This document shows positions 1 through 64,000 of a stretch of DNA of 64,000 nucleotides, in pieces. Positions within the stretch are counted from its first letter, which is position 1; the number at the start of each line of letters is the position of its first letter. This stretch comes from an uncultured Elusimicrobiales bacterium (GTDB lineage: Bacteria; Elusimicrobiota; Elusimicrobia; Elusimicrobiales; Elusimicrobiaceae): NCBI GenBank assembly GCA_944324115.1, contig CALUVB010000004.1:62001-126000 (forward strand). The letters are read 5' to 3'. Both the position numbers and the translations under genes were made by a program. The notes under the pieces were generated by a model. It worked only from the letters and a program-made list of their open reading frames with translations, had not been told where the DNA came from and did no database searches.

Positions 1-186
1 GGTGGCGATAACGCCGTCTTCAGTTACCACAAAACCCGTACCGGTAAAGGTGGTGCCGTCTTTTTTCAATACATTAACCGCCACAATGGAGGGGGAGTTT
101 TCTTCCGCTATTTCCACGCGGGTTTTAGCCGGGGCGGCTGTTGACAGGCCCAATAGTAAAAAAAAGCACACCAGGAGACGTTGCAT
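1..186 (-). CDS. Trypsin-like (S1C/HtrA-type) serine protease, N-terminal fragment
   Basis: Only the first 62 codons are in the window; the gene runs off the left edge. The protein opens with MQRLLVCFFLLLGLSTAAPA, a clear Sec signal peptide. It continues with a stretch of the type seen at the start of DegP/HtrA-like proteases: SPSIVAVNV, then GTGFVVTEDGVIAT, where GTGF and the following 'G-I-T' segment form the first barrel strands before the catalytic His. The His, Asp and Ser lie outside the window. It is therefore probably a periplasmic or secreted protease. Which subfamily, and whether a PDZ domain follows, cannot be seen. Confidence 0.7.
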   Translation of the reverse strand, partial: MQRLLVCFFLLLGLSTAAPAKTRVEIAEENSPSIVAVNVLKKDGTTFTGTGFVVTEDGVIAT

Positions 187-311
187 GTAACAGATTATAT
201 AAATTTCGGGCTTTTTTGGCATGAAAGCGGGGGAAAACGTATATTTGCCAAGGAGTTGTATAAATTGTACACTTGTAGATAGTAGCTGTGCCGTTTAGGA
301 GTGTAAGTTCT

Positions 312-782
312 ATGGAAAAAGTGTACATTAGCCGTAAAAAATATGAATCCCTAATGGGAGAACTTAAAAATTTAAAAGATACCAAAGCGCAACTGTCCCA
401 GGAAATCGGAGAAGCCGCCGCTCAGGGTGATTTAAAGGAAAACGCCGAATACCATGCCGCTAAAGAAAAACAGGCTGAAACGCTGATTCGTATTCAAGAA
501 TTGGAGAATACATTGCGTAATGCTGAAATTACCGATAATTTAGACGTGGACCGCAGCGAAGCGCGCATTGGCGCTACCGTAACGATTTTGGATTTGGAAG
601 CGGACCTAGAGTTTACTTATACGCTGGTGGGCTCTATGGAGTCCAACCCAGACAAGGGGCTTCTCTCTGTCAAAAGCCCGTTGGCTTCCGGCGTATTGGG
701 GCATAAAGAAGGAGAAGAATTTGAAGCCCAGCTGCCCAAAGGACCGCGCAAATATAAATTAGTAAAACTGGAATACAAATAG
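312..782 (+). CDS. greA: Transcription elongation factor GreA/GreB family
   Basis: A 156-residue protein, the usual GreA length. It rescues backtracked RNA polymerase by stimulating cleavage of the nascent transcript. The N-terminal coiled coil (roughly residues 5-75) contains the family stretch QGDLKENAEYHAAKE, with the acidic tip residues that reach into the polymerase active site. The C-terminal FKBP-like domain includes IGATVTILDLE and ends GPRKYKLVKLEYK. I chose the ATG at 312 over an in-frame upstream codon at 288 because AGGAG lies at 297-301 and the protein then starts MEKVYISRKKYE, as in homologues. A strong terminator follows directly, so it is monocistronic. Confidence 0.93.
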   Translation: MEKVYISRKKYESLMGELKNLKDTKAQLSQEIGEAAAQGDLKENAEYHAAKEKQAETLIRIQELENTLRNAEITDNLDVDRSEARIGATVTILDLEADLEFTYTLVGSMESNPDKGLLSVKSPLASGVLGHKEGEEFEAQLPKGPRKYKLVKLEYK

Positions 783-804
783 CTTGCTCTTCTGTGAAAC
801 GGAT

Positions 805-830
805 AAACCCCGCCTAGAGGCGGGGTTTTT
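805..830 (+). terminator. Rho-independent terminator after greA
   Basis: A perfect ACCCCGCC/GGCGGGGT stem with a four-base TAGA loop and a following T run, 23 bases after the greA stop codon. Confidence 0.9.
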
Positions 831-920
831 GCGTTTTAAAAACACCGTCTGGAGCGATTGGGGCAAAGGCGGATTAGCCGGCAGGAAAAAGCTGTTAACG
901 CCCAAAGGCGCTTGCTAGCA

Positions 921-947
921 AAAGGCCTATTTGTGGGGTAGGCCTTT
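921..947 (+). other. Hairpin upstream of the C11 protease gene
   Basis: AAAGGCCTA pairs perfectly with TAGGCCTTT across a nine-base loop. No T tract follows, so it is not a canonical terminator. It lies 77 bases before the start codon of the C11-like protease and could sit in that gene's leader. Confidence 0.45.
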
Positions 948-1023
948 AAGCCGAAAGAACTGGGTCTAAGGGCTCTTGTTGCAGAGGCTGTTCTTTATTT
1001 TAATAAGAGTAATAGGAGAAAAT

Positions 1024-2397
1024 ATGAAAAAAATAGGTCTTTTTTTATTAGTTTTCTTGTGCTGGCAACCGGTTTTTGCTCAATCTAAAGTAATTTATGC
1101 CAATGAGCGGAATTTTCGTACAGAGCTGGGGGCTTTGTTCCATCGTTCTGAGCGGGCTATATGGGGTATGCGGCAACTTGCGGAAGATAGAAACACCCCG
1201 CAGCAAAGAGCTGCTTTTATACGCAGAGGCCAACAGTTGGCCGGACAAAATCCGGATTCTGCTTGGGCAGATGATAGAGAAACTTTGGCAAAAATTGATA
1301 AGGTGATGCAGGAAATTGAAGCCAAACAGAGGCAGCAAGAATTCCGCGGCCGGCGCAAACAATGGCAAGTGGCGTTTTTAACCATGGATTCCCTTGCCAA
1401 AACGGCTTTATATCGTTTGCAGAATAAAGTGGAAGAAGGAATCATAGCCCGGGGTGCCTTTTTAGTATGGGAAGAAAAAGACGAAATTGATGAAACGGGG
1501 TTAAGTTTGTGGGAGATCTTGGAAAAAACGGAAAGCCAGCAACTGCATGGCACCTTGTATATGGTGTATCCTTCCTCCAAAGGAGCTGTAACAGAAGAAC
1601 TTCATTTTTCATGTAAGCCGGAAATAAGCGATGTGTCGGAATTGTTGTTGAAAAACTTAAGTGCACATAATGATGCGTTCTATACCGCCTTAGTTATGTT
1701 TGCTCATGGAGACAGAGAAAATATGTATGATGGGAAAATGATATTTTCCTACGACATAGAAGATTTTTTTGACACGATAGAGAAATTAGATTTTCATATA
1801 GATGTGTTGGATATGGTGTCTTGTTATATGGGGTCGTTGCGTACGGTGTATTTAATGGCTAAAGGCAATTTGGTGGATTACAGTATTTTTTCTTCTGATT
1901 ATGCCGTATCCGGCGCTTCAAAAAGGGTAAGCCATTTCCTGCGCTTTCTGGGAAGTAATGTGGAGAATTCTATAAAAGACAGCGTATCTTCTAATCCGCA
2001 GTTCTTGCTTGCTGTGATGCAGGCCAATGAGCTGGGCTATAATATTAAAGATTTGCGTAAGCCTCTTTTGCAATGGAGTGAAAAATATGTCGCTATGGTA
2101 AAGCATGGCCCCAAAGGTATGGCCGGGCAATTGTATCAATCGTGGCCCAGGAGAGATCATTATCTTTTTGATGATTTTATTAAGCAACAAATGGATTATG
2201 TGCGTACGCATTTAGATATACAAGACCCGGTAAATAAAGAATTTATGCAAAGCAGCGGGCGTTTGTTGCGTATGCTGCAAAAAAATAAAATCGCGCAATG
2301 GTGTCTGAAAGAGTCCAAATGTACGCGGGGTATTTCCTTTCGGCCGGGAGATATGCTGTATATTTGGTCTGAGTATGGCCTGTATATTGATAGTTAA
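1024..2397 (+). CDS. Secreted clostripain-like (peptidase family C11) cysteine protease
   Basis: A 457-residue protein with signal peptide MKKIGLFLLVFLCWQPVFAQ. Residues 225-300 look like the C11 catalytic core. MFAHGD holds the candidate catalytic His (H228), and VLDMVSCYMGSLRTVY holds the candidate Cys (C267) in the position of the family's 'D-x-C-x-M-x-x-x-E'. It is followed by LVDYSIFSSDYAVSG, resembling the 'AdyivaSe' strand. The N-terminal ~200 residues are charged and helical, and I do not recognise them. The ATG at 1024 follows TAGGAGAAAAT; a 16-codon extension upstream would bury the signal peptide. The gene directly downstream is a broken paralogue. Substrate is unknown; family members cut after Arg or Lys. 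The call rests on motif order, not on overall alignment. Confidence 0.65.
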   Translation: MKKIGLFLLVFLCWQPVFAQSKVIYANERNFRTELGALFHRSERAIWGMRQLAEDRNTPQQRAAFIRRGQQLAGQNPDSAWADDRETLAKIDKVMQEIEAKQRQQEFRGRRKQWQVAFLTMDSLAKTALYRLQNKVEEGIIARGAFLVWEEKDEIDETGLSLWEILEKTESQQLHGTLYMVYPSSKGAVTEELHFSCKPEISDVSELLLKNLSAHNDAFYTALVMFAHGDRENMYDGKMIFSYDIEDFFDTIEKLDFHIDVLDMVSCYMGSLRTVYLMAKGNLVDYSIFSSDYAVSGASKRVSHFLRFLGSNVENSIKDSVSSNPQFLLAVMQANELGYNIKDLRKPLLQWSEKYVAMVKHGPKGMAGQLYQSWPRRDHYLFDDFIKQQMDYVRTHLDIQDPVNKEFMQSSGRLLRMLQKNKIAQWCLKESKCTRGISFRPGDMLYIWSEYGLYIDS

Positions 2398-2441
2398 CTG
2401 AGTCTTCGGTATAGCGTGAATTTCTTTGAAGAGATGCGATA

Positions 2442-3038
2442 ATGAAGAAATTTTGCTTATGTTTAATCTCTTTTTTCTGCTTTTGCCCGGCTTGGGCACA
2501 GGAAATAATTTGTACGGACCAAGCATGTCTGGCTAGGGGAAATGACGAATTTATTTAAACGTTCGGACCTGTCGGTAAGAGCACAGAGCAAACAACCGCC
2601 TCTCGCTGTTTGGATTTCTGCCCGTCACTATATGTCTACGCTTCCCTTAGAGGGGCGGAAATATTCTCAAACGGCGGAGGATAGCCTTGTTTCGGAGAAA
2701 GTGACGGCCATAAACAAACAGATTTCCGATCAATTTAGACAAGAGATAGAAAGGACCCGTGCCCGGCAAAAACAATGGCAAGTGGCTCTTTTGGCAGAAG
2801 ATTGGCTAACAGAGTCGGCCTTGCTGCGTTTGCAGAACAAAGTAAGGGAAGGAACGGTGGCCCGAGGGGTTTTGCTTTCTATGGGGGCCGTGGAAACAGA
2901 GCCAGCCTCTCTCTCCTCAACTGGACAAATGCGGGAATATTTCTACGTTCCGGCCTCTTTATATGTTGTTTATTCTTCTGGACAGAAGATTGTATTCCCG
3001 GCATTTCTCTGCAGCCTTTTGACTTCCTTTATACATAA
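2442..3038 (+). pseudogene. Decayed paralogue of the C11-like protease (frameshifts plus internal deletion)
   Basis: It begins with a fresh signal peptide (MKKFCLCLISFFCFCPAWAQ) that stops after 38 codons. Reading then continues in the +1 frame from about 2542, where RQKQWQVALLAEDWL and RLQNKVREGTVARG closely match RRKQWQVAFLTMDSL and RLQNKVEEGIIARG of the upstream protease. Near 2960-2980 the similarity returns to the first frame with CIPGISLQPFDFLY, matching the extreme C-terminus CTRGISFRPGDMLY of the intact gene. The catalytic His/Cys region in between is missing. This is a tandem duplicate that lost its protease core and picked up two frameshifts. Confidence 0.75.
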
Positions 3039-3061
3039 GATTACTTGGAAAAAGAGATATC

Positions 3062-3089
3062 AAAAAACCCCGGCCAGGCCGGGGTTTTT
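3062..3089 (+). terminator. Terminator between the protease remnant and the GH57 gene
   Basis: AAAAACCCCGGCC and GGCCGGGGTTTTT form a stem flanked by A and T runs, so it can stop transcription from both sides. Confidence 0.88.
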
Positions 3090-3108
3090 CAGTTTATTTA
3101 TTATGCAG

Positions 3109-4734
3109 CTATTTATATTGATTAAGCACTGCGTCTTTAGCCGCAGACGAGTAGACATTGTAATCTATTTGCTGGAAAATAGAGTCGCTGTTTTCCAAGC
3201 CATACACATAACTCTCATTTATGCGGTTGTGCTTCACTTGCTCATAGAGCTCGTTGAAACGTTTGATGTGGTCTTTGGTCCGTTTGGTAGAATATTCCTT
3301 GGCGGTTCCCGTAGTCATCAAGAACGCCCAGTCCGAAGACTGCATCAGCAGCAGCTCGCGCGCCATTTGGTTTAAGGTGCGCTTGAGCAGGCCGTCTGCA
3401 TTAGGATAGCGGTTGGCCAGCTCAGTCATGCGTTCTGCCGATTTGATGAGATGGCGGTAAATCCAGTCGTTTCCGGCGTTGAGCCATACATCATGATACC
3501 CTTTGTCTCCCCAAGAAGACATGGAAGGCTGTACTGTTTGGTTGACCGGATACATTTCCAGATATTCCATTGGGGTAACCAGTTTGATATCCGTTTGGTC
3601 ATAATAGATTTTCTTAAACAGAAACTCCAAGAAATCTATTCCTTCATACCACCAGTGTCCATACAGCTCTGCGTCGTACATAGACACTACCAACGGCTTG
3701 CGGTCCATCAGCGTAGAAAGATATTCAATTTGTTTTTGGCGGTTGAACATGAAATTGCCCGCATGCATAGCCGCTACATCGCGCGCTTCTTGCGGGTTGT
3801 AGGGCGCTTTTTCGTTCAAGGGTACTTTGCCGGTGATTTTGCAGTATTTCATGCCGATGTTACGCCGTACTCCGTCGCTGTGCAGGTAAGGCTTAATGTA
3901 GTCGTAGTCTAAATCGTACCCTAAGTCACGATAAAATTCGCGGTAGCGGCCGTCTCCGGGATAGCCGGAGTCGGCGCTCCATACCTGTTGGGCCGATTCC
4001 ATGTCGCGCGCAAAGGCAGCCACGCCGGTTTGCGGGCAATATACCGGGGCATAAATGCCGTATTTGGGGCGCGGCGTACCATGTAAAATGCCGTGCGATT
4101 CTAAAAAGAAGAAGCGAATGCCTTCATCACGCAGGAATTTGTCATCGCCGGGGTTATAGGCGCATTCTCCCAGCCAGATACCGCGCGGACTTCTGCCAAA
4201 GCGCAGACGGTAATCAGCCGCGGCCACTTTGACCTGGGCGTTGACGCTTTCTTTGTGCACCATCAGCGGCAGATAACCGTGGGTGGCGCCGCAGGTGATA
4301 ATTTCCAGCTTGCCCATATCCTGAAATTTTTTGAAACCTTCCAAAATATGGTCGTGATAGACGTTTTCAAAAAGGTCTTTGAAGCGGCGGAATTTGTCGT
4401 AATACATATGTGCTACAGCTTCAAATTCGGTGCCTTTGGTGCGTTCTATTTCTTTGCCGGAAAGTTCCACCCGTTGATTTAGGTAATGTTTAAAGCGGTC
4501 TATAAGCAACGGGTCACTCATCATGTTGCACAAAGGCGGCGTGACGGACATGGTAAGGCGGAAATCCACCCCTTCTGCCGTCAGCTTTTCAAACACGTTG
4601 AGCAACGGCAGATAGGTTTCCACCATGGCTTCATAGAACCAGTCTTCTTCCAAAAAATCGGGATATTCCGGGTGTTTAATAAATGGCAAGTGCGCATGTA
4701 ACATCAGCGCCAGATAACCTTTTTCCTGTCCCAT
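3109..4734 (-). CDS. Glycoside hydrolase family 57, 1,4-alpha-glucan branching enzyme type
   Basis: A 541-residue cytoplasmic protein of the GH57/DUF1957 kind, which makes alpha-1,6 branches in glycogen. The N-terminal (beta/alpha)7 barrel starts GYLALMLHAHLPFIKHPE (motif 1, HAHLPF). It carries GIWLGECAYNPGDD near residue 190 with the likely nucleophile Glu, and VVSMYDAELYGHWWYEG near residue 350 with the likely acid/base Asp and the GHWWYEG signature. The C-terminal ~130 residues are the helical DUF1957 region. It ends two bases downstream of the DUF4912 gene, and that pairing supports a role in polysaccharide storage. A bidirectional terminator closes the operon. Confidence 0.9.
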   Translation of the reverse strand: MGQEKGYLALMLHAHLPFIKHPEYPDFLEEDWFYEAMVETYLPLLNVFEKLTAEGVDFRLTMSVTPPLCNMMSDPLLIDRFKHYLNQRVELSGKEIERTKGTEFEAVAHMYYDKFRRFKDLFENVYHDHILEGFKKFQDMGKLEIITCGATHGYLPLMVHKESVNAQVKVAAADYRLRFGRSPRGIWLGECAYNPGDDKFLRDEGIRFFFLESHGILHGTPRPKYGIYAPVYCPQTGVAAFARDMESAQQVWSADSGYPGDGRYREFYRDLGYDLDYDYIKPYLHSDGVRRNIGMKYCKITGKVPLNEKAPYNPQEARDVAAMHAGNFMFNRQKQIEYLSTLMDRKPLVVSMYDAELYGHWWYEGIDFLEFLFKKIYYDQTDIKLVTPMEYLEMYPVNQTVQPSMSSWGDKGYHDVWLNAGNDWIYRHLIKSAERMTELANRYPNADGLLKRTLNQMARELLLMQSSDWAFLMTTGTAKEYSTKRTKDHIKRFNELYEQVKHNRINESYVYGLENSDSIFQQIDYNVYSSAAKDAVLNQYK

Positions 4735-4736
4735 AC

Positions 4737-5630
4737 TTATTTCCCCTGTTCACGCAAGGCTTTAATATGTACCTGGCGGGTTTTGTCGCCTTTTTTATTG
4801 GTGGCTTTAATGGGCAAATCCAGCACCGCGCCGGCCGGCAAGGCCTGGCGGAGTGAAAATTTGCCGTTTTGCAATTTAATTTCTTTGCCGTTAATCGTAA
4901 CAAAAGCATTAGGAGAAGCCGAGCCGTAGACAATAATTTCACAGTCGGCCTGCAGCCAAATGTCTTCATCTTCTTGCGGCGCCGGAGCCGGCACAGTATG
5001 CAGAGCAAAAGAAGTCCAGGAAGAACGGGCGGAGCTGGGCGCATTTCCCGCGCCGGCCAATTCGGTCAAGCGCCACCGCTGGTCCACTACTTGCATCAGT
5101 TCGCTGGCTCCCATGCCGATGCGGTCTGCACCGGAAAGCTGCAAGAGTTTAATGAAATCGCCTTCCACGCTCATCCATTTATCGTCAATCACGTCAGACA
5201 CTTTGCCCGGAGGCAACGTAATCATGTTGCTGCGGGTCAGCAGGATAAACTGTCCTTGCGGAGTGATAAAGCCCAAATCGGCAATATAGCCGCGGCCCGG
5301 CTGCGGGGCGTGGATATACCAGCTTTTAGCATCAAAAATAACAGGCATATCATAATAAGCGTTAGCGTTGGTGCCGTCAAAATAATTCACCCCGGTTACG
5401 TCATACAAACGGATAACCGTACGGGAATGGTCTAACACTTCTGCGCCGTATTGCCCGCGTACATAATCAAATGTTTCGTTGGTAATTTCCCAGAACAGAA
5501 ACATCCAGGCCGGATCTTTAGGAAGCAAATAGCTTTCGGTGGTGCCATACCCGGAAGGAATATCTCCCTGTTCCTGGGGCACCGAGGGCCGCACTTGGTT
5601 AAAGGCGGCGGAAGATAAGTTTTTCTCCAT
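4737..5630 (-). CDS. DUF4912 domain protein, partner of the GH57 enzyme
   Basis: A 297-residue protein. The DUF4912 signature is clear: SGYGTTESYLLPKDPAWMF followed by FLFWEITNETFDYVRGQYG (about residues 26-65), and further on YFDGTNANAYYDMPV and WYIHAPQPGRGYIADLG. The C-terminal ~80 residues (IIVYGSASPNAFVTINGKEI) look like a small beta-sandwich, as in surface or carbohydrate-binding modules. The biochemical function is unknown; DUF4912 genes are often found beside GH57 enzymes, as here. It is first in a two-gene operon, with only two bases between its stop and the GH57 start. Confidence 0.85.
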   Translation of the reverse strand: MEKNLSSAAFNQVRPSVPQEQGDIPSGYGTTESYLLPKDPAWMFLFWEITNETFDYVRGQYGAEVLDHSRTVIRLYDVTGVNYFDGTNANAYYDMPVIFDAKSWYIHAPQPGRGYIADLGFITPQGQFILLTRSNMITLPPGKVSDVIDDKWMSVEGDFIKLLQLSGADRIGMGASELMQVVDQRWRLTELAGAGNAPSSARSSWTSFALHTVPAPAPQEDEDIWLQADCEIIVYGSASPNAFVTINGKEIKLQNGKFSLRQALPAGAVLDLPIKATNKKGDKTRQVHIKALREQGK

Positions 5631-5732
5631 AACAAAACCTCACCCTTTTTTTACTGATATACAGATTTATATTTATTTTAGCATTTTTGAAAAAGATAAC
5701 ATGTTTTTTTGTAAAAATTTTCCGTCTTGGTA

Positions 5733-5760
5733 TTGCAAAAACTATAAATTAATGTAGAAT
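5733..5760 (+). promoter_or_regulatory. Putative sigma-70 promoter for tdh-kbl
   Basis: TTGCAA at 5733-5738 and TAGAAT at 5755-5760 with a 16-base spacer, in the 164-base divergent gap between the DUF4912 gene and tdh. Transcription would start about 27 bases before the tdh start codon. This comes from consensus reading only. Confidence 0.5.
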
Positions 5761-5794
5761 GGAAATACGGGCCCGCACCGGGCCGGGAGGACTC

Positions 5795-6832
5795 ATGAAA
5801 GCGCTTTGTAAAACCAAACCCGCCAAAGGCGCGGAATTTATAGATGTGGCTGTTCCCAAAATCCAAAAAGACGAATTGTTGGTCAAAATTTACAGAACTT
5901 CCATTTGCGGCAGCGATATCCCCGTATATAATTACACCGGTTGGGCGCCGCAGCGCATACCTATTCCGTTTATTTTCGGACATGAATTGTGCGGTACGGT
6001 GGTGGAAGTGGGGGCCGATGCGCACGGCTTTGAAAAAGGAGATTTTATTTCCATTGAGTCGCACGTTTGGTGCGGCAAATGCTATGAATGCCGCACCAAT
6101 CACCGCGACGTGTGCGCACATAACCAAACCATTGGCCTAGACCGCCCCGGCGGTTTTGCTGAATACGCCGCCATTCCCGCCCGCTGCGGCTGGAAACACA
6201 AAGACGACAGTTTAAAAGATATTGCTTCTATTATGGAGCCGTTGGGCAACGCTGTCTATGCCACGCTGGCAAATGATATTGCGGGCAAAGTGGTGCTAAT
6301 CAGCGGTATGGGGGCGCAGGGTTTGTTTGCCGCCAATGTGGCCAAAGCCTGTGGTGCGGCCAAAGTGATTGCCACAGAAATGTCCGCCTTTCGCAAAAAA
6401 CTGGCCGAGCAAATGGGGGCTGATGTCATTATTGACCCGTCTGAAGCGGGCGCTTTGGAAAAAATCATCAAGGCTTCCGGTGATGAAAAAGGCGTAGATG
6501 TAGTGATAGAAATGTCGGGCCACCCTGCCGGCATAGATTTGGCGTTGCACGCCATTAAACCGGCGGGACATTTTGTGGCGTTTGGCCTGCCCGGCGGACC
6601 GGTGACGATAGATTATGCCAATTTGATTGTGTTTAAAGGCGTACAGGTACAGGGGCTGACCGGGCGCAAAATTTATGAAAGCTGGTATACGATGGACTCC
6701 CTTTTGCGCAGCGGCAAAATCAATCCGCGCCCCGTCATTACGCATGAATTTGAAATGAAAGACTTTGAAAAGGCCTTTGCCGCCATGACCGACCCCGAAC
6801 ACAAATGCGGCAAAGTGATTATGGTGCCGTAA
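5795..6832 (+). CDS. tdh: L-threonine 3-dehydrogenase
   Basis: A 345-residue zinc-dependent medium-chain dehydrogenase that oxidises L-threonine to 2-amino-3-ketobutyrate with NAD+. The catalytic zinc ligands are visible in TSICGSD (Cys) and FGHE (His-Glu). The structural-zinc cysteines are in CGKCYECRTNHRDVC. The nucleotide-binding glycine motif is reduced to LISGMGAQGLFAA. The downstream DVVIEMSGHPAGID and TGRKIYESWYTM segments are typical of TDH rather than of generic alcohol dehydrogenases. The ATG at 5795 has GGGAGG five bases upstream and is preferred over an in-frame ATG at 5759. The next gene, nine bases later, is kbl, which uses its product; together they make glycine and acetyl-CoA. 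Confidence 0.95.
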   Translation: MKALCKTKPAKGAEFIDVAVPKIQKDELLVKIYRTSICGSDIPVYNYTGWAPQRIPIPFIFGHELCGTVVEVGADAHGFEKGDFISIESHVWCGKCYECRTNHRDVCAHNQTIGLDRPGGFAEYAAIPARCGWKHKDDSLKDIASIMEPLGNAVYATLANDIAGKVVLISGMGAQGLFAANVAKACGAAKVIATEMSAFRKKLAEQMGADVIIDPSEAGALEKIIKASGDEKGVDVVIEMSGHPAGIDLALHAIKPAGHFVAFGLPGGPVTIDYANLIVFKGVQVQGLTGRKIYESWYTMDSLLRSGKINPRPVITHEFEMKDFEKAFAAMTDPEHKCGKVIMVP

Positions 6833-6841
6833 GGAGAAACT

Positions 6842-8032
6842 ATGAACGAAAAGTTTGCTTTTTTAGACGAAGAAATTGCCCAGCTAAAGGCGAAAAACCG
6901 CTTTATTAAACTGCATATCTTACAGTCGGCCCAGTCCCCGGTGGCGGTAATTGACGGCAAAGAAGTGGTCAATTTAACCTCCAACAACTACCTCAATTTA
7001 ACCACCCACCCCGCCGTCAAAAAGGCTGCCGTAGAAGCGGTGGAAAAATACGGCATCGGCACCGCCGCGGTGCGCACCATTATCGGTACGATGACTATGC
7101 ATGAGGAGCTGGAAAAACGACTGGCCGCCTTTAAAGGGGCCGAAGCGGCTGTTTTGACCCAGTCCGGCTTTACCGCCAACACCGCTACCTGCCAGTGTTT
7201 GATGACCTCCCCGGAAGACGTGCTGATTTCAGATGAGCTTAACCACGCCTCTATTATTGACGGCGGGCGCCTGGCTAAAGCCAAAAAGAAAGTATACCGC
7301 CACAGCGATATGGCGCACTTAAAAGAAATTTTGGAAAGCGATGAGGTAAAACACGCCCGGCGTAAATTGTTGGTAACCGATGGCGTGTTTAGTATGGACG
7401 GTGACATTTGCAACCTGCCCGACATCGTGGAGCTGTGTAATAAACATGGCGTGATTACCATGATTGACGACGCGCATGCTTCCGGCGTATTGGGCGAGCA
7501 TGGGCACGGCACCGTAGAGCATTTTCACATGCAGGGGCAGGTGGACATACAAATCGGCACCTTGTCCAAAGCGTTTGCCGCTGTGGGCGGTTATGTGGCG
7601 GGCCCGCAGAAACTGCGTGACTATATGGTGTCCACCGCGCGTCCGTTTTTGTTTTCCAGTTCCCAGCCTCCCTCTGTGATTGCCACCTGTTTGGCGGGGT
7701 TAGACGTGATTGAAAATGAGCCGCAGCGGCTTAAAAAATTATGGGATAATACCCATTATTTCAAAACGGCCCTGCAGAAAGCCGGCTTTGATACCGGTCA
7801 CAGCCAAACGCCCGTCACCCCCGTCATGGTGGGCGACAGCGCCAAAGCACAGCAGTTTAGCAAGCGGCTGTTTGAAGAGGGCGTGTTTGCACTGGCTATC
7901 GTGTTTCCCACCGTGCCGCGCGGCAAAGAGCGTCTGCGTACTATTGTAACGGCGGGTCACGAGCTTAAAGACCTGGAGTTTGCCGCCGCCAAGTTTGCCA
8001 AAGTGGGCAAAGAAATGGGGCTGATTAAATAG
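6842..8032 (+). CDS. kbl: Glycine C-acetyltransferase (2-amino-3-ketobutyrate CoA ligase)
   Basis: A 396-residue PLP enzyme of the alpha-oxoamine synthase family; KBL proteins are about 395-400 residues. It cleaves 2-amino-3-ketobutyrate with CoA to glycine and acetyl-CoA. Seen: NLTSNNYLNLTTHP at the N-terminus, the PLP-binding ITMIDDAHASGVLGEHGHGT, and the Schiff-base lysine in GTLSKAFAAVGGYVAG. It sits nine bases after tdh with AGGAGA in front of the ATG, so the two are co-transcribed and translated. 8-Amino-7-oxononanoate synthase is the closest alternative, but the tdh neighbour and the absence of other biotin-synthesis genes argue for KBL. Confidence 0.92.
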   Translation: MNEKFAFLDEEIAQLKAKNRFIKLHILQSAQSPVAVIDGKEVVNLTSNNYLNLTTHPAVKKAAVEAVEKYGIGTAAVRTIIGTMTMHEELEKRLAAFKGAEAAVLTQSGFTANTATCQCLMTSPEDVLISDELNHASIIDGGRLAKAKKKVYRHSDMAHLKEILESDEVKHARRKLLVTDGVFSMDGDICNLPDIVELCNKHGVITMIDDAHASGVLGEHGHGTVEHFHMQGQVDIQIGTLSKAFAAVGGYVAGPQKLRDYMVSTARPFLFSSSQPPSVIATCLAGLDVIENEPQRLKKLWDNTHYFKTALQKAGFDTGHSQTPVTPVMVGDSAKAQQFSKRLFEEGVFALAIVFPTVPRGKERLRTIVTAGHELKDLEFAAAKFAKVGKEMGLIK

Positions 8033-8067
8033 GTTGTTTCTTATTTATATTGCCGTTATGTGTACCG

Positions 8068-8098
8068 CCGTGCCCTTTGAACAGGGCACGGTTTTTTT
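8068..8098 (+). terminator. Terminator of the tdh-kbl operon
   Basis: CCGTGCCCT and AGGGCACGG form a nine-base-pair stem with a six-base loop and then seven T residues. The 234 bases from here to the pilin element hold no gene that I can support. Confidence 0.92.
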
Positions 8099-8332
8099 AC
8101 GTTTGGTACTCAGCGGGCACGGCGGGGGATAGTTAGGAGTGTGCACACTTTGCCCCGGCTCTGCTAAAAGAAAGTGCGTTTTCGGTTGCAGGGCGGCGGG
8201 CTGATTTACTAAATTACTATGTCCTTGGCGTTAGCGGGTGCTGCCCAAGTTGCCCTGGGACCTTTTGTATTTCGGCTTTTGGAGCGTTTAAATTTTTAGC
8301 CGCCTTGCCAAGCCACCAAAATCCAAAAGGGG

Positions 8333-8362
8333 TTGCATTGTTTTTTTTTTTTGATAAATTTT
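8333..8362 (+). promoter_or_regulatory. T12-containing pilin upstream element (copy 1)
   Basis: TTGCATTG, then twelve T residues (8341-8352), then GATAAATTTTAT, ending just before the pilin ATG at 8367. The same arrangement with identical spacing occurs at 17610-17637 before the second pilin. TTGCAT fits a -35 box and TAAATT (8355-8360) a weak -10 with a 16-base spacer. That would put the start of transcription at or next to the ATG. The homopolymer lies inside the spacer, so slippage would change promoter spacing. Confidence 0.6.
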
Positions 8363-8366
8363 ATCT

Positions 8367-8948
8367 ATGAACAAAATTTATCAAAGAATAATTCCCGGAG
8401 AAAAAACTCTTGCCCGAAGCCGATTTGGCTGTTTTGTGCCTGTCATTTTTTCTGCCAGAGATAGGCAATGTCTCCGACCAGTTGGCGGGCGCGGCTTTAC
8501 GCTGATAGAACTGCTGGTGGTGGTGCTTATCATCGGCATATTAGCGGCTGTTGCTTTGCCTAAATATGAAATGGCTGTAGAAAAAGCGCACGCGGCCGAG
8601 GCTATGGCCGTACTGCGCAGCATACGGGAAGCGCAAGAACTATATTATATGGCCAATGGAGCTTATGCCACAAATTTGGAAAGTCTTGATATACAATTGC
8701 CGCAAGATAGCCGCTATTGGGAATTCCGATCTGTATATCTTTCTACATACGCTTACCGTATAAATGTGCCTGTGGAAAAGCATTATTTGTTGAGTATTCG
8801 TTCAAACCAGTCTATAAAAAACGGTTGGGGATTTTTTGTATGCGGATACGATTATGAGCAGGCTAAAGAGTTTGCAGAAAGAATGTGTAAAGCGTTGGGA
8901 GCTACCGAAAAAGACACTGTCGCAAATCGTTGGATTTTATCTAAATAA
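8367..8948 (+). CDS. Type IV pilin-like protein (PilE-type prepilin)
   Basis: 193 residues. The prepilin peptidase site and methylation motif are unmistakable: [25 protein letters not shown], with cleavage after G43 and Glu at mature position 5. The hydrophobic helix is followed by [21 protein letters not shown] and a globular domain with two Cys (in VCGYDY and RMCKAL) that could form a C-terminal disulfide loop. The 43-residue leader is very long for a type IV prepilin and contains two Cys. No better in-frame ATG exists, and no Shine-Dalgarno is visible before the ATG. Whether this is a major pilin, a minor pilin or a pseudopilin cannot be told. No pilus assembly genes are nearby. Confidence 0.88.
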
Positions 8949-8965
8949 TTGGGTTGTTTCCTTTT

Positions 8966-8999
8966 TCCCCGCGGTTTCATAAAAACCGCGGGATTTTTG
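8966..8999 (+). terminator. Terminator after pilin 1
   Basis: CCCGCGGTTT and AAACCGCGGG form a ten-base-pair stem followed by a T-rich tail. Confidence 0.9.
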
Positions 9000-9049
9000 T
9001 ACCTTGCTAAAATGATAAAATACTTACAATATATATCACGGGGGAATAT

Positions 9050-9955
9050 ATGCGGAAAAAAGTAACAGCTGTTTTGCTTCTTTTTATTTTGGCCGTGTTT
9101 GGTTTGTGGTGGTGGCATGCCGGGAAAAAAGTTCCGGCGGCAGTTTCTCCTGTGGTCCCTTCGGAGAAATTGCATGTGACCGCTTCAGGTTATGTGGCTT
9201 ATACCTTGCTCAAGCAAATAGGCGGAGACCGATTGGAAATAAGTATGCTGGTCCCTCCGGGCACCGAGCCGCACAGTTTTGAGCCGACTCCCGGCTCCAT
9301 TATTGCGGTGAGCGAATCAGATTTGTTTGTCTATGTTTCTCCGCGGGTAGAGCCGTGGGTAAAGGATATTTTGCGCGGTATTACCGGGGTAAATACGTTG
9401 GAAGCAGGCCCTTGCCTTAAAGACCAAGACCCCCACGTTTGGATGACTCCGTATGGGGCATTGGATATGGCTAAGCGTATAGAGAAAGCCCTTAGCAAAA
9501 CGGATCCGGCCGGTAAGACATATTATAGCGAACGTTATAAACAATTTGAACAAGAAATCAAAGCCCTGCATGATGCTTTTGGGCGGGATTTGGCAGATTG
9601 TCAGAGCCGTGCAGTAGTTCATGTGGGGCATTTGGCGTTTGGCAATTTGGCCCATACATATGGTTTGGAATTCCGTGCGCTAACGGGCACTTCCCATCAA
9701 GGGGAACATTCCGTGCAGAAACTGGCGGATTTGGTCCGTTTTATCCGGAAAAATAAGGTGCAGGCCGTATTTACAGAAGAAATGGTCGCTTCTGATTTGG
9801 CGGATACCGTTGCCCAAGAGACCAATGTGCGGGTGCTTCCGTTATATACGGTAGAAGAAGTAAGCAAGACCGATTTTGACTCCGGCGTAACCTATGGTGA
9901 TTATATGCGCCGCAACCTGCACAACCTCAAGGAGGGTTTAAAATGCCGGGTGTAA
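9050..9955 (+). CDS. znuA: Zinc/manganese ABC transporter substrate-binding protein
   Basis: A 301-residue cluster A-I (ZnuA/TroA/PsaA-type) metal-binding protein. It has an N-terminal membrane anchor or uncleaved signal (residues 5-22) and no lipobox Cys. Candidate metal ligands are the His in GTEPHSFEPTP, the His in DPHVWMTP, the His in HVGHLAFGNLAHTYG, and an acidic residue near the C-terminus in KTDFDSG. The usual His-rich loop of ZnuA is absent. It precedes the ATPase gene with a 13-base overlap, and the permease follows that. The metal (Zn or Mn) cannot be decided from sequence alone. A GGGGGAA Shine-Dalgarno precedes the ATG. Confidence 0.88.
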   Translation: MRKKVTAVLLLFILAVFGLWWWHAGKKVPAAVSPVVPSEKLHVTASGYVAYTLLKQIGGDRLEISMLVPPGTEPHSFEPTPGSIIAVSESDLFVYVSPRVEPWVKDILRGITGVNTLEAGPCLKDQDPHVWMTPYGALDMAKRIEKALSKTDPAGKTYYSERYKQFEQEIKALHDAFGRDLADCQSRAVVHVGHLAFGNLAHTYGLEFRALTGTSHQGEHSVQKLADLVRFIRKNKVQAVFTEEMVASDLADTVAQETNVRVLPLYTVEEVSKTDFDSGVTYGDYMRRNLHNLKEGLKCRV

Positions 9956-10980
9956 TAGACGTGCAGGGTTTGTCTTTTAAATATACCCGCACGTTGGTGT
10001 TGGATACTATTTCTTTCTGCGTGCAGCCGGGGGACTATGTGGGGCTTATTGGTCCTAACGGCGGAGGAAAGACGACGCTGTTGAAGCTGATTTTGGGACT
10101 GGAAAAAGGGGTCGGAAAAATAAAACTGTTTGGGGTGGAAGTTTCTACGTTTAAAGAATGGTGGAAGATTGGATATTTGGCACAAAAGAGCCCCGTATCC
10201 CAGACGCGCTTTCCCGTTTCAGTGGAAGAAGTGGTACTGATGGGGCTTTGCTATGACAGCGTACATAAAGAGCCTACTGTGACCAATTTAAAAGAAGTAT
10301 ACCGTGCACTAAGCCAAACGCGCACGCGGGATTTGGCGCGGCGTATTTTTTCTGATTTGTCGGTGGGGCAGCAACAGCGTGTTCTGTTGGCGCGGGCATT
10401 AGTCAGTAAGCCGCAGTTATTGATATTAGATGAGCCTTCCGCCGCTATGGACTCTGCCAGCCGTGAAATGTTTTTTGACCTGTTGGGAGAGCTGAACCAA
10501 AAGCAGGGAGTTACTATTTTGCTCATCACCCATGATACCGGGGAAGTGGGCAAATATATTTCCAAGTTTATGTATATAGACAAAGAGCTGGTGTTCTTTG
10601 GTGACAAACAGGCCTTCTGTCAGTCCCAAAAAGTAGCGGAGAAGCTGGGTGCTTTTGCCCAGCACACTATTGACCATCTGCATAACAACGGACATTGTCC
10701 GTTGGGTTGCCAATGTGATAACGTACATGGCACAATGGGACATTATGCCGCGCATGGAGCAGAAGCGGTGCATGGGGGAAGAGAGGCCTCCTGTGCAGAA
10801 AAGAACAGAGGCGTTGGCGCCCCTGTTGAAAAAACAGCAGTTAGTGCTGAGGCTGTTTTTCCTGCCGCGGGGGCCGAGGCAGCCGCCCCGGCGCAGAGCG
10901 CGGGTCATAACGTGCCCGCTACACAGCTGAACGTAGAAAACGTCAGCCCCGCCGCAACGACAGACGGAGGCAAAAAATGA
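9943..10980 (+). CDS. znuC: Zinc/manganese ABC transporter ATP-binding protein with His/Cys-rich tail
   Basis: 345 residues, about 100 longer than the usual ZnuC/TroB. The ATPase core has Walker A GPNGGGKT (37-44), signature LSVGQQQ (139-145), Walker B LLILDEP (159-165) and the switch His in LLITHD. From about residue 240 a tail rich in metal ligands begins: H241, H245, H251, C252, C256, C258, H262, H267, H271 and H277. A low-complexity Ala/Pro/Val stretch runs to the end. The tail probably binds the transported metal on the cytoplasmic side as a sink or sensor; that is inference. It overlaps znuA by 13 bases and znuB by 4. Confidence 0.9.
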   Translation: MPGVIDVQGLSFKYTRTLVLDTISFCVQPGDYVGLIGPNGGGKTTLLKLILGLEKGVGKIKLFGVEVSTFKEWWKIGYLAQKSPVSQTRFPVSVEEVVLMGLCYDSVHKEPTVTNLKEVYRALSQTRTRDLARRIFSDLSVGQQQRVLLARALVSKPQLLILDEPSAAMDSASREMFFDLLGELNQKQGVTILLITHDTGEVGKYISKFMYIDKELVFFGDKQAFCQSQKVAEKLGAFAQHTIDHLHNNGHCPLGCQCDNVHGTMGHYAAHGAEAVHGGREASCAEKNRGVGAPVEKTAVSAEAVFPAAGAEAAAPAQSAGHNVPATQLNVENVSPAATTDGGKK

Positions 10981-11816
10981 TTGGCGAATTTTTAAGTTAT
11001 GGCTTTGTTCAACGGGGGCTGATAGCGGGCTCGCTGGTGGCGGTGGTATGTGCGTTGCTGGGAGTGTTTTTGGTGTTAAAGCGTCTTTCCCTGATTGGAG
11101 ACGGATTGAGCCATGTCTGTTTAACCGGGGTGGCGCTGGGCCTTTTAACGCAGACCAGCCCGGTGTATATGTCTCTGCCGGTGGTGTTGGCGGCTTCTTT
11201 GGGCGTATTGAAAATTATGGAAAAGGTAAAAATCTATGGAGACGCCGCAATCGGTATTGTCAGTGCAGCGGGTTTGGCGCTGGGTATTTTAATTACGGCT
11301 TTGGCGGGGGGGTTTAATGCCGATTTGTTTGGCTTCCTGTTTGGCAGTATTTTAACAGTGGACAGAACGGAAGTTTTTTTATGTGCCGCATTGCTCTGTG
11401 CTTTGCTGCTTTTCTTGTTGTTCTATTACCGGGATTTGATGGCCGCCAGTTTTGACGAGGCTTTTGCCCATACGCGCGGGATAAAAACAAACCGCTTAAA
11501 TGCGGTATTGATTATATTTACTTCCGTTGCCGTGGTGTTGGCCTTTAAGGTGGTAGGCATCTTTTTGATTTCTGCGTTAATTATTCTGCCGCCCGTATCG
11601 GCTTTGTTGGTTGCGCGTACGTTTAAACAGGTGCTGTGGATTAGCTGCGTGTTGGCGTTGAGCAGTGTGTGGAGTGGCGTATATTTATCTTTTGTATTTA
11701 ATATCCCCTCGGGGGCGACGATTATTCTGATTAATTTGCTGTTTTTAGCGTTGGCTTTTGTTTATTCGCGCGTAGGGCGTGGATATGGGAGAAAAGGAAA
11801 AAAATATGCTGATTAA
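10977..11816 (+). CDS. znuB: Zinc/manganese ABC transporter permease
   Basis: A 279-residue integral membrane protein of the ABC-3 family with about eight hydrophobic helices. It begins with FVQRGLIAGSLVAVVCALLG and the typical FLVLKRLSLIGDGLSHVCLTGVALG loop. The ALIILPPVSALLVARTF segment is also characteristic. Its start overlaps the stop of the ATPase gene (ATGA), so the two are translationally coupled. Together with the binding protein and ATPase it completes a metal uptake system. Confidence 0.92.
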   Translation: MIGEFLSYGFVQRGLIAGSLVAVVCALLGVFLVLKRLSLIGDGLSHVCLTGVALGLLTQTSPVYMSLPVVLAASLGVLKIMEKVKIYGDAAIGIVSAAGLALGILITALAGGFNADLFGFLFGSILTVDRTEVFLCAALLCALLLFLLFYYRDLMAASFDEAFAHTRGIKTNRLNAVLIIFTSVAVVLAFKVVGIFLISALIILPPVSALLVARTFKQVLWISCVLALSSVWSGVYLSFVFNIPSGATIILINLLFLALAFVYSRVGRGYGRKGKKYAD

Positions 11817-12453
11817 GCAAGCGGACCTGCCTGCTGTATTGGCGGAACTGAAAAAGTTGTATCCCAAGGTGATTATTCCGTTAAAACACCGAAATGCTTG
11901 GGAGCTTTTAATGGCGGTCATTTTATCGGCCCAATGTACTGATGAGCGCGTAAACCAAATTACTCCGCATTTGTTTCAAAAATATCCTACGCCGCAGGCA
12001 TTGGCGGCGGCGGACATAAAAGACGTGGAACAAATTATCCACTCTGCCGGTTTTTACCACAGCAAAGCGCTCTCTTTGATAGAAAGCTCCAAACGTATCT
12101 GTGAGGTGTACGGCGGCCAAGTGCCCCAAAGTATGCAAGAACTGCTTACTCTGCGCGGCGTAGCGCGCAAAACGGCCAATGTGCTGCTGGGGGACTTTTT
12201 TGGTAAGCCGGAGGGCATTGTGGTGGATACACACGTCAAACGGCTCTCTTTTCGCTTAGGACTTACCAAACAGACTGATCCGGTAAAAATAGAGCAGGAC
12301 CTAATGAAACGAATCCCCCATGACCGCTGGCAGTGGATAGGTATTGCGCTTATTTTGCATGGGCGCAGCATATGCCCCGCGCGTAAACCGGTTTGCAGCC
12401 GCTGTCCGCTGGCACCGTGGTGTGCTCAGAATGGGGTAAAGTCGGCCGTATAA
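11806..12453 (+). CDS. nth: Endonuclease III (DNA glycosylase/AP lyase)
   Basis: 215 residues, normal size. It removes oxidised pyrimidines and cuts the abasic site. The helix-hairpin-helix LLTLRGVARKTANVLL carries the catalytic Lys, and IVVDTHVKRLSFRLG the catalytic Asp. The C-terminal 4Fe-4S ligands have the canonical C-x6-C-x2-C-x5-C spacing in CPARKPVCSRCPLAPWC. I picked the ATG at 11806, with AGGA seven bases upstream; it overlaps the end of znuB. In-frame ATGs at 11785 and 11779 would add only charged residues. Being last in the metal operon may be simple read-through. Confidence 0.94.
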   Translation: MLIKQADLPAVLAELKKLYPKVIIPLKHRNAWELLMAVILSAQCTDERVNQITPHLFQKYPTPQALAAADIKDVEQIIHSAGFYHSKALSLIESSKRICEVYGGQVPQSMQELLTLRGVARKTANVLLGDFFGKPEGIVVDTHVKRLSFRLGLTKQTDPVKIEQDLMKRIPHDRWQWIGIALILHGRSICPARKPVCSRCPLAPWCAQNGVKSAV

Positions 12454-12455
12454 GT

Positions 12456-13403
12456 TTATCTTTTGCAGTGAAATAACGCTTTAAGCAGATAAAGTGCAAA
12501 TTTCATGGGATATTTAGCCGGGTTGGGCGCCACTTGAAAAAGTGGATATCTCAATAAGCCCCATTTCTTCAATAAAGGAAAATTATTCCCGCAAGCAAAA
12601 CCTGTTTTATTGACCCACTTTTTGTAGTTTTGGTACCATTCGTCAAAATAGTAATACTTCCAGAATTTCCGGTGTCCCACAGCATGTATTAGGGCTGCTT
12701 TTCTTAATGCAAAGCGGTTGCGGCGCGCTTCACAATTATATTTCTCCGGCAGCGGATCAATGGTAAAACCGAAGTGTTGGCACATCAGCAAGAGGACTCC
12801 TTGGTCCGGAAAATACAAAGAAGGCGCTATTTCTGCCGTCTTTTGGTAACACCAATCGGCCAGTGCGTCGTTATCTTTTGTTAGGGTGTTGCTGATGGCC
12901 ATAATGCCCGCATTGTAGTGGGGGGCATTCATGTCAAAGCCTTCAATGTCCTGCGTGAAATTGATTCGCACTTTCTGATTGTAATATTCCCTTCTGAATC
13001 CGATGCCATGTGTGATATGCTGGCGCATGGCGGATATGTCCGCTTGTATCAAAATATCTGCGTCTAACCATAATACATATTGGTATGTATTTAAAAATCG
13101 GAAACATTCATAGCGTACAAAAGTCATTTCTCCGTAGTCTCGCAAAATATGGGCACGCATTCCCTGCATGTGCGGGAATTGGTACGGAACAAAGCGGCAA
13201 GGCACTATGTTGCCTAATGCCTGCCGGATTGGTTCATTCATGTCTTGATAATAAATAAAGACGTCAGACTGGGCAAGCAACGTTTGATTATGTTGTTTTA
13301 AGCCTTCTAACACTACTGCCAAGGCAAATGCCAAATTGCCTGTCGCGCCTAATATAATGGCGGTGTTTTTTTGGGGGGAGGAAGGAGTTAGTAGTATATT
13401 CAT
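12456..13403 (-). CDS. Glycosyltransferase, GT8-like
   Basis: 315 residues. The retaining GT8 pattern is present: VLWLDADILIQADI has the DxD metal/nucleotide-sugar motif, APHYNAGIMAIS is the family's 'fNaGvm' step, YFPDQGVLLLMCQHFG matches 'pDQdilN', and LIHAVGHRKFWKYY matches the C-terminal 'ihf.g..KPW' metal-binding His segment. Residues 15-40 (TAIILGATGNLAFALAVVLEGL) form the nucleotide-binding start. It probably transfers a hexose to lipopolysaccharide or another envelope glycan; donor and acceptor are unknown. It stands alone, convergent with nth and ending three bases from it. The 237 bases upstream contain only the oadB terminator. Confidence 0.75.
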   Translation of the reverse strand: MNILLTPSSPQKNTAIILGATGNLAFALAVVLEGLKQHNQTLLAQSDVFIYYQDMNEPIRQALGNIVPCRFVPYQFPHMQGMRAHILRDYGEMTFVRYECFRFLNTYQYVLWLDADILIQADISAMRQHITHGIGFRREYYNQKVRINFTQDIEGFDMNAPHYNAGIMAISNTLTKDNDALADWCYQKTAEIAPSLYFPDQGVLLLMCQHFGFTIDPLPEKYNCEARRNRFALRKAALIHAVGHRKFWKYYYFDEWYQNYKKWVNKTGFACGNNFPLLKKWGLLRYPLFQVAPNPAKYPMKFALYLLKALFHCKR

Positions 13404-13594
13404 GGAAGTATTGTAGCAAAGGAAAGTGCAATGGTCAATTTAGCTCAAGCCTTTAAAAACCGGGGCGGTGCAGCGCGGCTAAGCGGCTAAAAGACGGACT
13501 TGCGGGGGAAATGGTTCTAAAATCCTAAAAGAGATCTGCGGGGTGTTGGCTGCGGGCAAGAATGCAAAAGGGTGGATATGGCTACGATGAACGC

Positions 13595-13626
13595 AAAAAC
13601 CCCGCTCCTAAGAGCGGGGTTTTTTG
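13595..13626 (-). terminator. Terminator of the oad operon (bidirectional)
   Basis: ACCCCGCTC/GAGCGGGGT stem with CTAA loop, A run on one side and T run on the other. On the minus strand it lies just past the oadB stop. Confidence 0.9.
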
Positions 13627-13640
13627 TTTTAAATGACCAA

Positions 13641-14795
13641 CTATTTGAGCAGCGCCAGCAATACGCCGGCGGCCACCGCACTGCCGATAACGCCGGCCAC
13701 ATTGGGGCCCATGGCGTGCATCAGCAGGTAGTTGTTTTTGTCGTATTGCAAGCCGATTTTGTTGGATACGCGCGCCGCCATCGGTACGGCGGACACACCG
13801 GCAGAACCGATAAGCGGGTTGACTTTTTCTTTGCTGAATACATTCATCAGTTTAGCCAGCAGTACGCCGGAAGCGGTTGCAATAGAGAAGGCGATAACAC
13901 CCAAGAGCAGAATGCCCAGCGTTTCGGTTTTAAGGAACTGGTCCGCAGAGAGTTTGGACCCTACCGACAGCCCCAACAGAATGGTCACAATGTTGCAGAA
14001 GTCGTTTTGCAAGGTCTTGGACAAGCGTTCCGCCACGCCGGATTCTTTAATCAAGTTGCCGAAAGCCAACGCGCCAATTAACGGGGCGGCATCGGGCAGC
14101 AGCAAGGCGCACAGCAGCAGAAGCACAATGGGGAACAAAATCTTCTCACGTTTGGAGACGGGGCGAAGTTGTTTCATCACGATTTTGCGCTCTTTTTCCG
14201 TGGTCAGCAGTTTCATAATGGGCGGCTGAATGATAGGCACCAGCGCCATATACGAATAGGCCGCCACGGCAATAGCGCCCAAAAGCTGCGGTGCTAAGCG
14301 GCTGGTGAGGAAAATGGCCGTCGGGCCGTCTGCCCCGCCGATAATGCCGATAGAGGCCGCTTCCTTAAGCCCAAAGGCAAAGGGCGTCGCATCGCCGATA
14401 TGAATGTAGGACAAACCGATAGCGCCAATGAGCGTGGCAAAAATACCAAATTGCGCCGCGCCTCCCAAAAGGGCCATTTTGGGGTTTGCAATTAACGGGC
14501 CAAAGTCCGTCATCGCGCCTACAGACATAAAGATAAACAGCGGGAACAACCCCGTCTGAATACCGAAATTATAGACAATGCCCAAAAACCCCGTCGGGCC
14601 GGCAATGCCGGCCAACGGGATATTGGATAAAAGACCGCCAAAGGCGATAGGAACCAAGAGCAGCGGTTCAAACTGTTTCTTAATGCCCAGCCACAGCAGG
14701 AACAGACATACACACATCATGACCAGCTGTTGCCAAGTAATAGAGTTGACCGCCGTGGTTTGCCAGATTTGGTTTAATGCTTGCAAAATATCCAT
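13641..14795 (-). CDS. oadB: Na+-translocating decarboxylase beta subunit
   Basis: A 384-residue membrane protein with about nine or more hydrophobic helices. This is the subunit that moves Na+ outward as carboxybiotin is decarboxylated. Family signatures: [21 protein letters not shown] (with the Asp used for Na+/proton handling), [25 protein letters not shown], and the C-terminal [14 protein letters not shown] followed by [19 protein letters not shown]. It is the last gene of birA-oadG-oadA-oadB, eleven bases after oadA, and is followed by a strong terminator. Confidence 0.93.
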
Positions 14796-14806
14796 GGGGT
14801 CGCCTC

Positions 14807-16597
14807 TTATTTGATTTCAGCCAACGGGTGGCCGGTTTGCACCTGGTCGCCTTGTTTGACGAGTAGGTGAATGGTGCCTGCGGCGGGCGCGCTGACGACG
14901 GTTTCCATTTTCATGGCTTCCAGTACCAGCACTTCCTGGCCTTCAGCCACCGTGTCGCCGTCTTTTACGCTAATGCGCAGCACCGCACCCGGCAAGGGAG
15001 AGTTGAGCGTCGTGCCCGCGCCGGAGGCTGCTGCAGCCGGTTTGGCTGCGGTGGCTTTGCCCTCAGAGGCGCCAACGCCGATGTTATAGCGTTTGCCGTT
15101 GACCACAGCCACGGAATCGCCTTCAAAGGACACTTCATAGGCTTTGCCGTCTACGGTTACTTTGCAGGCGTTGCCGGATACTTTGGGCGTTACTTTGCGT
15201 ACGCCATTTACTTTGCCTTCGCCTTTCAAATAGGTTAAACCCTTGTCGCCGCAGGTAGCCACGATGAATACGTTTTCATCGGTGGTGGGCAGGCCGGCCG
15301 CTTCCAGTTTTTCTTTGGCGGGTTTGAGGCCTTTTTTCGGGTTGGCGTCGTTGATTTCAAGCGGGGTTTTCTTGGTCGGTTCCAAGCCCAGCTGCTGGCT
15401 GGCTTCTTTGACCACTTGCGGATCGGGTTCCACCGGGGTTTTGCCAAAGTAGCCCAGCACCATTTTGCCGTAGCCATCGGTAATTTTCTTCCAAGGGCCG
15501 AACATGACGTTGCTGTAAGCCTGCTGGAAGTAGAACTGGGATACCGGGGTAACAGACGTGCCGAAACCGCCCAATTTCACGCATTCGCCCATGGCTTTGA
15601 CCACTTCGGGGAATTTGTCAAAGGTGCCGTTGTCGCGCATCATCTGCGTATTGGCGGTTAAAGCGCCGCCCGGCAGCGGGGAGAACGGGATAATCGGGTT
15701 GACTTTGGTGGCCTCAGGCGGCAGGAAATAATCTTTCATGCAGTCCTGGAACACGTTTTCCGCTTCCTGGATTTTCTTGGGGTCAATGTCTAAGGTGTAT
15801 TCGCTGCCGCGCAAGGCATGCCACATCGTCAAAATGTCGGGCTGGCAGGTGCCGCCGGAAACGGGTTGCATGGACAAGTCCAAAGAGTCAGCGCCGTTTT
15901 CAATGGCGGCCAAGCAGCAGGCGATGGAGTTTCCCGCCGTTTCATGCGTGTGGAATACGATTTTGGTGCCTTTGGGCAGCAGTTTGCGCGCCATGGCGAT
16001 GGTTTTGCCCACGGTAACCGGGGTGGAAGTGCCGGAAGCGTCTTTAAAGCACACGGAATCAAACGGCACGCCGGAATCCAAAATGGAGCGCAGCACTTTT
16101 TCATAGAAAATTTCGTTGTGGATTTTGCCGGTCGTGTCCCAGCCGGGGGCCAAAGACATCATAGACACGCAGACTTCGTGTTTCAAGCCTGCTTCGGCAA
16201 TGCATTTGCCGGAGTAAATGAGGTTGTTGACGTCGTTTAGCGCGTCAAAGTTGCGAATGGTGGTGGTGCCGTGTTTTTTAAACAACTGGGCGTGGGCTTT
16301 GATGACATCAGAGGACTGGCTTTCCAGCCCGACCACGTTGACGCCGCGAGCCAAGGTCTGCAAGTTAGCGTCGGGGCCGGCGGTTTTGCGGAACGTGTCC
16401 ATCATGTCAAAAGCGTTTTCATTGCAATAGAAGAACAACGCCTGAAAGCGCGCGCCGCCGCCAAATTCCATATGATTGATGCCGGCGTGTTTGGCCGCTT
16501 CTACAGCGGGCATGAAGTCTTTGGTTAGTACGCGCGCACCGTAAACGGATTGAAAGCCGTCGCGGAACGCGGTAAGCATAAAGTTGATTTTTTTCAT
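14807..16597 (-). CDS. oadA: Oxaloacetate decarboxylase alpha subunit (carboxyltransferase plus biotin carrier)
   Basis: 596 residues. The N-terminal carboxyltransferase barrel has [15 protein letters not shown] (metal-binding Asp), the catalytic-lysine loop [12 protein letters not shown] near residue 180, and the metal His pair in [19 protein letters not shown] conserved domain follows. After an Ala/Pro-rich linker, the C-terminal biotinyl domain carries the biotinylation lysine in [15 protein letters not shown]. It transfers CO2 from oxaloacetate to biotin, which OadB then uses to pump Na+. The first motif reads FRDG instead of the usual LRDG/HQS form. A methylmalonyl-CoA or pyruvate carboxylase B role is possible, but the OadB/OadG partners favour oxaloacetate. 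Confidence 0.9.
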
Positions 16598-16617
16598 TTT
16601 ATCCCTCTAAAATTAAA

Positions 16618-16848
16618 TTATTTGCCTTGAAATCTTTTAACTGCTGCTATGGCTATGGCTACCAGGCTGTTGTCAGCTGCGGCAGCCGCCGGCTGGGCAA
16701 CGGTTTGCGGAAAATATTTTTCCAATACCTTCACCAGCCATGCCAATACGTGCATCATTCCCACCATAATGATGAGAAATACAAACACAATCAGCATGCC
16801 GATGATGGTGATTACGACGCTTTGCATAATAAGACTTTCTGCGCTCAT
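16618..16848 (-). CDS. oadG: Oxaloacetate decarboxylase gamma-like subunit
   Basis: A 76-residue protein with one N-terminal membrane helix (residues 8-35, IITIIGMLIVFVFLIIMVGMM-like), an amphipathic stretch and an Ala/Pro-rich linker. It ends in a short helix, LVAIAIAAVKRF, like the tail of OadG that docks onto the alpha subunit. It is assigned by size, topology and position directly before oadA. Its start codon overlaps the birA stop by four bases (ATGA). Confidence 0.85.
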   Translation of the reverse strand: MSAESLIMQSVVITIIGMLIVFVFLIIMVGMMHVLAWLVKVLEKYFPQTVAQPAAAAADNSLVAIAIAAVKRFQGK

Positions 16849-17546
16849 ACCATCATGTCTCCTATTGATATTTCCATTGGGCCCTGAGGCGTTTGCAGCA
16901 CCAGCAGCCCGTCTTGGGAAATGGTTTGTACTGTACCTGCAGCGTCTAGCGCGCCGTTTTTAATCTGTACGTTTTTCCCGATATAGGGGAAGCGTTGCAA
17001 ATAGGCGCCGCGTATCGCTGAAAATCCGTTTGTAAGCACTGATTCGTACTTTTCAAAAAAGAACCGCAACACCTGGTCCAATACCTGTTGCGGCGTAGCG
17101 GAAATACCCAGCATTTTTAAAGATATGGCGGGCTGGCCCACCTGTAAATCGTCTTGTAGCACATTGACTCCTACGCCGATGATTAAAGCCTGCGGGCCTT
17201 CGGCCCCGGCTACGGCTTCACTAAGCATGCCGCAGATTTTCTTGCCGTCTGCATACACGTCGTTGGGCCACTTGATAAAAGCATCAACTCCCAGCTGCTG
17301 CAGGGCTTTGCAGACGCTAAGGGCCATCAGTTGGGTTAAATTGGCCAGATGATTCAAGTGGCTGTTTTTAAGGATAAGAGAGAAATACAGGCCGCCTTTG
17401 TCAGAGATAAATTTCCGCTCCATGCGGCCGCGGCCGGCGGTTTGGCTTTGGGCTACAATAACAGTCTTATCCGCTAAATCTGCGCAATGATTTTTAGCGT
17501 ATGTATTGGTGGAATCCAACTGCTCAAAGCGGATAATCTGCTGCAT
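16845..17546 (-). CDS. birA: Biotin-[acetyl-CoA-carboxylase] ligase, catalytic domain only
   Basis: A 233-residue monofunctional biotin ligase. It begins at the catalytic domain (IIRFEQLDSTNTYAKN) and lacks the N-terminal HTH of regulatory BirA. Visible motifs: the biotinyl-AMP loop QTAGRGRMERKFIS, FIKWPNDVYADGKKICGML, and the ALIIGVGVNV strand. The small C-terminal SH3-like domain is present (LVLQTPQGPMEISIGDM). It is translationally coupled to oadG and sits two genes before the biotin-carrying OadA. Its job here is probably to load biotin onto the sodium pump. Confidence 0.92.
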   Translation of the reverse strand: MQQIIRFEQLDSTNTYAKNHCADLADKTVIVAQSQTAGRGRMERKFISDKGGLYFSLILKNSHLNHLANLTQLMALSVCKALQQLGVDAFIKWPNDVYADGKKICGMLSEAVAGAEGPQALIIGVGVNVLQDDLQVGQPAISLKMLGISATPQQVLDQVLRFFFEKYESVLTNGFSAIRGAYLQRFPYIGKNVQIKNGALDAAGTVQTISQDGLLVLQTPQGPMEISIGDMMV

Positions 17547-17609
17547 ATCTTTATTTTATCAAATTCAAAGGGGAAAAACAGGGCTGTTGGCCGGGAATTA
17601 CGGAAGGGC

Positions 17610-17637
17610 TTGCATTGTTTTTTTTTTTTGATACATT
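17610..17637 (+). promoter_or_regulatory. T12-containing pilin upstream element (copy 2)
   Basis: TTGCATTG, twelve T residues (17618-17629), then GATACATTTT, matching the element at 8333 in sequence and spacing. A candidate -10 is TACATT at 17632-17637. The first in-frame ATG of the pilin follows at 17643. Confidence 0.6.
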
Positions 17638-17642
17638 TTGCT

Positions 17643-18209
17643 ATGGACAGAAAATACTTACAAAATGTCTTCTTTATGAAAAACACTGTCAAACGTAGAT
17701 TTAGCGGTTTTACGCTGATAGAATTATTGGTGGTGGTGCTGATCATTGGCATTTTGGCAGCGGTGGCTTTGCCGCAATACCAGACGGCGGTGGAAAAAAG
17801 CCATGTTGCACAAGCCTATATACTGGCCAAGCATTTTAAAGATGCGGAAGAGGTCTATCGTATGGCAAACGGGGAATATACGGATTCGTTTGATGAGTTG
17901 GGCGTAGAAATACCGTCAGGCTATCGTATCCAGCAAGATGGCACGTTGGCCGATAATAAATTTTTTACATACGCTTTATTGCGAAATATAGACCGCATAT
18001 TGGTGGGGTATTATTATGACGGGAAATATAACATGAGCCTAAGTTTTAAGTTGGACAGCTTAGGCGCAGAGCGCGTTTGCTGTGCCTATGCCATCACCAA
18101 TTACCGCGCAGAAAAATTGTGTAAAAGCTTGGGGGGACAGGGGAGCGGATCTGCCAGCTGCAATGATGAGAGCGGCGGAAGCGGCTGCCGCTGTTGGACT
18201 TTACCTTAA
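17643..18209 (+). CDS. Type IV pilin-like protein (PilE-type prepilin)
   Basis: 188 residues from the ATG at 17643. The cleavage/methylation site is [24 protein letters not shown] with Glu at mature +5, and then QYQTAVEKSHVAQAYILAKHF. It closely resembles the pilin at 8367 in the N-terminal third, with a different globular domain. That domain has Cys pairs near the C-terminus (CCAYAI, KLCKSL, SCNDES, GCRCW) and a Gly/Ser-rich stretch. The start at 17643 holds the same position relative to the T12 element as pilin 1's start. An alternative ATG at 17676 would give a classic short basic leader (MKNTVKRRFSG). Neither has a clear Shine-Dalgarno. Confidence 0.87.
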   Translation: MDRKYLQNVFFMKNTVKRRFSGFTLIELLVVVLIIGILAAVALPQYQTAVEKSHVAQAYILAKHFKDAEEVYRMANGEYTDSFDELGVEIPSGYRIQQDGTLADNKFFTYALLRNIDRILVGYYYDGKYNMSLSFKLDSLGAERVCCAYAITNYRAEKLCKSLGGQGSGSASCNDESGGSGCRCWTLP

Positions 18210-18226
18210 ATACTGTATGATACTGA

Positions 18227-18256
18227 TAAAAACCCCGCTTTAAAGCGGGGTTTTTG
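18227..18256 (+). terminator. Terminator between pilin 2 and pdxA (bidirectional)
   Basis: AAAAACCCCGCTTT and AAAGCGGGGTTTTT form a stem with T runs on both strands, serving the convergent pilin and pdxA genes. Confidence 0.9.
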
Positions 18257-18265
18257 CAGGTAAAA

Positions 18266-19192
18266 TTATTTTCCCGCCGCAAATAAAATGGCGGCAATCA
18301 TGCTGGAAGGGTCGGCTTTATTTTGGCCGGCAATATCAAAAGCTGTGCCGTGTGTGGGCGATGTCCGCAGGAAATCCAGCCCGGCTGTAATGTGTACAAT
18401 AGGCTCTCTGGCGGCTAATTTCAGCCCCAGCAGGGCTTGGTCGTGATACATACATAAAATTCCATCAAAATTGCCATGCGCATGTGCCAGCCATAAGCTG
18501 TCCACCGGGTAAGGACCCTCAGCTTTTATCCCTTTTGCACATAAAGAGCGCCGCGCAGGAGTAATTACGCGTGTTTCTTCATGGCCGAAGCGGCCGTTGT
18601 CACCCCCATGCGGATTAAGCGTGCAGAGGGCTATGTGGGGGATATTTATTCCCAGCCGGCATAAAGCTTGGGCAAAGTCTTGTCCGGCTCGTACAATACG
18701 GTCTTTGGTTATGATTTTATGCAAATCTTTAATGGCAAAGTGTTCGCTGACTAAAGCGCAGCGTACCGGCCCGCTGATAAACATCATCAATGCCGTTTTG
18801 CCATAATGGGTGCGTAAAAATTCGGTATGGCCGGTATATGGCACTTTGGCTTTGGCCCAACTTTGCTTAGAGATGGGAGCGGTGACCACCGCACTTCCCT
18901 GTTGGCGGGCGGCCATGCTGCAGGCCAAATTAAGCGCTGCAAAAGAAATCTCTCCGCCCCAGGCGCTGGGCTCCGGCCGGCGGGGTTTGGCGCGCAAAGA
19001 CTGCTGGACAATAAGAGGCGCCAGCTGTGGGGTATACCCGGCCTCTTTTAGGCTGTCCGGCTCTCCGATTAAAATGGGGCGGCAGGCGTCTTGTACGCGC
19101 GGATTTTGCAAGGCTTTGACCGTCACTTCCGGCCCAATGCCCAGGGGTTCTCCTGCGGTAATAAACACCAACGGTTTTCTGCTTTTCTTCAT
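18266..19192 (-). CDS. pdxA: 4-hydroxythreonine-4-phosphate dehydrogenase (PdxA family)
   Basis: 308 residues. In pyridoxal phosphate synthesis it oxidises 4-phosphohydroxy-L-threonine. Seen: FITAGEPLGIGPEVTVKAL, the substrate/metal His in YTGHTEFLRTHYGK, TLNPHGGDNGRFGHEE, MYHDQALLGLKLAA, and LDFLRTSPTHGTAFDIAGQ. The last four correspond to the family's metal and product-binding motifs. I prefer the ATG at 19192 to a TTG seven codons upstream that lies inside the preceding hairpin. No other pyridoxine gene is close, and a PdxA2-type sugar-acid kinase pathway enzyme is a less likely alternative. Confidence 0.9.
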   Translation of the reverse strand: MKKSRKPLVFITAGEPLGIGPEVTVKALQNPRVQDACRPILIGEPDSLKEAGYTPQLAPLIVQQSLRAKPRRPEPSAWGGEISFAALNLACSMAARQQGSAVVTAPISKQSWAKAKVPYTGHTEFLRTHYGKTALMMFISGPVRCALVSEHFAIKDLHKIITKDRIVRAGQDFAQALCRLGINIPHIALCTLNPHGGDNGRFGHEETRVITPARRSLCAKGIKAEGPYPVDSLWLAHAHGNFDGILCMYHDQALLGLKLAAREPIVHITAGLDFLRTSPTHGTAFDIAGQNKADPSSMIAAILFAAGK

Positions 19193-19212
19193 ATGCTGGT
19201 TCTTTCTGTGCA

Positions 19213-19247
19213 AAAAGGCGGCTCCCGTTAAGCGGGCGCCGCCTTTT
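19213..19247 (-). terminator. Terminator after the SurA-like gene
   Basis: AAAAAGGCGGC and GCCGCCTTTTT form a long stem that encloses a smaller CCCG/CGGG hairpin. It lies directly downstream of the minus-strand isomerase gene. Confidence 0.85.
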
Positions 19248-19262
19248 TAGTAAAGAAGCAAA

Positions 19263-20531
19263 TTAGTTTTTGGCGCCGTCTTTTTCCGCTTTTGTTACTT
19301 CTTTTTGTTCTTTTTTGGCGGATTTTTCTTCTTTGGCGCTTTCTTTTTTATCTTCTTGGGCCACTTTGCCCGCTTCTTTTTTGGCTTCTTCTGCGGCGCG
19401 TTTGGCGGCTTCCGCCTCAATTTGGGCGTCTACTTCAAAGGTTTTGGTTACTTTGATGTCGGCTTTTTCCGCCAATTCGTCTATATATTGCGCCATCGCC
19501 GTTTGTATTCTCTGCTGGGCGACATATTGGGCCAAATCCCGAGAGATGTCATCATAGCCGATTTCTTTTTCGGCCCGTTTTTCTTTTACTTTAATAATAT
19601 GCCAGCCCAAATCGCTCTTAATGGGTTGGCTGGTTTTGCCTACCGCCAAAGAAAAGGCGGCTTCATCAATTTCTTTAGGGGCGATTCCTTTTATTAAAAT
19701 CATATCGCCGCCGCTGGCTAAAGCCGCTTTATCTTCGGTATATTTCTTTACAGCGGCGGAGAAATCCATTCCTCCGTCTAATTCTTTCTTGATTTGTTTT
19801 GCCAATTCTTCTTTTTTCTTGGCGTCTTCTTTGGAGGTGTCTTTGGTTACGGCCAAATAAATATGTCCCACCCGCACTTGTTCGGCGGTGAGCTGTTTGA
19901 GTTTGGCGGCGATTAACTGAGCTTCGCGCAGCTTCATCGGGTCTTCTTTTTCCAGTTTCTGCAATGCTTTGGTGTTGTTTTTCAAAACCGCTTCCACATT
20001 GGCGTAAAGTGCTTTAACGTCGGCTTCTTCTACAGGTTTTACCGTGGCTTGTATTTGGGCTTCTACAGCTTTTTGGGCTTTAATCTCATTTTTGAGTTTT
20101 TCTTTATAAGATTTCAGCGTTAAATGTTGTTTCTTCAACGCCTCGTTAAAACGTTTATCCGCCCCTTTGGGATCTTGTTTGCCTTCTTCGTCAATAATAA
20201 AACGGGTTTTAATTTGGTTAATGCTTTCGTCTATTTCCGAATCTTTTACCGTGATTTTAGCCTCGTCTGCGGCTTGGTATAACAGTTCTTTTGAAATCAG
20301 TTCCTTAAGCACCTCTTTTCCCAAAAAATCCTTGGCATAAGGCTGTTCTAAGAACTGCGGCGCGGCCGCCTGATATTGTTCTATTATTTGTTGATAGTTG
20401 GCGTCATATTCCGAAGCCAGAACCGGCTTTCCGTTTACCGTGGCAACGGAAGATTCCATCACTTTCCCCTCAGCGCCCGCCGCCAGGCACAAAGCCAGTG
20501 CAGGCAATAAAAATTTATTCATCTTGTTCAT
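19263..20531 (-). CDS. Periplasmic parvulin-type peptidyl-prolyl isomerase, SurA/PrsA-like
   Basis: About 422 residues. It has a signal peptide (MNKMNKFLLPALALCLAAGAEG), a SurA-type N-terminal chaperone region (VATVNGKPVLASEYDANYQ onward), and one rotamase domain (about residues 210-330: VRVGHIYLAV, ALASGGDMILIKG, GWHIIKVKEKR). The tail is a Lys/Glu/Ala-rich low-complexity stretch. It likely folds or escorts outer-membrane proteins. The ATG at 20531 has AAGGTGG six bases upstream and overlaps the end of the preceding lipoprotein isomerase, giving translational coupling. An in-frame ATG three codons on is also possible. Confidence 0.87.
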   Translation of the reverse strand: MNKMNKFLLPALALCLAAGAEGKVMESSVATVNGKPVLASEYDANYQQIIEQYQAAAPQFLEQPYAKDFLGKEVLKELISKELLYQAADEAKITVKDSEIDESINQIKTRFIIDEEGKQDPKGADKRFNEALKKQHLTLKSYKEKLKNEIKAQKAVEAQIQATVKPVEEADVKALYANVEAVLKNNTKALQKLEKEDPMKLREAQLIAAKLKQLTAEQVRVGHIYLAVTKDTSKEDAKKKEELAKQIKKELDGGMDFSAAVKKYTEDKAALASGGDMILIKGIAPKEIDEAAFSLAVGKTSQPIKSDLGWHIIKVKEKRAEKEIGYDDISRDLAQYVAQQRIQTAMAQYIDELAEKADIKVTKTFEVDAQIEAEAAKRAAEEAKKEAGKVAQEDKKESAKEEKSAKKEQKEVTKAEKDGAKN

Positions 20532-21363
20532 AAATAACCACCTTATATTTATTTTGCAAAGCATTTAAAGCCGCGTCTGTTTTTTGATTTTCCAGTATGG
20601 CACGGATACGCGGTGCGGCGTCTTTTAAAGAGAGGCGGCGCTCCCGCGTCTTCATTATTATATGAAATCCCTGGGCTGTTTTGACAAATCCCTGCACCGA
20701 TCCGGTGGGAGAATTGGCGGCGATGACTTCCAATTCCGGGATAAATTCTCCCGGCATAAAAGTAATTTCCTTGCCTTTGCTCTGATCAGGGGCTTTAGAG
20801 TATTGACGTTCCAGTTCTTTCCAGCGGCTTTTGGAGCGCTTAAGCTCCCGCCAGACGGCATCTGCCGTTTGGGCATCTGGAATGATAAGCTGTTTAATGG
20901 TCATTTCATAGGGGTATTTGTCATAATAGGCATTTATTTCTTCGTCTGTGACGGACAAAATGCCCTTTTCCAGCATGTTTTCTTCCCACAAACGGCCCAG
21001 CAGCAGGGTGGCATACTCGTTGTAAATATCTTTTAATTGGGCCCGTTTGTCTTCTAAAGCGGTTAGGTAAACGTCGGATTGATCCAGTTTTTCGTCTTTG
21101 GCATCTAAGGCGATGAGCTGTTCCCGCACCAACAGATTGATAAAGTTGCGTCTCCCTACGGCCGTTTGGGCGAAGGCTTGGTCTTCTTGGCCGAGCACAG
21201 CCAGTCGGTCATCTAATTGTTTTTGTGTGATAGAGACGGGGCCTACTTGCGCAATCACCGTTTCAGCCGTTGGGGTGGCGGGGTCTTGCGGGGCGGCTTG
21301 TGGTTTTTGGCAAGCGCAGAATATGCAGGGGAATAAAAGGGTAAATAGACTCAATTTTCTCAT
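20515..21363 (-). CDS. Lipoprotein peptidyl-prolyl isomerase, parvulin type
   Basis: 282 residues. The signal peptide ends in a lipobox-like FCAC (Cys at about residue 18), so it is probably lipid-anchored in the envelope. The SurA-like N-terminal region starts VIAQVGPVSITQKQLDDRL. The rotamase domain covers about residues 155-255 with MTIKQLIIPDAQTADAVW, FMPGEFIPELE and GFHIIMKTRERR. It sits three bases after mfd and overlaps the larger isomerase downstream, so the cell makes the two together. PrsA-like secretion foldase is the nearest described role. Confidence 0.85.
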   Translation of the reverse strand: MRKLSLFTLLFPCIFCACQKPQAAPQDPATPTAETVIAQVGPVSITQKQLDDRLAVLGQEDQAFAQTAVGRRNFINLLVREQLIALDAKDEKLDQSDVYLTALEDKRAQLKDIYNEYATLLLGRLWEENMLEKGILSVTDEEINAYYDKYPYEMTIKQLIIPDAQTADAVWRELKRSKSRWKELERQYSKAPDQSKGKEITFMPGEFIPELEVIAANSPTGSVQGFVKTAQGFHIIMKTRERRLSLKDAAPRIRAILENQKTDAALNALQNKYKVVIYEQDE

Positions 21364-21366
21364 ATC

Positions 21367-24300
21367 TTATACTATAGCATTTTGGGATAGCAAGAGGTTT
21401 TCAAAAAAAGAAATTGCCCGCTCTGTTTCCGTGACCGGGTCGGCTTCTTTGGACAGACGAATACGTATGCCGTCTCCGTTGCGCGATTTAATAAATTGTA
21501 CCTGCGGGCCGTATTTCTCCAGCACGCGGGAGGGCAAATCGGGCGGCATTTTGAAATCGTTGGTAAACAATAAATCCAGGGCACCGTATGCAAATTCTAC
21601 ATGATAGATTTTTATTAATCCGGCCCGGCGTGACAGCTGCAGCACGCGGTTTAAATTTTGTAATTCGGGGGGGACCGGACCAGCCAAATCTGCCAATTTG
21701 TCCAAAATGGTTTGCGCGCGCTGTTCATCTGCGCTCATTAATTCTTTGTAATACTTGAGGCGTTCGCTGTCGTCGGGCAAGTAATCCGGCGGGATATAGG
21801 CCGCCAGCGGTAGATTAACGGTGGCGCGGATTTGGCGTTTGACGGGCTCTCCCTTTAGTTTTTTCACTTCGTTGGCTACCAGATCACAATAGAGGCTGAG
21901 CCCCACTTCATTGACGTAGCCGTGTTGTTTAACGCCCAGAAGCTCCCCGGCGCCGCGTATTTCCATATCGCGCAAAGCCAGCTTAAAGCCGCTTCCTAAG
22001 TCACTAAATTCCATTAGTGCGGCCAAGCGTTTCTTGGCTTCTTCAGTGGGGTCTTTCTCCTGCGGGGCTTTGTAGGGCATGGCCAACAGCTGGGCATAGG
22101 TGTTTTCTTGCGGTGCTGGGGTTTGGCGCAGCAGCCAGTCCGGGTGGAACAAATAACAATACGCCTTTTTATCCCCACGGCCAATCCTTCCACGCAGTTG
22201 ATAAAGTTGGGCTAAGCCGAAGTTTTGGGCGTTTTCAACAATCAGCGTATTGGCATTGGAAATATCTAAGCCGGATTCTATAATCGTGGAGGCCAGCAGA
22301 ATATCATATTTCCCATTATTAAAATCCCACAAGGTTTGCTCTAAGTCGCTTTCTTTCATTTGGCCGTGTGCCATACAAATACGAGCTTGCGGCACTAGAC
22401 GTTTTAGAAACAGGTAGCGGCTTTCCATGCTCTGTACGCTGTTATATACATAATATATTTGTCCGCCGCGGGCCAACTCTTGTGTAATAGCGGCGGCAGC
22501 CAGCTCATTATTCCAAGCGGTTACCACTGTTTTGATGGGGGTGCGGCCGCGCGGGGGGGTGTCAATCAAAGAGATGTCTCTGAGCGCCGAAAGAGATTGG
22601 TTAAGCGTGCGCGGAATAGGCGTGGCGCTGAGCATAAGGGTATGCACGCCGGCGCTTTTGGCTTTGATTTTTTCCTTTTGTTTGACGCCAAAGCGGTGTT
22701 CCTCATCAATGATGACTAATCCTAGGTCTTTAAAACCGATATCTTTTGAGAGCAGACGGTGTGTGCCGATGATGATATCGCATACGCCGTCTTTAATCTG
22801 CTGGATAATTTCTTTTTGTTCCCGTTTTGTTTGGAAACGGCACAACATTTGGATATTGACCGGGAAACCCGCCATGCGTTTGCGGAATGTTTTGCAGTGC
22901 TGGTCAACTAAAATGGTGGTAGGAGCCAGCATCATGACTTGTTTGCCGCTCATAACCGTATGCAAAGCCGCGCGCATGGCTACTTCGGTTTTGCCAAATC
23001 CCACGTCTCCCACTAATACCCTGTCCATAGGTCGGTTGCGCGAAAGGTCGCGCAAGACATCTTCTATGGCTTGGGTTTGCCCCAGGGTTTGCACATAAGG
23101 GAAAGAATCGGCAAATTCTTCTTCTATGCGCGGGTCTCCTGGCAAAGCCTCGCCTCCAGCGGCTTGGCGCAGCGCCTCCATATGTAAAATTTCTTTGGCG
23201 GTCTTTTGTGCTTCTTCTTTAACCCGTTTCTTTACTTCTTTCCACGTAATTCCGCCCAAAGCCGAGAGTGCGGGCGCTTTGCCTCCTGCGCCAATATATT
23301 TTTGTACCCGTTTAAAATCATACATAGGTACATACAATTTGCTGCCGCGGCGATATTCAATAATCAGACAGTCGGTGGGGTTTTCTTCTTTGTCCATGAT
23401 CTCCAACCCTAAATATTTACCGATGCCGTGGTTTTGGTGTACCACATAGTCCCCGGGGCGGAGTTCCTTGAAACGTACTTTTTGCGCTCCTTGCACGTCA
23501 AAATGTTTCAGTACGCTGGAGGCGCGGTAACGGCGGTTTAAAATTTCAGAGGAAGTGATAAGAGCAAATTTTTCATCGGGGCTGTAAAAACCCTGCGTCA
23601 GCGGGGAAATTTTAACTGGCAGGTTTTTTAAATGTTCATAATCCTGCATCAGTTCGCTTAGGCGGTCCAATTCTCCGCGGTTTAAACAGGTAATGGTTAC
23701 TTGTATGCCTTGCCGCTGCAAGGAGGCTGCTTCTGCGTCTAGCAATTTAAAGTTGGCATTAAATTCTATATTTGCCTTTAAGTTGCAGTTGGCACCCGTA
23801 TGCGTAGGCAGTTGCGTCAGCACGGCGGCGCCGGGGTATTGAGTAAAGTCAAAATCCTGCGGCGGTTCGTCAAAGATATATTGAGCCTCTTGTACATAGT
23901 CGGCCAATGTGGCTGGCTCCCGCTCAAACGCAAGCGGTACGATAACAGCTTCGTCTTTTCGTTCTTTTGTGTTTTGGGTGTCAATGTCAAAGCTGCTGAT
24001 AGTTTCCACCCGGTTGCCGGCGAAATATAGACGTAGCGGGCGGTTTTGCCCCGGGGGAAAAATATCCACCACGCTGCCGCGCACGGCATACTGGCCGGGA
24101 ATTTCGGTATAATCTTCCCGCGTATATCCGCGGTGCTGCAAAATATCCAAGAGGTCGCCTCTGCGCAGGGTGTCGCCTCGTTTGACGGTAAAAGTATTGG
24201 CTTTAAAATCCTGCGGTGCAGGCAGAGGCGCTGCCCAGTCTGCATACTGGGCGCAGAGCGCAAAGGGTTTCTTTCCTGATGAAAGTAACGCGTGCAAGGC

Positions 24301-24528
24301 CGCCATTTGCCCGGTTTTTTGCTCCGGGAAACAGATTAGAGAAACAGCTTGAGCGGAAGTAAATTCTTCCAGCGCATTTTCAAACAATTCCGGATCTTGA
24401 GCGGTTAAATACAACAGGTTCTTTCCGGCGGAAATATATTTTTTAAACGCAAAATAACCGGCGGCGCTCTGATTAGGCAGACCATAGTAAAAAGAAATGT
24501 CCGGTTTTATAGATGCGTTTTTTTTCAT
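21367..24528 (-). CDS. mfd: Transcription-repair coupling factor
   Basis: A 1053-residue SF2 translocase that dislodges stalled RNA polymerase and recruits UvrA; it is slightly shorter than E. coli Mfd. The N-terminal UvrB-like region includes GDTLRRGDLLDILQHRGY and YAVRGSVVDIFPPG. The RNAP-interaction domain contains GDYVVHQNHGIGKYLGLE. Helicase motifs: Walker A GDVGFGKTEVAMRAA, DEEHRFGVKQKEKIK, MLSATPIPRTL, and the downstream TIIESGLDISNANTLIV and QLYQLRGRIGR. The C-terminal TRCF domain follows. It lies in an envelope operon with PBP1A and two isomerases. Confidence 0.96.
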   Translation of the reverse strand: MKKNASIKPDISFYYGLPNQSAAGYFAFKKYISAGKNLLYLTAQDPELFENALEEFTSAQAVSLICFPEQKTGQMAALHALLSSGKKPFALCAQYADWAAPLPAPQDFKANTFTVKRGDTLRRGDLLDILQHRGYTREDYTEIPGQYAVRGSVVDIFPPGQNRPLRLYFAGNRVETISSFDIDTQNTKERKDEAVIVPLAFEREPATLADYVQEAQYIFDEPPQDFDFTQYPGAAVLTQLPTHTGANCNLKANIEFNANFKLLDAEAASLQRQGIQVTITCLNRGELDRLSELMQDYEHLKNLPVKISPLTQGFYSPDEKFALITSSEILNRRYRASSVLKHFDVQGAQKVRFKELRPGDYVVHQNHGIGKYLGLEIMDKEENPTDCLIIEYRRGSKLYVPMYDFKRVQKYIGAGGKAPALSALGGITWKEVKKRVKEEAQKTAKEILHMEALRQAAGGEALPGDPRIEEEFADSFPYVQTLGQTQAIEDVLRDLSRNRPMDRVLVGDVGFGKTEVAMRAALHTVMSGKQVMMLAPTTILVDQHCKTFRKRMAGFPVNIQMLCRFQTKREQKEIIQQIKDGVCDIIIGTHRLLSKDIGFKDLGLVIIDEEHRFGVKQKEKIKAKSAGVHTLMLSATPIPRTLNQSLSALRDISLIDTPPRGRTPIKTVVTAWNNELAAAAITQELARGGQIYYVYNSVQSMESRYLFLKRLVPQARICMAHGQMKESDLEQTLWDFNNGKYDILLASTIIESGLDISNANTLIVENAQNFGLAQLYQLRGRIGRGDKKAYCYLFHPDWLLRQTPAPQENTYAQLLAMPYKAPQEKDPTEEAKKRLAALMEFSDLGSGFKLALRDMEIRGAGELLGVKQHGYVNEVGLSLYCDLVANEVKKLKGEPVKRQIRATVNLPLAAYIPPDYLPDDSERLKYYKELMSADEQRAQTILDKLADLAGPVPPELQNLNRVLQLSRRAGLIKIYHVEFAYGALDLLFTNDFKMPPDLPSRVLEKYGPQVQFIKSRNGDGIRIRLSKEADPVTETERAISFFENLLLSQNAIV

Positions 24529-24540
24529 AGTATAGATATA

Positions 24541-24562
24541 CCGCCCGCCAAAAGGCGGGCGG
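24541..24562 (-). other. GC-rich hairpin in the PBP1A-mfd gap
   Basis: CCGCCCGCC and GGCGGGCGG form a perfect nine-base-pair stem with an AAAA loop and no T tract. It could attenuate or process the mRNA between the two genes; it is not a standard terminator. Confidence 0.6.
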
Positions 24563-24570
24563 GAAAGGGG

Positions 24571-26703
24571 CTAGAAGCTGGTCGGCTCGGTACCTTTTTT
24601 AAACGCTTCCAAAAATTTGTTTGGGTCGGTCGGCGTGGCCAGTTTGCCCGTGTTGGGGTTAATGTAAGAGAACGAAATGCCTTCCGGCACCGGGAAGTCA
24701 TCTTTAGGCTCGTCTTTTAAAATCTGCTCCATGATATCTGCCCACCAGCGTGCGGTGGTGCTGCCCTGCCATTGATATTTTTCTTGGGAGGTGTCGTCAT
24801 CGTATCCCATCCAGGCGGCGGCTGCGGTGTGCGGTGTCATACCCACAAACCACATATCGCGGTGGCTTTGGGTAGTGCCGGTTTTGCCGGCTAAAGGGCG
24901 GCCCAAGCGGTTGGCGGCGCGCCCGCTGCCGCGCTGTACCACGCCTTTCATCATATTAATGAGCAAATAAGAATCCTGTGGGGAGAACGCTTCTGTTTCT
25001 TGTGCAATATGTTCTTCCAGTACGCGGCCGTTATTGTCTTCTACGCGCTCTATATAATAGTTATCTGTGTGGATACCGCCGTTGCCAAACGTGGTCAGCG
25101 CGGCCAAATGTTCGTCCATATGCAATACATTGACGCCCAGCGCCAGGGCCGGTACATTGGGCAGGGGCCCCGTCAGCCCCGCTTTGCGTGCCACATTGAT
25201 GACTTTGCGCGGGGTAATGGCGTCTATTAAGTTGACGGCTACCAAGTTTTTGGATTTTTCCAGTGCTTTGCGCAAGGTAATCCAGCCTTCGTTTCTGCCG
25301 CCCAAGTTTTGTGGAGCCCACACGTTAAAAGATTTGTTGCCGATGAAAGACTGTGACGCCAGCTCTAAAGAGTATAAGTCCGAGTTTTCATTAAAAGTGT
25401 GCCAATTGCGCCCGTCAAAGTAGAACATGCTGGGCAAATCTTTTACCAGCGTAGCCGGTGTATATCCTTGCTGCAGAGCGGCCATCCATACATAGGGTTT
25501 AAAAGAGGAGCCCGGCTGGCGGTTGGCTTGTGTGGCGCGGTTGAACTTGCTGTCGGTGAAACTGCGCCCGCCAATTAAGACGCGTACGGCGCCTGTTTTT
25601 ACGTCACGCACCATAAACGCCCCTTGCAAACGAGGGAAATCCGGTTCCTCTTTATTTTCCGTTTCCGGCGTTTGGGCTTCCACTTTTTCTATTTCTGCGT
25701 CAGGGTCTTCTGGTTCAATTTCAATGCCCAGCCCTTTGGCCACCACCATATCCAGTTCATTTAATTTTTGGTTCATGATTTCTTCGGCGATTGCCTGTTG
25801 GTCAATATCTACGGTGGTATAGATGTTGAGGCCGCCTTTCCATAAGGTTTCCGTGCCGTATTTGGGCTCTAAAATGCGGCGTACCTGTTCAATAAAATAC
25901 AGGCCGGGTTTATCTCCTTCCGGGGCGGGTTCTTTTTCCGGGAGGGGTTCTTCTAATGCTTTTTCTAAATCTTCTTGGCTGATATAACCTTGTTCATACA
26001 TGACCTGCAACACCAAGTTGCGCCGGGCTTTGGCGCGTTCCGGATTGGCAAACGGGTTGTAATTGCCCGGGGAAGGAATTAACCCCACCAGCAGGGCAGC
26101 CTCTCCAGTAGTTAGCTCAGAAAGCTCTTTGTTAAAATAGCGTTTGGCGGCGGCTTTAACGCCGTAAGCCCCGCTGCCCAGATAAATTTCATTAAGGTAG
26201 AGCTGCAGGATTTCAGGTTTGCTGAAGCGATGTTCTATTTGAACGGCTAAAATAATTTCACGGATTTTGCGGATAATTTTCTTCTGCTGGGTTAAAAATA
26301 CACCGCGCGAAAGCTGCTGCGTAAGCGTGGAGCCGCCTTGCTTGGCGCTGCCGCTTAAAATGTCGTGCATAAGGGCGCGTAAAATGCCGCGCACGGAGAA
26401 TCCGGCGTGTTCAAAGAAATCCCGGTCTTCCATAGCCACTACGCCGTTTTGCAAGTCTACAGGGATTTCTTCCAGCGGCACCATGCTGCGCTTTTCAATA
26501 GAAAATTCATGAATTAATTTCCCGTTGCGGTCAAATACTTTGGTAGTCAGAGAGGGGGTGTATTCTTCCATTTCATATACGGGCGGAATGCCAGAGAAAA
26601 TATAACGCATAAAAACCGCCCCAGCTATAATCGTCACAAAAAGGGCCGCCAGTGCGAAGTACAAAATGAAACGGGAAGTAAGGAGTTGACCTAGTTTTTT
26701 CAT
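24571..26703 (-). CDS. Class A penicillin-binding protein (PBP1A type)
   Basis: A 710-residue bifunctional murein synthase with one N-terminal membrane helix (residues 12-33). The glycosyltransferase domain has EDRDFFEH (catalytic Glu about residue 92), GGSTLTQQLSRG, and NEIYLGSGAYGVKAAAKRYF. The transpeptidase has the active Ser in PGSSFK (about residue 399), SKN as the second motif, and GKTGTTQSHRDMWFVG as the KTG motif. An acidic stretch near residues 330-355 separates the domains. It is first in a run with mfd and the two isomerases. Confidence 0.94.
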   Translation of the reverse strand: MKKLGQLLTSRFILYFALAALFVTIIAGAVFMRYIFSGIPPVYEMEEYTPSLTTKVFDRNGKLIHEFSIEKRSMVPLEEIPVDLQNGVVAMEDRDFFEHAGFSVRGILRALMHDILSGSAKQGGSTLTQQLSRGVFLTQQKKIIRKIREIILAVQIEHRFSKPEILQLYLNEIYLGSGAYGVKAAAKRYFNKELSELTTGEAALLVGLIPSPGNYNPFANPERAKARRNLVLQVMYEQGYISQEDLEKALEEPLPEKEPAPEGDKPGLYFIEQVRRILEPKYGTETLWKGGLNIYTTVDIDQQAIAEEIMNQKLNELDMVVAKGLGIEIEPEDPDAEIEKVEAQTPETENKEEPDFPRLQGAFMVRDVKTGAVRVLIGGRSFTDSKFNRATQANRQPGSSFKPYVWMAALQQGYTPATLVKDLPSMFYFDGRNWHTFNENSDLYSLELASQSFIGNKSFNVWAPQNLGGRNEGWITLRKALEKSKNLVAVNLIDAITPRKVINVARKAGLTGPLPNVPALALGVNVLHMDEHLAALTTFGNGGIHTDNYYIERVEDNNGRVLEEHIAQETEAFSPQDSYLLINMMKGVVQRGSGRAANRLGRPLAGKTGTTQSHRDMWFVGMTPHTAAAAWMGYDDDTSQEKYQWQGSTTARWWADIMEQILKDEPKDDFPVPEGISFSYINPNTGKLATPTDPNKFLEAFKKGTEPTSF

Positions 26704-26968
26704 TAATTAAATTATACCAAACTTATACGGTTGCCGCCTGGAACTGGGTATGCGGGTGCGATGTAAGGGGTATGCTGTCGTTTGTCTGCGCTTTTGGCGT
26801 GCAGAAAAGGCAAGGCGTTTGTTAGGACAGAAGCCGCCGGTGGAAAGAATACCCGTTATATACTAAAATAGATTTTCTATTTTGCTGGCGGGGAGAATAG
26901 TAAAGTATTCTGTGGAAAAAGGCCAAAAAAATAGTAAAATCTAACTATCATATGTTATAGGAAAGCCC
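26704..26968. other. Divergent intergenic region, PBP1A / sensor kinase
   Basis: 265 bases without an ORF of interest. It must hold the promoters of the leftward PBP1A-mfd run and the rightward kinase operon. AATAGTAAA occurs twice (near 26898 and 26930), but I cannot assign a regulator. Confidence 0.4.
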
Positions 26969-28078
26969 ATGCCTACGCCAAAAAACAAAAAAAAGACCTG
27001 TATCTATCCCTGCCCCAGCGGGTGCGCAGAGACAGCGTTGTTTGTGGACAATCCTTCTTCTTTTGCTTCTATTAAAGAGCAAGGAGTGGAAGGATATGAT
27101 TTGGTGTATGTGGCGGATATGAAGCATAAACAGGTGTTTATGTTTGGCCGGGCGGAAGGGTTTTCTATGAAGGCGCAGATAGACCCCAGCCAGCCGGTGC
27201 ATAACCGCGCCCATGAAAAAGCCGCTGAAGGTGAGGTTGTGAGCTATGAGTGGAGCGTCTGCCAAGGAAAAGATACTTGTTTTTTCCAATCTACATTAAT
27301 TCCGCTGCGCGACAGCGGCGGCCAAGTGGGCAGCGTGTTGGGTTTGGTTAAGAATATTACCCCATGGGCTTATAATTATTCCCGTACGCATTTTCTCAAA
27401 GAAGTGGGGGGGCGCACTTTCCCGCAGCTTTTGTTAATGGCGCGGGAAGAAGAACGCAAAAAGATATCTTCTGCCTTGCATGACGAAATTGGCTCCGCGG
27501 CGGTGATTTTAACTTCTCTTCTGAGCATCGTAAAAGAAAGCGTAAAAGAAGGAAACCGCAAACAAGCATTAAAAGATATAGCTGATTTGGATACGCAAAT
27601 TAAAGACTGTATAGAGCGGGTAAAAAATATTGTGGTCAGTTTGCGCCCGCCTAATTTGGAAACGTTGAGTTTGGCTGACGCTGTGCAGGAACTGCTGGAT
27701 AATATGACGCAGTACAAGGGGATTAAGCATACGTTTAGAGCGGAAAGCGATGACGACGGCGGAGTCAGTGAGGAAGTGAAAATTGTTTTATATCGTGTGG
27801 CGCAGGAAAGTTTAAATAATATTATTAAACATTCCGCCGCTACACGTGTAGATGTAAGCGTGAAACGGGGAGTAAAAGACGTAACGCTTAAAATAAGCGA
27901 CAATGGCCGAGGGTTTAAGTTGTCCGGCCAGCGTTCCATAAAACATATTGGCTTGCTGTCTATGCGTGACAGCGTGGCTTATTTGGGCGGAAAACTTACC
28001 ATTAAAAGCGAACCTGGCAAGGGCACCGTAATAGAAGCCAAATGCCCAAAGGTCGTATACGGGGTGAACAGGATATGA
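26969..28078 (+). CDS. Soluble sensor histidine kinase, NarL/DegS-like (HisKA_3)
   Basis: 369 residues with no membrane helix. The first ~130 residues look like a PAS-type sensor (DLVYVADMKHKQVFMFGRAEG, ending in the typical SVLGLVKNITPW). They contain five Cys, four of them near the N- and C-ends of the domain. The dimerisation domain has REEERKKISSALHDEIGS with the phospho-acceptor His, and LRPPNLETLSLADAVQEL as in NarX/DegS/UhpB kinases. The ATPase domain shows the N-box VAQESLNNIIKHS and G1 ISDNGRGF. AGGAAAG precedes the ATG. Its stop overlaps the response-regulator start (ATGA), so the two form a coupled pair. The cytoplasmic Cys-containing sensor might detect redox state or a metal; that is inference. 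Confidence 0.9.
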   Translation: MPTPKNKKKTCIYPCPSGCAETALFVDNPSSFASIKEQGVEGYDLVYVADMKHKQVFMFGRAEGFSMKAQIDPSQPVHNRAHEKAAEGEVVSYEWSVCQGKDTCFFQSTLIPLRDSGGQVGSVLGLVKNITPWAYNYSRTHFLKEVGGRTFPQLLLMAREEERKKISSALHDEIGSAAVILTSLLSIVKESVKEGNRKQALKDIADLDTQIKDCIERVKNIVVSLRPPNLETLSLADAVQELLDNMTQYKGIKHTFRAESDDDGGVSEEVKIVLYRVAQESLNNIIKHSAATRVDVSVKRGVKDVTLKISDNGRGFKLSGQRSIKHIGLLSMRDSVAYLGGKLTIKSEPGKGTVIEAKCPKVVYGVNRI

Positions 28079-28722
28079 GCATAAAAGTAGTCTTGGCAGA
28101 TGATCATGCTATCGTGCGTGACGGCGTACGCGCCGTATTGGAACGAAAAGGCAAAGATATGGAAGTCGTGGCGGAAATTTCTAACGGGAAAGAATTGATA
28201 GAATGGGCCGCCAAAAAGGAAGCCGACGTTTATGTGGTGGATATTTCTATGCCGGTTCTGAATGGGATAGAGTCCGTACAGCGGCTGGTTAAAATGCAGC
28301 CACAGGCTAAGGTGGTCATGCTGAGTATGTATGATGACCGGGTGTCGGTGGAAAAAGCGCTTAAAGCCGGAGCCAAAGGATTTATTGTGAAAGTTTCTAC
28401 GGCAGATGAAATCGTAGACGCCATCAAAGAGGTGGCGGCAGGGCGTTTTTATCTGTGCAGCAAGGTGTCAAAATATATTGTGCAGGGCTTTTTAGGCAAA
28501 ACATCTTCCCGCAAGCGCGATGTAACCGGGCTGACTCCGAAAGAAAAAGAAGTGCTGCAGCTGATTGCCGAAGGTTACAGCAGCAAGCAAATTGCCAAAA
28601 CGTTTAATTTGTCTTTAAACACGATTCACGTGCACCGCAACAATATTATGAAAAAGCTGGGCATTCACAAACAGGCCGAGCTGGTGCGCTACGCCATTAA
28701 AGAAGGCATTGCACAACTGTAA
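28075..28722 (+). CDS. NarL/FixJ-family response regulator
   Basis: 215 residues. The receiver domain starts SIKVVLADDHAIVRDGVRAVL, with the acidic pocket Asp pair. The phospho-acceptor Asp lies in ADVYVVDISMPVLNGIES, and the conserved Lys in GAKGFIVKVSTADE. The C-terminal LuxR-type HTH is LTPKEKEVLQLIAEGYSSKQI with KTFNLSLNTIHVHRNNIMKK. The start at 28075 overlaps the kinase stop and has AGGA in front; a start at 28042 would add an unrelated tail. Its targets are unknown. Confidence 0.93.
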   Translation: MSIKVVLADDHAIVRDGVRAVLERKGKDMEVVAEISNGKELIEWAAKKEADVYVVDISMPVLNGIESVQRLVKMQPQAKVVMLSMYDDRVSVEKALKAGAKGFIVKVSTADEIVDAIKEVAAGRFYLCSKVSKYIVQGFLGKTSSRKRDVTGLTPKEKEVLQLIAEGYSSKQIAKTFNLSLNTIHVHRNNIMKKLGIHKQAELVRYAIKEGIAQL

Positions 28723-28731
28723 AGGAAATCT

Positions 28732-29313
28732 ATGCGTATTATTGCCGGGACCGCGCGGGGCAGACGGATTTTTTCCGTCTCCAAAAATCTGCCGGTAAAA
28801 CCTATTTCGGACCGTATCAAGCAATCCGTATTTGATATTTTGCGCCCGCGTTTGGCAGCAGCCAGGTGGCTGGATTTGTTTGCGGGTACGGGGAATGTGT
28901 CATTGGAAGCGCTTTCCCGCGGGGCGTTGCGCGTGGTATGCGTGGACAGAGAACCCGCCTGCATCAAAAATATTCACCGCAATTTAGCCCATTTGGGGTT
29001 TGAGGACCGCGCGCAAGTGATTAAAGGCGATGTGTTGAAACCTCTGGACTATTTGCTCTCTTACAGCGACAATGAAGGCTACGATATTATTTTTATGGGG
29101 CCGCCGTACCGAGACCAAAACAATAAAATGTTGGCCTTGTCGGAACCGGCATTGAAAAATGTGGCTGAGGCCGGTTTGTTGGCTGACAAGGGTGTAATTG
29201 TACTGCAGACCCATAAAACAGAAGAATTTGCTGTGCCAACCGGATTTGAAATTTTCCGTGTGGAAAAATATGGCGATACCCTGGTGCATTTCTTAAAACA
29301 CAAGGAAAAATAA
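28732..29313 (+). CDS. rsmD: 16S rRNA (guanine-N2) methyltransferase RsmD-like
   Basis: 193 residues. The RsmD N-terminus is clear: MRIIAGTARGRRIF and KPISDRIKQSVFDIL. The SAM-binding motif I is WLDLFAGTGNVSLEALSRGA, followed by VVCVDREPACIKNI. Motif IV reads FMGPPYRD: the residue before PPY is Gly (position 123) where the family normally has Asp (DPPY/F), an odd change in the base-binding motif. Nine bases separate it from the response regulator, and one base separates its stop from the nuclease start. Confidence 0.88.
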   Translation: MRIIAGTARGRRIFSVSKNLPVKPISDRIKQSVFDILRPRLAAARWLDLFAGTGNVSLEALSRGALRVVCVDREPACIKNIHRNLAHLGFEDRAQVIKGDVLKPLDYLLSYSDNEGYDIIFMGPPYRDQNNKMLALSEPALKNVAEAGLLADKGVIVLQTHKTEEFAVPTGFEIFRVEKYGDTLVHFLKHKEK

Positions 29314-29314
29314 C

Positions 29315-30079
29315 ATGTACAGCGACGTGCACGAACTGAATTACTCCAAAATTAAAACATATCTGGAATGTCCGCTCCTGTATAAATACAAATATATAGA
29401 CGGAAGGAAAGAAGGCTTGGTGCCGGCATCTTCTTTGGGTGTGTCTTTGCACCGCGCATTGGAAGAATACCACCGCAACAGTAATGACCCTGCCGAGTTG
29501 CTCTCTTATTATGACGACTGCTGGCTTGGTGCCGGGTATAGCAGCGCTGGGGAACAGATGGAGTATTATTTGAAAGGGAAAAAAATGCTGGAGGTATATG
29601 CGCAGCGCGAATACGAACGTAAGACTACAGTAGACAGCACGGAGCGGGAGTTTATTTTCCAGGAAGGGCAATGGACTTTGCGGGGTAAAATAGACCGTAT
29701 AGACAAACACCCCGACGGCAGCTGGGAAGTGATAGATTATAAAACGGGAGAAGATATAGATTTTGAGGCGGCGGTAACGGATTCTTTGCAGCTGGGCATT
29801 TATGCCGTGGGTGCGCGCCGCGCGTGGAATTTGCAGAAAGGGAAAGCCACCTTTTATTTTACTGCTTTTGATAAAACCGTCAGCGCCCCGTTTGATGCAT
29901 TTGACGAAAAAGCCATTTTGTCTCAGTTTATTTCCGTAGGGGAGAAAATAGAGGCGGGATTGTTTGAGCCGGATTTATCCCATTGTAAAGATTGTGCTTT
30001 TCGCAATCGCTGCGAGAAATCTTCCTGTCCGGACCCGGAGCCCCAAGAGCCCGATTTCAGCGGGAATACCCCGGCATAA
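29315..30079 (+). CDS. RecB/Cas4-like PD-(D/E)XK nuclease
   Basis: 254 residues. The RecB-nuclease order is visible: an N-terminal Cys in YLECPLLYKYKYI, the His in GVSLHRALEEYH, the Asp in LRGKIDRIDKHPDGSWEVIDYKTGED (with D and D-Y-K as the metal-binding core), QLGIYAVGARRA as motif III, and a C-terminal HCKDCAFRNRC. The four Cys could hold a 4Fe-4S cluster as in AddB and Cas4. No cas genes, repeats or integrase partner are nearby, so a general DNA-repair role is more likely than CRISPR adaptation. It begins one base after rsmD. Confidence 0.85.
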   Translation: MYSDVHELNYSKIKTYLECPLLYKYKYIDGRKEGLVPASSLGVSLHRALEEYHRNSNDPAELLSYYDDCWLGAGYSSAGEQMEYYLKGKKMLEVYAQREYERKTTVDSTEREFIFQEGQWTLRGKIDRIDKHPDGSWEVIDYKTGEDIDFEAAVTDSLQLGIYAVGARRAWNLQKGKATFYFTAFDKTVSAPFDAFDEKAILSQFISVGEKIEAGLFEPDLSHCKDCAFRNRCEKSSCPDPEPQEPDFSGNTPA

Positions 30080-30096
30080 TTTTTTGAAATTACATG

Positions 30097-30128
30097 AAAA
30101 CCCCATGCGGCTGGCATGGGGTTTTTGT
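30097..30128 (+). terminator. Terminator after the RecB-like nuclease
   Basis: AAAACCCCATGC and GCATGGGGTTTTT form a stem with a T run. Confidence 0.9.
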
Positions 30129-30527
30129 TTAGCAAACACTCCTTCGTATAGCTATTGTATAAACGCGTCTCTGTTTGTATGGCGGAAAGGCCGGATAAAT
30201 TGGCCAAAGCAAGGGCAGTGTCAAACCGCCTTTGGGAAAGAGGTGGTATTAAGAAACAGAGGCAGAGGCTTTATTTTAGGCAGAAAGACTGGTAAAGGGC
30301 GTATGCTGTCTTCGGCCCGGATACGGAGCGTTTTTTAAATAATCTTCTTCTTTGATTTTCGCTTGTCTTTTAAAAGGAAGTATCTCCTGTTGTATTTTAA
30401 AATACCAATCTTTATGTGATGAGGGCCGTTTGGGTCCAAAGGCCCTGCTTAAAATAGGTATAAAGACTCTTTTTTTCCCGTCGGAGAAAGATATAAACTA
30501 ATAATAGGCAATTTTAGTAAAGCGTCG
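30129..30527. other. Non-coding gap before the metzincin gene
   Basis: About 400 bases with no convincing gene. Near its right end, AGGGCC-GTTTGG-GT-CCAAA-GGCCCT (30422-30446) forms an almost perfect hairpin without a T tract, 102 bases upstream of the metzincin start. It may be a leader structure. Confidence 0.4.
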
Positions 30528-30548
30528 GTGGAGGATAAACTAAAATAT

Positions 30549-31568
30549 ATGTTTAAAAAATGGACTATACTTCTGTGTGTGTTGTTGTTTGGGCAGTCCG
30601 TTCTTTTTGCGTTTGGACACGTTGGAGATCTGTTTTTGTGGAAAGGGGAAGTTTTGTCTCCTAATAAACATTATTTAGGTTATAAATTTGTTCATCAAAA
30701 GGAAATTACGTTCTGCACGAAAAGCTCTCCGGCAGACTGGCCGCAGCCTCTTTCCAATGAGTTGTTGACCACTTATTTTCAGGCCGCTTTTGGGGAGTGG
30801 ACCCACGGAACGGCAAAATATCTAAGAGATTCTGGCCGTAAAGAAGAATTCTCCGACGTCATCGCTCTTTTGGAGAAACCATTCAGATTGGTGAATTTGG
30901 GGGCTTGCACTCATCATATGCCGCGTAAAGCCGATATTGAAATTTCAGTGGCGCCCTCTTTCAAAAACAGCAAAATAGCCGGGTATTATAAACAGTATGA
31001 TATGCGTTTCTACAGTGATAGCCAGATTCGTATTGTGTTCCCAAATTGTCAAACCAGCCAAAACCTTTCTGCCAAGAGAAAAGCCTTGGTAGATAAGTAT
31101 ATCCGAGACGCAGCGCAAGGCGTTTTTTCTGATGATAATATAGATTTGAAAAAAATCACGCGTGATAAGGCGTTTAGTTTAGAATTGGCAGATTGGAAAA
31201 TATGGGACAATTCCAAACGTCAATATCATGACCAGCTGTTTACCATCATGTTGCATGAAGTAGGGCATGCTTTTGGGTTGGCAGATGAAGCAATCAATCT
31301 TACTGGAAAACAAACTGCCTCCGGTCCCAGTAAAAAAACAGGAAATGGTGAAAGATTAAATGAAGTCTTCCGTACACCCTATCGGGGATATGGATTGATG
31401 TCTTATAATGCCTTTTATCGGCAGCGCACGGCCGATGACGTAATGGGGTTGATCACGATTTTGGACCGTTATACGGGCACCTCAAGAATTATTTATCCGC
31501 TCCTTTCTGATTTTGCAGAACTAAAGTGGAAATTCTTGTCTATGGACATTATGTATATCCTCCGGTGA
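30549..31568 (+). CDS. Secreted matrixin-like metzincin metalloprotease
   Basis: 339 residues with signal peptide MFKKWTILLCVLLFGQSVLFAFG. The zinc site is HEVGHAFGLAD (about residues 236-246), the metzincin HExxHxxGxxH/D pattern with Asp as third ligand, as in snapalysin. The Met-turn is YGLMSYNAF (about 281-289). The following RQRTADDVMGLITIL matches the 'D-x-x-G-I' helix of matrixins. The ~200 residues in front include four Cys and may be a pro-region or substrate domain. A GTG at 30528 is in frame, but the signal peptide argues for the ATG at 30549; GGAGG lies rather far upstream. Near its end a second ORF overlaps in another frame. Confidence 0.75.
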   Translation: MFKKWTILLCVLLFGQSVLFAFGHVGDLFLWKGEVLSPNKHYLGYKFVHQKEITFCTKSSPADWPQPLSNELLTTYFQAAFGEWTHGTAKYLRDSGRKEEFSDVIALLEKPFRLVNLGACTHHMPRKADIEISVAPSFKNSKIAGYYKQYDMRFYSDSQIRIVFPNCQTSQNLSAKRKALVDKYIRDAAQGVFSDDNIDLKKITRDKAFSLELADWKIWDNSKRQYHDQLFTIMLHEVGHAFGLADEAINLTGKQTASGPSKKTGNGERLNEVFRTPYRGYGLMSYNAFYRQRTADDVMGLITILDRYTGTSRIIYPLLSDFAELKWKFLSMDIMYILR

Positions 31569-31795
31569 AGAAAACACCCAGGGCGCAGCGTCTTTTGAGG
31601 CAGTATTTTAGCAAAACAGAATATTTGTGGGGAGTGTTGCATAAACATGGCTCTGAGGTGTTTGAGCAAGATTTAACTCCGGAGTATGTGGCTTCTTTGG
31701 ACAGTTGTCTGTTTGTCCGGCCCCAACAACAGGAAATGTTGCATACGAAGCAGTTATTGGTGGAGAATTTGAAAAAACAACAAAAAGCCTTTTGA
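31526..31795 (+). CDS. Unknown 89-residue ORF overlapping the metzincin end
   Basis: It opens at a GTG and overlaps the protease by 43 bases in a different frame. It encodes a basic, helix-rich protein (KKTPRAQRLLRQYFSKTEYLW at the front). There is no Shine-Dalgarno, signal peptide or recognisable domain. The most economical idea is that it was once, or still is through frameshifting, the C-terminal part of the metzincin. A separate small gene is the alternative. Confidence 0.35.
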   Translation: MEILVYGHYVYPPVKKTPRAQRLLRQYFSKTEYLWGVLHKHGSEVFEQDLTPEYVASLDSCLFVRPQQQEMLHTKQLLVENLKKQQKAF

Positions 31796-31902
31796 GGATT
31801 ATTCCGATAAGGTAAGAAATTAGAGGCTCTGCATCGTTTATTCCCGAAGGTTGCCTCCTAGAATTGCGTCTTGTGTTATATCCCGGAACTTTTAATTGTA
31901 GT

Positions 31903-31935
31903 AAAAAAGACCCCTTTTTAAAGGGGTCTTTTCTC
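31903..31935. terminator. Bidirectional terminator between metzincin and thrC
   Basis: AAAAAAGACCCCTTT and AAAGGGGTCTTTT form a stem with T runs on both strands. Confidence 0.9.
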
Positions 31936-31965
31936 TTACAGAACTGTCGGCTATGACGATGCCTG

Positions 31966-33207
31966 TTATTTAATCAAGCCTTTCTTCTTTAACTCTTCCC
32001 GAACAGAGTCCATATTGGCGGGTATGACGTCTGGCTTGCTGACGGATTTTAAAGCGCTGTCTATATCTTTTAAGCCGTTTCCGCCGATTACCAATACTAC
32101 GGTTTCATCGCGCTCTATTTTTCCTTGGGCGGCTAACTTTTTCAGCGCGGCATATACGGCCGCTCCGGCAGGTTCGGCAAAGATATTGGCTTTGCGCGCC
32201 AGTTCCGGTACGGCTTGAATAATTTCTTCGTCTGTTACAGTCATGGCAAAGCCGTTGGATTCTTCCAGGGCTTGCAATGCCAGTTGGGCGTCTCGCGGAT
32301 AACTGACCAAAATACTGTCTGCCACCGTATGTGCCTGCACGGGGGTTACTTCCATATTATGTTCAAAGGCATTCTTAATGGCGGCACTTCCTGCGGCTTG
32401 CACGGCAATCATCTGAGGCATATGTTCAATAATTCCCAATTTATTGAAATCTACAAATCCTTTCCACAACCCGCTTAATACAGTGCCGTCTCCCGCCGCC
32501 ACAATCACTTTATCCGGCGCTTCCCATTCCAGTTGTTCGCAAATTTCAAAAGCGCAGGTTTTTTTCCCTTCGCGGGTATAGGGGTTAAAGCCGGCGGCAC
32601 GGGAATACCAGCCGTTTTCTTCCACGGCTTTTCGGCAGAGGTCAAAGGCGTTGTCATAGGTGCCTTCCACTGTGATTACTTCCGCCCCATATACCAGAAG
32701 TTGCACCAGCTTCGGTTCCGGCACAAAAGTGGGAGTGAAAATGACCGATTTCATCGGCAGGCTGGCGGTTAAGCAGGCTAATGAGTCGCTGGCGTTTCCG
32801 GTGGAAGCGTCTGCAATGATTTCTTTATCCAGCTCCAGTGCGCGCGCCACGGCTACGGCGCTGCCGCGGTCTTTGATAGAGCCGGTGGGGTTGCGGCCTT
32901 CATCTTTAATCAGCAATGTAGAAATGTCCAGTTCATGAGCCAGTTCTTTGCAATTATACATTGGGGTCCAGCCGACATGTACATGAGGCACTTTGTCGTG
33001 GTCGTTGATAGGAAGCAAATCCATGTAGCGCCACATATCAAAGTGCGTATTATCTTTGAGTTTGCTGATGCTGAAACGCCGAGAAATCAATTTATAGTCA
33101 TAATTGACTTCCAAATTACCGCCGCAGGCGGTGCACAGGAAGTCCGCCTCGCTGGTTTTGTGTTCTTTGCCGCAGTTGATGCATTGGAGATTTAGTATTT
33201 TTTTCAT
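31966..33207 (-). CDS. thrC: Threonine synthase
   Basis: A 413-residue PLP enzyme that turns O-phosphohomoserine into threonine. The N-terminus carries a zinc-ribbon-like CINCGKEHKTSEADFLCTACGG, as in many type II threonine synthases. The PLP lysine is in GRNPTGSIKDRGSAVAVARA, the phosphate-binding loop in ASTGNASDSLA, and the C-terminal core in VLVIGGNGLKD. It is last in sixA-uppP-eamA-thrC and overlaps the transporter by four bases (ATGA). The genome thus makes threonine here and degrades it through tdh-kbl at 6-8 kb. Confidence 0.92.
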   Translation of the reverse strand: MKKILNLQCINCGKEHKTSEADFLCTACGGNLEVNYDYKLISRRFSISKLKDNTHFDMWRYMDLLPINDHDKVPHVHVGWTPMYNCKELAHELDISTLLIKDEGRNPTGSIKDRGSAVAVARALELDKEIIADASTGNASDSLACLTASLPMKSVIFTPTFVPEPKLVQLLVYGAEVITVEGTYDNAFDLCRKAVEENGWYSRAAGFNPYTREGKKTCAFEICEQLEWEAPDKVIVAAGDGTVLSGLWKGFVDFNKLGIIEHMPQMIAVQAAGSAAIKNAFEHNMEVTPVQAHTVADSILVSYPRDAQLALQALEESNGFAMTVTDEEIIQAVPELARKANIFAEPAGAAVYAALKKLAAQGKIERDETVVLVIGGNGLKDIDSALKSVSKPDVIPANMDSVREELKKKGLIK

Positions 33208-34103
33208 TTGTTCTCTTGTAACGGGCTTACGGGTTTTTGAATGAGGAACAAGCTGATGAAAATAAATAGCAAGCCGATTATTTCATTGCTTCCCGGAAAG
33301 CGCCCAAAAGCTATCATGTCACTAATCATGGCCACCACCGGGGTAAAATACGTTACAGACGCCATACGCGTAGCGCCCCAACGGCGAATTAAGGCCACCA
33401 TAAGCAGGAAGGCCACCGCGGAAGAAAATACGCCTGCACTGGCGATGGAAATCACTACTTTAGGCGTAAAAGAGGCCGCCGAAGGCACCGGTTCCAACAC
33501 CAAAGATATCACAAGCAACACGACAGCCGAGAATAAATATTGGTGAAATGTATTGGCTTCCGGCGCTACGCTGTTGTTATCCACCATAATTTTTTTGGTC
33601 AGCACATTACCCAAGCTGTAGGACCAAGCCATGAGCAAAAAGGCAAGACAGCCGTACAATACATTAGGATCAGATCCAATTTGCAGAGAAGGCCACATAA
33701 TAATCAGCAGGCCTCCTAGCCCGATTAATACGCCAATGGCCCGGCGCCAGGTAAAGCGGTCCACCCCTTTAAGCAGTATGGCTCCCGCAATAAAAGACCA
33801 CAGCGGCACCGTACCGTTAAAAATACCGCCGATTGTGGGCGCCACGAAGCGCTGTCCCCAAGAAATGGCAGCGAAAGGAAATAAAATTAACAATAGGCCA
33901 ATGGTCCACGGCCGCCACAGCTCTTTGACCGGGCAACGCAGGTCTTTGCGCTGTGCCCCATACAAAACAACAAAGAAAATTAACCCCGCCAATACGCGGA
34001 AAAAAGTGCCCCAATAGGGCGGAAGGACATCAACGATATTTTTCGTAGCTAAAAAAGCAGTACCCCAACACAAAGCTAAACAAACCGCTAGTACATAACT
34101 CAT
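33204..34103 (-). CDS. DMT/EamA-family transporter
   Basis: A 299-residue membrane protein of about ten helices with the EamA duplication. The first half starts ALCWGTAFLATKNIVDVLPP, the second LMAWSYSLGNVLTKKI. It ends SNEIIGLLFIFISLFLIQKP. Substrate is unknown. Its stop overlaps the threonine synthase start, which hints at amino-acid export (as with ThrE/RhtA-like proteins), but this is inference. Confidence 0.85.
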   Translation of the reverse strand: MSYVLAVCLALCWGTAFLATKNIVDVLPPYWGTFFRVLAGLIFFVVLYGAQRKDLRCPVKELWRPWTIGLLLILFPFAAISWGQRFVAPTIGGIFNGTVPLWSFIAGAILLKGVDRFTWRRAIGVLIGLGGLLIIMWPSLQIGSDPNVLYGCLAFLLMAWSYSLGNVLTKKIMVDNNSVAPEANTFHQYLFSAVVLLVISLVLEPVPSAASFTPKVVISIASAGVFSSAVAFLLMVALIRRWGATRMASVTYFTPVVAMISDMIAFGRFPGSNEIIGLLFIFISLFLIQKPVSPLQENK

Positions 34104-34161
34104 AAGTTTTTTTCCTCCATAACTCTTTTACCATTATATAAAAATTGGCGGCCTCTACCGG

Positions 34162-34944
34162 CTATTGCAAATGCCAATACCAGCCGATGATTGCCAATCC
34201 CAGTAAAATCCGATACACTACAAACACATTAAAGCTGTGCGTTTTGATATACTTCATCAATCCGCAGATAACAGCCAGTGCCCCTAAAAACGCGCTGACA
34301 AAGCCCCATACCAGCGGGGCATTGATATCGGCCCAGCTCAAGTGGGTCAGCTCCAGCACCGCCGCCCCACCGATGACGGGGGCGGAAAGTAAAAAGGAAA
34401 TCCGCGCGCTTTGGCTTCTGGAAAACCCCAAAAACAAGGCCGCCGTAATAGTAATTCCGCTGCGGGAAACACCCGGCATGAGCGCCAGCGCCTGTGCACA
34501 GCCAATCAGCAGCATATTGCGGAGATTAATCTGTGCTTGGTCTTCGGCGGCGGCTTTTCGGTCGGCCCACCATAAAATAACCGCAAATAACATCAGCCAT
34601 ACGGCGATAATCAACGGACTTCTAAATACCGTTTCCACCCAGTCCTTGCACAGTACGCCCGCTACGCCCGCCGGTACAGTAGCCAGCGCCAAAAGCCATA
34701 GGGTTTTGCCTTCTTGGGTTGTGGGGCGGGTGAGGCCGTTTTTAATGATAGAAAACCAATCTTTTGCAAAGTACAGCAGCACTGCCAACAAAGTGGCCAA
34801 ATGCAGCATAACGTCAAAGGTAATGCCCTGATATTGTTCTCCGCGGAAAAACGGCAACAATACCAAATGGGCGGAGCTGGAAATAGGCAAAAATTCCCCC
34901 AATGCCTGCAACAGACCCAGCAGTATGGCGTCTGATATCGTCAT
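34162..34944 (-). CDS. uppP: Undecaprenyl-diphosphatase
   Basis: A 260-residue membrane protein that recycles the lipid carrier of peptidoglycan and other envelope glycans. Both BacA/UppP signatures are present: GLLQALGEFLPISSSAHLVL (the ExxxE/SS(S/T)(A/G)H type catalytic loop) and MPGVSRSGITITAALFLG. The length fits the family (about 265). Its start lies one base from the sixA stop, so the genes are linked. Loss or overexpression affects bacitracin sensitivity in other bacteria. Confidence 0.93.
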   Translation of the reverse strand: MTISDAILLGLLQALGEFLPISSSAHLVLLPFFRGEQYQGITFDVMLHLATLLAVLLYFAKDWFSIIKNGLTRPTTQEGKTLWLLALATVPAGVAGVLCKDWVETVFRSPLIIAVWLMLFAVILWWADRKAAAEDQAQINLRNMLLIGCAQALALMPGVSRSGITITAALFLGFSRSQSARISFLLSAPVIGGAAVLELTHLSWADINAPLVWGFVSAFLGALAVICGLMKYIKTHSFNVFVVYRILLGLAIIGWYWHLQ

Positions 34945-34945
34945 G

Positions 34946-35386
34946 TCAATGTTCTCCTTGCAGCCAGGCTGGGCGGGCTGCGTCTGTTACATCAAATACG
35001 GCATATTCTCCGGCGGAAAAAGAAATATACTGCGGGTTTAAAATCCGTGCGACGGAGCTGATGTTTGGGTTGTGCCCCACCAACATAAGGCAATCCGTCT
35101 GGCGTAATTGTTCCCGGGCCCATACCAACAGCTGTGCGGCGCTTAAATGCCCGTCTAATTCCGTTTTGGGTTGGGGGGATACTTGCAAAATAGCGCCTGC
35201 GATTTGGGCACTTTGTACGGCTCGCAGCAACGGACTGCATAAAAGAGTCGGGCGATAACCAGCCTCCTTTAAAGCTTGGGCGCTGGCTGCCACCTTTTCT
35301 TGGCCGGCGGCGGTAAGAGGTCTTTGAGCGTCAGTGGGGGCGTAGGGCTGTGCCTGCCCGTGACGCAAGAGAATTAAAATCTTCAT
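34946..35386 (-). CDS. sixA: SixA-like phosphohistidine phosphatase
   Basis: A 146-residue histidine phosphatase (RHG superfamily). Catalytic motif LILLRHGQAQPY, the second Arg in LLCSPLLRAVQSAQ, and the second His in LMLVGHNPNIS. SixA removes phosphate from histidine-phosphorylated carriers such as ArcB or PTS proteins. The ATG at 35386 was chosen over a TTG ten codons upstream. It opens the leftward operon with uppP, the transporter and thrC, and is divergent from addB. Confidence 0.85.
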   Translation of the reverse strand: MKILILLRHGQAQPYAPTDAQRPLTAAGQEKVAASAQALKEAGYRPTLLCSPLLRAVQSAQIAGAILQVSPQPKTELDGHLSAAQLLVWAREQLRQTDCLMLVGHNPNISSVARILNPQYISFSAGEYAVFDVTDAARPAWLQGEH

Positions 35387-35460
35387 GATAGGGCGTTGTG
35401 CAAAAAATGGCGTCAAAAATGTAATAATATGTATAAAATACCTTATTACTATAGCATTTT

Positions 35461-38400
35461 ATGCAAGTTTTTTATGCACCTTTTCGGGCGTTAGAGAAAC
35501 AGTTTGCAGACTATACTGCCGCTTTGCAGCCAGGGCCGAAGCGGCAGGTGCTGGTGCTGTGTCCTTCTGCTCGCGTGGCGGCCCGTTTGCGCCGGCTATG
35601 CGCACAGAAAACAGGTTTTATCAGCCATGTGTTTTTTTGTACTTTTTCCCAATTACTAACCCAATTAGATGCGGAAAACTCAGCCGCCAAAGAGCCGCTG
35701 CTTCCGGCAGATTCATTACATGATTATCTGCTTAAAGTCCTTATGTCTGAGCCGGGGTTGGAATACTACAAACCCAGCCGGGGGTTTCTGCGCGCTTTGA
35801 GAGCCTCCTTGCGGGATTTGGCAGATGCTTTGGCGGAGCCGGATATGTTGGAGGAACAGCTGCGTCTGACTTCAGATCCGCTGCTTCAGTCCCAGCTGCC
35901 GCATTTGCAATGGCTGATAAAAGTGTACCGCGCCTATTTGCAAAAAATGAACGAACTGCCCGGATACCGTTCTTATCAGCAATATTTTTCAGACGCGCTG
36001 ACCGCGCTGCTGCACAGCGCCTATTTGCATTCTTTTCATGAGATTATTATTTATGGGTTTTATGAATTGACGGGCCGTCAGCTGGATATATTCAGCGCTT
36101 TGATTTCGGGGTATCCGGCCGCTGTTTTTTGGCTGTATGCCAAACACCCGGCTTTTGCTTTTGGACACAAGTTTTTTGAAACGAATGTACAGGGGTGTGG
36201 CTCCACCCAAGAATTGCCAATCTGCTGGGAGGGACTAGCCGCCGGAGAAGCTTTGCGCCATTTGTTTACTTCCCAGCAGGCCGCCTGTCTTCCGCAAGGG
36301 CTGCATTGGATTGCCGCTTCGGAAACGGAAGGAGAAGTATATCAGGTGGTTAAAGAAATCGTGCGTTTGCATGAAGAGCAAGGCATAGCCTATGAAGACA
36401 TGGCGGTGTGTGCCCGTTCACTGGAGAATTACAAGGCGGTGCTGCCGGCGGTCTGCGCGCAGAACGCAGTACCGCTGAATGCTTCTTTTTCGTTTGGGTT
36501 CTTGGCTAGTCAGCTGGGGGTGTTTTTGAATAATTTGCTGTCTTTGGCGCGTGGCGGTTTTGAACGGGAAGACGTCTTGGCGGTTGTAAGTTCCGCTTAT
36601 TTTAAGAAGAAGAACCAATGGCGTTACCTAATAGATGAGTGTTTGGCGGAGCGGGATTTTAATCAATGGCAAAACCTAGTTACCCAATCGCTGGCCTATT
36701 ATGATGCGGATTTTTTGGCTTGGCTGGCGGAAATAAAACGGCAGTTGGAATTCTTGGAAAAACCGCTTCCTTGGTCCGTTTTGTGTCAAGGGGTGCAGCA
36801 ATTGTTGGAAGAGAATGTTGAGCCGGAGCAGTTTACGGCCGAAGAAAAGGCGGTTTGGCAGGAGATGCAGAAGGTGCTGGGCAGTTTTGAACGCTATGCC
36901 TATGTGTCAGATAAAGCAAAAGAAGGGGAGTTTTTAGATGAGCTGTTCTCTGCTTTGCAGGAAACGTCTTGGCATGAGTCTGTACCTGTGGGACAGGGGG
37001 TGAATGTCTTAGATGCTCTGTCTATGCGCGGGTTAAGCTTCCAGGTGGTGTTTGTGCTGGGAATGAATGAAAAAAATTTCCCGCCCATTCAGCGTCAGGA
37101 TCCTTTTTTGCGGGATTATTACCGCCGTCTTTTGCGGGACCAATTGGGATTTTGGTTAAATCAGAAGGCAGAACGTTTTGAAGAAGAAAGGTTGTTGTTT
37201 TTTTGTATTTTAGAGGCCGCTTCGGAACAGATTTATCTGTCTTTCTTGCGTTCAGATGCGGAGGGTAAGCCGCTGGTGCCTTCGGGTTATTTGGTGGAAT
37301 TGGCCCGTGCCGCCGGGACCGATTTTCAGCAAATACCGTTGGTAGAGGTAAATGGACATCTGGTGGAACGTTTGAAGCAAACACCGCCGTGTTGGTTAAA
37401 TGAAAAAGAAATGTCCTGCTTGTTGGCGGTTGAAGGAGCCGATATGCGGCAATATGAGCAAGCGCATTTGGCTGCTGACGGACTGAAAGAAGTATTGCAT
37501 GCTTCCCGCCGGATTGTCTCTTGGGGCGCACTTACGGAATATGACGGGGTAGTATCCTGCGGAGAGGAGATTTTCCACAAGCAAAATGAAATGGGTTTCG
37601 CTCCTTCCGTATTGCAAGATTTGGCCCGCTGCCCTATGAAATATTTTTTGGCAAAAGGGATTGGTCTGCGGGAAAAAGAGGAGGCGCTTTCGCGGGAAGA
37701 ACTGGCGCCCAGTCTGCGCGGGCGGGCATATCACCAAGTGTTGATGGATTATTATGCCGCCCTTTATAGAGAAGGATTGGCTGGAGAACTTTTCCCCAAT
37801 GCTTTGCAGCAACGGCTGGATCGCGCCTTGGAGAAGAATTATCAAGCACAGAGTTACAGGCAATTTGGCATTTATCCAGTAATTTGGGAACTGATTTTGA
37901 AGGATATGCGCAGTAAGCTGGAATGCTTTGTTGTGCAAGACGCCCAACATTTAGACGGGTTTGTACCTTCTATATTTGAGACGCTGTTTGAGAAATATTA
38001 TTCTTTGTCTGCGGAAATTAAAATCAAATTGAAAGGAATTGTGGACCGTATTGATGTAAACAGCAAAGACAAAAGTTTCCGCGTATTGGATTATAAATCC
38101 GGCCGTCATGGGAGTAAAAATTTGGCGGCAGATATGTTTAAAAAAGTGATTTTGCAGCCTTTCATCTACTTGCTGTTAACCCAGCAGCAGCCCCAAACAC
38201 AGGGTCTGCGGGCCGATGGAGCCGCTTTGCTTACTATACAAAAAGGATATGGCAGGCAAGAGTTGTCAGCCGCCGGTTTTGATGTGGTGCGGCCACGGGC
38301 GGAGCAATTTGTGGAGTGGTTGGTCCGTTTGATGCAGCAAGGCGTTTTCTTTATTAATCCCGGGGAACATTGTCAGTATTGTCCTTATGCCGCCGTCTGC

Positions 38401-38478
38401 CGCAAAGATGCTTACCACTCCCTGCTGCGCGCTAAACATGCGCCGCAGGCGCGCACATTGGAGGAGGCTAAACGATGA
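35461..38478 (+). CDS. addB: AddB-like helicase/exonuclease subunit
   Basis: A 1005-residue subunit of the AddAB double-strand-break resection enzyme. The N-terminus (RQVLVLCPSARVAARLRRL) is an inactivated helicase-like fold without Walker A. The C-terminal RecB-type nuclease shows FAPSVLQDLARCPMKYFL (first Cys), GRAYHQVLMDYY, GIVDRIDVNSKDKSFRVLDYKSGRH (D and D-Y-K) and HCQYCPYAAVC. These Cys match the AddB iron-sulfur staple. The ATG has no Shine-Dalgarno. The stop overlaps the addA start by four bases. Confidence 0.88.
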   Translation: MQVFYAPFRALEKQFADYTAALQPGPKRQVLVLCPSARVAARLRRLCAQKTGFISHVFFCTFSQLLTQLDAENSAAKEPLLPADSLHDYLLKVLMSEPGLEYYKPSRGFLRALRASLRDLADALAEPDMLEEQLRLTSDPLLQSQLPHLQWLIKVYRAYLQKMNELPGYRSYQQYFSDALTALLHSAYLHSFHEIIIYGFYELTGRQLDIFSALISGYPAAVFWLYAKHPAFAFGHKFFETNVQGCGSTQELPICWEGLAAGEALRHLFTSQQAACLPQGLHWIAASETEGEVYQVVKEIVRLHEEQGIAYEDMAVCARSLENYKAVLPAVCAQNAVPLNASFSFGFLASQLGVFLNNLLSLARGGFEREDVLAVVSSAYFKKKNQWRYLIDECLAERDFNQWQNLVTQSLAYYDADFLAWLAEIKRQLEFLEKPLPWSVLCQGVQQLLEENVEPEQFTAEEKAVWQEMQKVLGSFERYAYVSDKAKEGEFLDELFSALQETSWHESVPVGQGVNVLDALSMRGLSFQVVFVLGMNEKNFPPIQRQDPFLRDYYRRLLRDQLGFWLNQKAERFEEERLLFFCILEAASEQIYLSFLRSDAEGKPLVPSGYLVELARAAGTDFQQIPLVEVNGHLVERLKQTPPCWLNEKEMSCLLAVEGADMRQYEQAHLAADGLKEVLHASRRIVSWGALTEYDGVVSCGEEIFHKQNEMGFAPSVLQDLARCPMKYFLAKGIGLREKEEALSREELAPSLRGRAYHQVLMDYYAALYREGLAGELFPNALQQRLDRALEKNYQAQSYRQFGIYPVIWELILKDMRSKLECFVVQDAQHLDGFVPSIFETLFEKYYSLSAEIKIKLKGIVDRIDVNSKDKSFRVLDYKSGRHGSKNLAADMFKKVILQPFIYLLLTQQQPQTQGLRADGAALLTIQKGYGRQELSAAGFDVVRPRAEQFVEWLVRLMQQGVFFINPGEHCQYCPYAAVCRKDAYHSLLRAKHAPQARTLEEAKR

Positions 38479-41400
38479 ATAACACCGAAGACCGCCAACG
38501 GGTGCGTACCTTGCTGAATGTAAACATGGTGGTGGAAGCCGGCGCAGGCACGGGCAAAACGACGCTGTTGATAGACCGCCTCTGTTTTGCCTTGCTGGCA
38601 CAAGGTATTTTGGTGCCCCGGCTGGTGGCTTTGACGTTTACGGAAAAAGCGGCGGCGGAAATTAAGACCCGTTTGATTTCTAAACTGCAGGAAGTGTTGC
38701 GCAAATTGCGGGAGAAAGAAAATAAAACGCCTGCAAATGCCCCGGCCCAGCCCAAAGATGCTCAACAGCAAAATAATAAAGAAGATACGTTGGAAACCTT
38801 GCAGAAAGTATTTCAAGTTCCGGAAAAAGTTATCATAAGCCGTGCGGAGACGGCGCTTTCTCAGCTAGATGTCAGCCCGATAGGTACTATTCATAGTTTT
38901 TGTGCGGATATTTTGCGTTCTTATCCGCTGGAAGCGGGCTTAACCCCCGGGGCGGAAATAGACAAAGGTCCGCGTGCCAAGCGGATTTTCCAAGCCCAGT
39001 GGAATCATTTTCTAGATGTGGAATTGGGGGAAAATGCCCCGCGTGCACCACTGTGGCAGGAAGTATTGTCTAAGGTGTCTTTGGCAGATTTGCGGGCGTG
39101 CGCCGAAGAAATGTGCCGCGGAAAAGTCCAAAATCCAACCGAACAGCTTCCACCGGCTTTTTTGGCTTCGCTCTGCAGTGAACGGGCACAACGGGCGCGG
39201 GAATTGGCGGAAAGCTTCTCAGCCGGCAAAAAAGCCCCGCGCGTGATAGAGAAAGCATTGCAGCAGGCGGCGTTGCGTTTTGACCGGGCGGCGTGCTGGC
39301 TGCGTAGTGGCCAATATGAGCCGGCAGAAGAAGAAACTATTGCCATAAAATCCGTGCCGCAAGATTGGGACGCGCAAAGCGAAGAGGAGGCCAAATCTCT
39401 CTGCCGTTTTGCTGCCCAGGCGGATCCGGCTGTGCAGATTTTTGTGCAGAAAGCCTATGAGTTGCTGCGTCATTTTGTACAAACGGTAAGGGCGCGTTTT
39501 GAGGCGGAAGGAATTTTAAGTTTTGATGACTTACTGGTGAAGACGCGGGATTTATTAAAAAATAATTTGCTGGTGCGCCGCTATATACAAGAAGAATACG
39601 ACGCTTTATATATTGATGAATTTCAAGATACGGACCCGGTGCAGGGGGAACTGCTGCTTTTCTTGGCGGAACAAAAAGGGGGGCGTGCGGCCTGTTGGCA
39701 GGAGGTAAAGCTGCAGCCGGGAAAATTGTTTGTAGTAGGCGACCCGAAGCAATCCATATATCGTTTTCGCGGGGCCGATATTACGGCTTATGAATTATTT
39801 ACGGATTTGATTTTGCAGCAGGGAGGGGAAAAAGCCTATCTGCGTAAAAACTTCCGCAGTGAACAGGAGATTATTTCCTTGGCCAACGGCGTATGTTCCG
39901 TGGTTATGACGGCCAAGCCTGCGTTTCAGCCGGCCTATGAGCCGATTTTTACGGATAAAATGAAACGAAACGGCGCGGCGGAATTGGTATTGGTGGAAAA
40001 TGCGCCGGAAAAAGCAGCCGCCGATGACTACCGCCATAATCAAGGGCGTTTCGTGGCACAATGGATTGAGCAAAATGTAGGGCGATTAACTTTGCATGAC
40101 GGACATAAACTGCGCTATAAGGACATCGCTTTGCTTACCCGTGCCGCCACCACGTTGGGCCCTTATGCCGAGGCATTGCGCCGGGCGGGGATTGCTTTTT
40201 CTTTGGAAGAAGACAAAGATTTCTATCATCGGCAAGAAATTAATGATTTCTTGAATTTATTGCGCGTAATAGACGATCCACTGGACCGCATTTCATTAAC
40301 CGGCGTATTACGCAGTCCGCTGGGCACATTGACAGATGAAGAAATTTACCGTTTGGCGGCTGCGGGGGGGCTGGACTGGCGTAAACCGGCGCCTATAGCG
40401 GCGGCGGAACGACTTTTTGTATTAGTGCGCAAGTATGCGCAACGAGCCGGGAGAGAACCACTGCCCCGTCTTTTACACAGTTTGCTGGAGGAAAGCCTGT
40501 TGGCTGAGGCATGCACGCTGGCCTATGATGCACAGCGCAGTATTTCTTATTTGGAAAAATTGGTTGCTTTGGCTGAAAGCCGCGCATTGCAAACTCCGCT
40601 TACATTGGGGCAGTTTTTGAGCCGGGTACAGGAAATGATGGAGCAGGAATTGAGCCGTCTCAGTGCTTTGCCTGCCGGAGAAGGAGGCGACGCCGTAAAC
40701 GTCATGACGGTGCATAAATCCAAAGGATTGCAATTTCCCGTTGTTATTTTAGTAGATGTTTCTAAAAAAGAAAGCGTTGCCGCCTCCAAACGCCCGGCTC
40801 ATTTATATTCCTGGCGTCATCATGTGCATGGGTTTCGGGTCGGGTCATATGGGGATATTTGCCTGGCCTGGTTGGAAGAAGAACAAAAAGAACATGCCCG
40901 TTGTGAAGAAGTGCGTATCTTGTATGTCGCGCTGACCAGGGCCCAGGAGAAACTGCTGGTGGTGGGGAATGCCCAATGTGAGCCGCATACGTCTGCAGAA
41001 ATGTTTGCCAGAGCGGGGTTTTTCCCTCCGCAGGGACAATGCCCCGATACTTTAGGTGCGGAACAATGTTTGCGCGTAACGTATATTCCTTATCAAAAGC
41101 CGGAGGATTTTGTTTACAGTTACCGCGCGGCTGCTGTTTGCCCGCCCCAAAACAAACAATTGCAGCAATGGAGCCAACGTGTTGCGGCGCGCCGGGCAGA
41201 ATATATTCAGCTGTGTAGTGCGCCTTATCGGCAGACGCCTTCGGCTCTGGCGGAGGAGACGGTGGCGGATTTCGCTGCGGCGCAGTTGGGCACCTTGATA
41301 CATGCCGCATTGGCCCGCAGCTGGAGCGAACAAAAGCTGCCGGCTGGGGAATGCGTTCGCCGTGCCGTGCGGGAAACCGGACTGGGAAATCAAGCAGAAG

Positions 41401-41765
41401 AAGCCGCTGCCATATTGAAGACGTTTTTTCAATGCGCCGTTTATCGGGAACTGCGCGCGTTAGAGGTTTTGGGTATAGAAGTGCCCTTTTCCCAGTGTAC
41501 GGCGGGCACGGTAGTCAGCGGGGTGATTGATTTGTTGGCGCAGGACCAGCAGGGAAACATCTGGGTACTGGATTTTAAAACGGACCGGGCAGATATTAAT
41601 GCCGCCTATGCGCAGAAATATCGGCCCCAACTGCAAGCCTATACACAGGCGGCGCGGCATATGTATCCGCAAGCAGTCATCTGTGCGGCGGTAGTGTTCG
41701 TGCGGGCCGGAAAGCGTATTGTATTGGAAGAAAGCGGGGCCGGCAATGAAATTGCTAAAATTTAA
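38475..41765 (+). CDS. addA: AddA-like UvrD helicase/nuclease subunit
   Basis: A 1096-residue SF1A helicase with a nuclease domain. Walker A is VVEAGAGTGKTTLLIDRL (near residue 20); motif Ia follows as ALTFTEKAAAEIKTRL. Walker B is ALYIDEFQDTDPVQGELL, then VGDPKQSIYRFRGADI, VNVMTVHKSKGLQFPVVIL, and LYVALTRAQEKLLVVG. The C-terminal PD-(D/E)XK domain has GVIDLLAQDQQGNIWVLDFKTD and YRPQLQAYTQAARHMYP. Together with addB it processes DNA ends for RecA loading. A Gln/Asn-rich insert lies near residue 95. Confidence 0.92.
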   Translation: MNNTEDRQRVRTLLNVNMVVEAGAGTGKTTLLIDRLCFALLAQGILVPRLVALTFTEKAAAEIKTRLISKLQEVLRKLREKENKTPANAPAQPKDAQQQNNKEDTLETLQKVFQVPEKVIISRAETALSQLDVSPIGTIHSFCADILRSYPLEAGLTPGAEIDKGPRAKRIFQAQWNHFLDVELGENAPRAPLWQEVLSKVSLADLRACAEEMCRGKVQNPTEQLPPAFLASLCSERAQRARELAESFSAGKKAPRVIEKALQQAALRFDRAACWLRSGQYEPAEEETIAIKSVPQDWDAQSEEEAKSLCRFAAQADPAVQIFVQKAYELLRHFVQTVRARFEAEGILSFDDLLVKTRDLLKNNLLVRRYIQEEYDALYIDEFQDTDPVQGELLLFLAEQKGGRAACWQEVKLQPGKLFVVGDPKQSIYRFRGADITAYELFTDLILQQGGEKAYLRKNFRSEQEIISLANGVCSVVMTAKPAFQPAYEPIFTDKMKRNGAAELVLVENAPEKAAADDYRHNQGRFVAQWIEQNVGRLTLHDGHKLRYKDIALLTRAATTLGPYAEALRRAGIAFSLEEDKDFYHRQEINDFLNLLRVIDDPLDRISLTGVLRSPLGTLTDEEIYRLAAAGGLDWRKPAPIAAAERLFVLVRKYAQRAGREPLPRLLHSLLEESLLAEACTLAYDAQRSISYLEKLVALAESRALQTPLTLGQFLSRVQEMMEQELSRLSALPAGEGGDAVNVMTVHKSKGLQFPVVILVDVSKKESVAASKRPAHLYSWRHHVHGFRVGSYGDICLAWLEEEQKEHARCEEVRILYVALTRAQEKLLVVGNAQCEPHTSAEMFARAGFFPPQGQCPDTLGAEQCLRVTYIPYQKPEDFVYSYRAAAVCPPQNKQLQQWSQRVAARRAEYIQLCSAPYRQTPSALAEETVADFAAAQLGTLIHAALARSWSEQKLPAGECVRRAVRETGLGNQAEEAAAILKTFFQCAVYRELRALEVLGIEVPFSQCTAGTVVSGVIDLLAQDQQGNIWVLDFKTDRADINAAYAQKYRPQLQAYTQAARHMYPQAVICAAVVFVRAGKRIVLEESGAGNEIAKI

Positions 41766-41786
41766 TAAACCATTTAGGAGGAAGGT

Positions 41787-42086
41787 ATGTTTGATAAATT
41801 AGGACAGCTTAAAGATTTGTGGCAGTTGAAAAACCAAATTCAGGAAATCAAAAAACGGCTGGATAATATGGTCATCAAAGTAGACAGCCCCAACCATGTG
41901 TTTGAAATTACGATATCGGGCTCTCAGGAAGTAAAAGAAGTGGTCGTATCTGAATTAGTGCAGAATTTCTCACGCGAACAACTGGCAGAGGAGCTCAAGA
42001 CGCTCATTAACAAATCCGTACGCGACAGCCAAGCCCTAGCGGCACAGGCTATGGGTAATGCGGCCGGCAATTTGCCGCAGGCCTAA
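41787..42086 (+). CDS. ybaB: YbaB/EbfC-family nucleoid-associated protein
   Basis: 99 residues. The YbaB pattern is seen: an N-terminal coiled coil (LGQLKDLWQLKNQIQEIKKRL), then strands FEITISGSQEVKEVVVSE, and a C-terminal helix with AQAMGN. It binds DNA as a dimer. AGGAGGAAGG sits in front of the start, 21 bases after addA. It is often next to recR elsewhere; here it follows addAB, which also suggests a repair setting. Confidence 0.88.
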   Translation: MFDKLGQLKDLWQLKNQIQEIKKRLDNMVIKVDSPNHVFEITISGSQEVKEVVVSELVQNFSREQLAEELKTLINKSVRDSQALAAQAMGNAAGNLPQA

Positions 42087-42087
42087 T

Positions 42088-42459
42088 ATGACAGCGGACC
42101 GCCGTGCATATGCCGTGATGGGTGTTTCTTTAACCGACCCCGCCAAATATGGCACTCGCATCTTTAAAGATTTGCACGCTGCGGGATACCGCGTTTATGC
42201 CGTCAACCCCAAAGGGGGGGAATTGTTTGGCGTTCCCGTCTACAAAACCTTGTCAGATATTCCCGCAGAAATTTATGGCGTTATTTTGGTGCTTCCGCCG
42301 CAGGCATTGGAAGGAGCGGTGCAACAATGTATCGCCTCTAAGGTAAAAGAAATTTGGTTTCAGCCCGGCGCGCGGGACAGCCGCGCCCAGCAAAAAGCCG
42401 CCGAAGCAGGAATAGAAACGGTGGAAAATTGTTTCATGGCGGCTAATGGAATATGGTGA
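42088..42459 (+). CDS. CoA-binding protein (YccU-like)
   Basis: A 123-residue Rossmann-fold CoA-binding domain: YAVMGVSLTDPAKYGTRIF at the N-terminus, VYAVNPKGGELFGVPVYKTL, and VKEIWFQPGARDSRAQQ with the family's Q-x-G. The single-domain form resembles YccU and the N-terminal part of acyl-CoA synthetases (ADP-forming). The start lies within one base of the ybaB stop; its stop overlaps the next gene by seven bases. Confidence 0.85.
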   Translation: MTADRRAYAVMGVSLTDPAKYGTRIFKDLHAAGYRVYAVNPKGGELFGVPVYKTLSDIPAEIYGVILVLPPQALEGAVQQCIASKVKEIWFQPGARDSRAQQKAAEAGIETVENCFMAANGIW

Positions 42460-43409
42460 AGGGAAGTTCTTTTTTGTTGGCACAGCGCACTGTGGGGCGT
42501 ATCGGGCTGGGAACATGGGCCTTGGGCGGTGGAAATGACTGGGGCCCCGCTTGTGCCGCGCAAAGCCTACAGGTCATTGCCGCCGCGTTGGAGGCGGGGA
42601 TAAATTGGATAGATACGGCTCCCATTTATGGAGAGGGAGAAGCGGAATGTCTGTTAGGCCGGGCGCTCAAAGGCTGCCGTCACCAGGTGCTGCTGGCTAC
42701 CAAATGCGGTATTATTTTGAAAAACGGACGTCCGGATCATGACTTGCGCGCGGAAAGTATTGCCGCCCAATGTGAAGCTTCTCTTCAGCGTCTGAAGACA
42801 GATTATATAGATTTGTATCAAATCCATTGGCCGGACCCCCATGTCCCGTTGTCTGAGGCAGTGGAAACCTTATTCCGTTTACAAAAACAAGGCAAGATAC
42901 GCGCTGTCGGCCTTTGCAATGTACATATTTCCCAGCTACAAGCTGCTTGCGAAATAGGCCCTGTGGACTGTGTGCAAAATCCGCTTTCTTTGTTGGATTG
43001 CCGGCAAACGGAAGTGCTGCATTTTTGCCAAACACACCAAATTCCTTTCTGCGCTTATGGAGCTTTGGGCGGGGGGATTTTAAGCGCCAAATATAAACAG
43101 GAGCCCAATTTCCGCCGGTGTGATGCGCGGAGATATTTTTATAAATACTATTTTGGTAATGCATTTACTCAAGCGCAGCTTATAGCCGCACGCGTAAAAA
43201 ACATTGCCGCACACAAAAACGTGCCTGCCAGTGCGGTGGCTTTGGCTTGGGTATTGGCGCAAAATGGTGTGAGCGGCGTATTGGCCGGAGCACGCAGTGC
43301 AGAACAAATACGGCAGAATATACCGGCTGTGGCGCTGCGGCTTAGTGAAGCGGAGAGGCGTTATCTGCAGGCAGGGGACCTCCGGCCGGGCGATATGGAA
43401 GGAGTGTAG
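42453..43409 (+). CDS. Aldo/keto reductase
   Basis: 318 residues. The AKR tetrad is visible: Asp and Tyr in WIDTAPIYGEGEAE, Lys in VLLATKCGII, and His in LYQIHWPDPHVP. The barrel begins RIGLGTWALGGGNDWG and the C-terminal NADPH-binding segment is GVSGVLAGARSAEQI. It is a cytosolic NADPH-dependent oxidoreductase of the YajO/auxin-induced-like class; substrate unknown. It overlaps the CoA-binding gene and is three bases from the radical SAM gene. Confidence 0.9.
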   Translation: MVKGSSFLLAQRTVGRIGLGTWALGGGNDWGPACAAQSLQVIAAALEAGINWIDTAPIYGEGEAECLLGRALKGCRHQVLLATKCGIILKNGRPDHDLRAESIAAQCEASLQRLKTDYIDLYQIHWPDPHVPLSEAVETLFRLQKQGKIRAVGLCNVHISQLQAACEIGPVDCVQNPLSLLDCRQTEVLHFCQTHQIPFCAYGALGGGILSAKYKQEPNFRRCDARRYFYKYYFGNAFTQAQLIAARVKNIAAHKNVPASAVALAWVLAQNGVSGVLAGARSAEQIRQNIPAVALRLSEAERRYLQAGDLRPGDMEGV

Positions 43410-43412
43410 AAG

Positions 43413-44720
43413 ATGGTTGATATTCAAGAGATTTCCGCATATTTGGAGCAGACGCTTCCTGCTTTGGGAATTAATAAAAAACGGGAATTGCTGCGTTTGC
43501 TTTTTGAAATTATTAAAAGAGACGGTGCCTGCGCCGGCCGATGGTTGCCGGCGGAAAAAAATATGACTTTTGAACGTGCCAAAAGTCACTTGTTGCGCTT
43601 GCGCTATCCTCACAGTTACGCGTCTGCGCCAAAAAACGCATTTTATCTGCCTAAATTGGAAATGGACCCGGCGCAGCGGGCGGACCTGACGCCGCGGCCT
43701 TTTTATCCCAAACACATTTACATAGAAGCCAGTGTGCAAGACAGCGCCCTGACCCAAAGAGCCCGCCAAACATTTCCCCAGGCTGACTTTCAAGTCTGCA
43801 GCGGCAAAGAAAAAGTGGGCAGCGCCCGTTTTTCCCGCCGTACGGAGACCTTGCTCATTCATCGCGAAAAATATGACTTTTTAAAACCCTGCCCTTGTTC
43901 TGCCGGAAATGCCGGCTGTGGATATAATTTGATTAACTTAGGGTTCGGCTGCCGTTTTGAATGTGAATACTGTTTTTTGCAGCAATATCAAAATTTGCAT
44001 GCTATTTTGCTGCCGGCGAATGTGCAGGATTTCCTGGACAAAATAGACGGCGCCCATTTTAACCGCGGTCCGTTTGACCGGCCGCGCATCGGCAGCGGGG
44101 AGTTTACGGATTCGTTGGTTTTTGATGAGTTGACTCAATACAGTGCCCAGCTGGTGCCGTTTTTCCGCACCAGAGCGCATTTGCAGTTTGAATTCAAGAC
44201 AAAAAGCACCTGTATAGAAGGCTTGTTGGCTCAGGGAGGAGCGGAAAATGTGGTGGTGGGGTGGTCCGTCAATGCGCCGGCATTTATAGAAAAAGTAGAA
44301 CATTTTACCCCTTCTCTGGCCCAGCGTCTGCAGGCCGCTGCCCAAGTGGTATATGCGGGCTACCGCGTGGGGTTTCATTTTGATCCGGTGGTGCCTTTTG
44401 AGGGGTGGAAAAACGCTTATGCGCAAGCTGCTTGCCAAATAGCAGATGCTGTCCCTGCGGAGAAAGTGGCTTGGGTCAGTGTAGGGTTGCTGCGCTTTTC
44501 CCGCGAGTTGAAGAAAGCCGTGGAAAGCCGTTTCCCGGAAAATACGATTTTAGATGGAGAATTCTTGTTGGAGTTTGATGGCAAAATGCGCTACCCAGAG
44601 GTTCTGCGCCAAGAGGTATATGCGTATCTGGTGCCGCTTTTGCAGAAATTATTTCCTAAAGCAGTGGTTTATGTATGTATGGAAAAACCCCATATTTGCC
44701 CGGCTTGTTTTGCCGGATAA
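43413..44720 (+). CDS. Radical SAM protein of the spore photoproduct lyase family
   Basis: 435 residues. The radical SAM cluster motif is GCRFECEYCFLQQYQNLH (C-x3-C-x2-C), as in SplB proteins, preceded by CSAGNAGCGYNLINLGFG. IGSGEFTDSLVFDELT and LQFEFKTKST follow in the order expected for the family. The C-terminus ends CMEKPHICPACF. SplB repairs the UV-induced spore photoproduct in Firmicutes; in a bacterium without evident sporulation the substrate may be another thymine lesion. No second photolyase is in the window. It is the last gene of the addB-to-SPL run and is followed by a terminator. Confidence 0.82.
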   Translation: MVDIQEISAYLEQTLPALGINKKRELLRLLFEIIKRDGACAGRWLPAEKNMTFERAKSHLLRLRYPHSYASAPKNAFYLPKLEMDPAQRADLTPRPFYPKHIYIEASVQDSALTQRARQTFPQADFQVCSGKEKVGSARFSRRTETLLIHREKYDFLKPCPCSAGNAGCGYNLINLGFGCRFECEYCFLQQYQNLHAILLPANVQDFLDKIDGAHFNRGPFDRPRIGSGEFTDSLVFDELTQYSAQLVPFFRTRAHLQFEFKTKSTCIEGLLAQGGAENVVVGWSVNAPAFIEKVEHFTPSLAQRLQAAAQVVYAGYRVGFHFDPVVPFEGWKNAYAQAACQIADAVPAEKVAWVSVGLLRFSRELKKAVESRFPENTILDGEFLLEFDGKMRYPEVLRQEVYAYLVPLLQKLFPKAVVYVCMEKPHICPACFAG

Positions 44721-44754
44721 TAACTCGGCTTAAAATCTGCGTGATTTTTGTATG

Positions 44755-44790
44755 GAAAAACCCCCGGCTTTATAATGCCGGGGGTTTTGT
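44755..44790. terminator. Bidirectional terminator after the SPL-like gene
   Basis: AAAAACCCCCGGC and GCCGGGGGTTTTG form the stem around TTTATAAT. Confidence 0.88.
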
Positions 44791-44825
44791 TTATCTGTAA
44801 AATGCAGTTTATGTATAGCGTTTTG

Positions 44826-47800
44826 TTAGGACTTTTTATACATAGCTTGAAATATAAACGATACAGAGATCAATACAATCGCTATGCCAAACAGCCCAAC
44901 AATCCGATACATTCCGCCCAATGCCCAGATATCGGATAAAAATAATTTGAGCAAAGACAGCGCCACCAATCCCAAGCCTACGGGAGTAATAAAACTCTTT
45001 TTATTGTTCCCGCCCAAGAATATGCAAATGCTGCCAAACAGGGTCCATGCAATCGTATAAGCGATAGCCGCATTAAACGCTCCAAACATATCAAATTTTA
45101 AAATGCCCAGTTGGGCGGAGAAATAAACGGCGATTTCTATATTTAGTAGTGCAAAGAGAATAAACCCGCCGCCCAGTTTCAGCCAGGGGATAAGGGAATC
45201 TCCCGTTTTTAATAATTTGGCTGCCAACAACATAGCCGCCCCGCCAATCCCGAAAGTATAGAGATAAGTATTGAAAATGGAGTTCCCTGTGCCGGCCGGA
45301 ACTACATATTTGGTGGCAAATAACAGCAGGAAGAATACAAGCGCCAGCAATATAAATCCGATTACAGACAGGCCCCGGTGTTGTATCTTCCGGTTTAACC
45401 ATACCAACGCTGCCCCTTCCAAGGCCCACGCCACTTTGGTAACCGGCAGGTTAAATTGCAGCGGGAAGAACTCCGTAATAAACAACAAGCTAACCCCTCC
45501 CAGCCAGGCCAACCGGGTACGCTGTATACCCTCGTCTATATTTTGCCAACAATAAACAAAATAAGTGCTTGTGCAGAATAATACGGCAAAAATCGCGGCC
45601 AACAGGCCATTATCCAGACCGTAGAATTGTTCCAGGGTTTTCTGTAATATCCAGTTGGAGGTTACTCCGGCCAAAGCAGCGGCCGCCCAGGCTGACTTGT
45701 CGTTTAGAAAACGCCGCTTGAAAGCAAATGGGGTTGCGGTAAATAATATATTCGTCAGTATAATCCCCCCACAGAACCATAGCGCAGACTTTGGCAATAC
45801 TTGGGGGAAGGCTTCCAGTAATACCAAGGTGTTTCCCATCAAGGCCCAAGGCAGTATTTTTCCGTTTCTATATACATAGGCAAAGAATAAGCACAGCATG
45901 TTTAAAAGCAACGTAAACCCGATTGCGGTTAGCCAGTCTTGGGGTATGTTATCTATAACACAGAAAATAAGCAGATAAGGCATTAAAGCAGATACCAGCA
46001 CCGTTGTTGCGGCGGAAGCGGTTGCTTTAAACGCGTTCCATTTGGAGACGCCGAAAACAAGCAATATCGGCAAGAAGCTAAAGGCCAGCACCAGCGGCGT
46101 GTAGAAACCGGAAAGTATTTGATCTGAATCGGTATATATCAAAGCTCCTAAAAACAGAATGCTGGCAATCCAAATGGGTATGGTTTTCCCAAGCAGGAAA
46201 GAAAAGATGGTCGCACCGCCCATCAGCAGCACCAGCAACAGGGTAGAGAGAATAAATTCTCCTGTATTTACTAAAGGCAACTTTACAAAAATGGGCAGCA
46301 TCAGCAGCATGGGGAAAAGCCAAGACCAGCAGCCGGGTTGTTTGTTTTGTCTTTTATAGAAGAACAGGTCCGCCCCGCCGTTGATAGCGACAAAAGCCAA
46401 GAAGGACAGAAATAAAATCACAGAAGATACTTCTTTCTGGAAATGGTAGGTCCACATCATTAATGATAAAAAGATGAGGCTTTTGCCTATGTGCCAAGCT
46501 ATAGCGGAAAGTTCTTTATCTTTGGCGGTTAGGTAAACAAGGCAGCCGTTTAACCATAAAGCCAGTGCCAAAAACGGCAGCGTGGCGTGATAAGTGCTCT
46601 GCTGGGTTGCAAAAGCAGTCAGTACAAAAAATAAATTAGCTGCTATAAAATTGTGAATAAAGTTGCGGGAAAAAAGGCGCAGCCGGCCGCTGTATTTCCA
46701 GGAAGCCAACGCCGCCGCTCCGGTGTATAACGCGGAGAAGACACAGAAAACAAGATTGTGTTCCAGTAACTCAAAATTCCATATGGTGATTACTTGGCAC
46801 AGAAAGGTAAATATAAGAGAACCGATGAGTAAGCTGTCCCACTTGCGCACCAGGGCCGTTGCCCCTGCCGCTAAATTGATACAAGCCACATATATAAAGA
46901 AGAAGATTAAGGAGTTGTTGTTTATGCCTAACAAAAAGGGCGTCAGAAAACTGATTATTTCAGCCAAGAAGCCAATGTATTTGGCTTCTCTCCAAATGGC
47001 TACGCCAAATGAAGCAAGCGCGATAAGCACCATGGCGCTGAAAGCGGCAACCGGGCCGATGAGCTGGTAGAAGGTATGAGCGGCAAAAACGGCAATATAC
47101 ATGATTGTCAATCCTACGCCGCAAAGCGTGTCTGAGGTCGTTTTCAGCTTTTTGCTGCGGATTAATAAACCGCCGCCCAGCAGGAGTGCGCCGAGAATGA
47201 GGCTGCTTACAATGCGCATGACGGGGCTGATTAAATTGTTCTCAATAGAATATTTTATCCAAAAGGCAACACCCAAAAATAAAATAAAGCCTCCCACCCA
47301 AGAAAATAGCTTGGCTGTTGTAAAGTTTTGCCAGTCAAGAATACTCGGGGTATTGGCCCCGGAATGCGGTTGGGTAACTGCAGACTGTGCGGTTTGGGAG
47401 TGGGCAGATGTGCTTGGCACGGAAGAATTCGGCGTTGTTCCTACCCGGGCAGCCATGCTTTGCGCGGGGTGCACCGCTTCTGCTTGTCCAAGGGACTGAG
47501 GGCGTGCTTCTGAAGTGGCTGCTTGGGAGACCGGCTGAGCTGTGGCGCCGCTGGAGTGCTCCCCTTCAGACTGGGGGGTAATAAGCATTTGCAAAGAGGT
47601 AATTTTTTCTTCACTGACCGAAGAAGCGGCGGCAGGCTGCTGCGGTGCGGCATGGCTTTGTACGTTAGCAGCAGATGGAGCGCTTGTTGCTGTGAGGCCT
47701 TGTGTCGTTGAAGCTTGTTTCCTCGGAGCAGGAGTCATTTCTTTTATTTCTTTTTCCAATATATATATTTTGGAACTTATTTTCTCCAGCCAGATAAAGA

Positions 47801-47837
47801 TAACTAAGAATAAAATAGCCAAAATGAAATAGAGCAT
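44826..47837 (-). CDS. Very large DUF2339 membrane protein
   Basis: 1003 residues with more than twenty predicted hydrophobic helices covering most of the protein after residue 180. The N-terminus is a membrane anchor (LYFILAILFLVIFIWLEKI), then a ~130-residue linker of Ala, Ser, Thr, Pro and Gln that is probably disordered. The DUF2339 core starts NFTTAKLFSWVGGFILFLGVAFWIKYSIE, a family signature. The function of DUF2339 proteins is not established. It is monocistronic, convergent with the SPL gene, and oddly large for a single-gene unit. Confidence 0.85.
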   Translation of the reverse strand: MLYFILAILFLVIFIWLEKISSKIYILEKEIKEMTPAPRKQASTTQGLTATSAPSAANVQSHAAPQQPAAASSVSEEKITSLQMLITPQSEGEHSSGATAQPVSQAATSEARPQSLGQAEAVHPAQSMAARVGTTPNSSVPSTSAHSQTAQSAVTQPHSGANTPSILDWQNFTTAKLFSWVGGFILFLGVAFWIKYSIENNLISPVMRIVSSLILGALLLGGGLLIRSKKLKTTSDTLCGVGLTIMYIAVFAAHTFYQLIGPVAAFSAMVLIALASFGVAIWREAKYIGFLAEIISFLTPFLLGINNNSLIFFFIYVACINLAAGATALVRKWDSLLIGSLIFTFLCQVITIWNFELLEHNLVFCVFSALYTGAAALASWKYSGRLRLFSRNFIHNFIAANLFFVLTAFATQQSTYHATLPFLALALWLNGCLVYLTAKDKELSAIAWHIGKSLIFLSLMMWTYHFQKEVSSVILFLSFLAFVAINGGADLFFYKRQNKQPGCWSWLFPMLLMLPIFVKLPLVNTGEFILSTLLLVLLMGGATIFSFLLGKTIPIWIASILFLGALIYTDSDQILSGFYTPLVLAFSFLPILLVFGVSKWNAFKATASAATTVLVSALMPYLLIFCVIDNIPQDWLTAIGFTLLLNMLCLFFAYVYRNGKILPWALMGNTLVLLEAFPQVLPKSALWFCGGIILTNILFTATPFAFKRRFLNDKSAWAAAALAGVTSNWILQKTLEQFYGLDNGLLAAIFAVLFCTSTYFVYCWQNIDEGIQRTRLAWLGGVSLLFITEFFPLQFNLPVTKVAWALEGAALVWLNRKIQHRGLSVIGFILLALVFFLLLFATKYVVPAGTGNSIFNTYLYTFGIGGAAMLLAAKLLKTGDSLIPWLKLGGGFILFALLNIEIAVYFSAQLGILKFDMFGAFNAAIAYTIAWTLFGSICIFLGGNNKKSFITPVGLGLVALSLLKLFLSDIWALGGMYRIVGLFGIAIVLISVSFIFQAMYKKS

Positions 47838-47910
47838 AGTTTTCTCCTAACAGATATTTTCAACTATAACTTTAACAATCACAAGGAACAAGACCTTTAT
47901 TATTATATAA

Positions 47911-47943
47911 AAATAATGTTTTTTTTTTGATATTTAAAAACCC
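47911..47943 (+). promoter_or_regulatory. G-T10-GATA element before the small Cys-rich ORF
   Basis: A run of ten T (47919-47928) preceded by G and followed by GATA. The TTG of the next ORF starts 15 bases after the G of GATA, almost the same offset as the pilin starts in copies 1 and 2 (14 and 13). The TTGCATTG part is not conserved here. Confidence 0.35.
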
Positions 47944-48207
47944 TTGCTTTTTGTCTGCGTCTTTGGCAAGGTGGCGCTGGCTCAGACAGGCATTGAAGCT
48001 GGTGCTAATTTAGGCAAGATTATGGAAGCAGGCTATGCGGCATTTAGCTCGGGAGGTGCACGGGCTATCTGTCTTTGGCGGGAGGGGAACGGCTGTGCGT
48101 GCAGCCCTAAATGCCAAACATATGAGGAGCGGACCATATGCGGGCAACGCCCCTTACAATCATTTCATAAGGCGGCTTTGGGCAATTGCTGGCGTTTTAA
48201 AGATTAA
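47944..48207 (+). CDS. Small secreted Cys-rich protein, unrecognised
   Basis: Up to 87 residues from a TTG start; a stop codon lies three codons upstream in frame, so no longer form exists. The first 14 residues (MLFVCVFGKVALAQ) resemble the end of a signal peptide. The rest carries six Cys in its second half (ICLWREGNGCACSPKC, TICGQ, GNCWRF), which suggests a disulfide-bonded extracellular peptide. It could instead be a remnant whose true 5' end is lost. A terminator at 48244 follows. Confidence 0.35.
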   Translation: MLFVCVFGKVALAQTGIEAGANLGKIMEAGYAAFSSGGARAICLWREGNGCACSPKCQTYEERTICGQRPLQSFHKAALGNCWRFKD

Positions 48208-48243
48208 CTGTTTAGTAGATAAATATGCAGGTATGTATTTAAA

Positions 48244-48272
48244 CGCTCCGGAAAAACCGGAGCGTTTTGGAT
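48244..48272 (+). terminator. Terminator after the Cys-rich ORF
   Basis: CGCTCCGG and CCGGAGCG form a stem around AAAAA, followed by TTTT. Confidence 0.75.
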
Positions 48273-48277
48273 ATATA

Positions 48278-48301
48278 AAAACCCCCGGCTGGGCCGGGGG
48301 A
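48278..48301 (-). terminator. Terminator after the outer-membrane protein gene
   Basis: CCCCCGGC/GCCGGGGG stem with a T run on the minus strand, 14 bases past the minus-strand stop at 48315. Confidence 0.85.
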
Positions 48302-48314
48302 GAAAGTGGCTGGA

Positions 48315-49112
48315 TTAGAGGAAACGCCAGCGTAAACGGGCAGAGAGGAAAATTTCCGTCTTGAAACCGTCTGCGCTGTGGGTGGCAAATCCCAATTGGC
48401 CGCCTAAATCCATATCATGCGTAAGCACGCGGCTGTAGCCGGCAGCCAAACGCAGGCTGGTGTCGCTGTCGGTATTGTCGGCGCGTTTGCCCAAGAAACC
48501 TAAACTGGCCAAAGCGTCAATGGAATTTACGTCATCAATGTAATATTTCCCGACACCGCCAAAGTAGAAATCTGTGGCGCTTTTTCCATCATCGGTGCTC
48601 CCGATGAAATCTAACGCCGCAAAGCCGCCCCATGTCCATTCTTCCGCACCTTGTGCTTGGCGGCCTACCATTGCGCCTACGCCAAAATCCGTAGAGCCTT
48701 TGGCCACCCCGTCTGGGTGACTGTCCCTGGGAGAGTCAAACAAAGAAGGGCTGAAATGGGCTCCCAGGTCTAATAATAAACCTTCGCCGGCCAAATCTTC
48801 CGTAGCGCGGAATCTTACCCCGAAATCCGGGTCAGTCAATCCGTTTTCGCTATATCCGCCGTCCATTTTTAAATTTGCTAATCCTAACGAAGCATATACT
48901 TCCCATTTGGGAGTTAATCCATAACGGAATGTTTCTTTTAATAACCACTGTTTCGCGCCGTCTCCGCCTTGATAATTGTTGGAAAACCCCAGCTCGCTGT
49001 CTAATAGCTTAGCTGATTTGTCCAACATAAAAAAGGGGTCCGTTGCGGTAGGTTGGGCCAAGACCGGCAAGGCCAAGGCGCATAATGCCAAGGCGAGTGT
49101 TAATTTTTTCAT
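48315..49112 (-). CDS. Outer-membrane beta-barrel protein, unknown role
   Basis: 265 residues with signal peptide MKKLTLALALCALALPVLAQ. Alternating strands with aromatic belts run to the C-terminus, which ends FLSARLRWRFL, a sequence compatible with BamA recognition. Segments such as GLTPKWEVYASLGLANLKMDG and GEGLLLDLGAHFSPSLF resemble transporter-like porins of the 'MetA-pathway' type. No specific substrate can be given. It is monocistronic with its own terminator. Confidence 0.7.
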   Translation of the reverse strand: MKKLTLALALCALALPVLAQPTATDPFFMLDKSAKLLDSELGFSNNYQGGDGAKQWLLKETFRYGLTPKWEVYASLGLANLKMDGGYSENGLTDPDFGVRFRATEDLAGEGLLLDLGAHFSPSLFDSPRDSHPDGVAKGSTDFGVGAMVGRQAQGAEEWTWGGFAALDFIGSTDDGKSATDFYFGGVGKYYIDDVNSIDALASLGFLGKRADNTDSDTSLRLAAGYSRVLTHDMDLGGQLGFATHSADGFKTEIFLSARLRWRFL

Positions 49113-49167
49113 ATATCCTCCTAATATTAAGATATTTCATTATATCTATTTGCCTGCAGTTGTGCAA

Positions 49168-49197
49168 TAAAAAACCCCGCCCAAAGGCGGGGAAAAA
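49168..49197 (-). terminator. Terminator after the thioredoxin-like lipoprotein
   Basis: ACCCCGCC and GGCGGGG stem with T runs on the minus strand. Confidence 0.85.
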
Positions 49198-49209
49198 TAA
49201 GGAATTTTA

Positions 49210-49695
49210 TTAGTCCAGCAGTTTATTAATTTCTTGACTGTACTGTTGGGCTAAGCTGTCGGAATATCCACTCCAAAGACGGACTAAATTATGGTTTTGG
49301 TCAAACAGCATAATATGAGGAAAACCTTGCACCATCAAATCTTCAGCCGCTTGACCGCCTTGGTAAAGAATGACGGATTTCAAGTCATAATCTTTCATGA
49401 TTTGCTTTACGGCATCTTCGTCATTATCCACATAAATACCGATGACTTGTACGCCTTTGTCTTTAAATTCCGTATTGGCGGCTTCCAAAGCGGGCAAAGA
49501 GCGTTTGCACCAGCCGCAATAAGAAGCCATGACGGCCACTAATACCGGCTGGCCTTGGTGGTCAGCTGATTTCCATACTTCTTCGCTTCCGGCGATGGGT
49601 AAGGTAATATCCAGCTCCGGTGCTTGGGGTATATTCACGCATGCGCTTAACAACATGGCTGCAACGCCTGCAACTAATAATGTTCTTAATTTCAT
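49210..49695 (-). CDS. TlpA/ResA-like thioredoxin-fold lipoprotein
   Basis: 161 residues. The signal peptide ends in lipobox LSAC (Cys at residue 19). The thioredoxin active site is ASYCGWCKRSLPALEAAN, and the cis-Pro loop is VQGFPHIMLFDQ. This fits a membrane-anchored thiol-disulfide reductase of the TlpA/ResA type, helping cytochrome maturation or reducing periplasmic thiols. The CGWC dipeptide is a little unusual (CEPC or CGPC are commoner). Divergent from the outer-membrane protein at 49796. Confidence 0.85.
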   Translation of the reverse strand: MKLRTLLVAGVAAMLLSACVNIPQAPELDITLPIAGSEEVWKSADHQGQPVLVAVMASYCGWCKRSLPALEAANTEFKDKGVQVIGIYVDNDEDAVKQIMKDYDLKSVILYQGGQAAEDLMVQGFPHIMLFDQNHNLVRLWSGYSDSLAQQYSQEINKLLD

Positions 49696-49795
49696 GAAGA
49701 TAGTCCTTATTATTAATGAAGATATGTATATTGTACTTAAAATTTTTGAAAATAGATATAATATACGTGAAGAATACTATATTAAAGGAGATTGT

Positions 49796-50548
49796 ATGAA
49801 AAAAATAGTGTTGTTGTTTGCTTTGGTTGTAACTTGTGGTACTGTAATGGCACAGACAAGTTATTATAATTATAATCAGCGTTCTAACAGAAACACTTCT
49901 ACTAGACAAAATGCATCTTCAGTCCAAAAAACAAATTTTGCATCTTCCGAATGGCTTAATCAGCGCTATATCGTATATCTCGGCATTGGTGGCGGCGTGC
50001 ATGTAAACGGAGAAGACAGCGTGCCTATGGAAAGCGGCATATTTTGGGGAAATTTGGGCGCGCAGTATTTGATTAATGAATATATTTCTTTGGGCTTGGA
50101 GGGTACTTTAGGCCGCACGTCTGGTAAAGGAGATGGACTTGCGGTAACGGAGCAAATACCTCTTTGGGCAAAAGCGGAACAAGATGACGATTATTTGTTT
50201 GATTGGGGAGTAGGTTTGGCGGGGCGCTTCTATCTGAAACCTTCCGGAAATATCCGTTGGTATGTGCCGGTAGGCGGCGGATATATGTATATGGAACGCC
50301 GAACGAAATACGATATTAAAGCAAATCCGGATTATCCGTATCCGTTTCCTCCGTCTTGGGCTGAGGATAGCGTAACAGAAAAGAAAAAGGCGGGAGACGG
50401 CGCTTATGTGTATGCTGGCTTGGGGGTAGAATATGTGTTGCCCTCGGGATTCGCTGCCGGATTGGAAACCCGCTTCCAATCGTTCAAGATGGCCGGTACA
50501 TGGCTGCAAACGGTAAACTTAGCGGCCAGCCTTGGGCTTCACTTTTAG
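49796..50548 (+). CDS. Outer-membrane beta-barrel protein (OmpA/porin-like fold)
   Basis: 250 residues with signal peptide MKKIVLLFALVVTCGTVMAQ. A Ser/Asn/Gln-rich 40-residue segment follows. A barrel then begins at RYIVYLGIGGGVHVNGE, continues through YISLGLEGTLGRTSGKG and GAYVYAGLGVEYVLPSG, and ends LAASLGLHF with the terminal Phe of Bam substrates. AAGGAG sits five bases before the ATG. No enzymatic residues are recognised. Confidence 0.75.
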   Translation: MKKIVLLFALVVTCGTVMAQTSYYNYNQRSNRNTSTRQNASSVQKTNFASSEWLNQRYIVYLGIGGGVHVNGEDSVPMESGIFWGNLGAQYLINEYISLGLEGTLGRTSGKGDGLAVTEQIPLWAKAEQDDDYLFDWGVGLAGRFYLKPSGNIRWYVPVGGGYMYMERRTKYDIKANPDYPYPFPPSWAEDSVTEKKKAGDGAYVYAGLGVEYVLPSGFAAGLETRFQSFKMAGTWLQTVNLAASLGLHF

Positions 50549-50596
50549 TTAGCCCGTCTTTTTGTATATAAACAATCCGTACAGTCAGTATTATAC

Positions 50597-50620
50597 AACC
50601 CCCGGCTACGCCGGGGGATA
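50597..50620 (+). terminator. Terminator after the beta-barrel gene
   Basis: CCCCCGGC/GCCGGGGG stem with a TAC loop and T-rich tail. Confidence 0.8.
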
Positions 50621-50718
50621 TTTATTAAAATCTGTCGGCCAAGTTCCGATAGATTTTTTGTTTTTCTGATAAAAATAAAGTCCCGCTGCGTGTCCTATAA
50701 ATAAAATATCCCGTTTAG

Positions 50719-50880
50719 TTACGGCTGCTTTATCAGTTTGGGGCGCAAGGTTTGCCAAGCATAGGCCTAGGCCTGGGCGTCTATGAACTGCCCGCGGATA
50801 AAAAAGCATTTGCTATGCGACAAACCTACAATGTGGAAGGGGGCCTAATTAGAATTGGCATGGCGTACAATATAAAAGCG
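50719..50880 (+). pseudogene. Remnant of an outer-membrane protein C-terminus
   Basis: An open frame without a start codon reads YQFGAQGLPSIGLGLGVYE, then MRQTYNVEGGLIRIGMAYNI, in the style of a beta-barrel C-terminal strand. It is open from 50719 after a stop and continues beyond the strand into unrelated low-quality sequence. No signal peptide or Shine-Dalgarno is present. It looks like a decayed copy of a barrel gene such as the one at 49796. Confidence 0.3.
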
Positions 50881-51006
50881 CATGTCATCTCTTGGTTGGG
50901 AAGCTGGGGCTTCTTACTGTCATTTTACTGCCATTTGTTTTGCTGTTTGTTGCGTTTGTGTTGTTTGTATTTATGTGATTTTACGACGAGAAAAAACCAA
51001 AAATAA

Positions 51007-51034
51007 GAGAGCCGCCTTGTAAAAAGCGGCTCTC
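51007..51034. other. Hairpin GAGAGCCGC/GCGGCTCTC
   Basis: A perfect nine-base-pair stem around CTTGTAAAAA, with no T tract. It is the last GC-rich structure before the AT-rich region starts. Confidence 0.5.
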
Positions 51035-51061
51035 ATCAAAACGTACCGACATAGAAGTGAA

Positions 51062-51196
51062 ATGAGGCCTCTTTTGGATTCGTTTATAGAGCGTGCCAAA
51101 GAGATACGGATACTTCGTCAGCACTTGGAAGAAGCAAAAGAAATTCAGAAACGTATTGAAAGGTTTGATTCTGCTGATAAAATCCTATCATTTTAG
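51062..51196 (+). CDS. Small coiled-coil ORF, 44 residues
   Basis: MRPLLDSFIERAKEIRILRQ followed by a charged helical stretch (HLEEAKEIQKRIERF). It looks like a continuous amphipathic helix. No clear Shine-Dalgarno and no known homologue recognised. It is near the probable left edge of the AT-rich region. Confidence 0.35.
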   Translation: MRPLLDSFIERAKEIRILRQHLEEAKEIQKRIERFDSADKILSF

Positions 51197-51229
51197 GTGT
51201 TTCTTGCTAATTCCATTTTTGCTTTCTGC

Positions 51230-51241
51230 TTTAAATTTAAA
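51230..51241. promoter_or_regulatory. TTTAAATTTAAA palindrome before the 51268 ORF
   Basis: A 12-base perfect palindrome, GC-TTTAAATTTAAA-AC, 27 bases before an ATG. It matches the elements at 57104 and 61234. Confidence 0.4.
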
Positions 51242-51267
51242 ACCTTAATACAGGAGACAGAGCAAAA

Positions 51268-51423
51268 ATGGAAAATAATACATTAAAACAAGAATCCAAA
51301 GCCCGTTGGACCAGAGTCTTAAAGCCCACTTTTAAGCCTAAGGCCAATGGAACTAATGCGCGTTGGACTATTTTATTGAAATAGGCTGAATTTGATGAGA
51401 TGCTAAAGAATATAGAAAAATAA
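51268..51423 (+). CDS. Small basic ORF with an in-frame TAG
   Basis: From ATG with AGGAG eleven bases upstream it encodes 38 residues (MENNTLKQESKARWTRVLKP, then FKPKANGTNARWTILLK) and stops at a TAG at 51382-51384. The same frame continues for twelve codons (AEFDEMLKNIEK) to a TAA at 51423. The repeated R-W-T motif is notable. Either the first 39 codons are the gene, or a stop has broken a 50-residue one. Unknown function. Confidence 0.35.
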
Positions 51424-51425
51424 GA

Positions 51426-51454
51426 AACCCCCAAGTTTTGGCTTGGGGATTTTA
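51426..51454. terminator. Terminator between the small ORF and the repeat protein
   Basis: CCCCAAG and CTTGGGG with a TTTTGG loop and a T-rich tail; the A run on the other side lets it serve the minus-strand repeat gene too. Confidence 0.7.
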
Positions 51455-51478
51455 ATTCAGATATTCCAGATAGAATTT

Positions 51479-52381
51479 TTAAAAACTATAGGTTGTAGTA
51501 TTTCCAAACATATCGGTAGAAGACCTATAAGTGGTTCCATTGCTTCCACGAGTGGTAGTGTTACCGAACATATCCGTAGAACTGCGATAAGTGGTTCCAT
51601 TGCTTCCACGGGTGGTAGTATTACCGAACATATCCGTAGAACTGCGATAAGTAGTTCCATTGCTTCCACGGGTGGTAGTGTTACCGAACATATCCGTAGA
51701 ACTGCGATAAGTAGTTCCATTGCTTCCACGAGTGGTAGTGTTACCGAACATATCCGTAGAACTGCGATAAGTGGTTCCGTCGCTTCCACGAGTTGTGGTA
51801 TTCCCGAACATATCGGTAGAAGAACGATATGTTACATTCTTTTTTGTTGGCAATAAAATAGGGGACTTATATGTTGTTGAATCTGAATCAGAGTCAGAAT
51901 CTAGGTCAGAGTCATACCAAGAAGTCTTTTTTTGCTTTTTATTATTAATATCAAAAGTATTATTTGACGGAGAATAGGTGTTCTTTTTGTAATTATAGCT
52001 AGGGGTGCTAATTACTAAAGGATCATCATCTTCTTCCTCATTGGTATCATATCCAGAGGCATAAGTAGTATTGCCTATTTTTGTATAAGTTGAACCATCA
52101 GAGCCATAGGTGGTGTTACCTATCTTCGTATAACTAGTACCATCAGAACTATAAGTAGTGTTTCCTATTCTTGTATAAGATGTGCCATCAGATCCATAAG
52201 TAGTATTACCAATTTTTGTGTAGCTAGTGCCATCGGAATTATAGGTGCTATTTCCTATTCGTGTATAGGTGTTTCCCGCAGACCCATAAGTAGTATTGCC
52301 AATGGTAGTGTAAGTCTCATCCCAAGCGAATGAATTTATAGATAGAAATAAAGCTAAACTTGATATTAATAGTTTATACAT
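51479..52381 (-). CDS. Signal-peptide protein built from two tandem repeat families
   Basis: 300 residues. Signal peptide MYKLLISSLALFLSINSFAW, preceded by a strong AAGGAGG. Repeat family one (residues about 23-112) is six 15-residue units of the form YTKIGNTTYGSDGTS. A linker follows, with an acidic patch and a Ser/Asp run (DLDSDSDSDS). Family two is six 20-residue units TYRSSTDMFGNTTTRGSNG with almost no divergence at DNA level, ending TTYSF. It is probably periplasmic or secreted; the regular turns suggest beta-solenoid or fibre-like packing. No catalytic motif is seen. I used the ATG at 52381 rather than one seven codons upstream, because of the Shine-Dalgarno. Confidence 0.7.
   Translation of the reverse strand: MYKLLISSLALFLSINSFAWDETYTTIGNTTYGSAGNTYTRIGNSTYNSDGTSYTKIGNTTYGSDGTSYTRIGNTTYSSDGTSYTKIGNTTYGSDGSTYTKIGNTTYASGYDTNEEEDDDPLVISTPSYNYKKNTYSPSNNTFDINNKKQKKTSWYDSDLDSDSDSDSTTYKSPILLPTKKNVTYRSSTDMFGNTTTRGSDGTTYRSSTDMFGNTTTRGSNGTTYRSSTDMFGNTTTRGSNGTTYRSSTDMFGNTTTRGSNGTTYRSSTDMFGNTTTRGSNGTTYRSSTDMFGNTTTYSF
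51481..51840 (-). repeat. Six 60-bp tandem repeats in the repeat protein gene
   Basis: The six units line up base for base in 60-base steps with very few substitutions, and encode the 20-residue repeat. Such near-identity in an AT-rich gene implies recent expansion or gene conversion, and copy number probably varies. Confidence 0.9.
52052..52325 (-). repeat. Six 45-bp tandem repeats in the repeat protein gene
   Basis: Encodes the 15-residue IGNTTYGSDGTSYT units. These are more diverged than the 60-bp repeats, so this array is older. Confidence 0.75.
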
Positions 52382-52503
52382 ATGTTCCTCCTTGTTATGC
52401 ATTATACAATAAGTTTTTAGTATTACATTCCAATGTTTTCCTACTATCCAATCAATTAATGCTAATACTGGAATTCACTAAAGTATTGGAGATTTGAAAT
52501 AAC

Positions 52504-55500
52504 TTATCCATAAAAGGGACGCGTCCCCTTGCAAGCGGGATAGTGAGAGCAACCATAAAATTTCCCATATGTTCCTTCTCTAACAAGCATTGACGCTCCG
52601 CATTTTGGACAACCTAAATTTGTATTTTTGCAGTATTTACAAATTCTTCCATATTTTGAAACTAAATTACTATCATAAAAATCGCTTATTGGCCTAATTT
52701 GTTTACATTTAGGACATTCTTTCATCTGTCCGGAAGCTACCCCGTTTACTGTATTTTTGATAACAGAACTCATATCCTCTTCTGCAGGGATGGTATATTC
52801 TTGGAGCAAATTTTTTAATCTAGAATTCAGTGTCTTAATAGGTTCTTCTCCTAAATTAAAGCGATTTATTCTCAAAAATTTATATCCATAACTTTCCAAT
52901 ATTTTTTGTCTGTATATATCTTGTTCCGTATAATAGTTTTCGTAATTATTCGAGTCGATATTTTGACTTTGTTGAAAGTGAAAATCGAAACCATCATATT
53001 CGATAATAATTTTGTGAGTCTCGATATCATTTTCTTTGTATAGTAATAGAAAATCAACCCGATAATTAGGGTTTTGGTAAGTAGAATCAATTTGGGAGAG
53101 ATATTCGCCAAGTTTAAATTGGGGGCGGAATTCTATGTTTTCTTTATTCTCGTTATAGAAATCGGTCTGATAAAAGAAATGTAAAATCTTTTTTTCCATA
53201 GCAGATTGCGGATCAGTTTCGTTAGGCAACGCTTCTTTTTTGCTATTTTGCCAAGTCGCATAAAAATGCCGCAATGCTTCTCCGATTGCACCATTATATT
53301 CCGAAATTGGTTTACTAAGAACAAAATGAATTTGTTCTTTTGCACGACTAAAACCGACATTCAGTCTTTGCGCTCTCAGTTGTCCATCGGCTTCAATATC
53401 TACAGATTTTAAATCCTTAATAAAAACCCCGCTTAATCTGTCACTATGTTCGGAAGCAACCATTGAATAAAAAATAATATCTCTTTCTTCACCTTGGCAG
53501 GTATCAAAAGTCATAATTTTTAAATGTAAATCTGATTCAAAAAAATCTTTATTAATAGAATCAGAGACAAGTTGTAATAATAATTTTTGTTGATTTGTAT
53601 GCGGAGTTATGATCCCCACAGAAGCTTTCTGTCCTTCTTCCTTCATTTTATTTAACTGTTCCAAAATAAATTCGGCTTCTTCTTTATTGGTATTGGGTTT
53701 ATCTTGCTCAGCAGAAGAAGTTATAAAAGAGAATTTTAAAACATCATCTATCATTTTTCCGCGAATCTTCATCACTTGAAGACTTTTGTTGTAGAAATTA
53801 GTATTTGAATAAGATATTAATTCTTTATAACCCCTAAAATGCTTTTGAAGTTGAGTACTATAATTGGCAATAAAATCAAAAAAATCCAAAATAGAGGTTT
53901 TAATATTAAATTTATCTAATTTGGTTCGTTTTTCAGGATCTCTAGAAATATGATTAACAAAAGAAGATCTCAATTGATTAACATATTGGAGATTAACCTC
54001 TGTTTTTGCCTGATTAGTTTTAACGTTACTGAATTGCTTTCTATCTCCTAATACAACAACTTTTTTAGCTCGAAGGAGGGCGGGAAAAGCTTGTGCAATG
54101 CTCACCTGAGACGCTTCATCTATGATGATTAAATCAAAAATATTAGGCAAAAGTGGTATATATTCAGCATAATCTCTTATCCCGGCTAAGATACAAGGGA
54201 AAGCTTCTTTAAGCTTAGAAAAGATATTCCTTGGGAATTTTTGTTTAGCCTTGATAATCTCTTTTAATGTTTTGGCTGTATTTCTATTTTCATCATAAAA
54301 AGAAATAAGCTGATCATCTATTTGATAAGCCATTTTGTAGGTAACATCTTTTTCTAATAATTCTTTTTGGGCCAAAAAAGAAGATTCTGGTAATGTTTCA
54401 AAAGTTTGCGAAAGTGCAATTCGCTGTTTTAAGTAATCAATTAATTTTGAAAAATTCTCTTCCGAATAATTTGTAAAAAAATTCGAGAGGACAAAGGACA
54501 AGGGCTCCTTTAATGGATCAAAGTCTCTTAGAAACGGATATTTATTTATTAGTACAGATAACGCAGAAAAATATTTTTCAATAGATAAGAGTCCTTGTAT
54601 TTGATCAATAAGAATTTTATTTTGTAAGAAAATATGTAATATTTTTACTTTGTCAAAATATACCTTTTTTGAAAATTTAGAGGAGAACTCTTGAACAGCA
54701 AAAGTCATTATATCTGATAAGAGAGAAAGTTCTTCCAGTTTTTTATGAGGCTCTATTGAACCATTTATATTAAATGTCTTTCTGAATTCTAAATTTTGTT
54801 GGGCAACGAATTTTCCTTTAAACAAAAAACCAAATACAGGGGTTTTATTTTGAATATATATATTAATGTGTTTTTTTATTTTATCGATATCCTCTTCTTG
54901 TAAGGATGAGAAGAGTTGGATAACCGAAAGCTGTTCACGATAGATATTAGTTACTTTTTCTTTAACTTGCAAAAGGTTATTTAGTCCCGCAATATATGTT
55001 TCTAAGTCGGAAAAGTTTTTTAAGTCTTCTAATTTGAAACCTAGCATTTGCAGTAGTGGTTGTTCAGGATTAAGTTTGTTTTTTATTGAAGAAAAAAGAC
55101 TTTTGATTTTAATCAAATCATCTACTGCATCTTGTGATAAAAAACAATGAATATCAAACGGAAGTTTTTCCATTTTGATAATGTTTTCTAAGCACACAAA
55201 ATCATCAATATTTTTCAGTTTAATAGCATCATATAATGAAATTTCTTTTTGAATATCTTTTTTCAGTGAAGTAGTAATTTTTTCAATATCTCGTTCTATC
55301 TGTTTTATTTTATTATCTAAAACAGAGTGAAAATTTCTTATTTTATCAATACTTTGTGAACTTAAAATCTGGTTGTAAGTAGAGCCAGCCTTTCCAAGTC
55401 TTAATATAGGGTTTTGAAAATTTTTATCATTCCGTATTTTATTGATGGCTCCGGTAATCTTATCCTCAACAACATCCAAGGCTTCTTTCTTATCAGAAAG

Positions 55501-56979
55501 AACCAAAATTGATTCATTTTTCAAAATAGCATCGCATACCATTGCTGTAATAGTATGACTTTTACCTGTTCCAGGAGGCCCCTCTACAACAATATACTTA
55601 CACTTTTCCTTATTTATTGCGCTTAGTATCTGCCGTTGCTCTCTATTTAACGGGATAGGACTTTTATAAATAAGCTTATCTTCAGTAGGCAATTCTTTCC
55701 AATCAGATTTAATATTCTTAATGAAACTTTCTGGTTCTTTATGAATAAAGTCATTAATTAAGGTGTAGAATGAATTTACTAGAATAGGGTCTTCTTTAGC
55801 CAAAAGATCTAAAATTTCTTCATAATCATTAACGAGAGCCTCATCTGATCGGTCAAATAGGGCGATATACATATTTGTATTAATTTGGCAGAAAAAACCT
55901 TTAGAAATCTGTTTTTGAGAATCGGCCAAATCGATTTTTTTATCTAGAGAAAAGAAAATAATAAGGCTATTTAAAATTTTATTTGTTACTTTTTCCAACT
56001 CAATATCTTTTGTTAAATAAATAATTCTTTCTTGAATATCTTCAATATTCCCCATCTTCCCTGTAGCTTTGTTATATTCCTGAGCAATAAAATGGAGGGC
56101 TCTTTTATTAATAAAAAGCTGTGTGCCAAACTCAATGGTGTTTTTTTGGTTGAAATAAATCGGGATGTAAAAAATTGGGAATTTTTCTTTTTGGTATACA
56201 ATTTCTCCAAAATAAAGATAAAACTCTTGTTTATCTAATACCTTATTATTCCTTTTTAGTTCTTCCACCTCAGAGAATAAATCTCCAATTTGAAAGTTTT
56301 CAAAAAAACTATAAATAGTTTTTTGAACTTCAGTTTCTTTTAAAATGGATAATAATTCTTCAGATATATTTGTTTTTTTCTCAAAAATGAAATTTTTTAC
56401 AATTTCTTCTGTTTTACTTTTTAATAAATCGCATAAAACATCCGTCAATTCTTCTTCCAATGCATAGGTTGTTTCAACATCATTTGAACTTAATTTAATA
56501 ATCTGGGTATCTAAAGAAGAAATAAGAGGAACAACTATTTCTTTTTTAATAACAGTAGAAATAGCAGGTGTTATTTTGGCTATAATTTCTCCAAAGTCAC
56601 CATTGGTTTGTTTTGTAATCTTTAGAATAGATTGCTTGATTACTTCTGCAACATATTCCATTTTCTTTTTTGTAATGGTAAAGTTTGTTAATTCTTTTAC
56701 TATTGATAGAGTTTTCTTTGGAACAGAAGTTTTGTAAGTATTTGGAGGAAGAGTTAAAGAATCTACAAAATTTTTCCTAAAAGCTTTATGAACAGCCGAA
56801 GAAAAAGAAGGATACTTATATAAAGAAATCCCCACTCTTAAATTGTCACTATTTATAGTTTTGATAGATCTTTTTGGCCATTTCTGTTTTTTAAAATCAG
56901 TTTCAAGGAAATCCATAAAATATTTGGATAGTTCCTTGATAAACTCAATTCCTTGAAAGCGATTTTGTTGTTCGGCCAT
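52504..56979 (-). CDS. Giant SF1 helicase with C-terminal nuclease and zinc ribbons (putative defence protein)
   Basis: 1491 residues and AT-rich. The first ~440 residues are of unknown fold. Walker A is VVEGPPGTGKSHTIT (GPPGTGKS 467-474); a long, mostly helical insert (about 500-930) follows. Walker B is LIIIDEASQVSIAQAFP (about 951-957), then VVVLGDRKQFSNV, IMTFDTCQGEERDIIF (1155-1170) and RLNVGFSRAKEQIHFVLS, a UPF1/Dna2-type SF1B motor. After it comes a DUF559/Vsr-like PD-(D/E)XK fold (YRVDFLLLYK to IIIEYDGFDFH, D1309 and E1327/D1329). Two zinc modules end it: C1422/C1425/C1447/C1450 and a topoisomerase-type C1457/C1460/C1477/C1483. Architecture and island setting suggest anti-phage defence; that is inference. 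Nearest alternatives are DNA repair or plasmid maintenance. Confidence 0.8.
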   Translation of the reverse strand: MAEQQNRFQGIEFIKELSKYFMDFLETDFKKQKWPKRSIKTINSDNLRVGISLYKYPSFSSAVHKAFRKNFVDSLTLPPNTYKTSVPKKTLSIVKELTNFTITKKKMEYVAEVIKQSILKITKQTNGDFGEIIAKITPAISTVIKKEIVVPLISSLDTQIIKLSSNDVETTYALEEELTDVLCDLLKSKTEEIVKNFIFEKKTNISEELLSILKETEVQKTIYSFFENFQIGDLFSEVEELKRNNKVLDKQEFYLYFGEIVYQKEKFPIFYIPIYFNQKNTIEFGTQLFINKRALHFIAQEYNKATGKMGNIEDIQERIIYLTKDIELEKVTNKILNSLIIFFSLDKKIDLADSQKQISKGFFCQINTNMYIALFDRSDEALVNDYEEILDLLAKEDPILVNSFYTLINDFIHKEPESFIKNIKSDWKELPTEDKLIYKSPIPLNREQRQILSAINKEKCKYIVVEGPPGTGKSHTITAMVCDAILKNESILVLSDKKEALDVVEDKITGAINKIRNDKNFQNPILRLGKAGSTYNQILSSQSIDKIRNFHSVLDNKIKQIERDIEKITTSLKKDIQKEISLYDAIKLKNIDDFVCLENIIKMEKLPFDIHCFLSQDAVDDLIKIKSLFSSIKNKLNPEQPLLQMLGFKLEDLKNFSDLETYIAGLNNLLQVKEKVTNIYREQLSVIQLFSSLQEEDIDKIKKHINIYIQNKTPVFGFLFKGKFVAQQNLEFRKTFNINGSIEPHKKLEELSLLSDIMTFAVQEFSSKFSKKVYFDKVKILHIFLQNKILIDQIQGLLSIEKYFSALSVLINKYPFLRDFDPLKEPLSFVLSNFFTNYSEENFSKLIDYLKQRIALSQTFETLPESSFLAQKELLEKDVTYKMAYQIDDQLISFYDENRNTAKTLKEIIKAKQKFPRNIFSKLKEAFPCILAGIRDYAEYIPLLPNIFDLIIIDEASQVSIAQAFPALLRAKKVVVLGDRKQFSNVKTNQAKTEVNLQYVNQLRSSFVNHISRDPEKRTKLDKFNIKTSILDFFDFIANYSTQLQKHFRGYKELISYSNTNFYNKSLQVMKIRGKMIDDVLKFSFITSSAEQDKPNTNKEEAEFILEQLNKMKEEGQKASVGIITPHTNQQKLLLQLVSDSINKDFFESDLHLKIMTFDTCQGEERDIIFYSMVASEHSDRLSGVFIKDLKSVDIEADGQLRAQRLNVGFSRAKEQIHFVLSKPISEYNGAIGEALRHFYATWQNSKKEALPNETDPQSAMEKKILHFFYQTDFYNENKENIEFRPQFKLGEYLSQIDSTYQNPNYRVDFLLLYKENDIETHKIIIEYDGFDFHFQQSQNIDSNNYENYYTEQDIYRQKILESYGYKFLRINRFNLGEEPIKTLNSRLKNLLQEYTIPAEEDMSSVIKNTVNGVASGQMKECPKCKQIRPISDFYDSNLVSKYGRICKYCKNTNLGCPKCGASMLVREGTYGKFYGCSHYPACKGTRPFYG

Positions 56980-57077
56980 GGCGATATGATTTTCCTAAAT
57001 AATATACTAATACAATTCTAACATAAACAATATAGATAATAAAATTTAATTCATGTTAATTTTTACAAGACTAACTA

Positions 57078-57144
57078 AATCCATCAGTTTTTTCCAAAAC
57101 TTGTTTAAATTTAAAACAAGTAGCAAAGGGGGAACTGATGGATT
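57078..57144 (+). promoter_or_regulatory. Long stem-loop covering the RBS and start of a small ORF
   Basis: AATCCATCAGTT (57078-57089) is the exact reverse complement of AACTGATGGATT (57133-57144), which contains the ATG at 57138. The stem extends through U-G pairs of TTTT (57090-57093) with GGGG (57129-57132) and C94-G128, so the Shine-Dalgarno AAAGGGGG is paired too. Inside, ACTTGTTT (57099-57106) pairs with AAACAAGT (57114-57121) around the TTTAAATTTAAA core. As RNA this would block translation; as DNA it could be a protein or replication-origin site. Confidence 0.65.
57104..57115. promoter_or_regulatory. TTTAAATTTAAA palindrome, copy in the stem-loop
   Basis: Centre of the stem-loop. About 40 bases around it align with the sequence before the excisionase-like gene (61221-61255), sharing TTTTTTC, AAA, GTTTAAATTTAAAA and AAGTA. 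Confidence 0.5.
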
Positions 57145-57242
57145 ATTTTATGTATACGGTTATGGCTTTTCTAAATACGATTCACTTCATATGTGTCGTT
57201 TTTCTGCTTTCTTTCTGGCTGCAAGAATTGATTAAAAAATAA
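57138..57242 (+). CDS. 34-residue hydrophobic membrane peptide (toxin-like)
   Basis: MDYFMYTVMAFLNTIHFICV then VFLLSFWLQELIKK: one membrane helix with a basic C-terminal end, the layout of type I toxins and small phage membrane peptides. The Shine-Dalgarno is AAAGGGGG seven bases from the ATG, but both are buried in the stem-loop at 57078-57144. A terminator follows at 57268, so this is its own short transcription unit. It lies divergent from the giant helicase. The gene is short and coding status is inferred from RBS, topology and isolation; no homologue is recognised. Confidence 0.5.
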   Translation: MDYFMYTVMAFLNTIHFICVVFLLSFWLQELIKK

Positions 57243-57267
57243 CTTATCAAACAACAGCCCGCTCCTC

Positions 57268-57301
57268 CACCCTCAGCCTTACCGGTTGGGGGTGTTTTTT
57301 A
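57268..57301 (+). terminator. Terminator after the membrane peptide
   Basis: CACCCTCAGCC pairs with GGTTGGGGGTG (two wobble pairs) around TTACC, followed by six T residues. Confidence 0.8.
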
Positions 57302-57340
57302 TCGGTTAATGTGCATTTCTAACTATTAATTCAGTTTCCA

Positions 57341-57377
57341 GTTTAAATTTATGTGGCCTATGCTGCACGAATTTAAA
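57341..57377. promoter_or_regulatory. Split TTTAAATTT half-sites before the replication gene
   Basis: GTTTAAATTT (57341-57350) and GAATTTAAAAC (near 57367-57377) are inverted half-sites about 17 bases apart, in front of the ATG at 57394. They resemble the two halves of the palindrome found elsewhere in the island. Confidence 0.4.
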
Positions 57378-57393
57378 ACAGAGGAATTGGATT

Positions 57394-58617
57394 ATGTTTG
57401 ATAAGTTTACAATGTATGCAGATAGAGCAGATTTCAGTCGTGTACCTAGCCCGATAGAACTAAATAATAAAGACTGGTTAATAAAACACCCACCGCAGTA
57501 TTTTCCAAAGGTTAGTTATTGTTCAGGCAGTTACTTTGGAAATTCATTTAAAATAGAAGTCTCTATACCTAAGATCCTATACGGAAACAACTTCTTTGAA
57601 GCCCAAGAGAGCGATTTTGAAACTTTTTTGGACAAATTAACTATACAGCTTGAGAAAATGGGGTTTTGTATTGGGAAAGACATGCTCCGCTATAATCAGT
57701 CCATTTACAATATAGAAATCGCTAAAAACTGCATTTTAGGTAATATCCCAACCTCTGTTGTATTGGGAAATCTATATAAAAGCAAGGCTCCAAGACCGCA
57801 AATGAAATTAGTAGGTAAGGATTGGATACCAGGAGAACAAGTCAGATTTATCGGTGCTAGTCATGAAATAACCTTCTATGACAAATACCTTGAGTTAGTA
57901 ATGGCGAAACGGAATCAGTTTAACTTGGATTGGTTATTCCACAGGTCTGACTTAAAAAATATCCTACGCATGGAAATAAGACTTAAAAAGGAACAAATTA
58001 AGCAGATATTTGGCGATAGACCCACCTTAGAAGAGATGTTTAAAGAGAGATACTATCATAAGGCAGTGCAAAAGTATTTTGGGCCAATGGCAACCTATTT
58101 GCTAACACATCAACCTTATGTTACCCCTGATACAGAACTTTTACTATACAAAGATGAAGAAATGAACGCCAGCAAAATGAAAGATTTGTTCCTAGTAAAA
58201 AGCTTAATTAATGAGCATGGCTATATATACGCAAAGAAAAGATTAAAGGACTTGTTTGGCGATAAAGAAGCTAATAGAATATTTGCCCTTCTAAAGAGAT
58301 ATCCACCTATGGAAGTAGTTCAGCCGGAATACAACTTTCTACCTATGCTAGCAGAGCAGATAAACCAACCTAAGTGGCTTACTCCTGCAAATATTGTTAG
58401 TTTGGAAGTGCCTAATGTTAAATCTGAAAACTTTTTAGAGGAATCTCTTTGGAATTGTGCCCAGTCGGCAAAATACCTAGGGGTCGGGCCTAGGGAAATT
58501 CAAAGAAGGTGTAAAAATAAGGAGATTCCAAGTATTGTTATAGCTGGTTCCTACCGAATACACAAGGCTGATATAATGGCTTATGCGTACAGAGAGCAAC
58601 GAAAAAAGGGCTCATAG
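57394..58617 (+). CDS. Replication-initiation-like protein (phage gpII/Phage_CRI type) with C-terminal HTH
   Basis: 407 residues. The first ~250 residues have the character of filamentous-phage/plasmid replication initiators: DKFTMYADRADF at the start, KVSYCSGSYFGNSFKIEVSIPKILYGNNF, FDKLTIQLEKMGF, a ITFYDKYLEL block, and LKNILRMEIRLKKEQIKQIFG. These are the strands around which the catalytic His/Tyr residues of such enzymes are placed; the active Tyr is not identified with confidence. The last ~60 residues are an excisionase/MerR-like HTH (SAKYLGVGPREIQRRC, GSYRIHKADIMAY). That end-on fusion could be a DNA-recognition domain for its own origin. AGAGGAATT precedes the ATG. Confidence 0.55.
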   Translation: MFDKFTMYADRADFSRVPSPIELNNKDWLIKHPPQYFPKVSYCSGSYFGNSFKIEVSIPKILYGNNFFEAQESDFETFLDKLTIQLEKMGFCIGKDMLRYNQSIYNIEIAKNCILGNIPTSVVLGNLYKSKAPRPQMKLVGKDWIPGEQVRFIGASHEITFYDKYLELVMAKRNQFNLDWLFHRSDLKNILRMEIRLKKEQIKQIFGDRPTLEEMFKERYYHKAVQKYFGPMATYLLTHQPYVTPDTELLLYKDEEMNASKMKDLFLVKSLINEHGYIYAKKRLKDLFGDKEANRIFALLKRYPPMEVVQPEYNFLPMLAEQINQPKWLTPANIVSLEVPNVKSENFLEESLWNCAQSAKYLGVGPREIQRRCKNKEIPSIVIAGSYRIHKADIMAYAYREQRKKGS

Positions 58618-58642
58618 TACTACAGTAGTTAAACAAAACAAA

Positions 58643-58679
58643 AATAAATGCTTCTTAAGATAAATAAGAGGCATTTATT
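58643..58679 (+). terminator. Terminator of the replication gene
   Basis: AATAAATGCTTCTT and AAGAGGCATTTATT form a 13-of-14 stem around AAGATAAAT. The AT-rich stem is consistent with the composition of the island. Confidence 0.7.
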
Positions 58680-59534
58680 ATTTAAAAGAATCAAAATAAA
58701 AATAGAAAACAAATAAACCCGATATAATAACCAATAAAATAACAGAAATACCAAGATAAAAACCTATTGATTGATTTATTTGTATAGAAGAATAAAAATA
58801 GAAAATAAAGAAAAATCTAAATACAAAATAAAGTTATAAGAAGAAATACCAATACAGTTTTAAGTAAATCTATAAATTTTTGTTTTAGTTATAAAAATCA
58901 TCTAATACTTTTTTAATACCAATACAAATTTACTTAATTAACTCTTCCTGTTATAAATATCAAATAAATTATCTTTCTATTATTTGTTAATTCCTTTGTT
59001 TTTGTGTTTTCTAATAAAAGCAGTAATATATTTTTAATATTTTATTAAAAGTACAAATAGAAACTTAACCTAAAACTATATATTTCTTAATTAAAGATTT
59101 TTCTATTTTCTTTTGATTTTTTCCCATTGTTTTTTCTTTATTTATTTTGTTCTACATATTATTTTTTAATCTTTTTAATTTGTTTATTTTAAGAGCATTT
59201 TATTTAAAAAACCATAAACTATATACCTTTTACAATAAAAACCTATTAAAACCTGATTTTGAGCATTTAAAGTATATTTGTATTACTGTATCACAAACAA
59301 AAAACCTATCCCGTTATTAAAAGAGATAGGTTTGTTAAAAAACATAATCAATTAATAGTCTAAATTCTTTTTGATATGCAAATTTTTTTCTTTTTTTAAA
59401 AGCACAAAAAATATGGCAATATATTTGGATATTGCTTTTCTTAACATCTGCTGTTGCAAATTCTATCACTTGAATAGTTGCTTGCTTTTGATTTCTATAA
59501 TAAGCGGGAGATATTCGGTGAGTATGTTTATTAA
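58680..59534. other. AT-rich gap with short direct repeats
   Basis: About 850 bases of very AT-rich DNA without a credible ORF, directly downstream of the replication-like gene. It holds a 12-base direct repeat AATACCAATACA (58845-58856 and 58915-58926), each copy followed by TAAGTAAAT or its inverse ATTTACTTA. ATAAAAACCTATT also occurs twice (58756-58768, 59235-59247). Near 59303-59332 AACCTATC pairs with GATAGGTT. This could be an origin or regulatory RNA region; nothing proves it. Confidence 0.4.
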
Positions 59535-60971
59535 CTATTCATCTTGTTGATTAAATTGTTTTAAAATTTTCCGGATCTCTTCTATAGAAATATTCAATTC
59601 TTCTTGTGAGTAGATTTTGTTGAGAGTGTTTTCGGGATGATGTATATAATTCCTGATGTACGTAAAAAGAGTGCAAAAATATTTCGTATTATATTTACAA
59701 TTTAGCCACTCTTTGTTTAAAGAAATCTGATAATACATGTCTAGGTGTTTATCAAACTTTTTTTGATCAAAAAGATTCAATCGCTCCATCAGTTCTCCGT
59801 AAAGTTCATTAAAATATTCCGTTGTAATTAAATCAAAAGCCAAGTAATTAATTTCATTGGCAGAAATATACGACAAAACCCGTTCTTTTATTGATGAACT
59901 TTGAATTTTTCCTTCTTCTTTTCGCAATGCTTTGGTATTTATTTTGCAATGCAGAAACATTTGTTTTAACAGCAATGGGGAATGCGTTGTGATAATGATT
60001 TGAGCAACCTTTGATAGTTCTAATAGGACTTGAACGAATTTCTCCTGCAATTCTGGATGCAAATGTAATTCTGGTTCATCAATCAAAACAATTTCTTCTC
60101 TCTGCTTTTCTTCAATACTGGATAATAAATATAACAATGAGAAAATCATTTCATAGCCACTTCCCATTTGGTTCAAAGATAGATGGATTCCTTTGGGGGT
60201 AACATGTGCAAAAAAGGCTCTATCAAATGGATGAAAAGGATCTAGGGTTTTTAGGTTAACAGAAATACCTACCGCATCTTGAAATTTCTGAATGGTATGC
60301 TTTAGTATGTGACTATTTAGATCTTTTTTAAGCTTATCAAACTCGACGTCAATATCTTTTGTTGCTTTTCCCTGATATAAAACCTGTCTGTTTAAATCTT
60401 TCATAATTCTGTCAAATTTAGTGTCATTAAAGGTTCCTGTTTTGACGGAGTAATGTCTGTTCTTCTCTATATAAGTAAAACCAAAATCAGGAAAGCGATT
60501 TCCAACCCATGGATTACGTACCGAAACTCTTATATCCGGAGAATTATCGTCAGGTTTTTCATTTTTATCTGTTTTAATAACTGTTAAGTCATGTACCACT
60601 GGTGAAGCTAAATATGTGGCATTTTTCACACGCATATTAGCTTTAAATTGAAATCCTTGGCCGCTATATAAGGTTTTTGTTGATACTACACTCTTGTATG
60701 TAAAGGCTTCTTTCGTAATCCCTCTGATTATAAGTTCTCTTTTAATATCATTAAAATCCGAGATCGATATAGAATCTCCTCTATATTCAGAGAAACATAG
60801 GCTAATTGCATCTAAGATGCTAGTCTTTCCTGTGCCATTATTTCCCAATAACACATTTAATCCAGAACCTATTTCTCCGTTTGGAGTAGAAAATTCATCC
60901 AATATAAATGCTTTTTTAGTGTCTGTCTCGTAAATACGGAAATTACTTATTGATAGGCTTTTAATAAACAT
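59535..60971 (-). CDS. OLD-like AAA ATPase with C-terminal HEPN-like R-x4-H motif
   Basis: 478 residues. RecF/OLD-type start SLSISNFRIYE, Walker A LLGNNGTGKTSILDAIS (GNNGTGKT 43-50), the signature-like LSLNQMGSGYEM (264-275), Walker B EIVLIDEPELHLHPELQEKF (293-), and the H-loop ITTHSPLLLKQ. There is no Toprim domain. Instead the last ~100 residues are helical and contain YIRNYIHHPEN, with R440-x4-H445, the RNase motif of HEPN toxins. An ATPase that gates a HEPN RNase would fit an abortive-infection defence gene. Nuclease role and target are inferred. It is monocistronic and AT-rich like its neighbours. Confidence 0.7.
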   Translation of the reverse strand: MFIKSLSISNFRIYETDTKKAFILDEFSTPNGEIGSGLNVLLGNNGTGKTSILDAISLCFSEYRGDSISISDFNDIKRELIIRGITKEAFTYKSVVSTKTLYSGQGFQFKANMRVKNATYLASPVVHDLTVIKTDKNEKPDDNSPDIRVSVRNPWVGNRFPDFGFTYIEKNRHYSVKTGTFNDTKFDRIMKDLNRQVLYQGKATKDIDVEFDKLKKDLNSHILKHTIQKFQDAVGISVNLKTLDPFHPFDRAFFAHVTPKGIHLSLNQMGSGYEMIFSLLYLLSSIEEKQREEIVLIDEPELHLHPELQEKFVQVLLELSKVAQIIITTHSPLLLKQMFLHCKINTKALRKEEGKIQSSSIKERVLSYISANEINYLAFDLITTEYFNELYGELMERLNLFDQKKFDKHLDMYYQISLNKEWLNCKYNTKYFCTLFTYIRNYIHHPENTLNKIYSQEELNISIEEIRKILKQFNQQDE

Positions 60972-61233
60972 AAAGATCCTCTCTCTGCTTAATTACAACT
61001 GAAGTGTTTACTAGGTAATGTGTATTCAAAATAGAAACTAATTAATATGTACAAATATTCTTATCAACAACTAGGAAAATTTTCATAGAGTTGTTATTTT
61101 TTAGGGTTTCCAAAGGTTCCCATTCTCCAATTTTACATATCATATTGCTTTTATTATACATAAGATTTTCTTTTTTCTCCTGCGTGTTTTAGGCTTATTT
61201 TTCCCTATACAGATCAATTTTTTCAAAATCTAG

Positions 61234-61245
61234 TTTAAATTTAAA
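61234..61245. promoter_or_regulatory. TTTAAATTTAAA palindrome before the excisionase-like gene
   Basis: Same palindrome as at 57104, with similar flanks (TTTTTTC upstream, GAAGTATATAG downstream). It lies about 90 bases before the ATG at 61337. Confidence 0.5.
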
Positions 61246-61336
61246 AGAAGTATATAGATTTGTGTACAAAAATACATTTATATCTATTACAAATTTATTC
61301 TTCTTTTTAATCTAAAAAAATAAGGAAATAAGGAAT

Positions 61337-61561
61337 ATGGAACAAAATCATAAAAGATTAGTAAGCACAAAGGAATTAGCCCAATATGTTGGATCAAGTG
61401 AGAATAGTATACGTAGCTTGAAATCACAAGGCAAAATCCCCTCTCAATGGGTAATAAATATCGGAAGATCTGTCCGTTACGACCTCAATGAGGTTGATAA
61501 ATGGATTGAAAGTAAAAAAGAAGCCAATAAAACAAATATTTTGACAGGTTGGAGCATTTAG
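61337..61561 (+). CDS. Excisionase-like / MerR-type HTH protein
   Basis: 74 residues. The winged HTH is plain: LVSTKELAQYVGSSENSIRS (helices 1-2), LKSQGKIPSQWVINIGRSVRY (wing) and DLNEVDKWIE. This matches HTH_17/AlpA-like excisionases and phage regulators. With the serine integrase 1 kb downstream it probably helps excision, or regulates element genes through the nearby palindromes. Its last codons are three bases from the next ORF. Confidence 0.8.
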   Translation: MEQNHKRLVSTKELAQYVGSSENSIRSLKSQGKIPSQWVINIGRSVRYDLNEVDKWIESKKEANKTNILTGWSI

Positions 61562-61563
61562 TT

Positions 61564-61920
61564 ATGAAAAAGAAACAAATAAACAGAAAAGCAAAAAATA
61601 AAGCCGTTTACCCCAAAATAGAAATTATTAAAGAATTGAAAATAAACAAAAGGAGAAAACCTTATAAAAAGAGAAAACAAACGATAGCCAAGAAAAAAAG
61701 AGGCCCCAGAGGCCATTATAAAAAGGGTTCAACTCAAGGTTATTTGAATTTGAACAAATACATAAACAAATTTTTGGTTTGTGTACAAAAGGTAGTAAGC
61801 GCATCTGCTTTGGGCAAAATGTTCAAAAGGGCTGATTGCTCATCGATCGTAGCTACGGTTATGGTGCGAAGTGTAGATGTCTGCTTGGCATTCGCCATCC
61901 GGTTGTATAAGAGACATTAA
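61564..61920 (+). CDS. Very basic protein of unknown function
   Basis: 118 residues. The first ~60 residues are dominated by Lys and Arg (INRKAKNKAVYPK, KRRKPYKKRKQTIAKKKRG), and the C-terminal third is more hydrophobic with three Cys. No domain recognised. The charge suggests nucleic-acid binding, for example a recombination accessory protein. The ATG at 61564 is three bases past the preceding stop, so it is likely cotranscribed. Confidence 0.5.
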   Translation: MKKKQINRKAKNKAVYPKIEIIKELKINKRRKPYKKRKQTIAKKKRGPRGHYKKGSTQGYLNLNKYINKFLVCVQKVVSASALGKMFKRADCSSIVATVMVRSVDVCLAFAIRLYKRH

Positions 61921-62083
61921 TGTGTGGTCGGGAAAGGCTGGTTGAGAGAATTTAGTGTATATTTACTATTTTCTTAATCGAATGAATCTTATGCCATAAA
62001 GGAGTTTGAGGATATGTTGCAAGAAAGCAAAAACTCGGTTTCTTTATAGAAAATAGAAAATTTAAAAATAGGTCAGAGTGAAT

Positions 62084-62212
62084 ATGAGCTTCGAGAAAGA
62101 ATTAGAACAAGAAAATTCAATCTTGAGAGAAGCGGAATTCCAAGAGGAAGAGGAAGCCATATTCCAACTTTTCAAGATTTTGTACAAATTACGAAAAATA
62201 AATATCAAATAA
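62084..62212 (+). CDS. Small acidic helical ORF, 42 residues
   Basis: MSFEKELEQENSILREAEFQ, then EEEEAIFQLFKILYKLRKIN. A strongly acidic first half and a basic second half form a probable amphipathic helix. Shine-Dalgarno is poor. It resembles small transcriptional or anti-repressor peptides in mobile elements only in size. Confidence 0.35.
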   Translation: MSFEKELEQENSILREAEFQEEEEAIFQLFKILYKLRKINIK

Positions 62213-62386
62213 AATCTTTTTAAAAAGATAAGTTTCGTTTATCAGTATAGGTTTTCTGTTTGAAAATCATGAATTTAGAGTTTCAAAGCCTTATTGATAA
62301 ATCATGTCTGAAGAGCAATAGAGAAAAAAGACTCAACAGACAATCAAATACGCTAATATGGAATGTAGTAGCGGAGGAAAAAAAGA

Positions 62387-63898
62387 ATGAAAGCAATTAT
62401 TTGGACAAGAGTTTCTTCAGTAGAACAAGAATATGGTAAATCATTGGATGCTCAAATGCTTAGTTGTCGTCAATATGCAGCCAATAAAGGTTTTAATGTG
62501 CTCAAAGAGTTCAGCATATCAGAATCTTCGACAAGGGGAAATCGTAAAAAATTCAACGAAATGATTAGATTTGTCCTTTCTCAGGAAGGAGTTGTCAGAA
62601 TTATTACATACAGTGTAGACCGATTCCAAAGAAGGTTTGAAGAGTCTGTAGATTTGATGCCTTTCATAGAAAGTGGCAAAATAGAAATTCACTTTATTGC
62701 TACGGGCTTGGTAATAGGTAAAAATTCAAAACCTGCTGAATATATGATGTGGGATTACAATGTGGTGGGAGCCAGAAGTTATATTTTACAATTACGAGAG
62801 GGAACAAAAAGGGGGATACAGCAAAAAATCAGAGATGGCGAATGGCCTACAACAGCCCCTATAGGTTATCTTAACTACATAGATGGAAAATATCGAAAAA
62901 TAAAAGTAGATGAAGAAAGAGCCCCTTTAATAAAAATGGCTTTTGAGGAATATGCTACTGGTTTGTATAGTATAGATGAAATTGTCCGTCGTTTACATAA
63001 AAGAGGGTTAAGAAGCAGAGGTAAACGGGGAAGGCTTATTTCAAAAAATGCCGTACACAGAATGCTTCAAAACCCTTTTTATTATGGCATGATGAAACTC
63101 TATAATGGGGCAAAGTTTCAACCTCATATATATCCACGTTTGATTAGTAAAAGCTTATTTGATCAGTGTGAAGAAGTGCGATTGGGGCGCAAGAAATCTT
63201 TTGTTAAGAACAAGGGAAAGGAATTCTTGTTTAAAGGAATGGTTCGTTGTGGAAAGTGTGGCCATTTGGTATCGCCATATAAGAAAGTTAAAAAGAGTGG
63301 TAAAGTATATAATTATTTGCGTTGTGCTCAGCATGCTTTAAATAATAGCTGTGATAATGAGCAAATAAAAGAAAAAATAGCATTAGACCGCATTACAGAA
63401 GGATTACAAGCAATTACTATTCCGGAGAGTATGGCTGAAAAAATTCGCCAAGAGTTAATTAAATACAATCAAGAAGAGCTTCAGACTAAATCTGTTTTGA
63501 TTAAAGAAGCCAATAGAATTTTGGGCGTCATCAAGCAAAAAATAGATCGTTTGGTTGATTTGCGTTTGCAAGATGGGATCTCTGATGTTTTATTTAAGCA
63601 GAAAATTAAGGAACTGCAAGATGAACAGGCCCGTTTGGAAGAATCAACGGCGGAAAGTAAAGCGGAGGAAGCATCTTTAGATGTTTCTATTGAAGAAGTG
63701 CTTAGTTTAGCCAAAGATATAGGGAAAATTTTTAAGAGTTCGCAAATTGATGGAAAAAAGGAAATTATAAACTGTGTTTTTGCGAACTTGTCTTTGGAGC
63801 AAAAAAACCTTTATTTTTCCTATAAAAAACCCTTCAACTTGTTTGTTGAAGGGCTATCTTGTACTAAACTTTACCGGGGAAGGGACTTGAACCCTTAA
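62387..63898 (+). CDS. Large serine recombinase (integrase)
   Basis: 503 residues. The resolvase domain has the nucleophile Ser in AIIWTRVSSVEQEYG (Ser about residue 10), SVDRFQRRFEES with the catalytic Arg, and REGTKRGIQQKIRDGEWPTTAPIGY leading into the recombinase domain. The zinc-ribbon domain shows VRCGKCGHLVSPYKKVKKSG and the later RCAQHALNNSCD. A coiled coil follows (about residues 350-450). GGAGG lies nine bases before the ATG. The last nine codons (LYRGRDLNP) are the tRNA-Leu T-arm and 3' end read in the other direction, so the gene runs into the attachment site. Confidence 0.93.
   Translation: MKAIIWTRVSSVEQEYGKSLDAQMLSCRQYAANKGFNVLKEFSISESSTRGNRKKFNEMIRFVLSQEGVVRIITYSVDRFQRRFEESVDLMPFIESGKIEIHFIATGLVIGKNSKPAEYMMWDYNVVGARSYILQLREGTKRGIQQKIRDGEWPTTAPIGYLNYIDGKYRKIKVDEERAPLIKMAFEEYATGLYSIDEIVRRLHKRGLRSRGKRGRLISKNAVHRMLQNPFYYGMMKLYNGAKFQPHIYPRLISKSLFDQCEEVRLGRKKSFVKNKGKEFLFKGMVRCGKCGHLVSPYKKVKKSGKVYNYLRCAQHALNNSCDNEQIKEKIALDRITEGLQAITIPESMAEKIRQELIKYNQEELQTKSVLIKEANRILGVIKQKIDRLVDLRLQDGISDVLFKQKIKELQDEQARLEESTAESKAEEASLDVSIEEVLSLAKDIGKIFKSSQIDGKKEIINCVFANLSLEQKNLYFSYKKPFNLFVEGLSCTKLYRGRDLNP
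63824..63853 (-). terminator. Minus-strand terminator inside the integrase gene
   Basis: CCCTTCAAC (63830-63838) and GTTGAAGGG (63845-63853) form a nine-base-pair stem, and on the minus strand six T residues follow. It lies 18 bases past the tRNA-Leu 3' end, so it terminates the tRNA transcript while also being integrase coding sequence. Confidence 0.8.
63872..63898. other. Probable attachment-site overlap (integrase stop within tRNA-Leu)
   Basis: Shared by the end of the integrase ORF and the 3' end of the tRNA. A second copy of this sequence would mark the other end of the element; I did not find one by eye in this window. The exact core cannot be set without it. Confidence 0.5.
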
Positions 63899-63955
63899 GC
63901 CCGAAAGGGCAATGGTTTTTGAGACCATCCTGTATACCAATTCCAGCACCCCGGC
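63872..63955 (-). tRNA. tRNA-Leu (anticodon CAA)
   Basis: Acceptor stem GCCGGGG/CCCCGGT (one G-U pair) with discriminator A and no encoded CCA. Anticodon stem ATGGT/ACCAT with loop CTCAAAA, which reads CAA at positions 34-36 behind the conserved T33. A long variable arm GCCC-GAAA-GGGC marks a class II tRNA, and the T arm is AAGGG-TTCAAGT-CCCTT. The 3' end points toward the integrase, whose stop codon lies within the T arm. This is the likely integration target. Confidence 0.95.
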
Positions 63956-64000
63956 GTAAAACTATACTGTTATTTTACCAAATTTCATCGGCTTTGGCTA

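What the first reader, a model, noticed from the sequence alone, without database searches (positions are those of the whole stretch)
8333..8366. Pilin gene with T12 tract in the promoter spacer (first of a matched pair)
TTGCATTG-T12-GATA sits immediately before the pilin ATG, and the same block with identical spacing precedes the pilin at 17643. A homopolymer of twelve T between plausible -35 and -10 boxes is the known layout of phase-variable promoters in other pathogens and commensals, where slippage alters spacing. That would switch pilin expression on and off. The first ATG would then be at or next to the transcript start, meaning leaderless mRNA.
Basis: partly seen in the sequence, partly recalled or inferred. 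Interest (0 to 1): 0.7.

Follow-up and report, generated by a model that had tools for sequence, protein, structure and literature searches.

The report
Shared T12 promoter of many pilins
A gut Elusimicrobium-like bacterium drives about sixty scattered pilin genes from one nearly identical promoter whose spacer is a run of twelve T's. The run is kept at twelve rather than freely varying, and at these promoters the outer part of the pilin gene gets replaced while promoter and N-terminus stay.

Summary
TTGCATTG-T12-GATA stands before both window pilins. In the host genome, an Elusimicrobium-like gut bacterium, 62 of 90 pilin genes with readable upstream DNA carry TTGnnn...T(8-18)...; 45 have exactly T12. 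Relatives use the same block. Pilins with an ordinary Shine-Dalgarno leader have -10 boxes such as TACAAT directly after T12-GN. This places the T run inside a 16-bp spacer between TTGACT/TTGCAT and TAnnnT, with the start codon about 6 nt beyond (leaderless). Phase variation is not shown. T12 dominates (89 of 117), and no slipped length is shared between orthologues. Yet near-identical duplicates differ (T12/T8, T12/T13), so slippage occurs. Population data are needed.

Two unreported features emerged. (1) The T12 runs into a 30-bp palindrome centred on the ATG whose arms co-vary; in a fully read relative it occurs only at pilins. (2) At collinear loci of close species, promoter, leader and N-terminal helix are 87-100% identical while the pilin body is unrelated and the flanks match again. 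The T12 block therefore heads a conserved 5' expression module carrying exchangeable pilin bodies.

The parts
8333..8338 (+). -35 element TTGCAT of pilin 1
   Evidence: sequence; TTGACT or TTGCAT in most of 117 pilin promoters of two genomes
8341..8352 (+). T12 tract, 12 of the 16 bp of the promoter spacer (8339-8354)
   Evidence: spacer 16 in 86/117 promoters
8355..8360 (+). -10 element TAAATT
   Evidence: TAnnnT at this position in nearly all copies; TACAAT, TACGAT etc. in Shine-Dalgarno-led pilins of relatives
8353..8382 (.). 30-bp palindrome GATAAATTTT-N10-AAAATTTATC, extended by TTT/AAA to 8350-8385, centred on the start codon
   Evidence: co-varying arms in 66 distinct sequences (57-sequence count); DNA hairpin z = -3.1
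8367..8948 (+). type IV pilin 1, 193 aa; start codon at the predicted transcript start (leaderless, inferred)
   Evidence: ORF; N_methyl, ComP_DUS, Pilin_GH over cut-off
17610..17615 (+). -35 element TTGCAT of pilin 2
17618..17629 (+). T12 tract of pilin 2
17632..17637 (+). -10 element TACATT of pilin 2
17630..17639 (+). left palindrome arm GATACATTTT; the right arm is degenerate in this copy
17643..18209 (+). type IV pilin 2, 188 aa
   Evidence: N_methyl over cut-off

Best explanation
The block is the core of one common sigma-70-type promoter: TTGACT or TTGCAT, a 16-bp spacer made of NN-T12-GN, then TAnnnT. It is copied in front of about 60 dispersed type IV pilin genes. In most copies transcription is predicted to begin at the ATG (leaderless). 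The T run is kept at twelve because it sets the spacing, and slipped copies are sporadic. The -10 to about +16 region is a 30-bp palindrome with co-varying arms; most likely it is the DNA site of a dimeric regulator that controls all pilins together, or acts as a DNA hairpin (inferred). Promoter, palindrome, leader peptide and the helix-coding start form a conserved 5' module. The pilin body after the helix is replaced by recombination, so the module works as an expression site with exchangeable bodies. Shown by comparison: promoter anatomy, length constraint, palindrome, body replacement. Inferred: transcript start, regulator, recombination route.
For: Host genome: 62 of 90 pilins carry the block, T12 in 45; relative G043: 55 of 98, T12 in 44; spacer 16 bp in 44 and 42 of them. 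Relatives with ordinary leaders place TACAAT, TACACT, TACGAT or TATGAT directly after T12-GN. 57 of 90 family genomes have the strict T12 pattern, the reversed pattern none. In G043, 55 of 56 T runs of 10 or more stand before pilins (one of the two apparent exceptions precedes a pilin). All 45 strict palindromes are at pilins. Palindrome pair 5-26 is Watson-Crick in 74% against 41% in shuffles, with A-T, C-G and G-C versions. Covariation score 0.158 against 0.079, 0 of 500 shuffles. Bodies: for T12-type pilins the best body match is at the collinear locus for 11 of 30 (one more near tie), against 15 of 16 for other pilins. G050 versus G043 at four loci: promoter 95-100%, leader 89-100%, helix 87-98%, body 42-46%, downstream flank 90-96%. 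Neighbouring copies in one genome have leaders 95-100% identical and bodies 22-26%.
Against: There is no transcript, protein-binding or expression evidence. The second window copy lacks the right palindrome arm, so the palindrome is dispensable in some copies, and pilins with ordinary leaders often lack it. Co-varying arms are not what a simple homodimer site predicts. They could also come from template-switch correction of quasi-palindromes during replication. All genomes are one assembly per species, mostly metagenome bins, so homopolymer lengths may carry assembly error.
Confidence: 0.78

Rival explanations
1. One reading: the T12 tract is a slippage switch. Gain or loss of T's changes the -35/-10 spacing and turns each pilin on or off independently, giving a combinatorial pilin phase-variation system.
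For: The tract lies in the spacer. Near-identical duplicates differ in length: C23:5207 T12 versus C23:1098 T8, C16:26763 T12 versus C16:27393 T13, C10:94517 T12 versus C10:100169 T13. About a quarter of copies are off twelve.
Against: T12 in 89 of 117 copies and at the same locus in five species. No off-12 length shared by orthologues. mutS is present. No population data.
Confidence: 0.3
2. The palindrome acts in RNA: transcription starts at or before GATA and the mRNA folds a hairpin with the start codon in its loop, controlling translation.
For: Co-varying arms with the ATG in the loop.
Against: The -10 box lies inside the left arm, so a transcript starting 6-8 nt downstream lacks that arm. 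Copies with the start codon downstream of the palindrome keep it (L291 and L304).
Confidence: 0.1
3. The palindrome (11-bp arms around 8 bp, lox/dif-like) is a site-specific recombination site that moves pilin cassettes.
For: Arm and core sizes fit; tandem arrays of units about 600-700 bp long exist; bodies are exchanged.
Against: Where exchange can be read, the 5' breakpoint is in the helix-coding region, not in the palindrome.
Confidence: 0.06
4. Bodies are not exchanged; orthologous pilins simply diverge very fast under selection.
For: Pilin bodies are surface-exposed and diverge readily.
Against: Identity falls abruptly from about 90-95% to 25-55% per 40-nt window at the end of the helix region and returns to 92-97% after the gene. 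G050 shares its BirA-locus body with the more distant G014, not with its sister G043. Two neighbouring bodies stand in swapped order between G000 and G043 (C18:17346/18031 versus C5:19418/18784).
Confidence: 0.07

Closest known systems
Homopolymer-spacer promoters of Neisseria (opc poly-C; nspA poly-A next to the -10, PMC6389960)
   Same: A homopolymer in the core promoter of a surface protein gene, able to change spacing by slippage.
   Different: Here the tract is T12, repeated in front of about 60 genes, and strongly held at one length. In nspA too, tract length tuned expression but no switching was detected (PMC6389960).
Leaderless promoters with TAnnnT next to the start codon (Mycobacterium tuberculosis, PMC3898074; Deinococcus-Thermus, PMC12340547)
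   Same: A TAnnnT box a few nt upstream of the ATG and no Shine-Dalgarno.
   Different: Those of M. tuberculosis lack a -35 consensus; here a -35 and a fixed 16-bp T-rich spacer are conserved, and a palindrome is centred on the start.
Neisseria pilE/pilS pilin antigenic variation (own knowledge)
   Same: Conserved N-terminal helix and 5' part, variable body replaced by recombination.
   Different: No single expression locus with silent promoterless copies: dozens of dispersed complete genes, each with its own promoter. Replacement is seen here between species and between paralogues, not within a strain.
Elusimicrobium minutum and Elusimicrobiaceae pilins
   Same: Same family of bacteria; many N_methyl pilins.
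   Different: No paper found in the searched library describes the shared promoter, palindrome or body exchange. The E. minutum genome paper (Herlemann 2009, cited in PMC8809381) was not among the papers found in the library, so it was not checked.

Membership tests
Sigma-70-type promoter | TTGaca-like -35, 16-18 bp spacer, TAnnnT -10 | tested here: met
   spacer 16 bp in 86/117, 16-18 bp in 95/117; -10 TAAATT, TACATT, TATCCT, TACCCT and others; TACAAT etc. in relatives
Leaderless gene | -10 box 5-8 nt upstream of an in-frame ATG and no Shine-Dalgarno | tested here: met
   6 nt between TAAATT and ATG in pilin 1, 5 nt in pilin 2; frame kept across copies
Leaderless gene | mapped transcript start at the start codon | not testable with these tools
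   needs 5' RACE or start mapping
Phase-variable homopolymer promoter | homopolymer inside or next to the core promoter | tested here: met
Phase-variable homopolymer promoter | tract length varies readily among relatives | tested here: inconclusive
   76% exactly T12, no off-12 length shared by orthologues, yet recent duplicates differ
Phase-variable homopolymer promoter | length varies inside a population and changes expression | not testable with these tools
   one genome per species; no expression data
Type IV pilin | prepilin GFTLIE signal and N-methyl helix | tested here: met
   PF07963 over cut-off for both window proteins
pilE/pilS gene-conversion system | conserved 5' part with replaced body | tested here: met
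pilE/pilS gene-conversion system | silent promoterless donor copies feeding one expressed copy | tested here: not met
   62 copies each have their own promoter
lox/dif-like recombination site | exchange breakpoints at the palindrome | tested here: not met
   5' breakpoints lie in the helix-coding region

The most novel reading that the evidence does not exclude
A genome-wide pilin repertoire system: about 60 expression sites share one T12-spacer leaderless promoter with a pilin-only palindrome. The promoter-leader-helix module stays while bodies are exchanged among sites and strains. Occasional T-tract slippage sets the output of each site, giving a combinatorial surface in a gut commensal.
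Probability: 0.3. Interest if true: 0.85.

Novelty: new variant of a known kind. Interest (0 to 1): 0.66.

Why it matters
A 1.5-Mb commensal spending about 90 genes on pilins, two thirds of them under a virtually identical promoter with a T12 spacer and a dedicated palindrome, is an unusual surface-diversity system in a poorly studied phylum. It gives direct handles: dozens of natural spacer-length variants of one promoter, a candidate pilin-wide regulatory site, and expression sites whose protein bodies have been replaced between close species. If tract slippage also occurs in populations, it would be a large combinatorial phase-variation system outside the classical pathogens.

Tried and rejected
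Two-copy chance or a local duplication: rejected, 62 copies. T12 as an ordinary AT-rich feature: rejected, since in G043 runs of 10 or more T's are almost confined to pilin promoters. A sigma-54 reading of TTGCAT: rejected (own reasoning), because many copies have TTGACT and the -10 TAnnnT is conserved. Palindrome as the exchange site: breakpoints do not fit. Locus-specific leaders kept between G000 and G043: not seen (leader identity no better than random pairs); it shows only in the closer pair G050/G043. The single-protein scan of genome contigs mostly returned unrelated pilins. Literature searches found no account of Elusimicrobial pilin promoters. Within-species tract variation could not be tested, as the collections searched hold one genome per species.

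Full report
Observation. The window carries TTGCATTG-T12-GATA at 8333-8356, 14 nt (counted from the end of the T run) before the first pilin's ATG (8367), and the same 24 nt at 17610-17633, 13 nt before the second pilin's ATG (17643). Both genes encode type IV pilins (N_methyl over the Pfam cut-off). The spacing to the ATG differs by one base, so 'identical spacing' holds for the block only.

Scale. The window is part of a 1.53-Mb genome in 25 contigs with 95 N_methyl hits. Of 90 pilins with readable upstream DNA, 62 have TTG...T-run; 45 have exactly T12, the rest T8-T18. A loose pattern TTGnnTnn-T8 gives 63 matches against 4 reversed. Named relatives found by protein search include uncultured Elusimicrobium records. 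All 90 searched genomes of the family have N_methyl pilins, from 12 hits to more than the 80 scored, with up to 257 first-look candidates. 57 of the 90 have the strict T12 promoter; the reversed control has none anywhere.

Promoter anatomy. In relatives whose pilins have ordinary Shine-Dalgarno leaders, T12 is followed by GCTACAAT, GATACACT, GCTACGAT, GGTATGAT and the like. These are standard -10 boxes at one fixed position. The same position reads TAAATT or TACATT in the window class, and TATCCT, TATGCT or TACCCT in three pilins of the host genome without the palindrome. The spacer from TTGnnn to TAnnnT is 16 bp in 86 of 117 promoters of two genomes. The -10 box ends 6 nt (pilin 1) or 5 nt (pilin 2) before the ATG, so the start codon is the expected transcript start. 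Leader length varies, but nearly always keeps the ATG in frame with the helix. This is the TAnnnT-next-to-ATG layout known for leaderless genes (PMC3898074). The transcript start itself is not shown.

Is the tract a switch? I obtained nearly all of one close relative, G043, and 30 T-tract loci of another, G050. In G043, 55 of 56 T runs of 10 or more stand before pilins (one of the two listed exceptions is itself before a pilin). T12 is found in 89 of 117 copies of G000 and G043. At the KBL locus all five species with this promoter class before the pilin have T12 (a sixth species, G044, also shows T12 there before a Shine-Dalgarno-type pilin). Across 30 loci collinear between G000 and G043 no off-12 length is shared. 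So twelve is the maintained length. However, recent duplicates with leaders 94-98% identical differ (T12/T8, T12/T13 twice), which shows the tract does slip. Switching in populations is neither shown nor excluded.

Palindrome. GATAnATTTT-N10-AAAATnTATC spans -10 to about +16 and is centred on the ATG. Over 66 distinct sequences, pair 5-26 is Watson-Crick in 74% against 41% expected, with A-T, C-G and G-C versions; pairs 6-25, 7-24, 9-22 and 12-19 also co-vary. A T-A version is seen in a copy whose palindrome is 31 nt long (C13:19559). On 57 aligned sequences, from which I had left out nine copies, most of them with a poorly matching right arm, the covariation score is 0.158 against 0.079 with 0 of 500 shuffles as high, and slid registers fall to 29-53% paired. 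The right arm also encodes MNKIYQ/MNKMYQ. Some copies keep the palindrome but start translation downstream (L291, L304), so its role is not tied to the start codon. All 45 strict palindromes in G043 are at pilins. Because the -10 lies inside the left arm, a DNA-level role (regulator site or DNA hairpin) is more likely than an RNA hairpin. Correction of quasi-palindromes by template switching could also produce matched arms and is not excluded.

Exchangeable bodies. Comparing G000 with G043 at collinear loci, pilins with the T12 promoter have their best body match at the same locus in 11 of 30 cases (one more near tie), whereas pilins without it do so in 15 of 16. Between the closer pair G050/G043, L401, L403, L413 and L421 have promoter 95-100%, leader 89-100% and helix 87-98% identical, body 42-46%, and downstream flank 90-96%. 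Sliding profiles at the BirA and KBL loci show the drop at the end of the helix region and recovery after the gene. G050 shares its BirA-locus body with the more distant G014, not with G043. Inside one genome, several neighbouring units have leaders 95-100% identical and bodies 22-26%. The T12 block thus belongs to a conserved 5' module that carries replaceable bodies. Homologous recombination through the helix-coding stretch is the simplest route (inferred); comEC and dprA are present, but they are common genes.

Orientation. All 55 T12-type pilins of G043 lie on the G-rich, presumably leading, strand, against 434 of 776 long ORFs.

Verdict. Observation confirmed and extended. The promoter and leaderless reading is supported by comparison. 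Phase variation is open and, on present data, not the main signal. The palindrome and the body exchange are the more surprising results.

Noticed in passing
G043 (L320-L399), G050 L401, L403, L413, L421; window 8490-8948 and 17696-18209: Pilin bodies downstream of the conserved helix are unrelated between close species at collinear loci while promoter, leader, helix and flanks match; a body-exchange system.
   Followed up: yes
G043 all contigs: All 55 T12-promoter pilins lie on the G-rich strand (434 of 776 long ORFs do).
   Followed up: partly
G000:C16:46970 (L069): A pilin promoter with T10 followed by G9, a mixed homopolymer spacer of about 18 bp.
   Followed up: no
G000:C16:26763, 27393, 41935: Palindrome kept with no ATG in its centre; start codon about 45 nt after the T run with an AAAGAGG Shine-Dalgarno-like stretch.
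   Followed up: partly
G004, G020: 238 and 257 first-look N_methyl candidates in genomes of 1.5-1.7 Mb, an extreme pilin expansion; G004 has no strict T12 promoter.
   Followed up: no
window 47919-47928: Orphan T10-GATA tract with no pilin recognised directly downstream.
   Followed up: no
window 48001-64000: GC falls from about 0.48 to 0.37 and 0.31, suggesting an acquired region.
   Followed up: no
G000 contig ends of C3, C4, C5, C6, C16, C18, C19, C20, C22, C24, C25: Many contigs break at or next to pilin genes, so the assembly probably undercounts tandem pilin copies.
   Followed up: no

Follow-up and report, generated by a model that had tools for sequence, protein, structure and literature searches.

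A large serine recombinase that very likely inserts its element at the end of tRNA-Leu(CAA), exchanging the tRNA terminator and its own C-terminus

Results

An integrase gene shares its end with tRNA-Leu(CAA)

The window, that is, the whole stretch of 64,000 nucleotides that was analyzed, belongs to a 1.5-Mb draft genome (G000) of Elusimicrobium type from a gut bacterium. Near its right end, an integrase gene and a tRNA gene converge and have 27 nt in common:

62387-63898, + strand: large serine recombinase (LSR, integrase), 503 aa in the integrated form; Pfam Resolvase, Recombinase, and Zn_ribbon_recom
63872-63955, - strand: tRNA-Leu(CAA), predicted by ARAGORN; putative integration target
63824-63855, - strand: putative element-borne intrinsic terminator of the tRNA (hairpin plus T6), antisense to integrase codons KKPFNLFVEG

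By its domain content, the product of 62387-63898 is a large serine recombinase, with a catalytic Resolvase domain followed by a Recombinase domain and a zinc ribbon (Pfam 9.6e-17, 6.1e-14, and 8.9e-09, respectively), and it is predicted to act between attP and attB. Only the last 7-8 codons are encoded by the tRNA. From the core (see below) onward these residues read RGRDLNP, the first codon being split by the core.

A previous sequence-only reading of this DNA had proposed that the integrase ORF overlaps both the tRNA-Leu 3' end and its terminator. This was borne out by the 27-nt overlap and by the hairpin, which lies wholly within integrase codons. The T-arm is covered as that reading described, but so are the discriminator base and the acceptor strand. 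It had missed the serine class of the integrase, which Pfam revealed, as well as the shared core of just 5 bp and the fact that the arrangement is a family trait.

Boundaries of the element and a displaced native-type terminator

The following features delimit the predicted element:

51044-63876, + strand: integrative element between two TACCG cores, 12,828 bp plus one core, delimited by left-end homology, the shared core, and empty-site synteny
51044-51048: attL core TACCG
63872-63876: attR core TACCG, equal to the last five bases of the tRNA
51007-51034, - strand: putative displaced native-type tRNA terminator hairpin outside attL; fold with a T-rich tail, flank alignable with the G001 and G016 empty sites
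51044-51196, + strand: left-end frame with an ATG of its own at 51062; predicted continuation of the integrase in the circle

Read on the + strand, the 3' end of the tRNA begins with the five bases TACCG. The tRNA-Leu gene is present in 58 of the 61 genus genomes searched (in G019 and G064 by a 23-base match only), and the right flank, from 64030 on, is conserved beside it. Left of the tRNA, empty-site relatives carry homologs of window 49210-49695 (redoxin-like), joined in G080 by a gene like the neighboring outer-membrane gene 49796-50548. From these left neighbors, the chromosome therefore resumes at about 51 kb; a left chromosomal flank ending at ~49.7 kb was dropped and its end moved to 51,043 in view of the G080 gene. 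When window 50550-51400 was compared with 66 genus genomes, homology started at query base 495, which is 51044, with TACCG (G033:C86, 87%; G028:C1, 95%). A search of the own genome with 21 bases of the tRNA end, allowing up to 3 mismatches, returned, apart from the tRNA, a single site with 3 mismatches, which lies beyond the window. There is no long repeat within the window and no longer tRNA fragment at the far end. As in genomic islands, an intact tRNA is accompanied by a displaced 3' remnant, here the 5-bp core with the native-type terminator; the integrase at the tRNA end is a serine recombinase instead of the tyrosine integrase by which such islands are recognized.

The hairpin immediately beyond attL is GAGAGCCGC/GCGGCTCTC in G000, and a T-rich tract accompanies it on the strand of the tRNA. 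In G033 and G028, this position is occupied by terminators of the AAAACCACC type, as found 3' of tRNA-Leu in other genus genomes. The 143 bases left of G000 attL were aligned with five empty sites and with 200 shuffles: G001 scored 97.5 (shuffle maximum 70) and G016 scored 85 (71), and the other three of the five tested (G076, G071, and G021) were not above all 200 shuffles. G033, which is another species, has the same integrase end (94% identical to that of G000), the same hairpin (followed by a single-base difference), and the same spacer, next to another variant of the tRNA body. As a native-type terminator lies outside attL and homology starts from the core, the hairpin was brought in by the element and the native terminator was moved away from its tRNA. 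The element hairpin has thereby taken the place of the host terminator, with the native-type one now 12.8 kb off.

Partial copies of the element occur at the same tRNA in G068 (L055, L116), G028 (L090), and G023 (L091). They are of three kinds: a right end by itself, a left end accompanied by 1.7 kb of other sequence, and a decayed left end. G068 keeps only the last ~36 integrase codons, and G023 has a stop in the left frame. In G028, the tRNA again has a native-type terminator and the left end is 1.7 kb away, and for these reasons we regard this copy as rearranged.

Cargo genes

Between its ends, the element encodes, among others, the following proteins:

61337-61561, + strand: HTH_17 protein (Pfam), candidate directionality factor or regulator
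59535-60971, - strand: AAA_15/AAA_21 (OLD-like) ATPase, cargo
57394-58617, + strand: 407-aa protein with a C-terminal HTH_17, possibly a replication initiator
52504-56979, - strand: superfamily-1 type helicase (AAA_11/AAA_12) with a zinc ribbon, cargo

Matches to defense models within 52504-60971 are to shared domains, and a defense role for the OLD-like ATPase and the helicase is only a guess. No Pfam match to structural, relaxase, or transfer genes was found in the seven larger element proteins scanned. Beside the left end, window 51479-52402 encodes a 307-aa protein with repeats of 15 and of 20 residues (45- and 60-nt units).

Related integrases end in tRNA genes across phyla

Integrase matches were detected in 39 of the 66 genus genomes, and 18 of those matches were examined along with the window. 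Fifteen of these 19 genus loci end at a tRNA 3' end (Leu, Glu, Pro, His, or Val). The other four (G072, G062a, G065a, and G071) are followed by the left end of the next element, at tRNA-His, and look like the outer members of tandem arrays, in which the outer integrase frame reads through the core into the left end of the next element. LSR elements apparently in tandem make tRNA-His a hot spot in G062 (L121, L134), G065 (L122, L128), G071 (L125), and G072 (L120).

A wider scan covered one genome per species. Among the best 80 of 124 relatives, 49 ORFs end within a tRNA gene on the other strand, 27 are not in a tRNA according to ARAGORN (some of these are still tRNA-like), and 4 run off the contig. 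The 49 tRNA-ending LSRs involve tRNAs for 13 amino acids and, judging by record titles, come from Elusimicrobiota, Alphaproteobacteria including Rickettsiaceae, Patescibacteria, Bdellovibrionota, and others.

Against viral contigs, the integrase alone found no relative and alignment A1 gave one match, at 23%. LSRs of 29-37% are present in two fecal "phage" and two plasmid records, which were considered as circular forms and rejected, as these LSRs, too, end within tRNA genes and the records gave no free attP. All five further loci from viral, phage, and plasmid records also end within a tRNA. One locus from a Legionella adelaidensis plasmid (L223, 6001-7500) has an LSR over the 3' end of tRNA-Asn, immediately behind a gene for a tyrosine integrase. 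Contig L177, which bears the title Chlamydia trachomatis, is from a metagenome-assembled genome with such an element, and its species label looks doubtful. A non-coding repeat of ~200 bp (CCTGCAGGCCGG...GCGCATAAAGCAGTTTATGCGC) lies beside tRNA 3' ends in L092 (4604-4814, window orientation), L090, and L079; in G033 and G023 it is accompanied by a duplicated tRNA 3' fragment, and it is possibly a tiny tRNA-targeting satellite.

The rebuilt circular form extends the integrase

From these boundaries, the circle junction is predicted to read ...GTACTAAACTT-TACCG-ACATAGAAGTGAAATG...; this pattern had no match in viral contigs. In the rebuilt attP, the integrase frame stays open through the core into the left end of the element, giving a predicted long form of 545 aa that ends in ...LYRHRSEMRPLLDSFIERAKEIRILRQHLEEAKEIQKRIERFDSADKILSF. 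The left-end frame is conserved in G033 and G028: differences at the three codon positions number 0, 2, and 7 for G000/G033, 0, 0, and 3 for G000/G028, and 0, 0, and 5 for G033/G028 (all synonymous), and a single 9-nt indel keeps the frame. Alternatively, the left-end frame could be a small gene of its own, starting at the ATG at 51062. We infer that the element still excises.

The sequence-only reading had suggested that regulatory sequence of the tRNA gene is supplied, or at least shared, by the element, and the supply of a terminator agrees with the left boundary at 51044 and the native-type terminator outside it. Its further claim, that integration must preserve both the tRNA end and its terminator, was not supported: the tRNA is preserved, and the terminator and the integrase C-terminus would both be replaced. 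It had also named a contrary outcome, an excised integrase ending before 63824 with a purely chromosomal hairpin, and this is contradicted by the left boundary, by the different terminator beyond it, and by the rebuilt frame, which keeps the hairpin codons.

The assignment of the downstream part to the integrase is supported by a tail match for the tRNA-Asn relatives and, for G000, by conserved coding only. The far end of tRNA-Asn elements carries the code for an LPxxxxFRTLDWxxIxxELxIF tail, whose frame continues that of the integrase over the core. A search with the tail motif gave 11 matches in 9 loci (one of the two L178 matches is unrelated). Six loci have FRTLDW-type tails (L173, L178, L181, L189, L192, and L193), L174 and L177 being omitted from the six-tail profile, and L168 behaves likewise with a core of 15-16 bp. 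It should be noted that cores were chosen with the frame as a condition, so that the phase is a real test only for L178, L192, L193, and L168. Two LSRs that are uncut by a tRNA, L206 and L169, match the profile of the six tails at their C-termini (9.5e-10 and 1.9e-7, respectively); hence, in the tRNA-Asn elements, attP falls inside the integrase gene and the native tail is removed on integration. A second LSR-like end lies just left of attL in L192 and L193, which may be tandem copies. An automated search for attL with long cores in the 49 tRNA-overlapping loci gave few usable cases (L193, L195, and L205), most cores being too short. The tails of His-type elements are shorter or different (14-48 residues) and have no clear codon bias. 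The G000 tail, which found no match in any intact integrase, appears to be of its own kind, with a role suggested by analogy with the tRNA-Asn elements.

The C-terminal exchange could be a neutral by-product of an att site near the gene end that leaves the enzyme unaffected, a reading that we place only slightly below an even chance. It would fit with integrated forms that end in very different tRNA-derived residues, with a core far from the last domain, and with the variable, unbiased tails of the His-type elements. It fits less well with the six tRNA-Asn tails, which are conserved and match intact LSR C-termini, with the mostly third-position differences among the G000, G033, and G028 tails, or with the Myxococcus phage Mx8, whose swapped integrase is described as less active in the accessible text of PMC4701971. 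A second alternative, an immobile fossil in which the overlap merely results from decay, finds a precedent in the decayed copies of G023 and G068, but appears unlikely given that the G000 integrase is intact over all three Pfam domains, that both ends are exact, and that a 94% identical integrase end is found in another species with another tRNA variant (G033).

An antisense hairpin with signs of selection as nucleic acid

Directly downstream of the tRNA, the - strand reads CCCTTCAAC, a loop of 6, and GTTGAAGGG (63830-63853). This GC-rich stem of 9 pairs, or 11 with the flanking A/T pairs (63828-63855), is followed on the transcribed strand by T6, which is the A6 at 63824-63829 on the + strand, as in intrinsic terminators. 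Its minimum free energy is -17.3 kcal/mol (z = -4.5; none of 200 dinucleotide shuffles was as stable), and it is the sole terminator-like site on the - strand between 62000 and 64000. Transcription of the tRNA is predicted to end at this hairpin (63824-63855).

Synonymous shuffles that kept the protein and the codon usage of the gene never matched the strength of the antisense terminator in G000 (0/200; -15.3 vs a mean of -4.3). Across 11 Elusimicrobium LSRs, the same test gave 0/200 in eight, 1/200 in G062a, 3/200 in G021, and 22/200 in G018, in which the stretch tested contains no terminator. The G000 integrase has 12 proline codons, and the single CCC among them is a stem codon. Six LSRs have the motif K[KN]PFxxxxEG; among these, pairing is kept in 98.1% of cells, and three pairs are changed on both sides. 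The covariation score was 0.341, vs 0.110 when shuffled and at most 0.119 when slid, and it was 0.449 vs 0.155 with four same-shape host terminators added; these sequences are few and related, and the scores are supportive rather than probabilities. Codons and pairing together indicate selection on the hairpin as nucleic acid. Since K/R-x-P-F is also present in relatives with the hairpin elsewhere, an older protein motif was probably co-opted as a hairpin through codon choice.

Antisense terminators of -11 kcal/mol or stronger precede the tRNA in 23 of the 49 tRNA-ending relatives; three controls, the sense strand and two internal windows, gave 3/49, 2/49, and 1/49, respectively. The other 26 relatives have no antisense terminator at this threshold. 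At -7 kcal/mol, the counts are 34 antisense vs 14 sense, and 14 and 7 in the internal windows.

Serine integrases have recombinase-binding arms next to the core, and these arms are generally conserved too. The inverted repeat could be such an arm of the att site, used for DNA recognition and with no part in termination, but this is improbable: the hairpin is centered ~30 nt away from the core and not on it, the strand with the T-tract is that of the tRNA, strong sites in relatives are antisense far more often than sense (23/49 vs 3/49), and stem sequences differ with pairing kept. That the hairpin is the host's own terminator, with the integrase frame merely reading into it and a crossover upstream of 63824, is very improbable. 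In its favor, 11 integrase-free flanks, out of 34 distinct tRNA-Leu flanks, carry a hairpin that matches in shape and spacing and reads KKPFDLLVKG in the frame of the integrase end. Against it, left-end homology begins exactly at the tRNA-end core, another terminator lies outside attL in G000, G033, and G028, and the G000 and G033 hairpins and spacers are the same beside different tRNA bodies. The KKPFDLLVKG flanks belong to G002, G007, G008, G010, G020, G021, G024, G067, G071, G072, and G075. The similarity of these KKPF-like host terminators to the integrase end is limited to the hairpin and a few codons around it, and they may be scars of an old element. Among the relatives compared, the targeting of tRNA ends together with a predicted antisense terminator is a family trait that is general across phyla.

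Discussion

We consider it highly probable that the LSR inserts its own 12.8-kb element at the last bases of tRNA-Leu(CAA), using the 5-bp core TACCG. Because the attachment site would lie within the 3'-terminal part of the integrase frame, integration would both give the tRNA a new terminator and swap the integrase tail. The tRNA would gain the element terminator, carried antisense to the integrase K-K-P-F...E-G codons, and the native one would be pushed to the far end; the C-terminal extension of the circular form would be split off, leaving the short tail RGRDLNP read from the tRNA in its place. The terminator would likely ensure a proper tRNA 3' end and keep antisense transcription of the tRNA out of the integrase gene.

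More tentatively, and with less than even confidence, the att site of this widespread clade of tRNA-targeting serine integrases may be a two-way switch. The full-length enzyme of the circle, with its C-terminal tail (of the FRTLDW type, or of a coiled-coil type in G000), would favor integration. Once integrated, the tail would be exchanged for tRNA-encoded residues and activity would be changed or damped, helping to set the direction, and the same stretch of DNA would deliver the replacement terminator to the tRNA. If this were true, the enzyme would signal whether it is integrated, and some of the tRNA terminators of hosts would be leftover integrase ends.

An integrase gene that spans attP, as in phage Mx8 and the streptococcal ICEs of rumA, is found here in the 545-aa frame of G000 and the in-phase tails of relatives. 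In the rumA ICEs, the serine integrase gene also contains the att site, 3' parts are exchanged, and the C-terminus changes on integration; the target there is a protein gene, unlike in G000, and neither a tRNA nor an exchange of terminators is described in the accessible part of the source (PMC4701971). Mx8 likewise has attP within its integrase gene and swaps the C-terminus on integration, 112 residues being replaced by 13, but its enzyme is a tyrosine integrase, and the accessible text mentions no antisense terminator (PMC4701971, PMC4383910). Archaeal suicidal (SSV-type) integrases share an att site inside the integrase gene; from what the accessible text gives, they belong to the tyrosine recombinases, and their gene is broken up into parts that are inactive, whereas in G000 only the C-terminal end would be exchanged (PMC8371274). 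As in the Islander class of tRNA genomic islands, attP restores the tRNA 3' end and displaced material marks the far end; according to the portion available, those islands use tyrosine integrases, and the 5-bp core of G000 is too short for a tRNA-fragment search (PMC4383910). Phages with integration-dependent immunity also have a gene that spans attP and gains a new C-terminus on integration at a tRNA, but this gene is the repressor rather than the integrase in the sections consulted (PMC9934374).

A 2014 paper states, in the part accessible, that serine integrases were not known to target tRNA genes (PMC4383910), and the word "tRNA" is absent from the accessible text of an LSR survey (PMC10083194). 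In the literature searched, we found no description of serine integrases over tRNA genes with terminator exchange, although more may exist in print. The C-terminal exchange is already known; tRNA targeting by LSRs in combination with a dual-coded replacement terminator was not found in that literature.

Serine integrases are widely used for genome engineering. The family described here offers integrases with widely conserved tRNA targets, and its state-dependent forms become directly testable. It also carries a warning: the last residues of such integrases in databases derive from the tRNA and are not the enzyme's own C-terminus. For the elements themselves, one stretch of DNA would serve as protein code, att arm, and predicted terminator of a host gene, at many tRNAs and in many phyla, which shows a way for an element to enter the end of an essential gene without harm.
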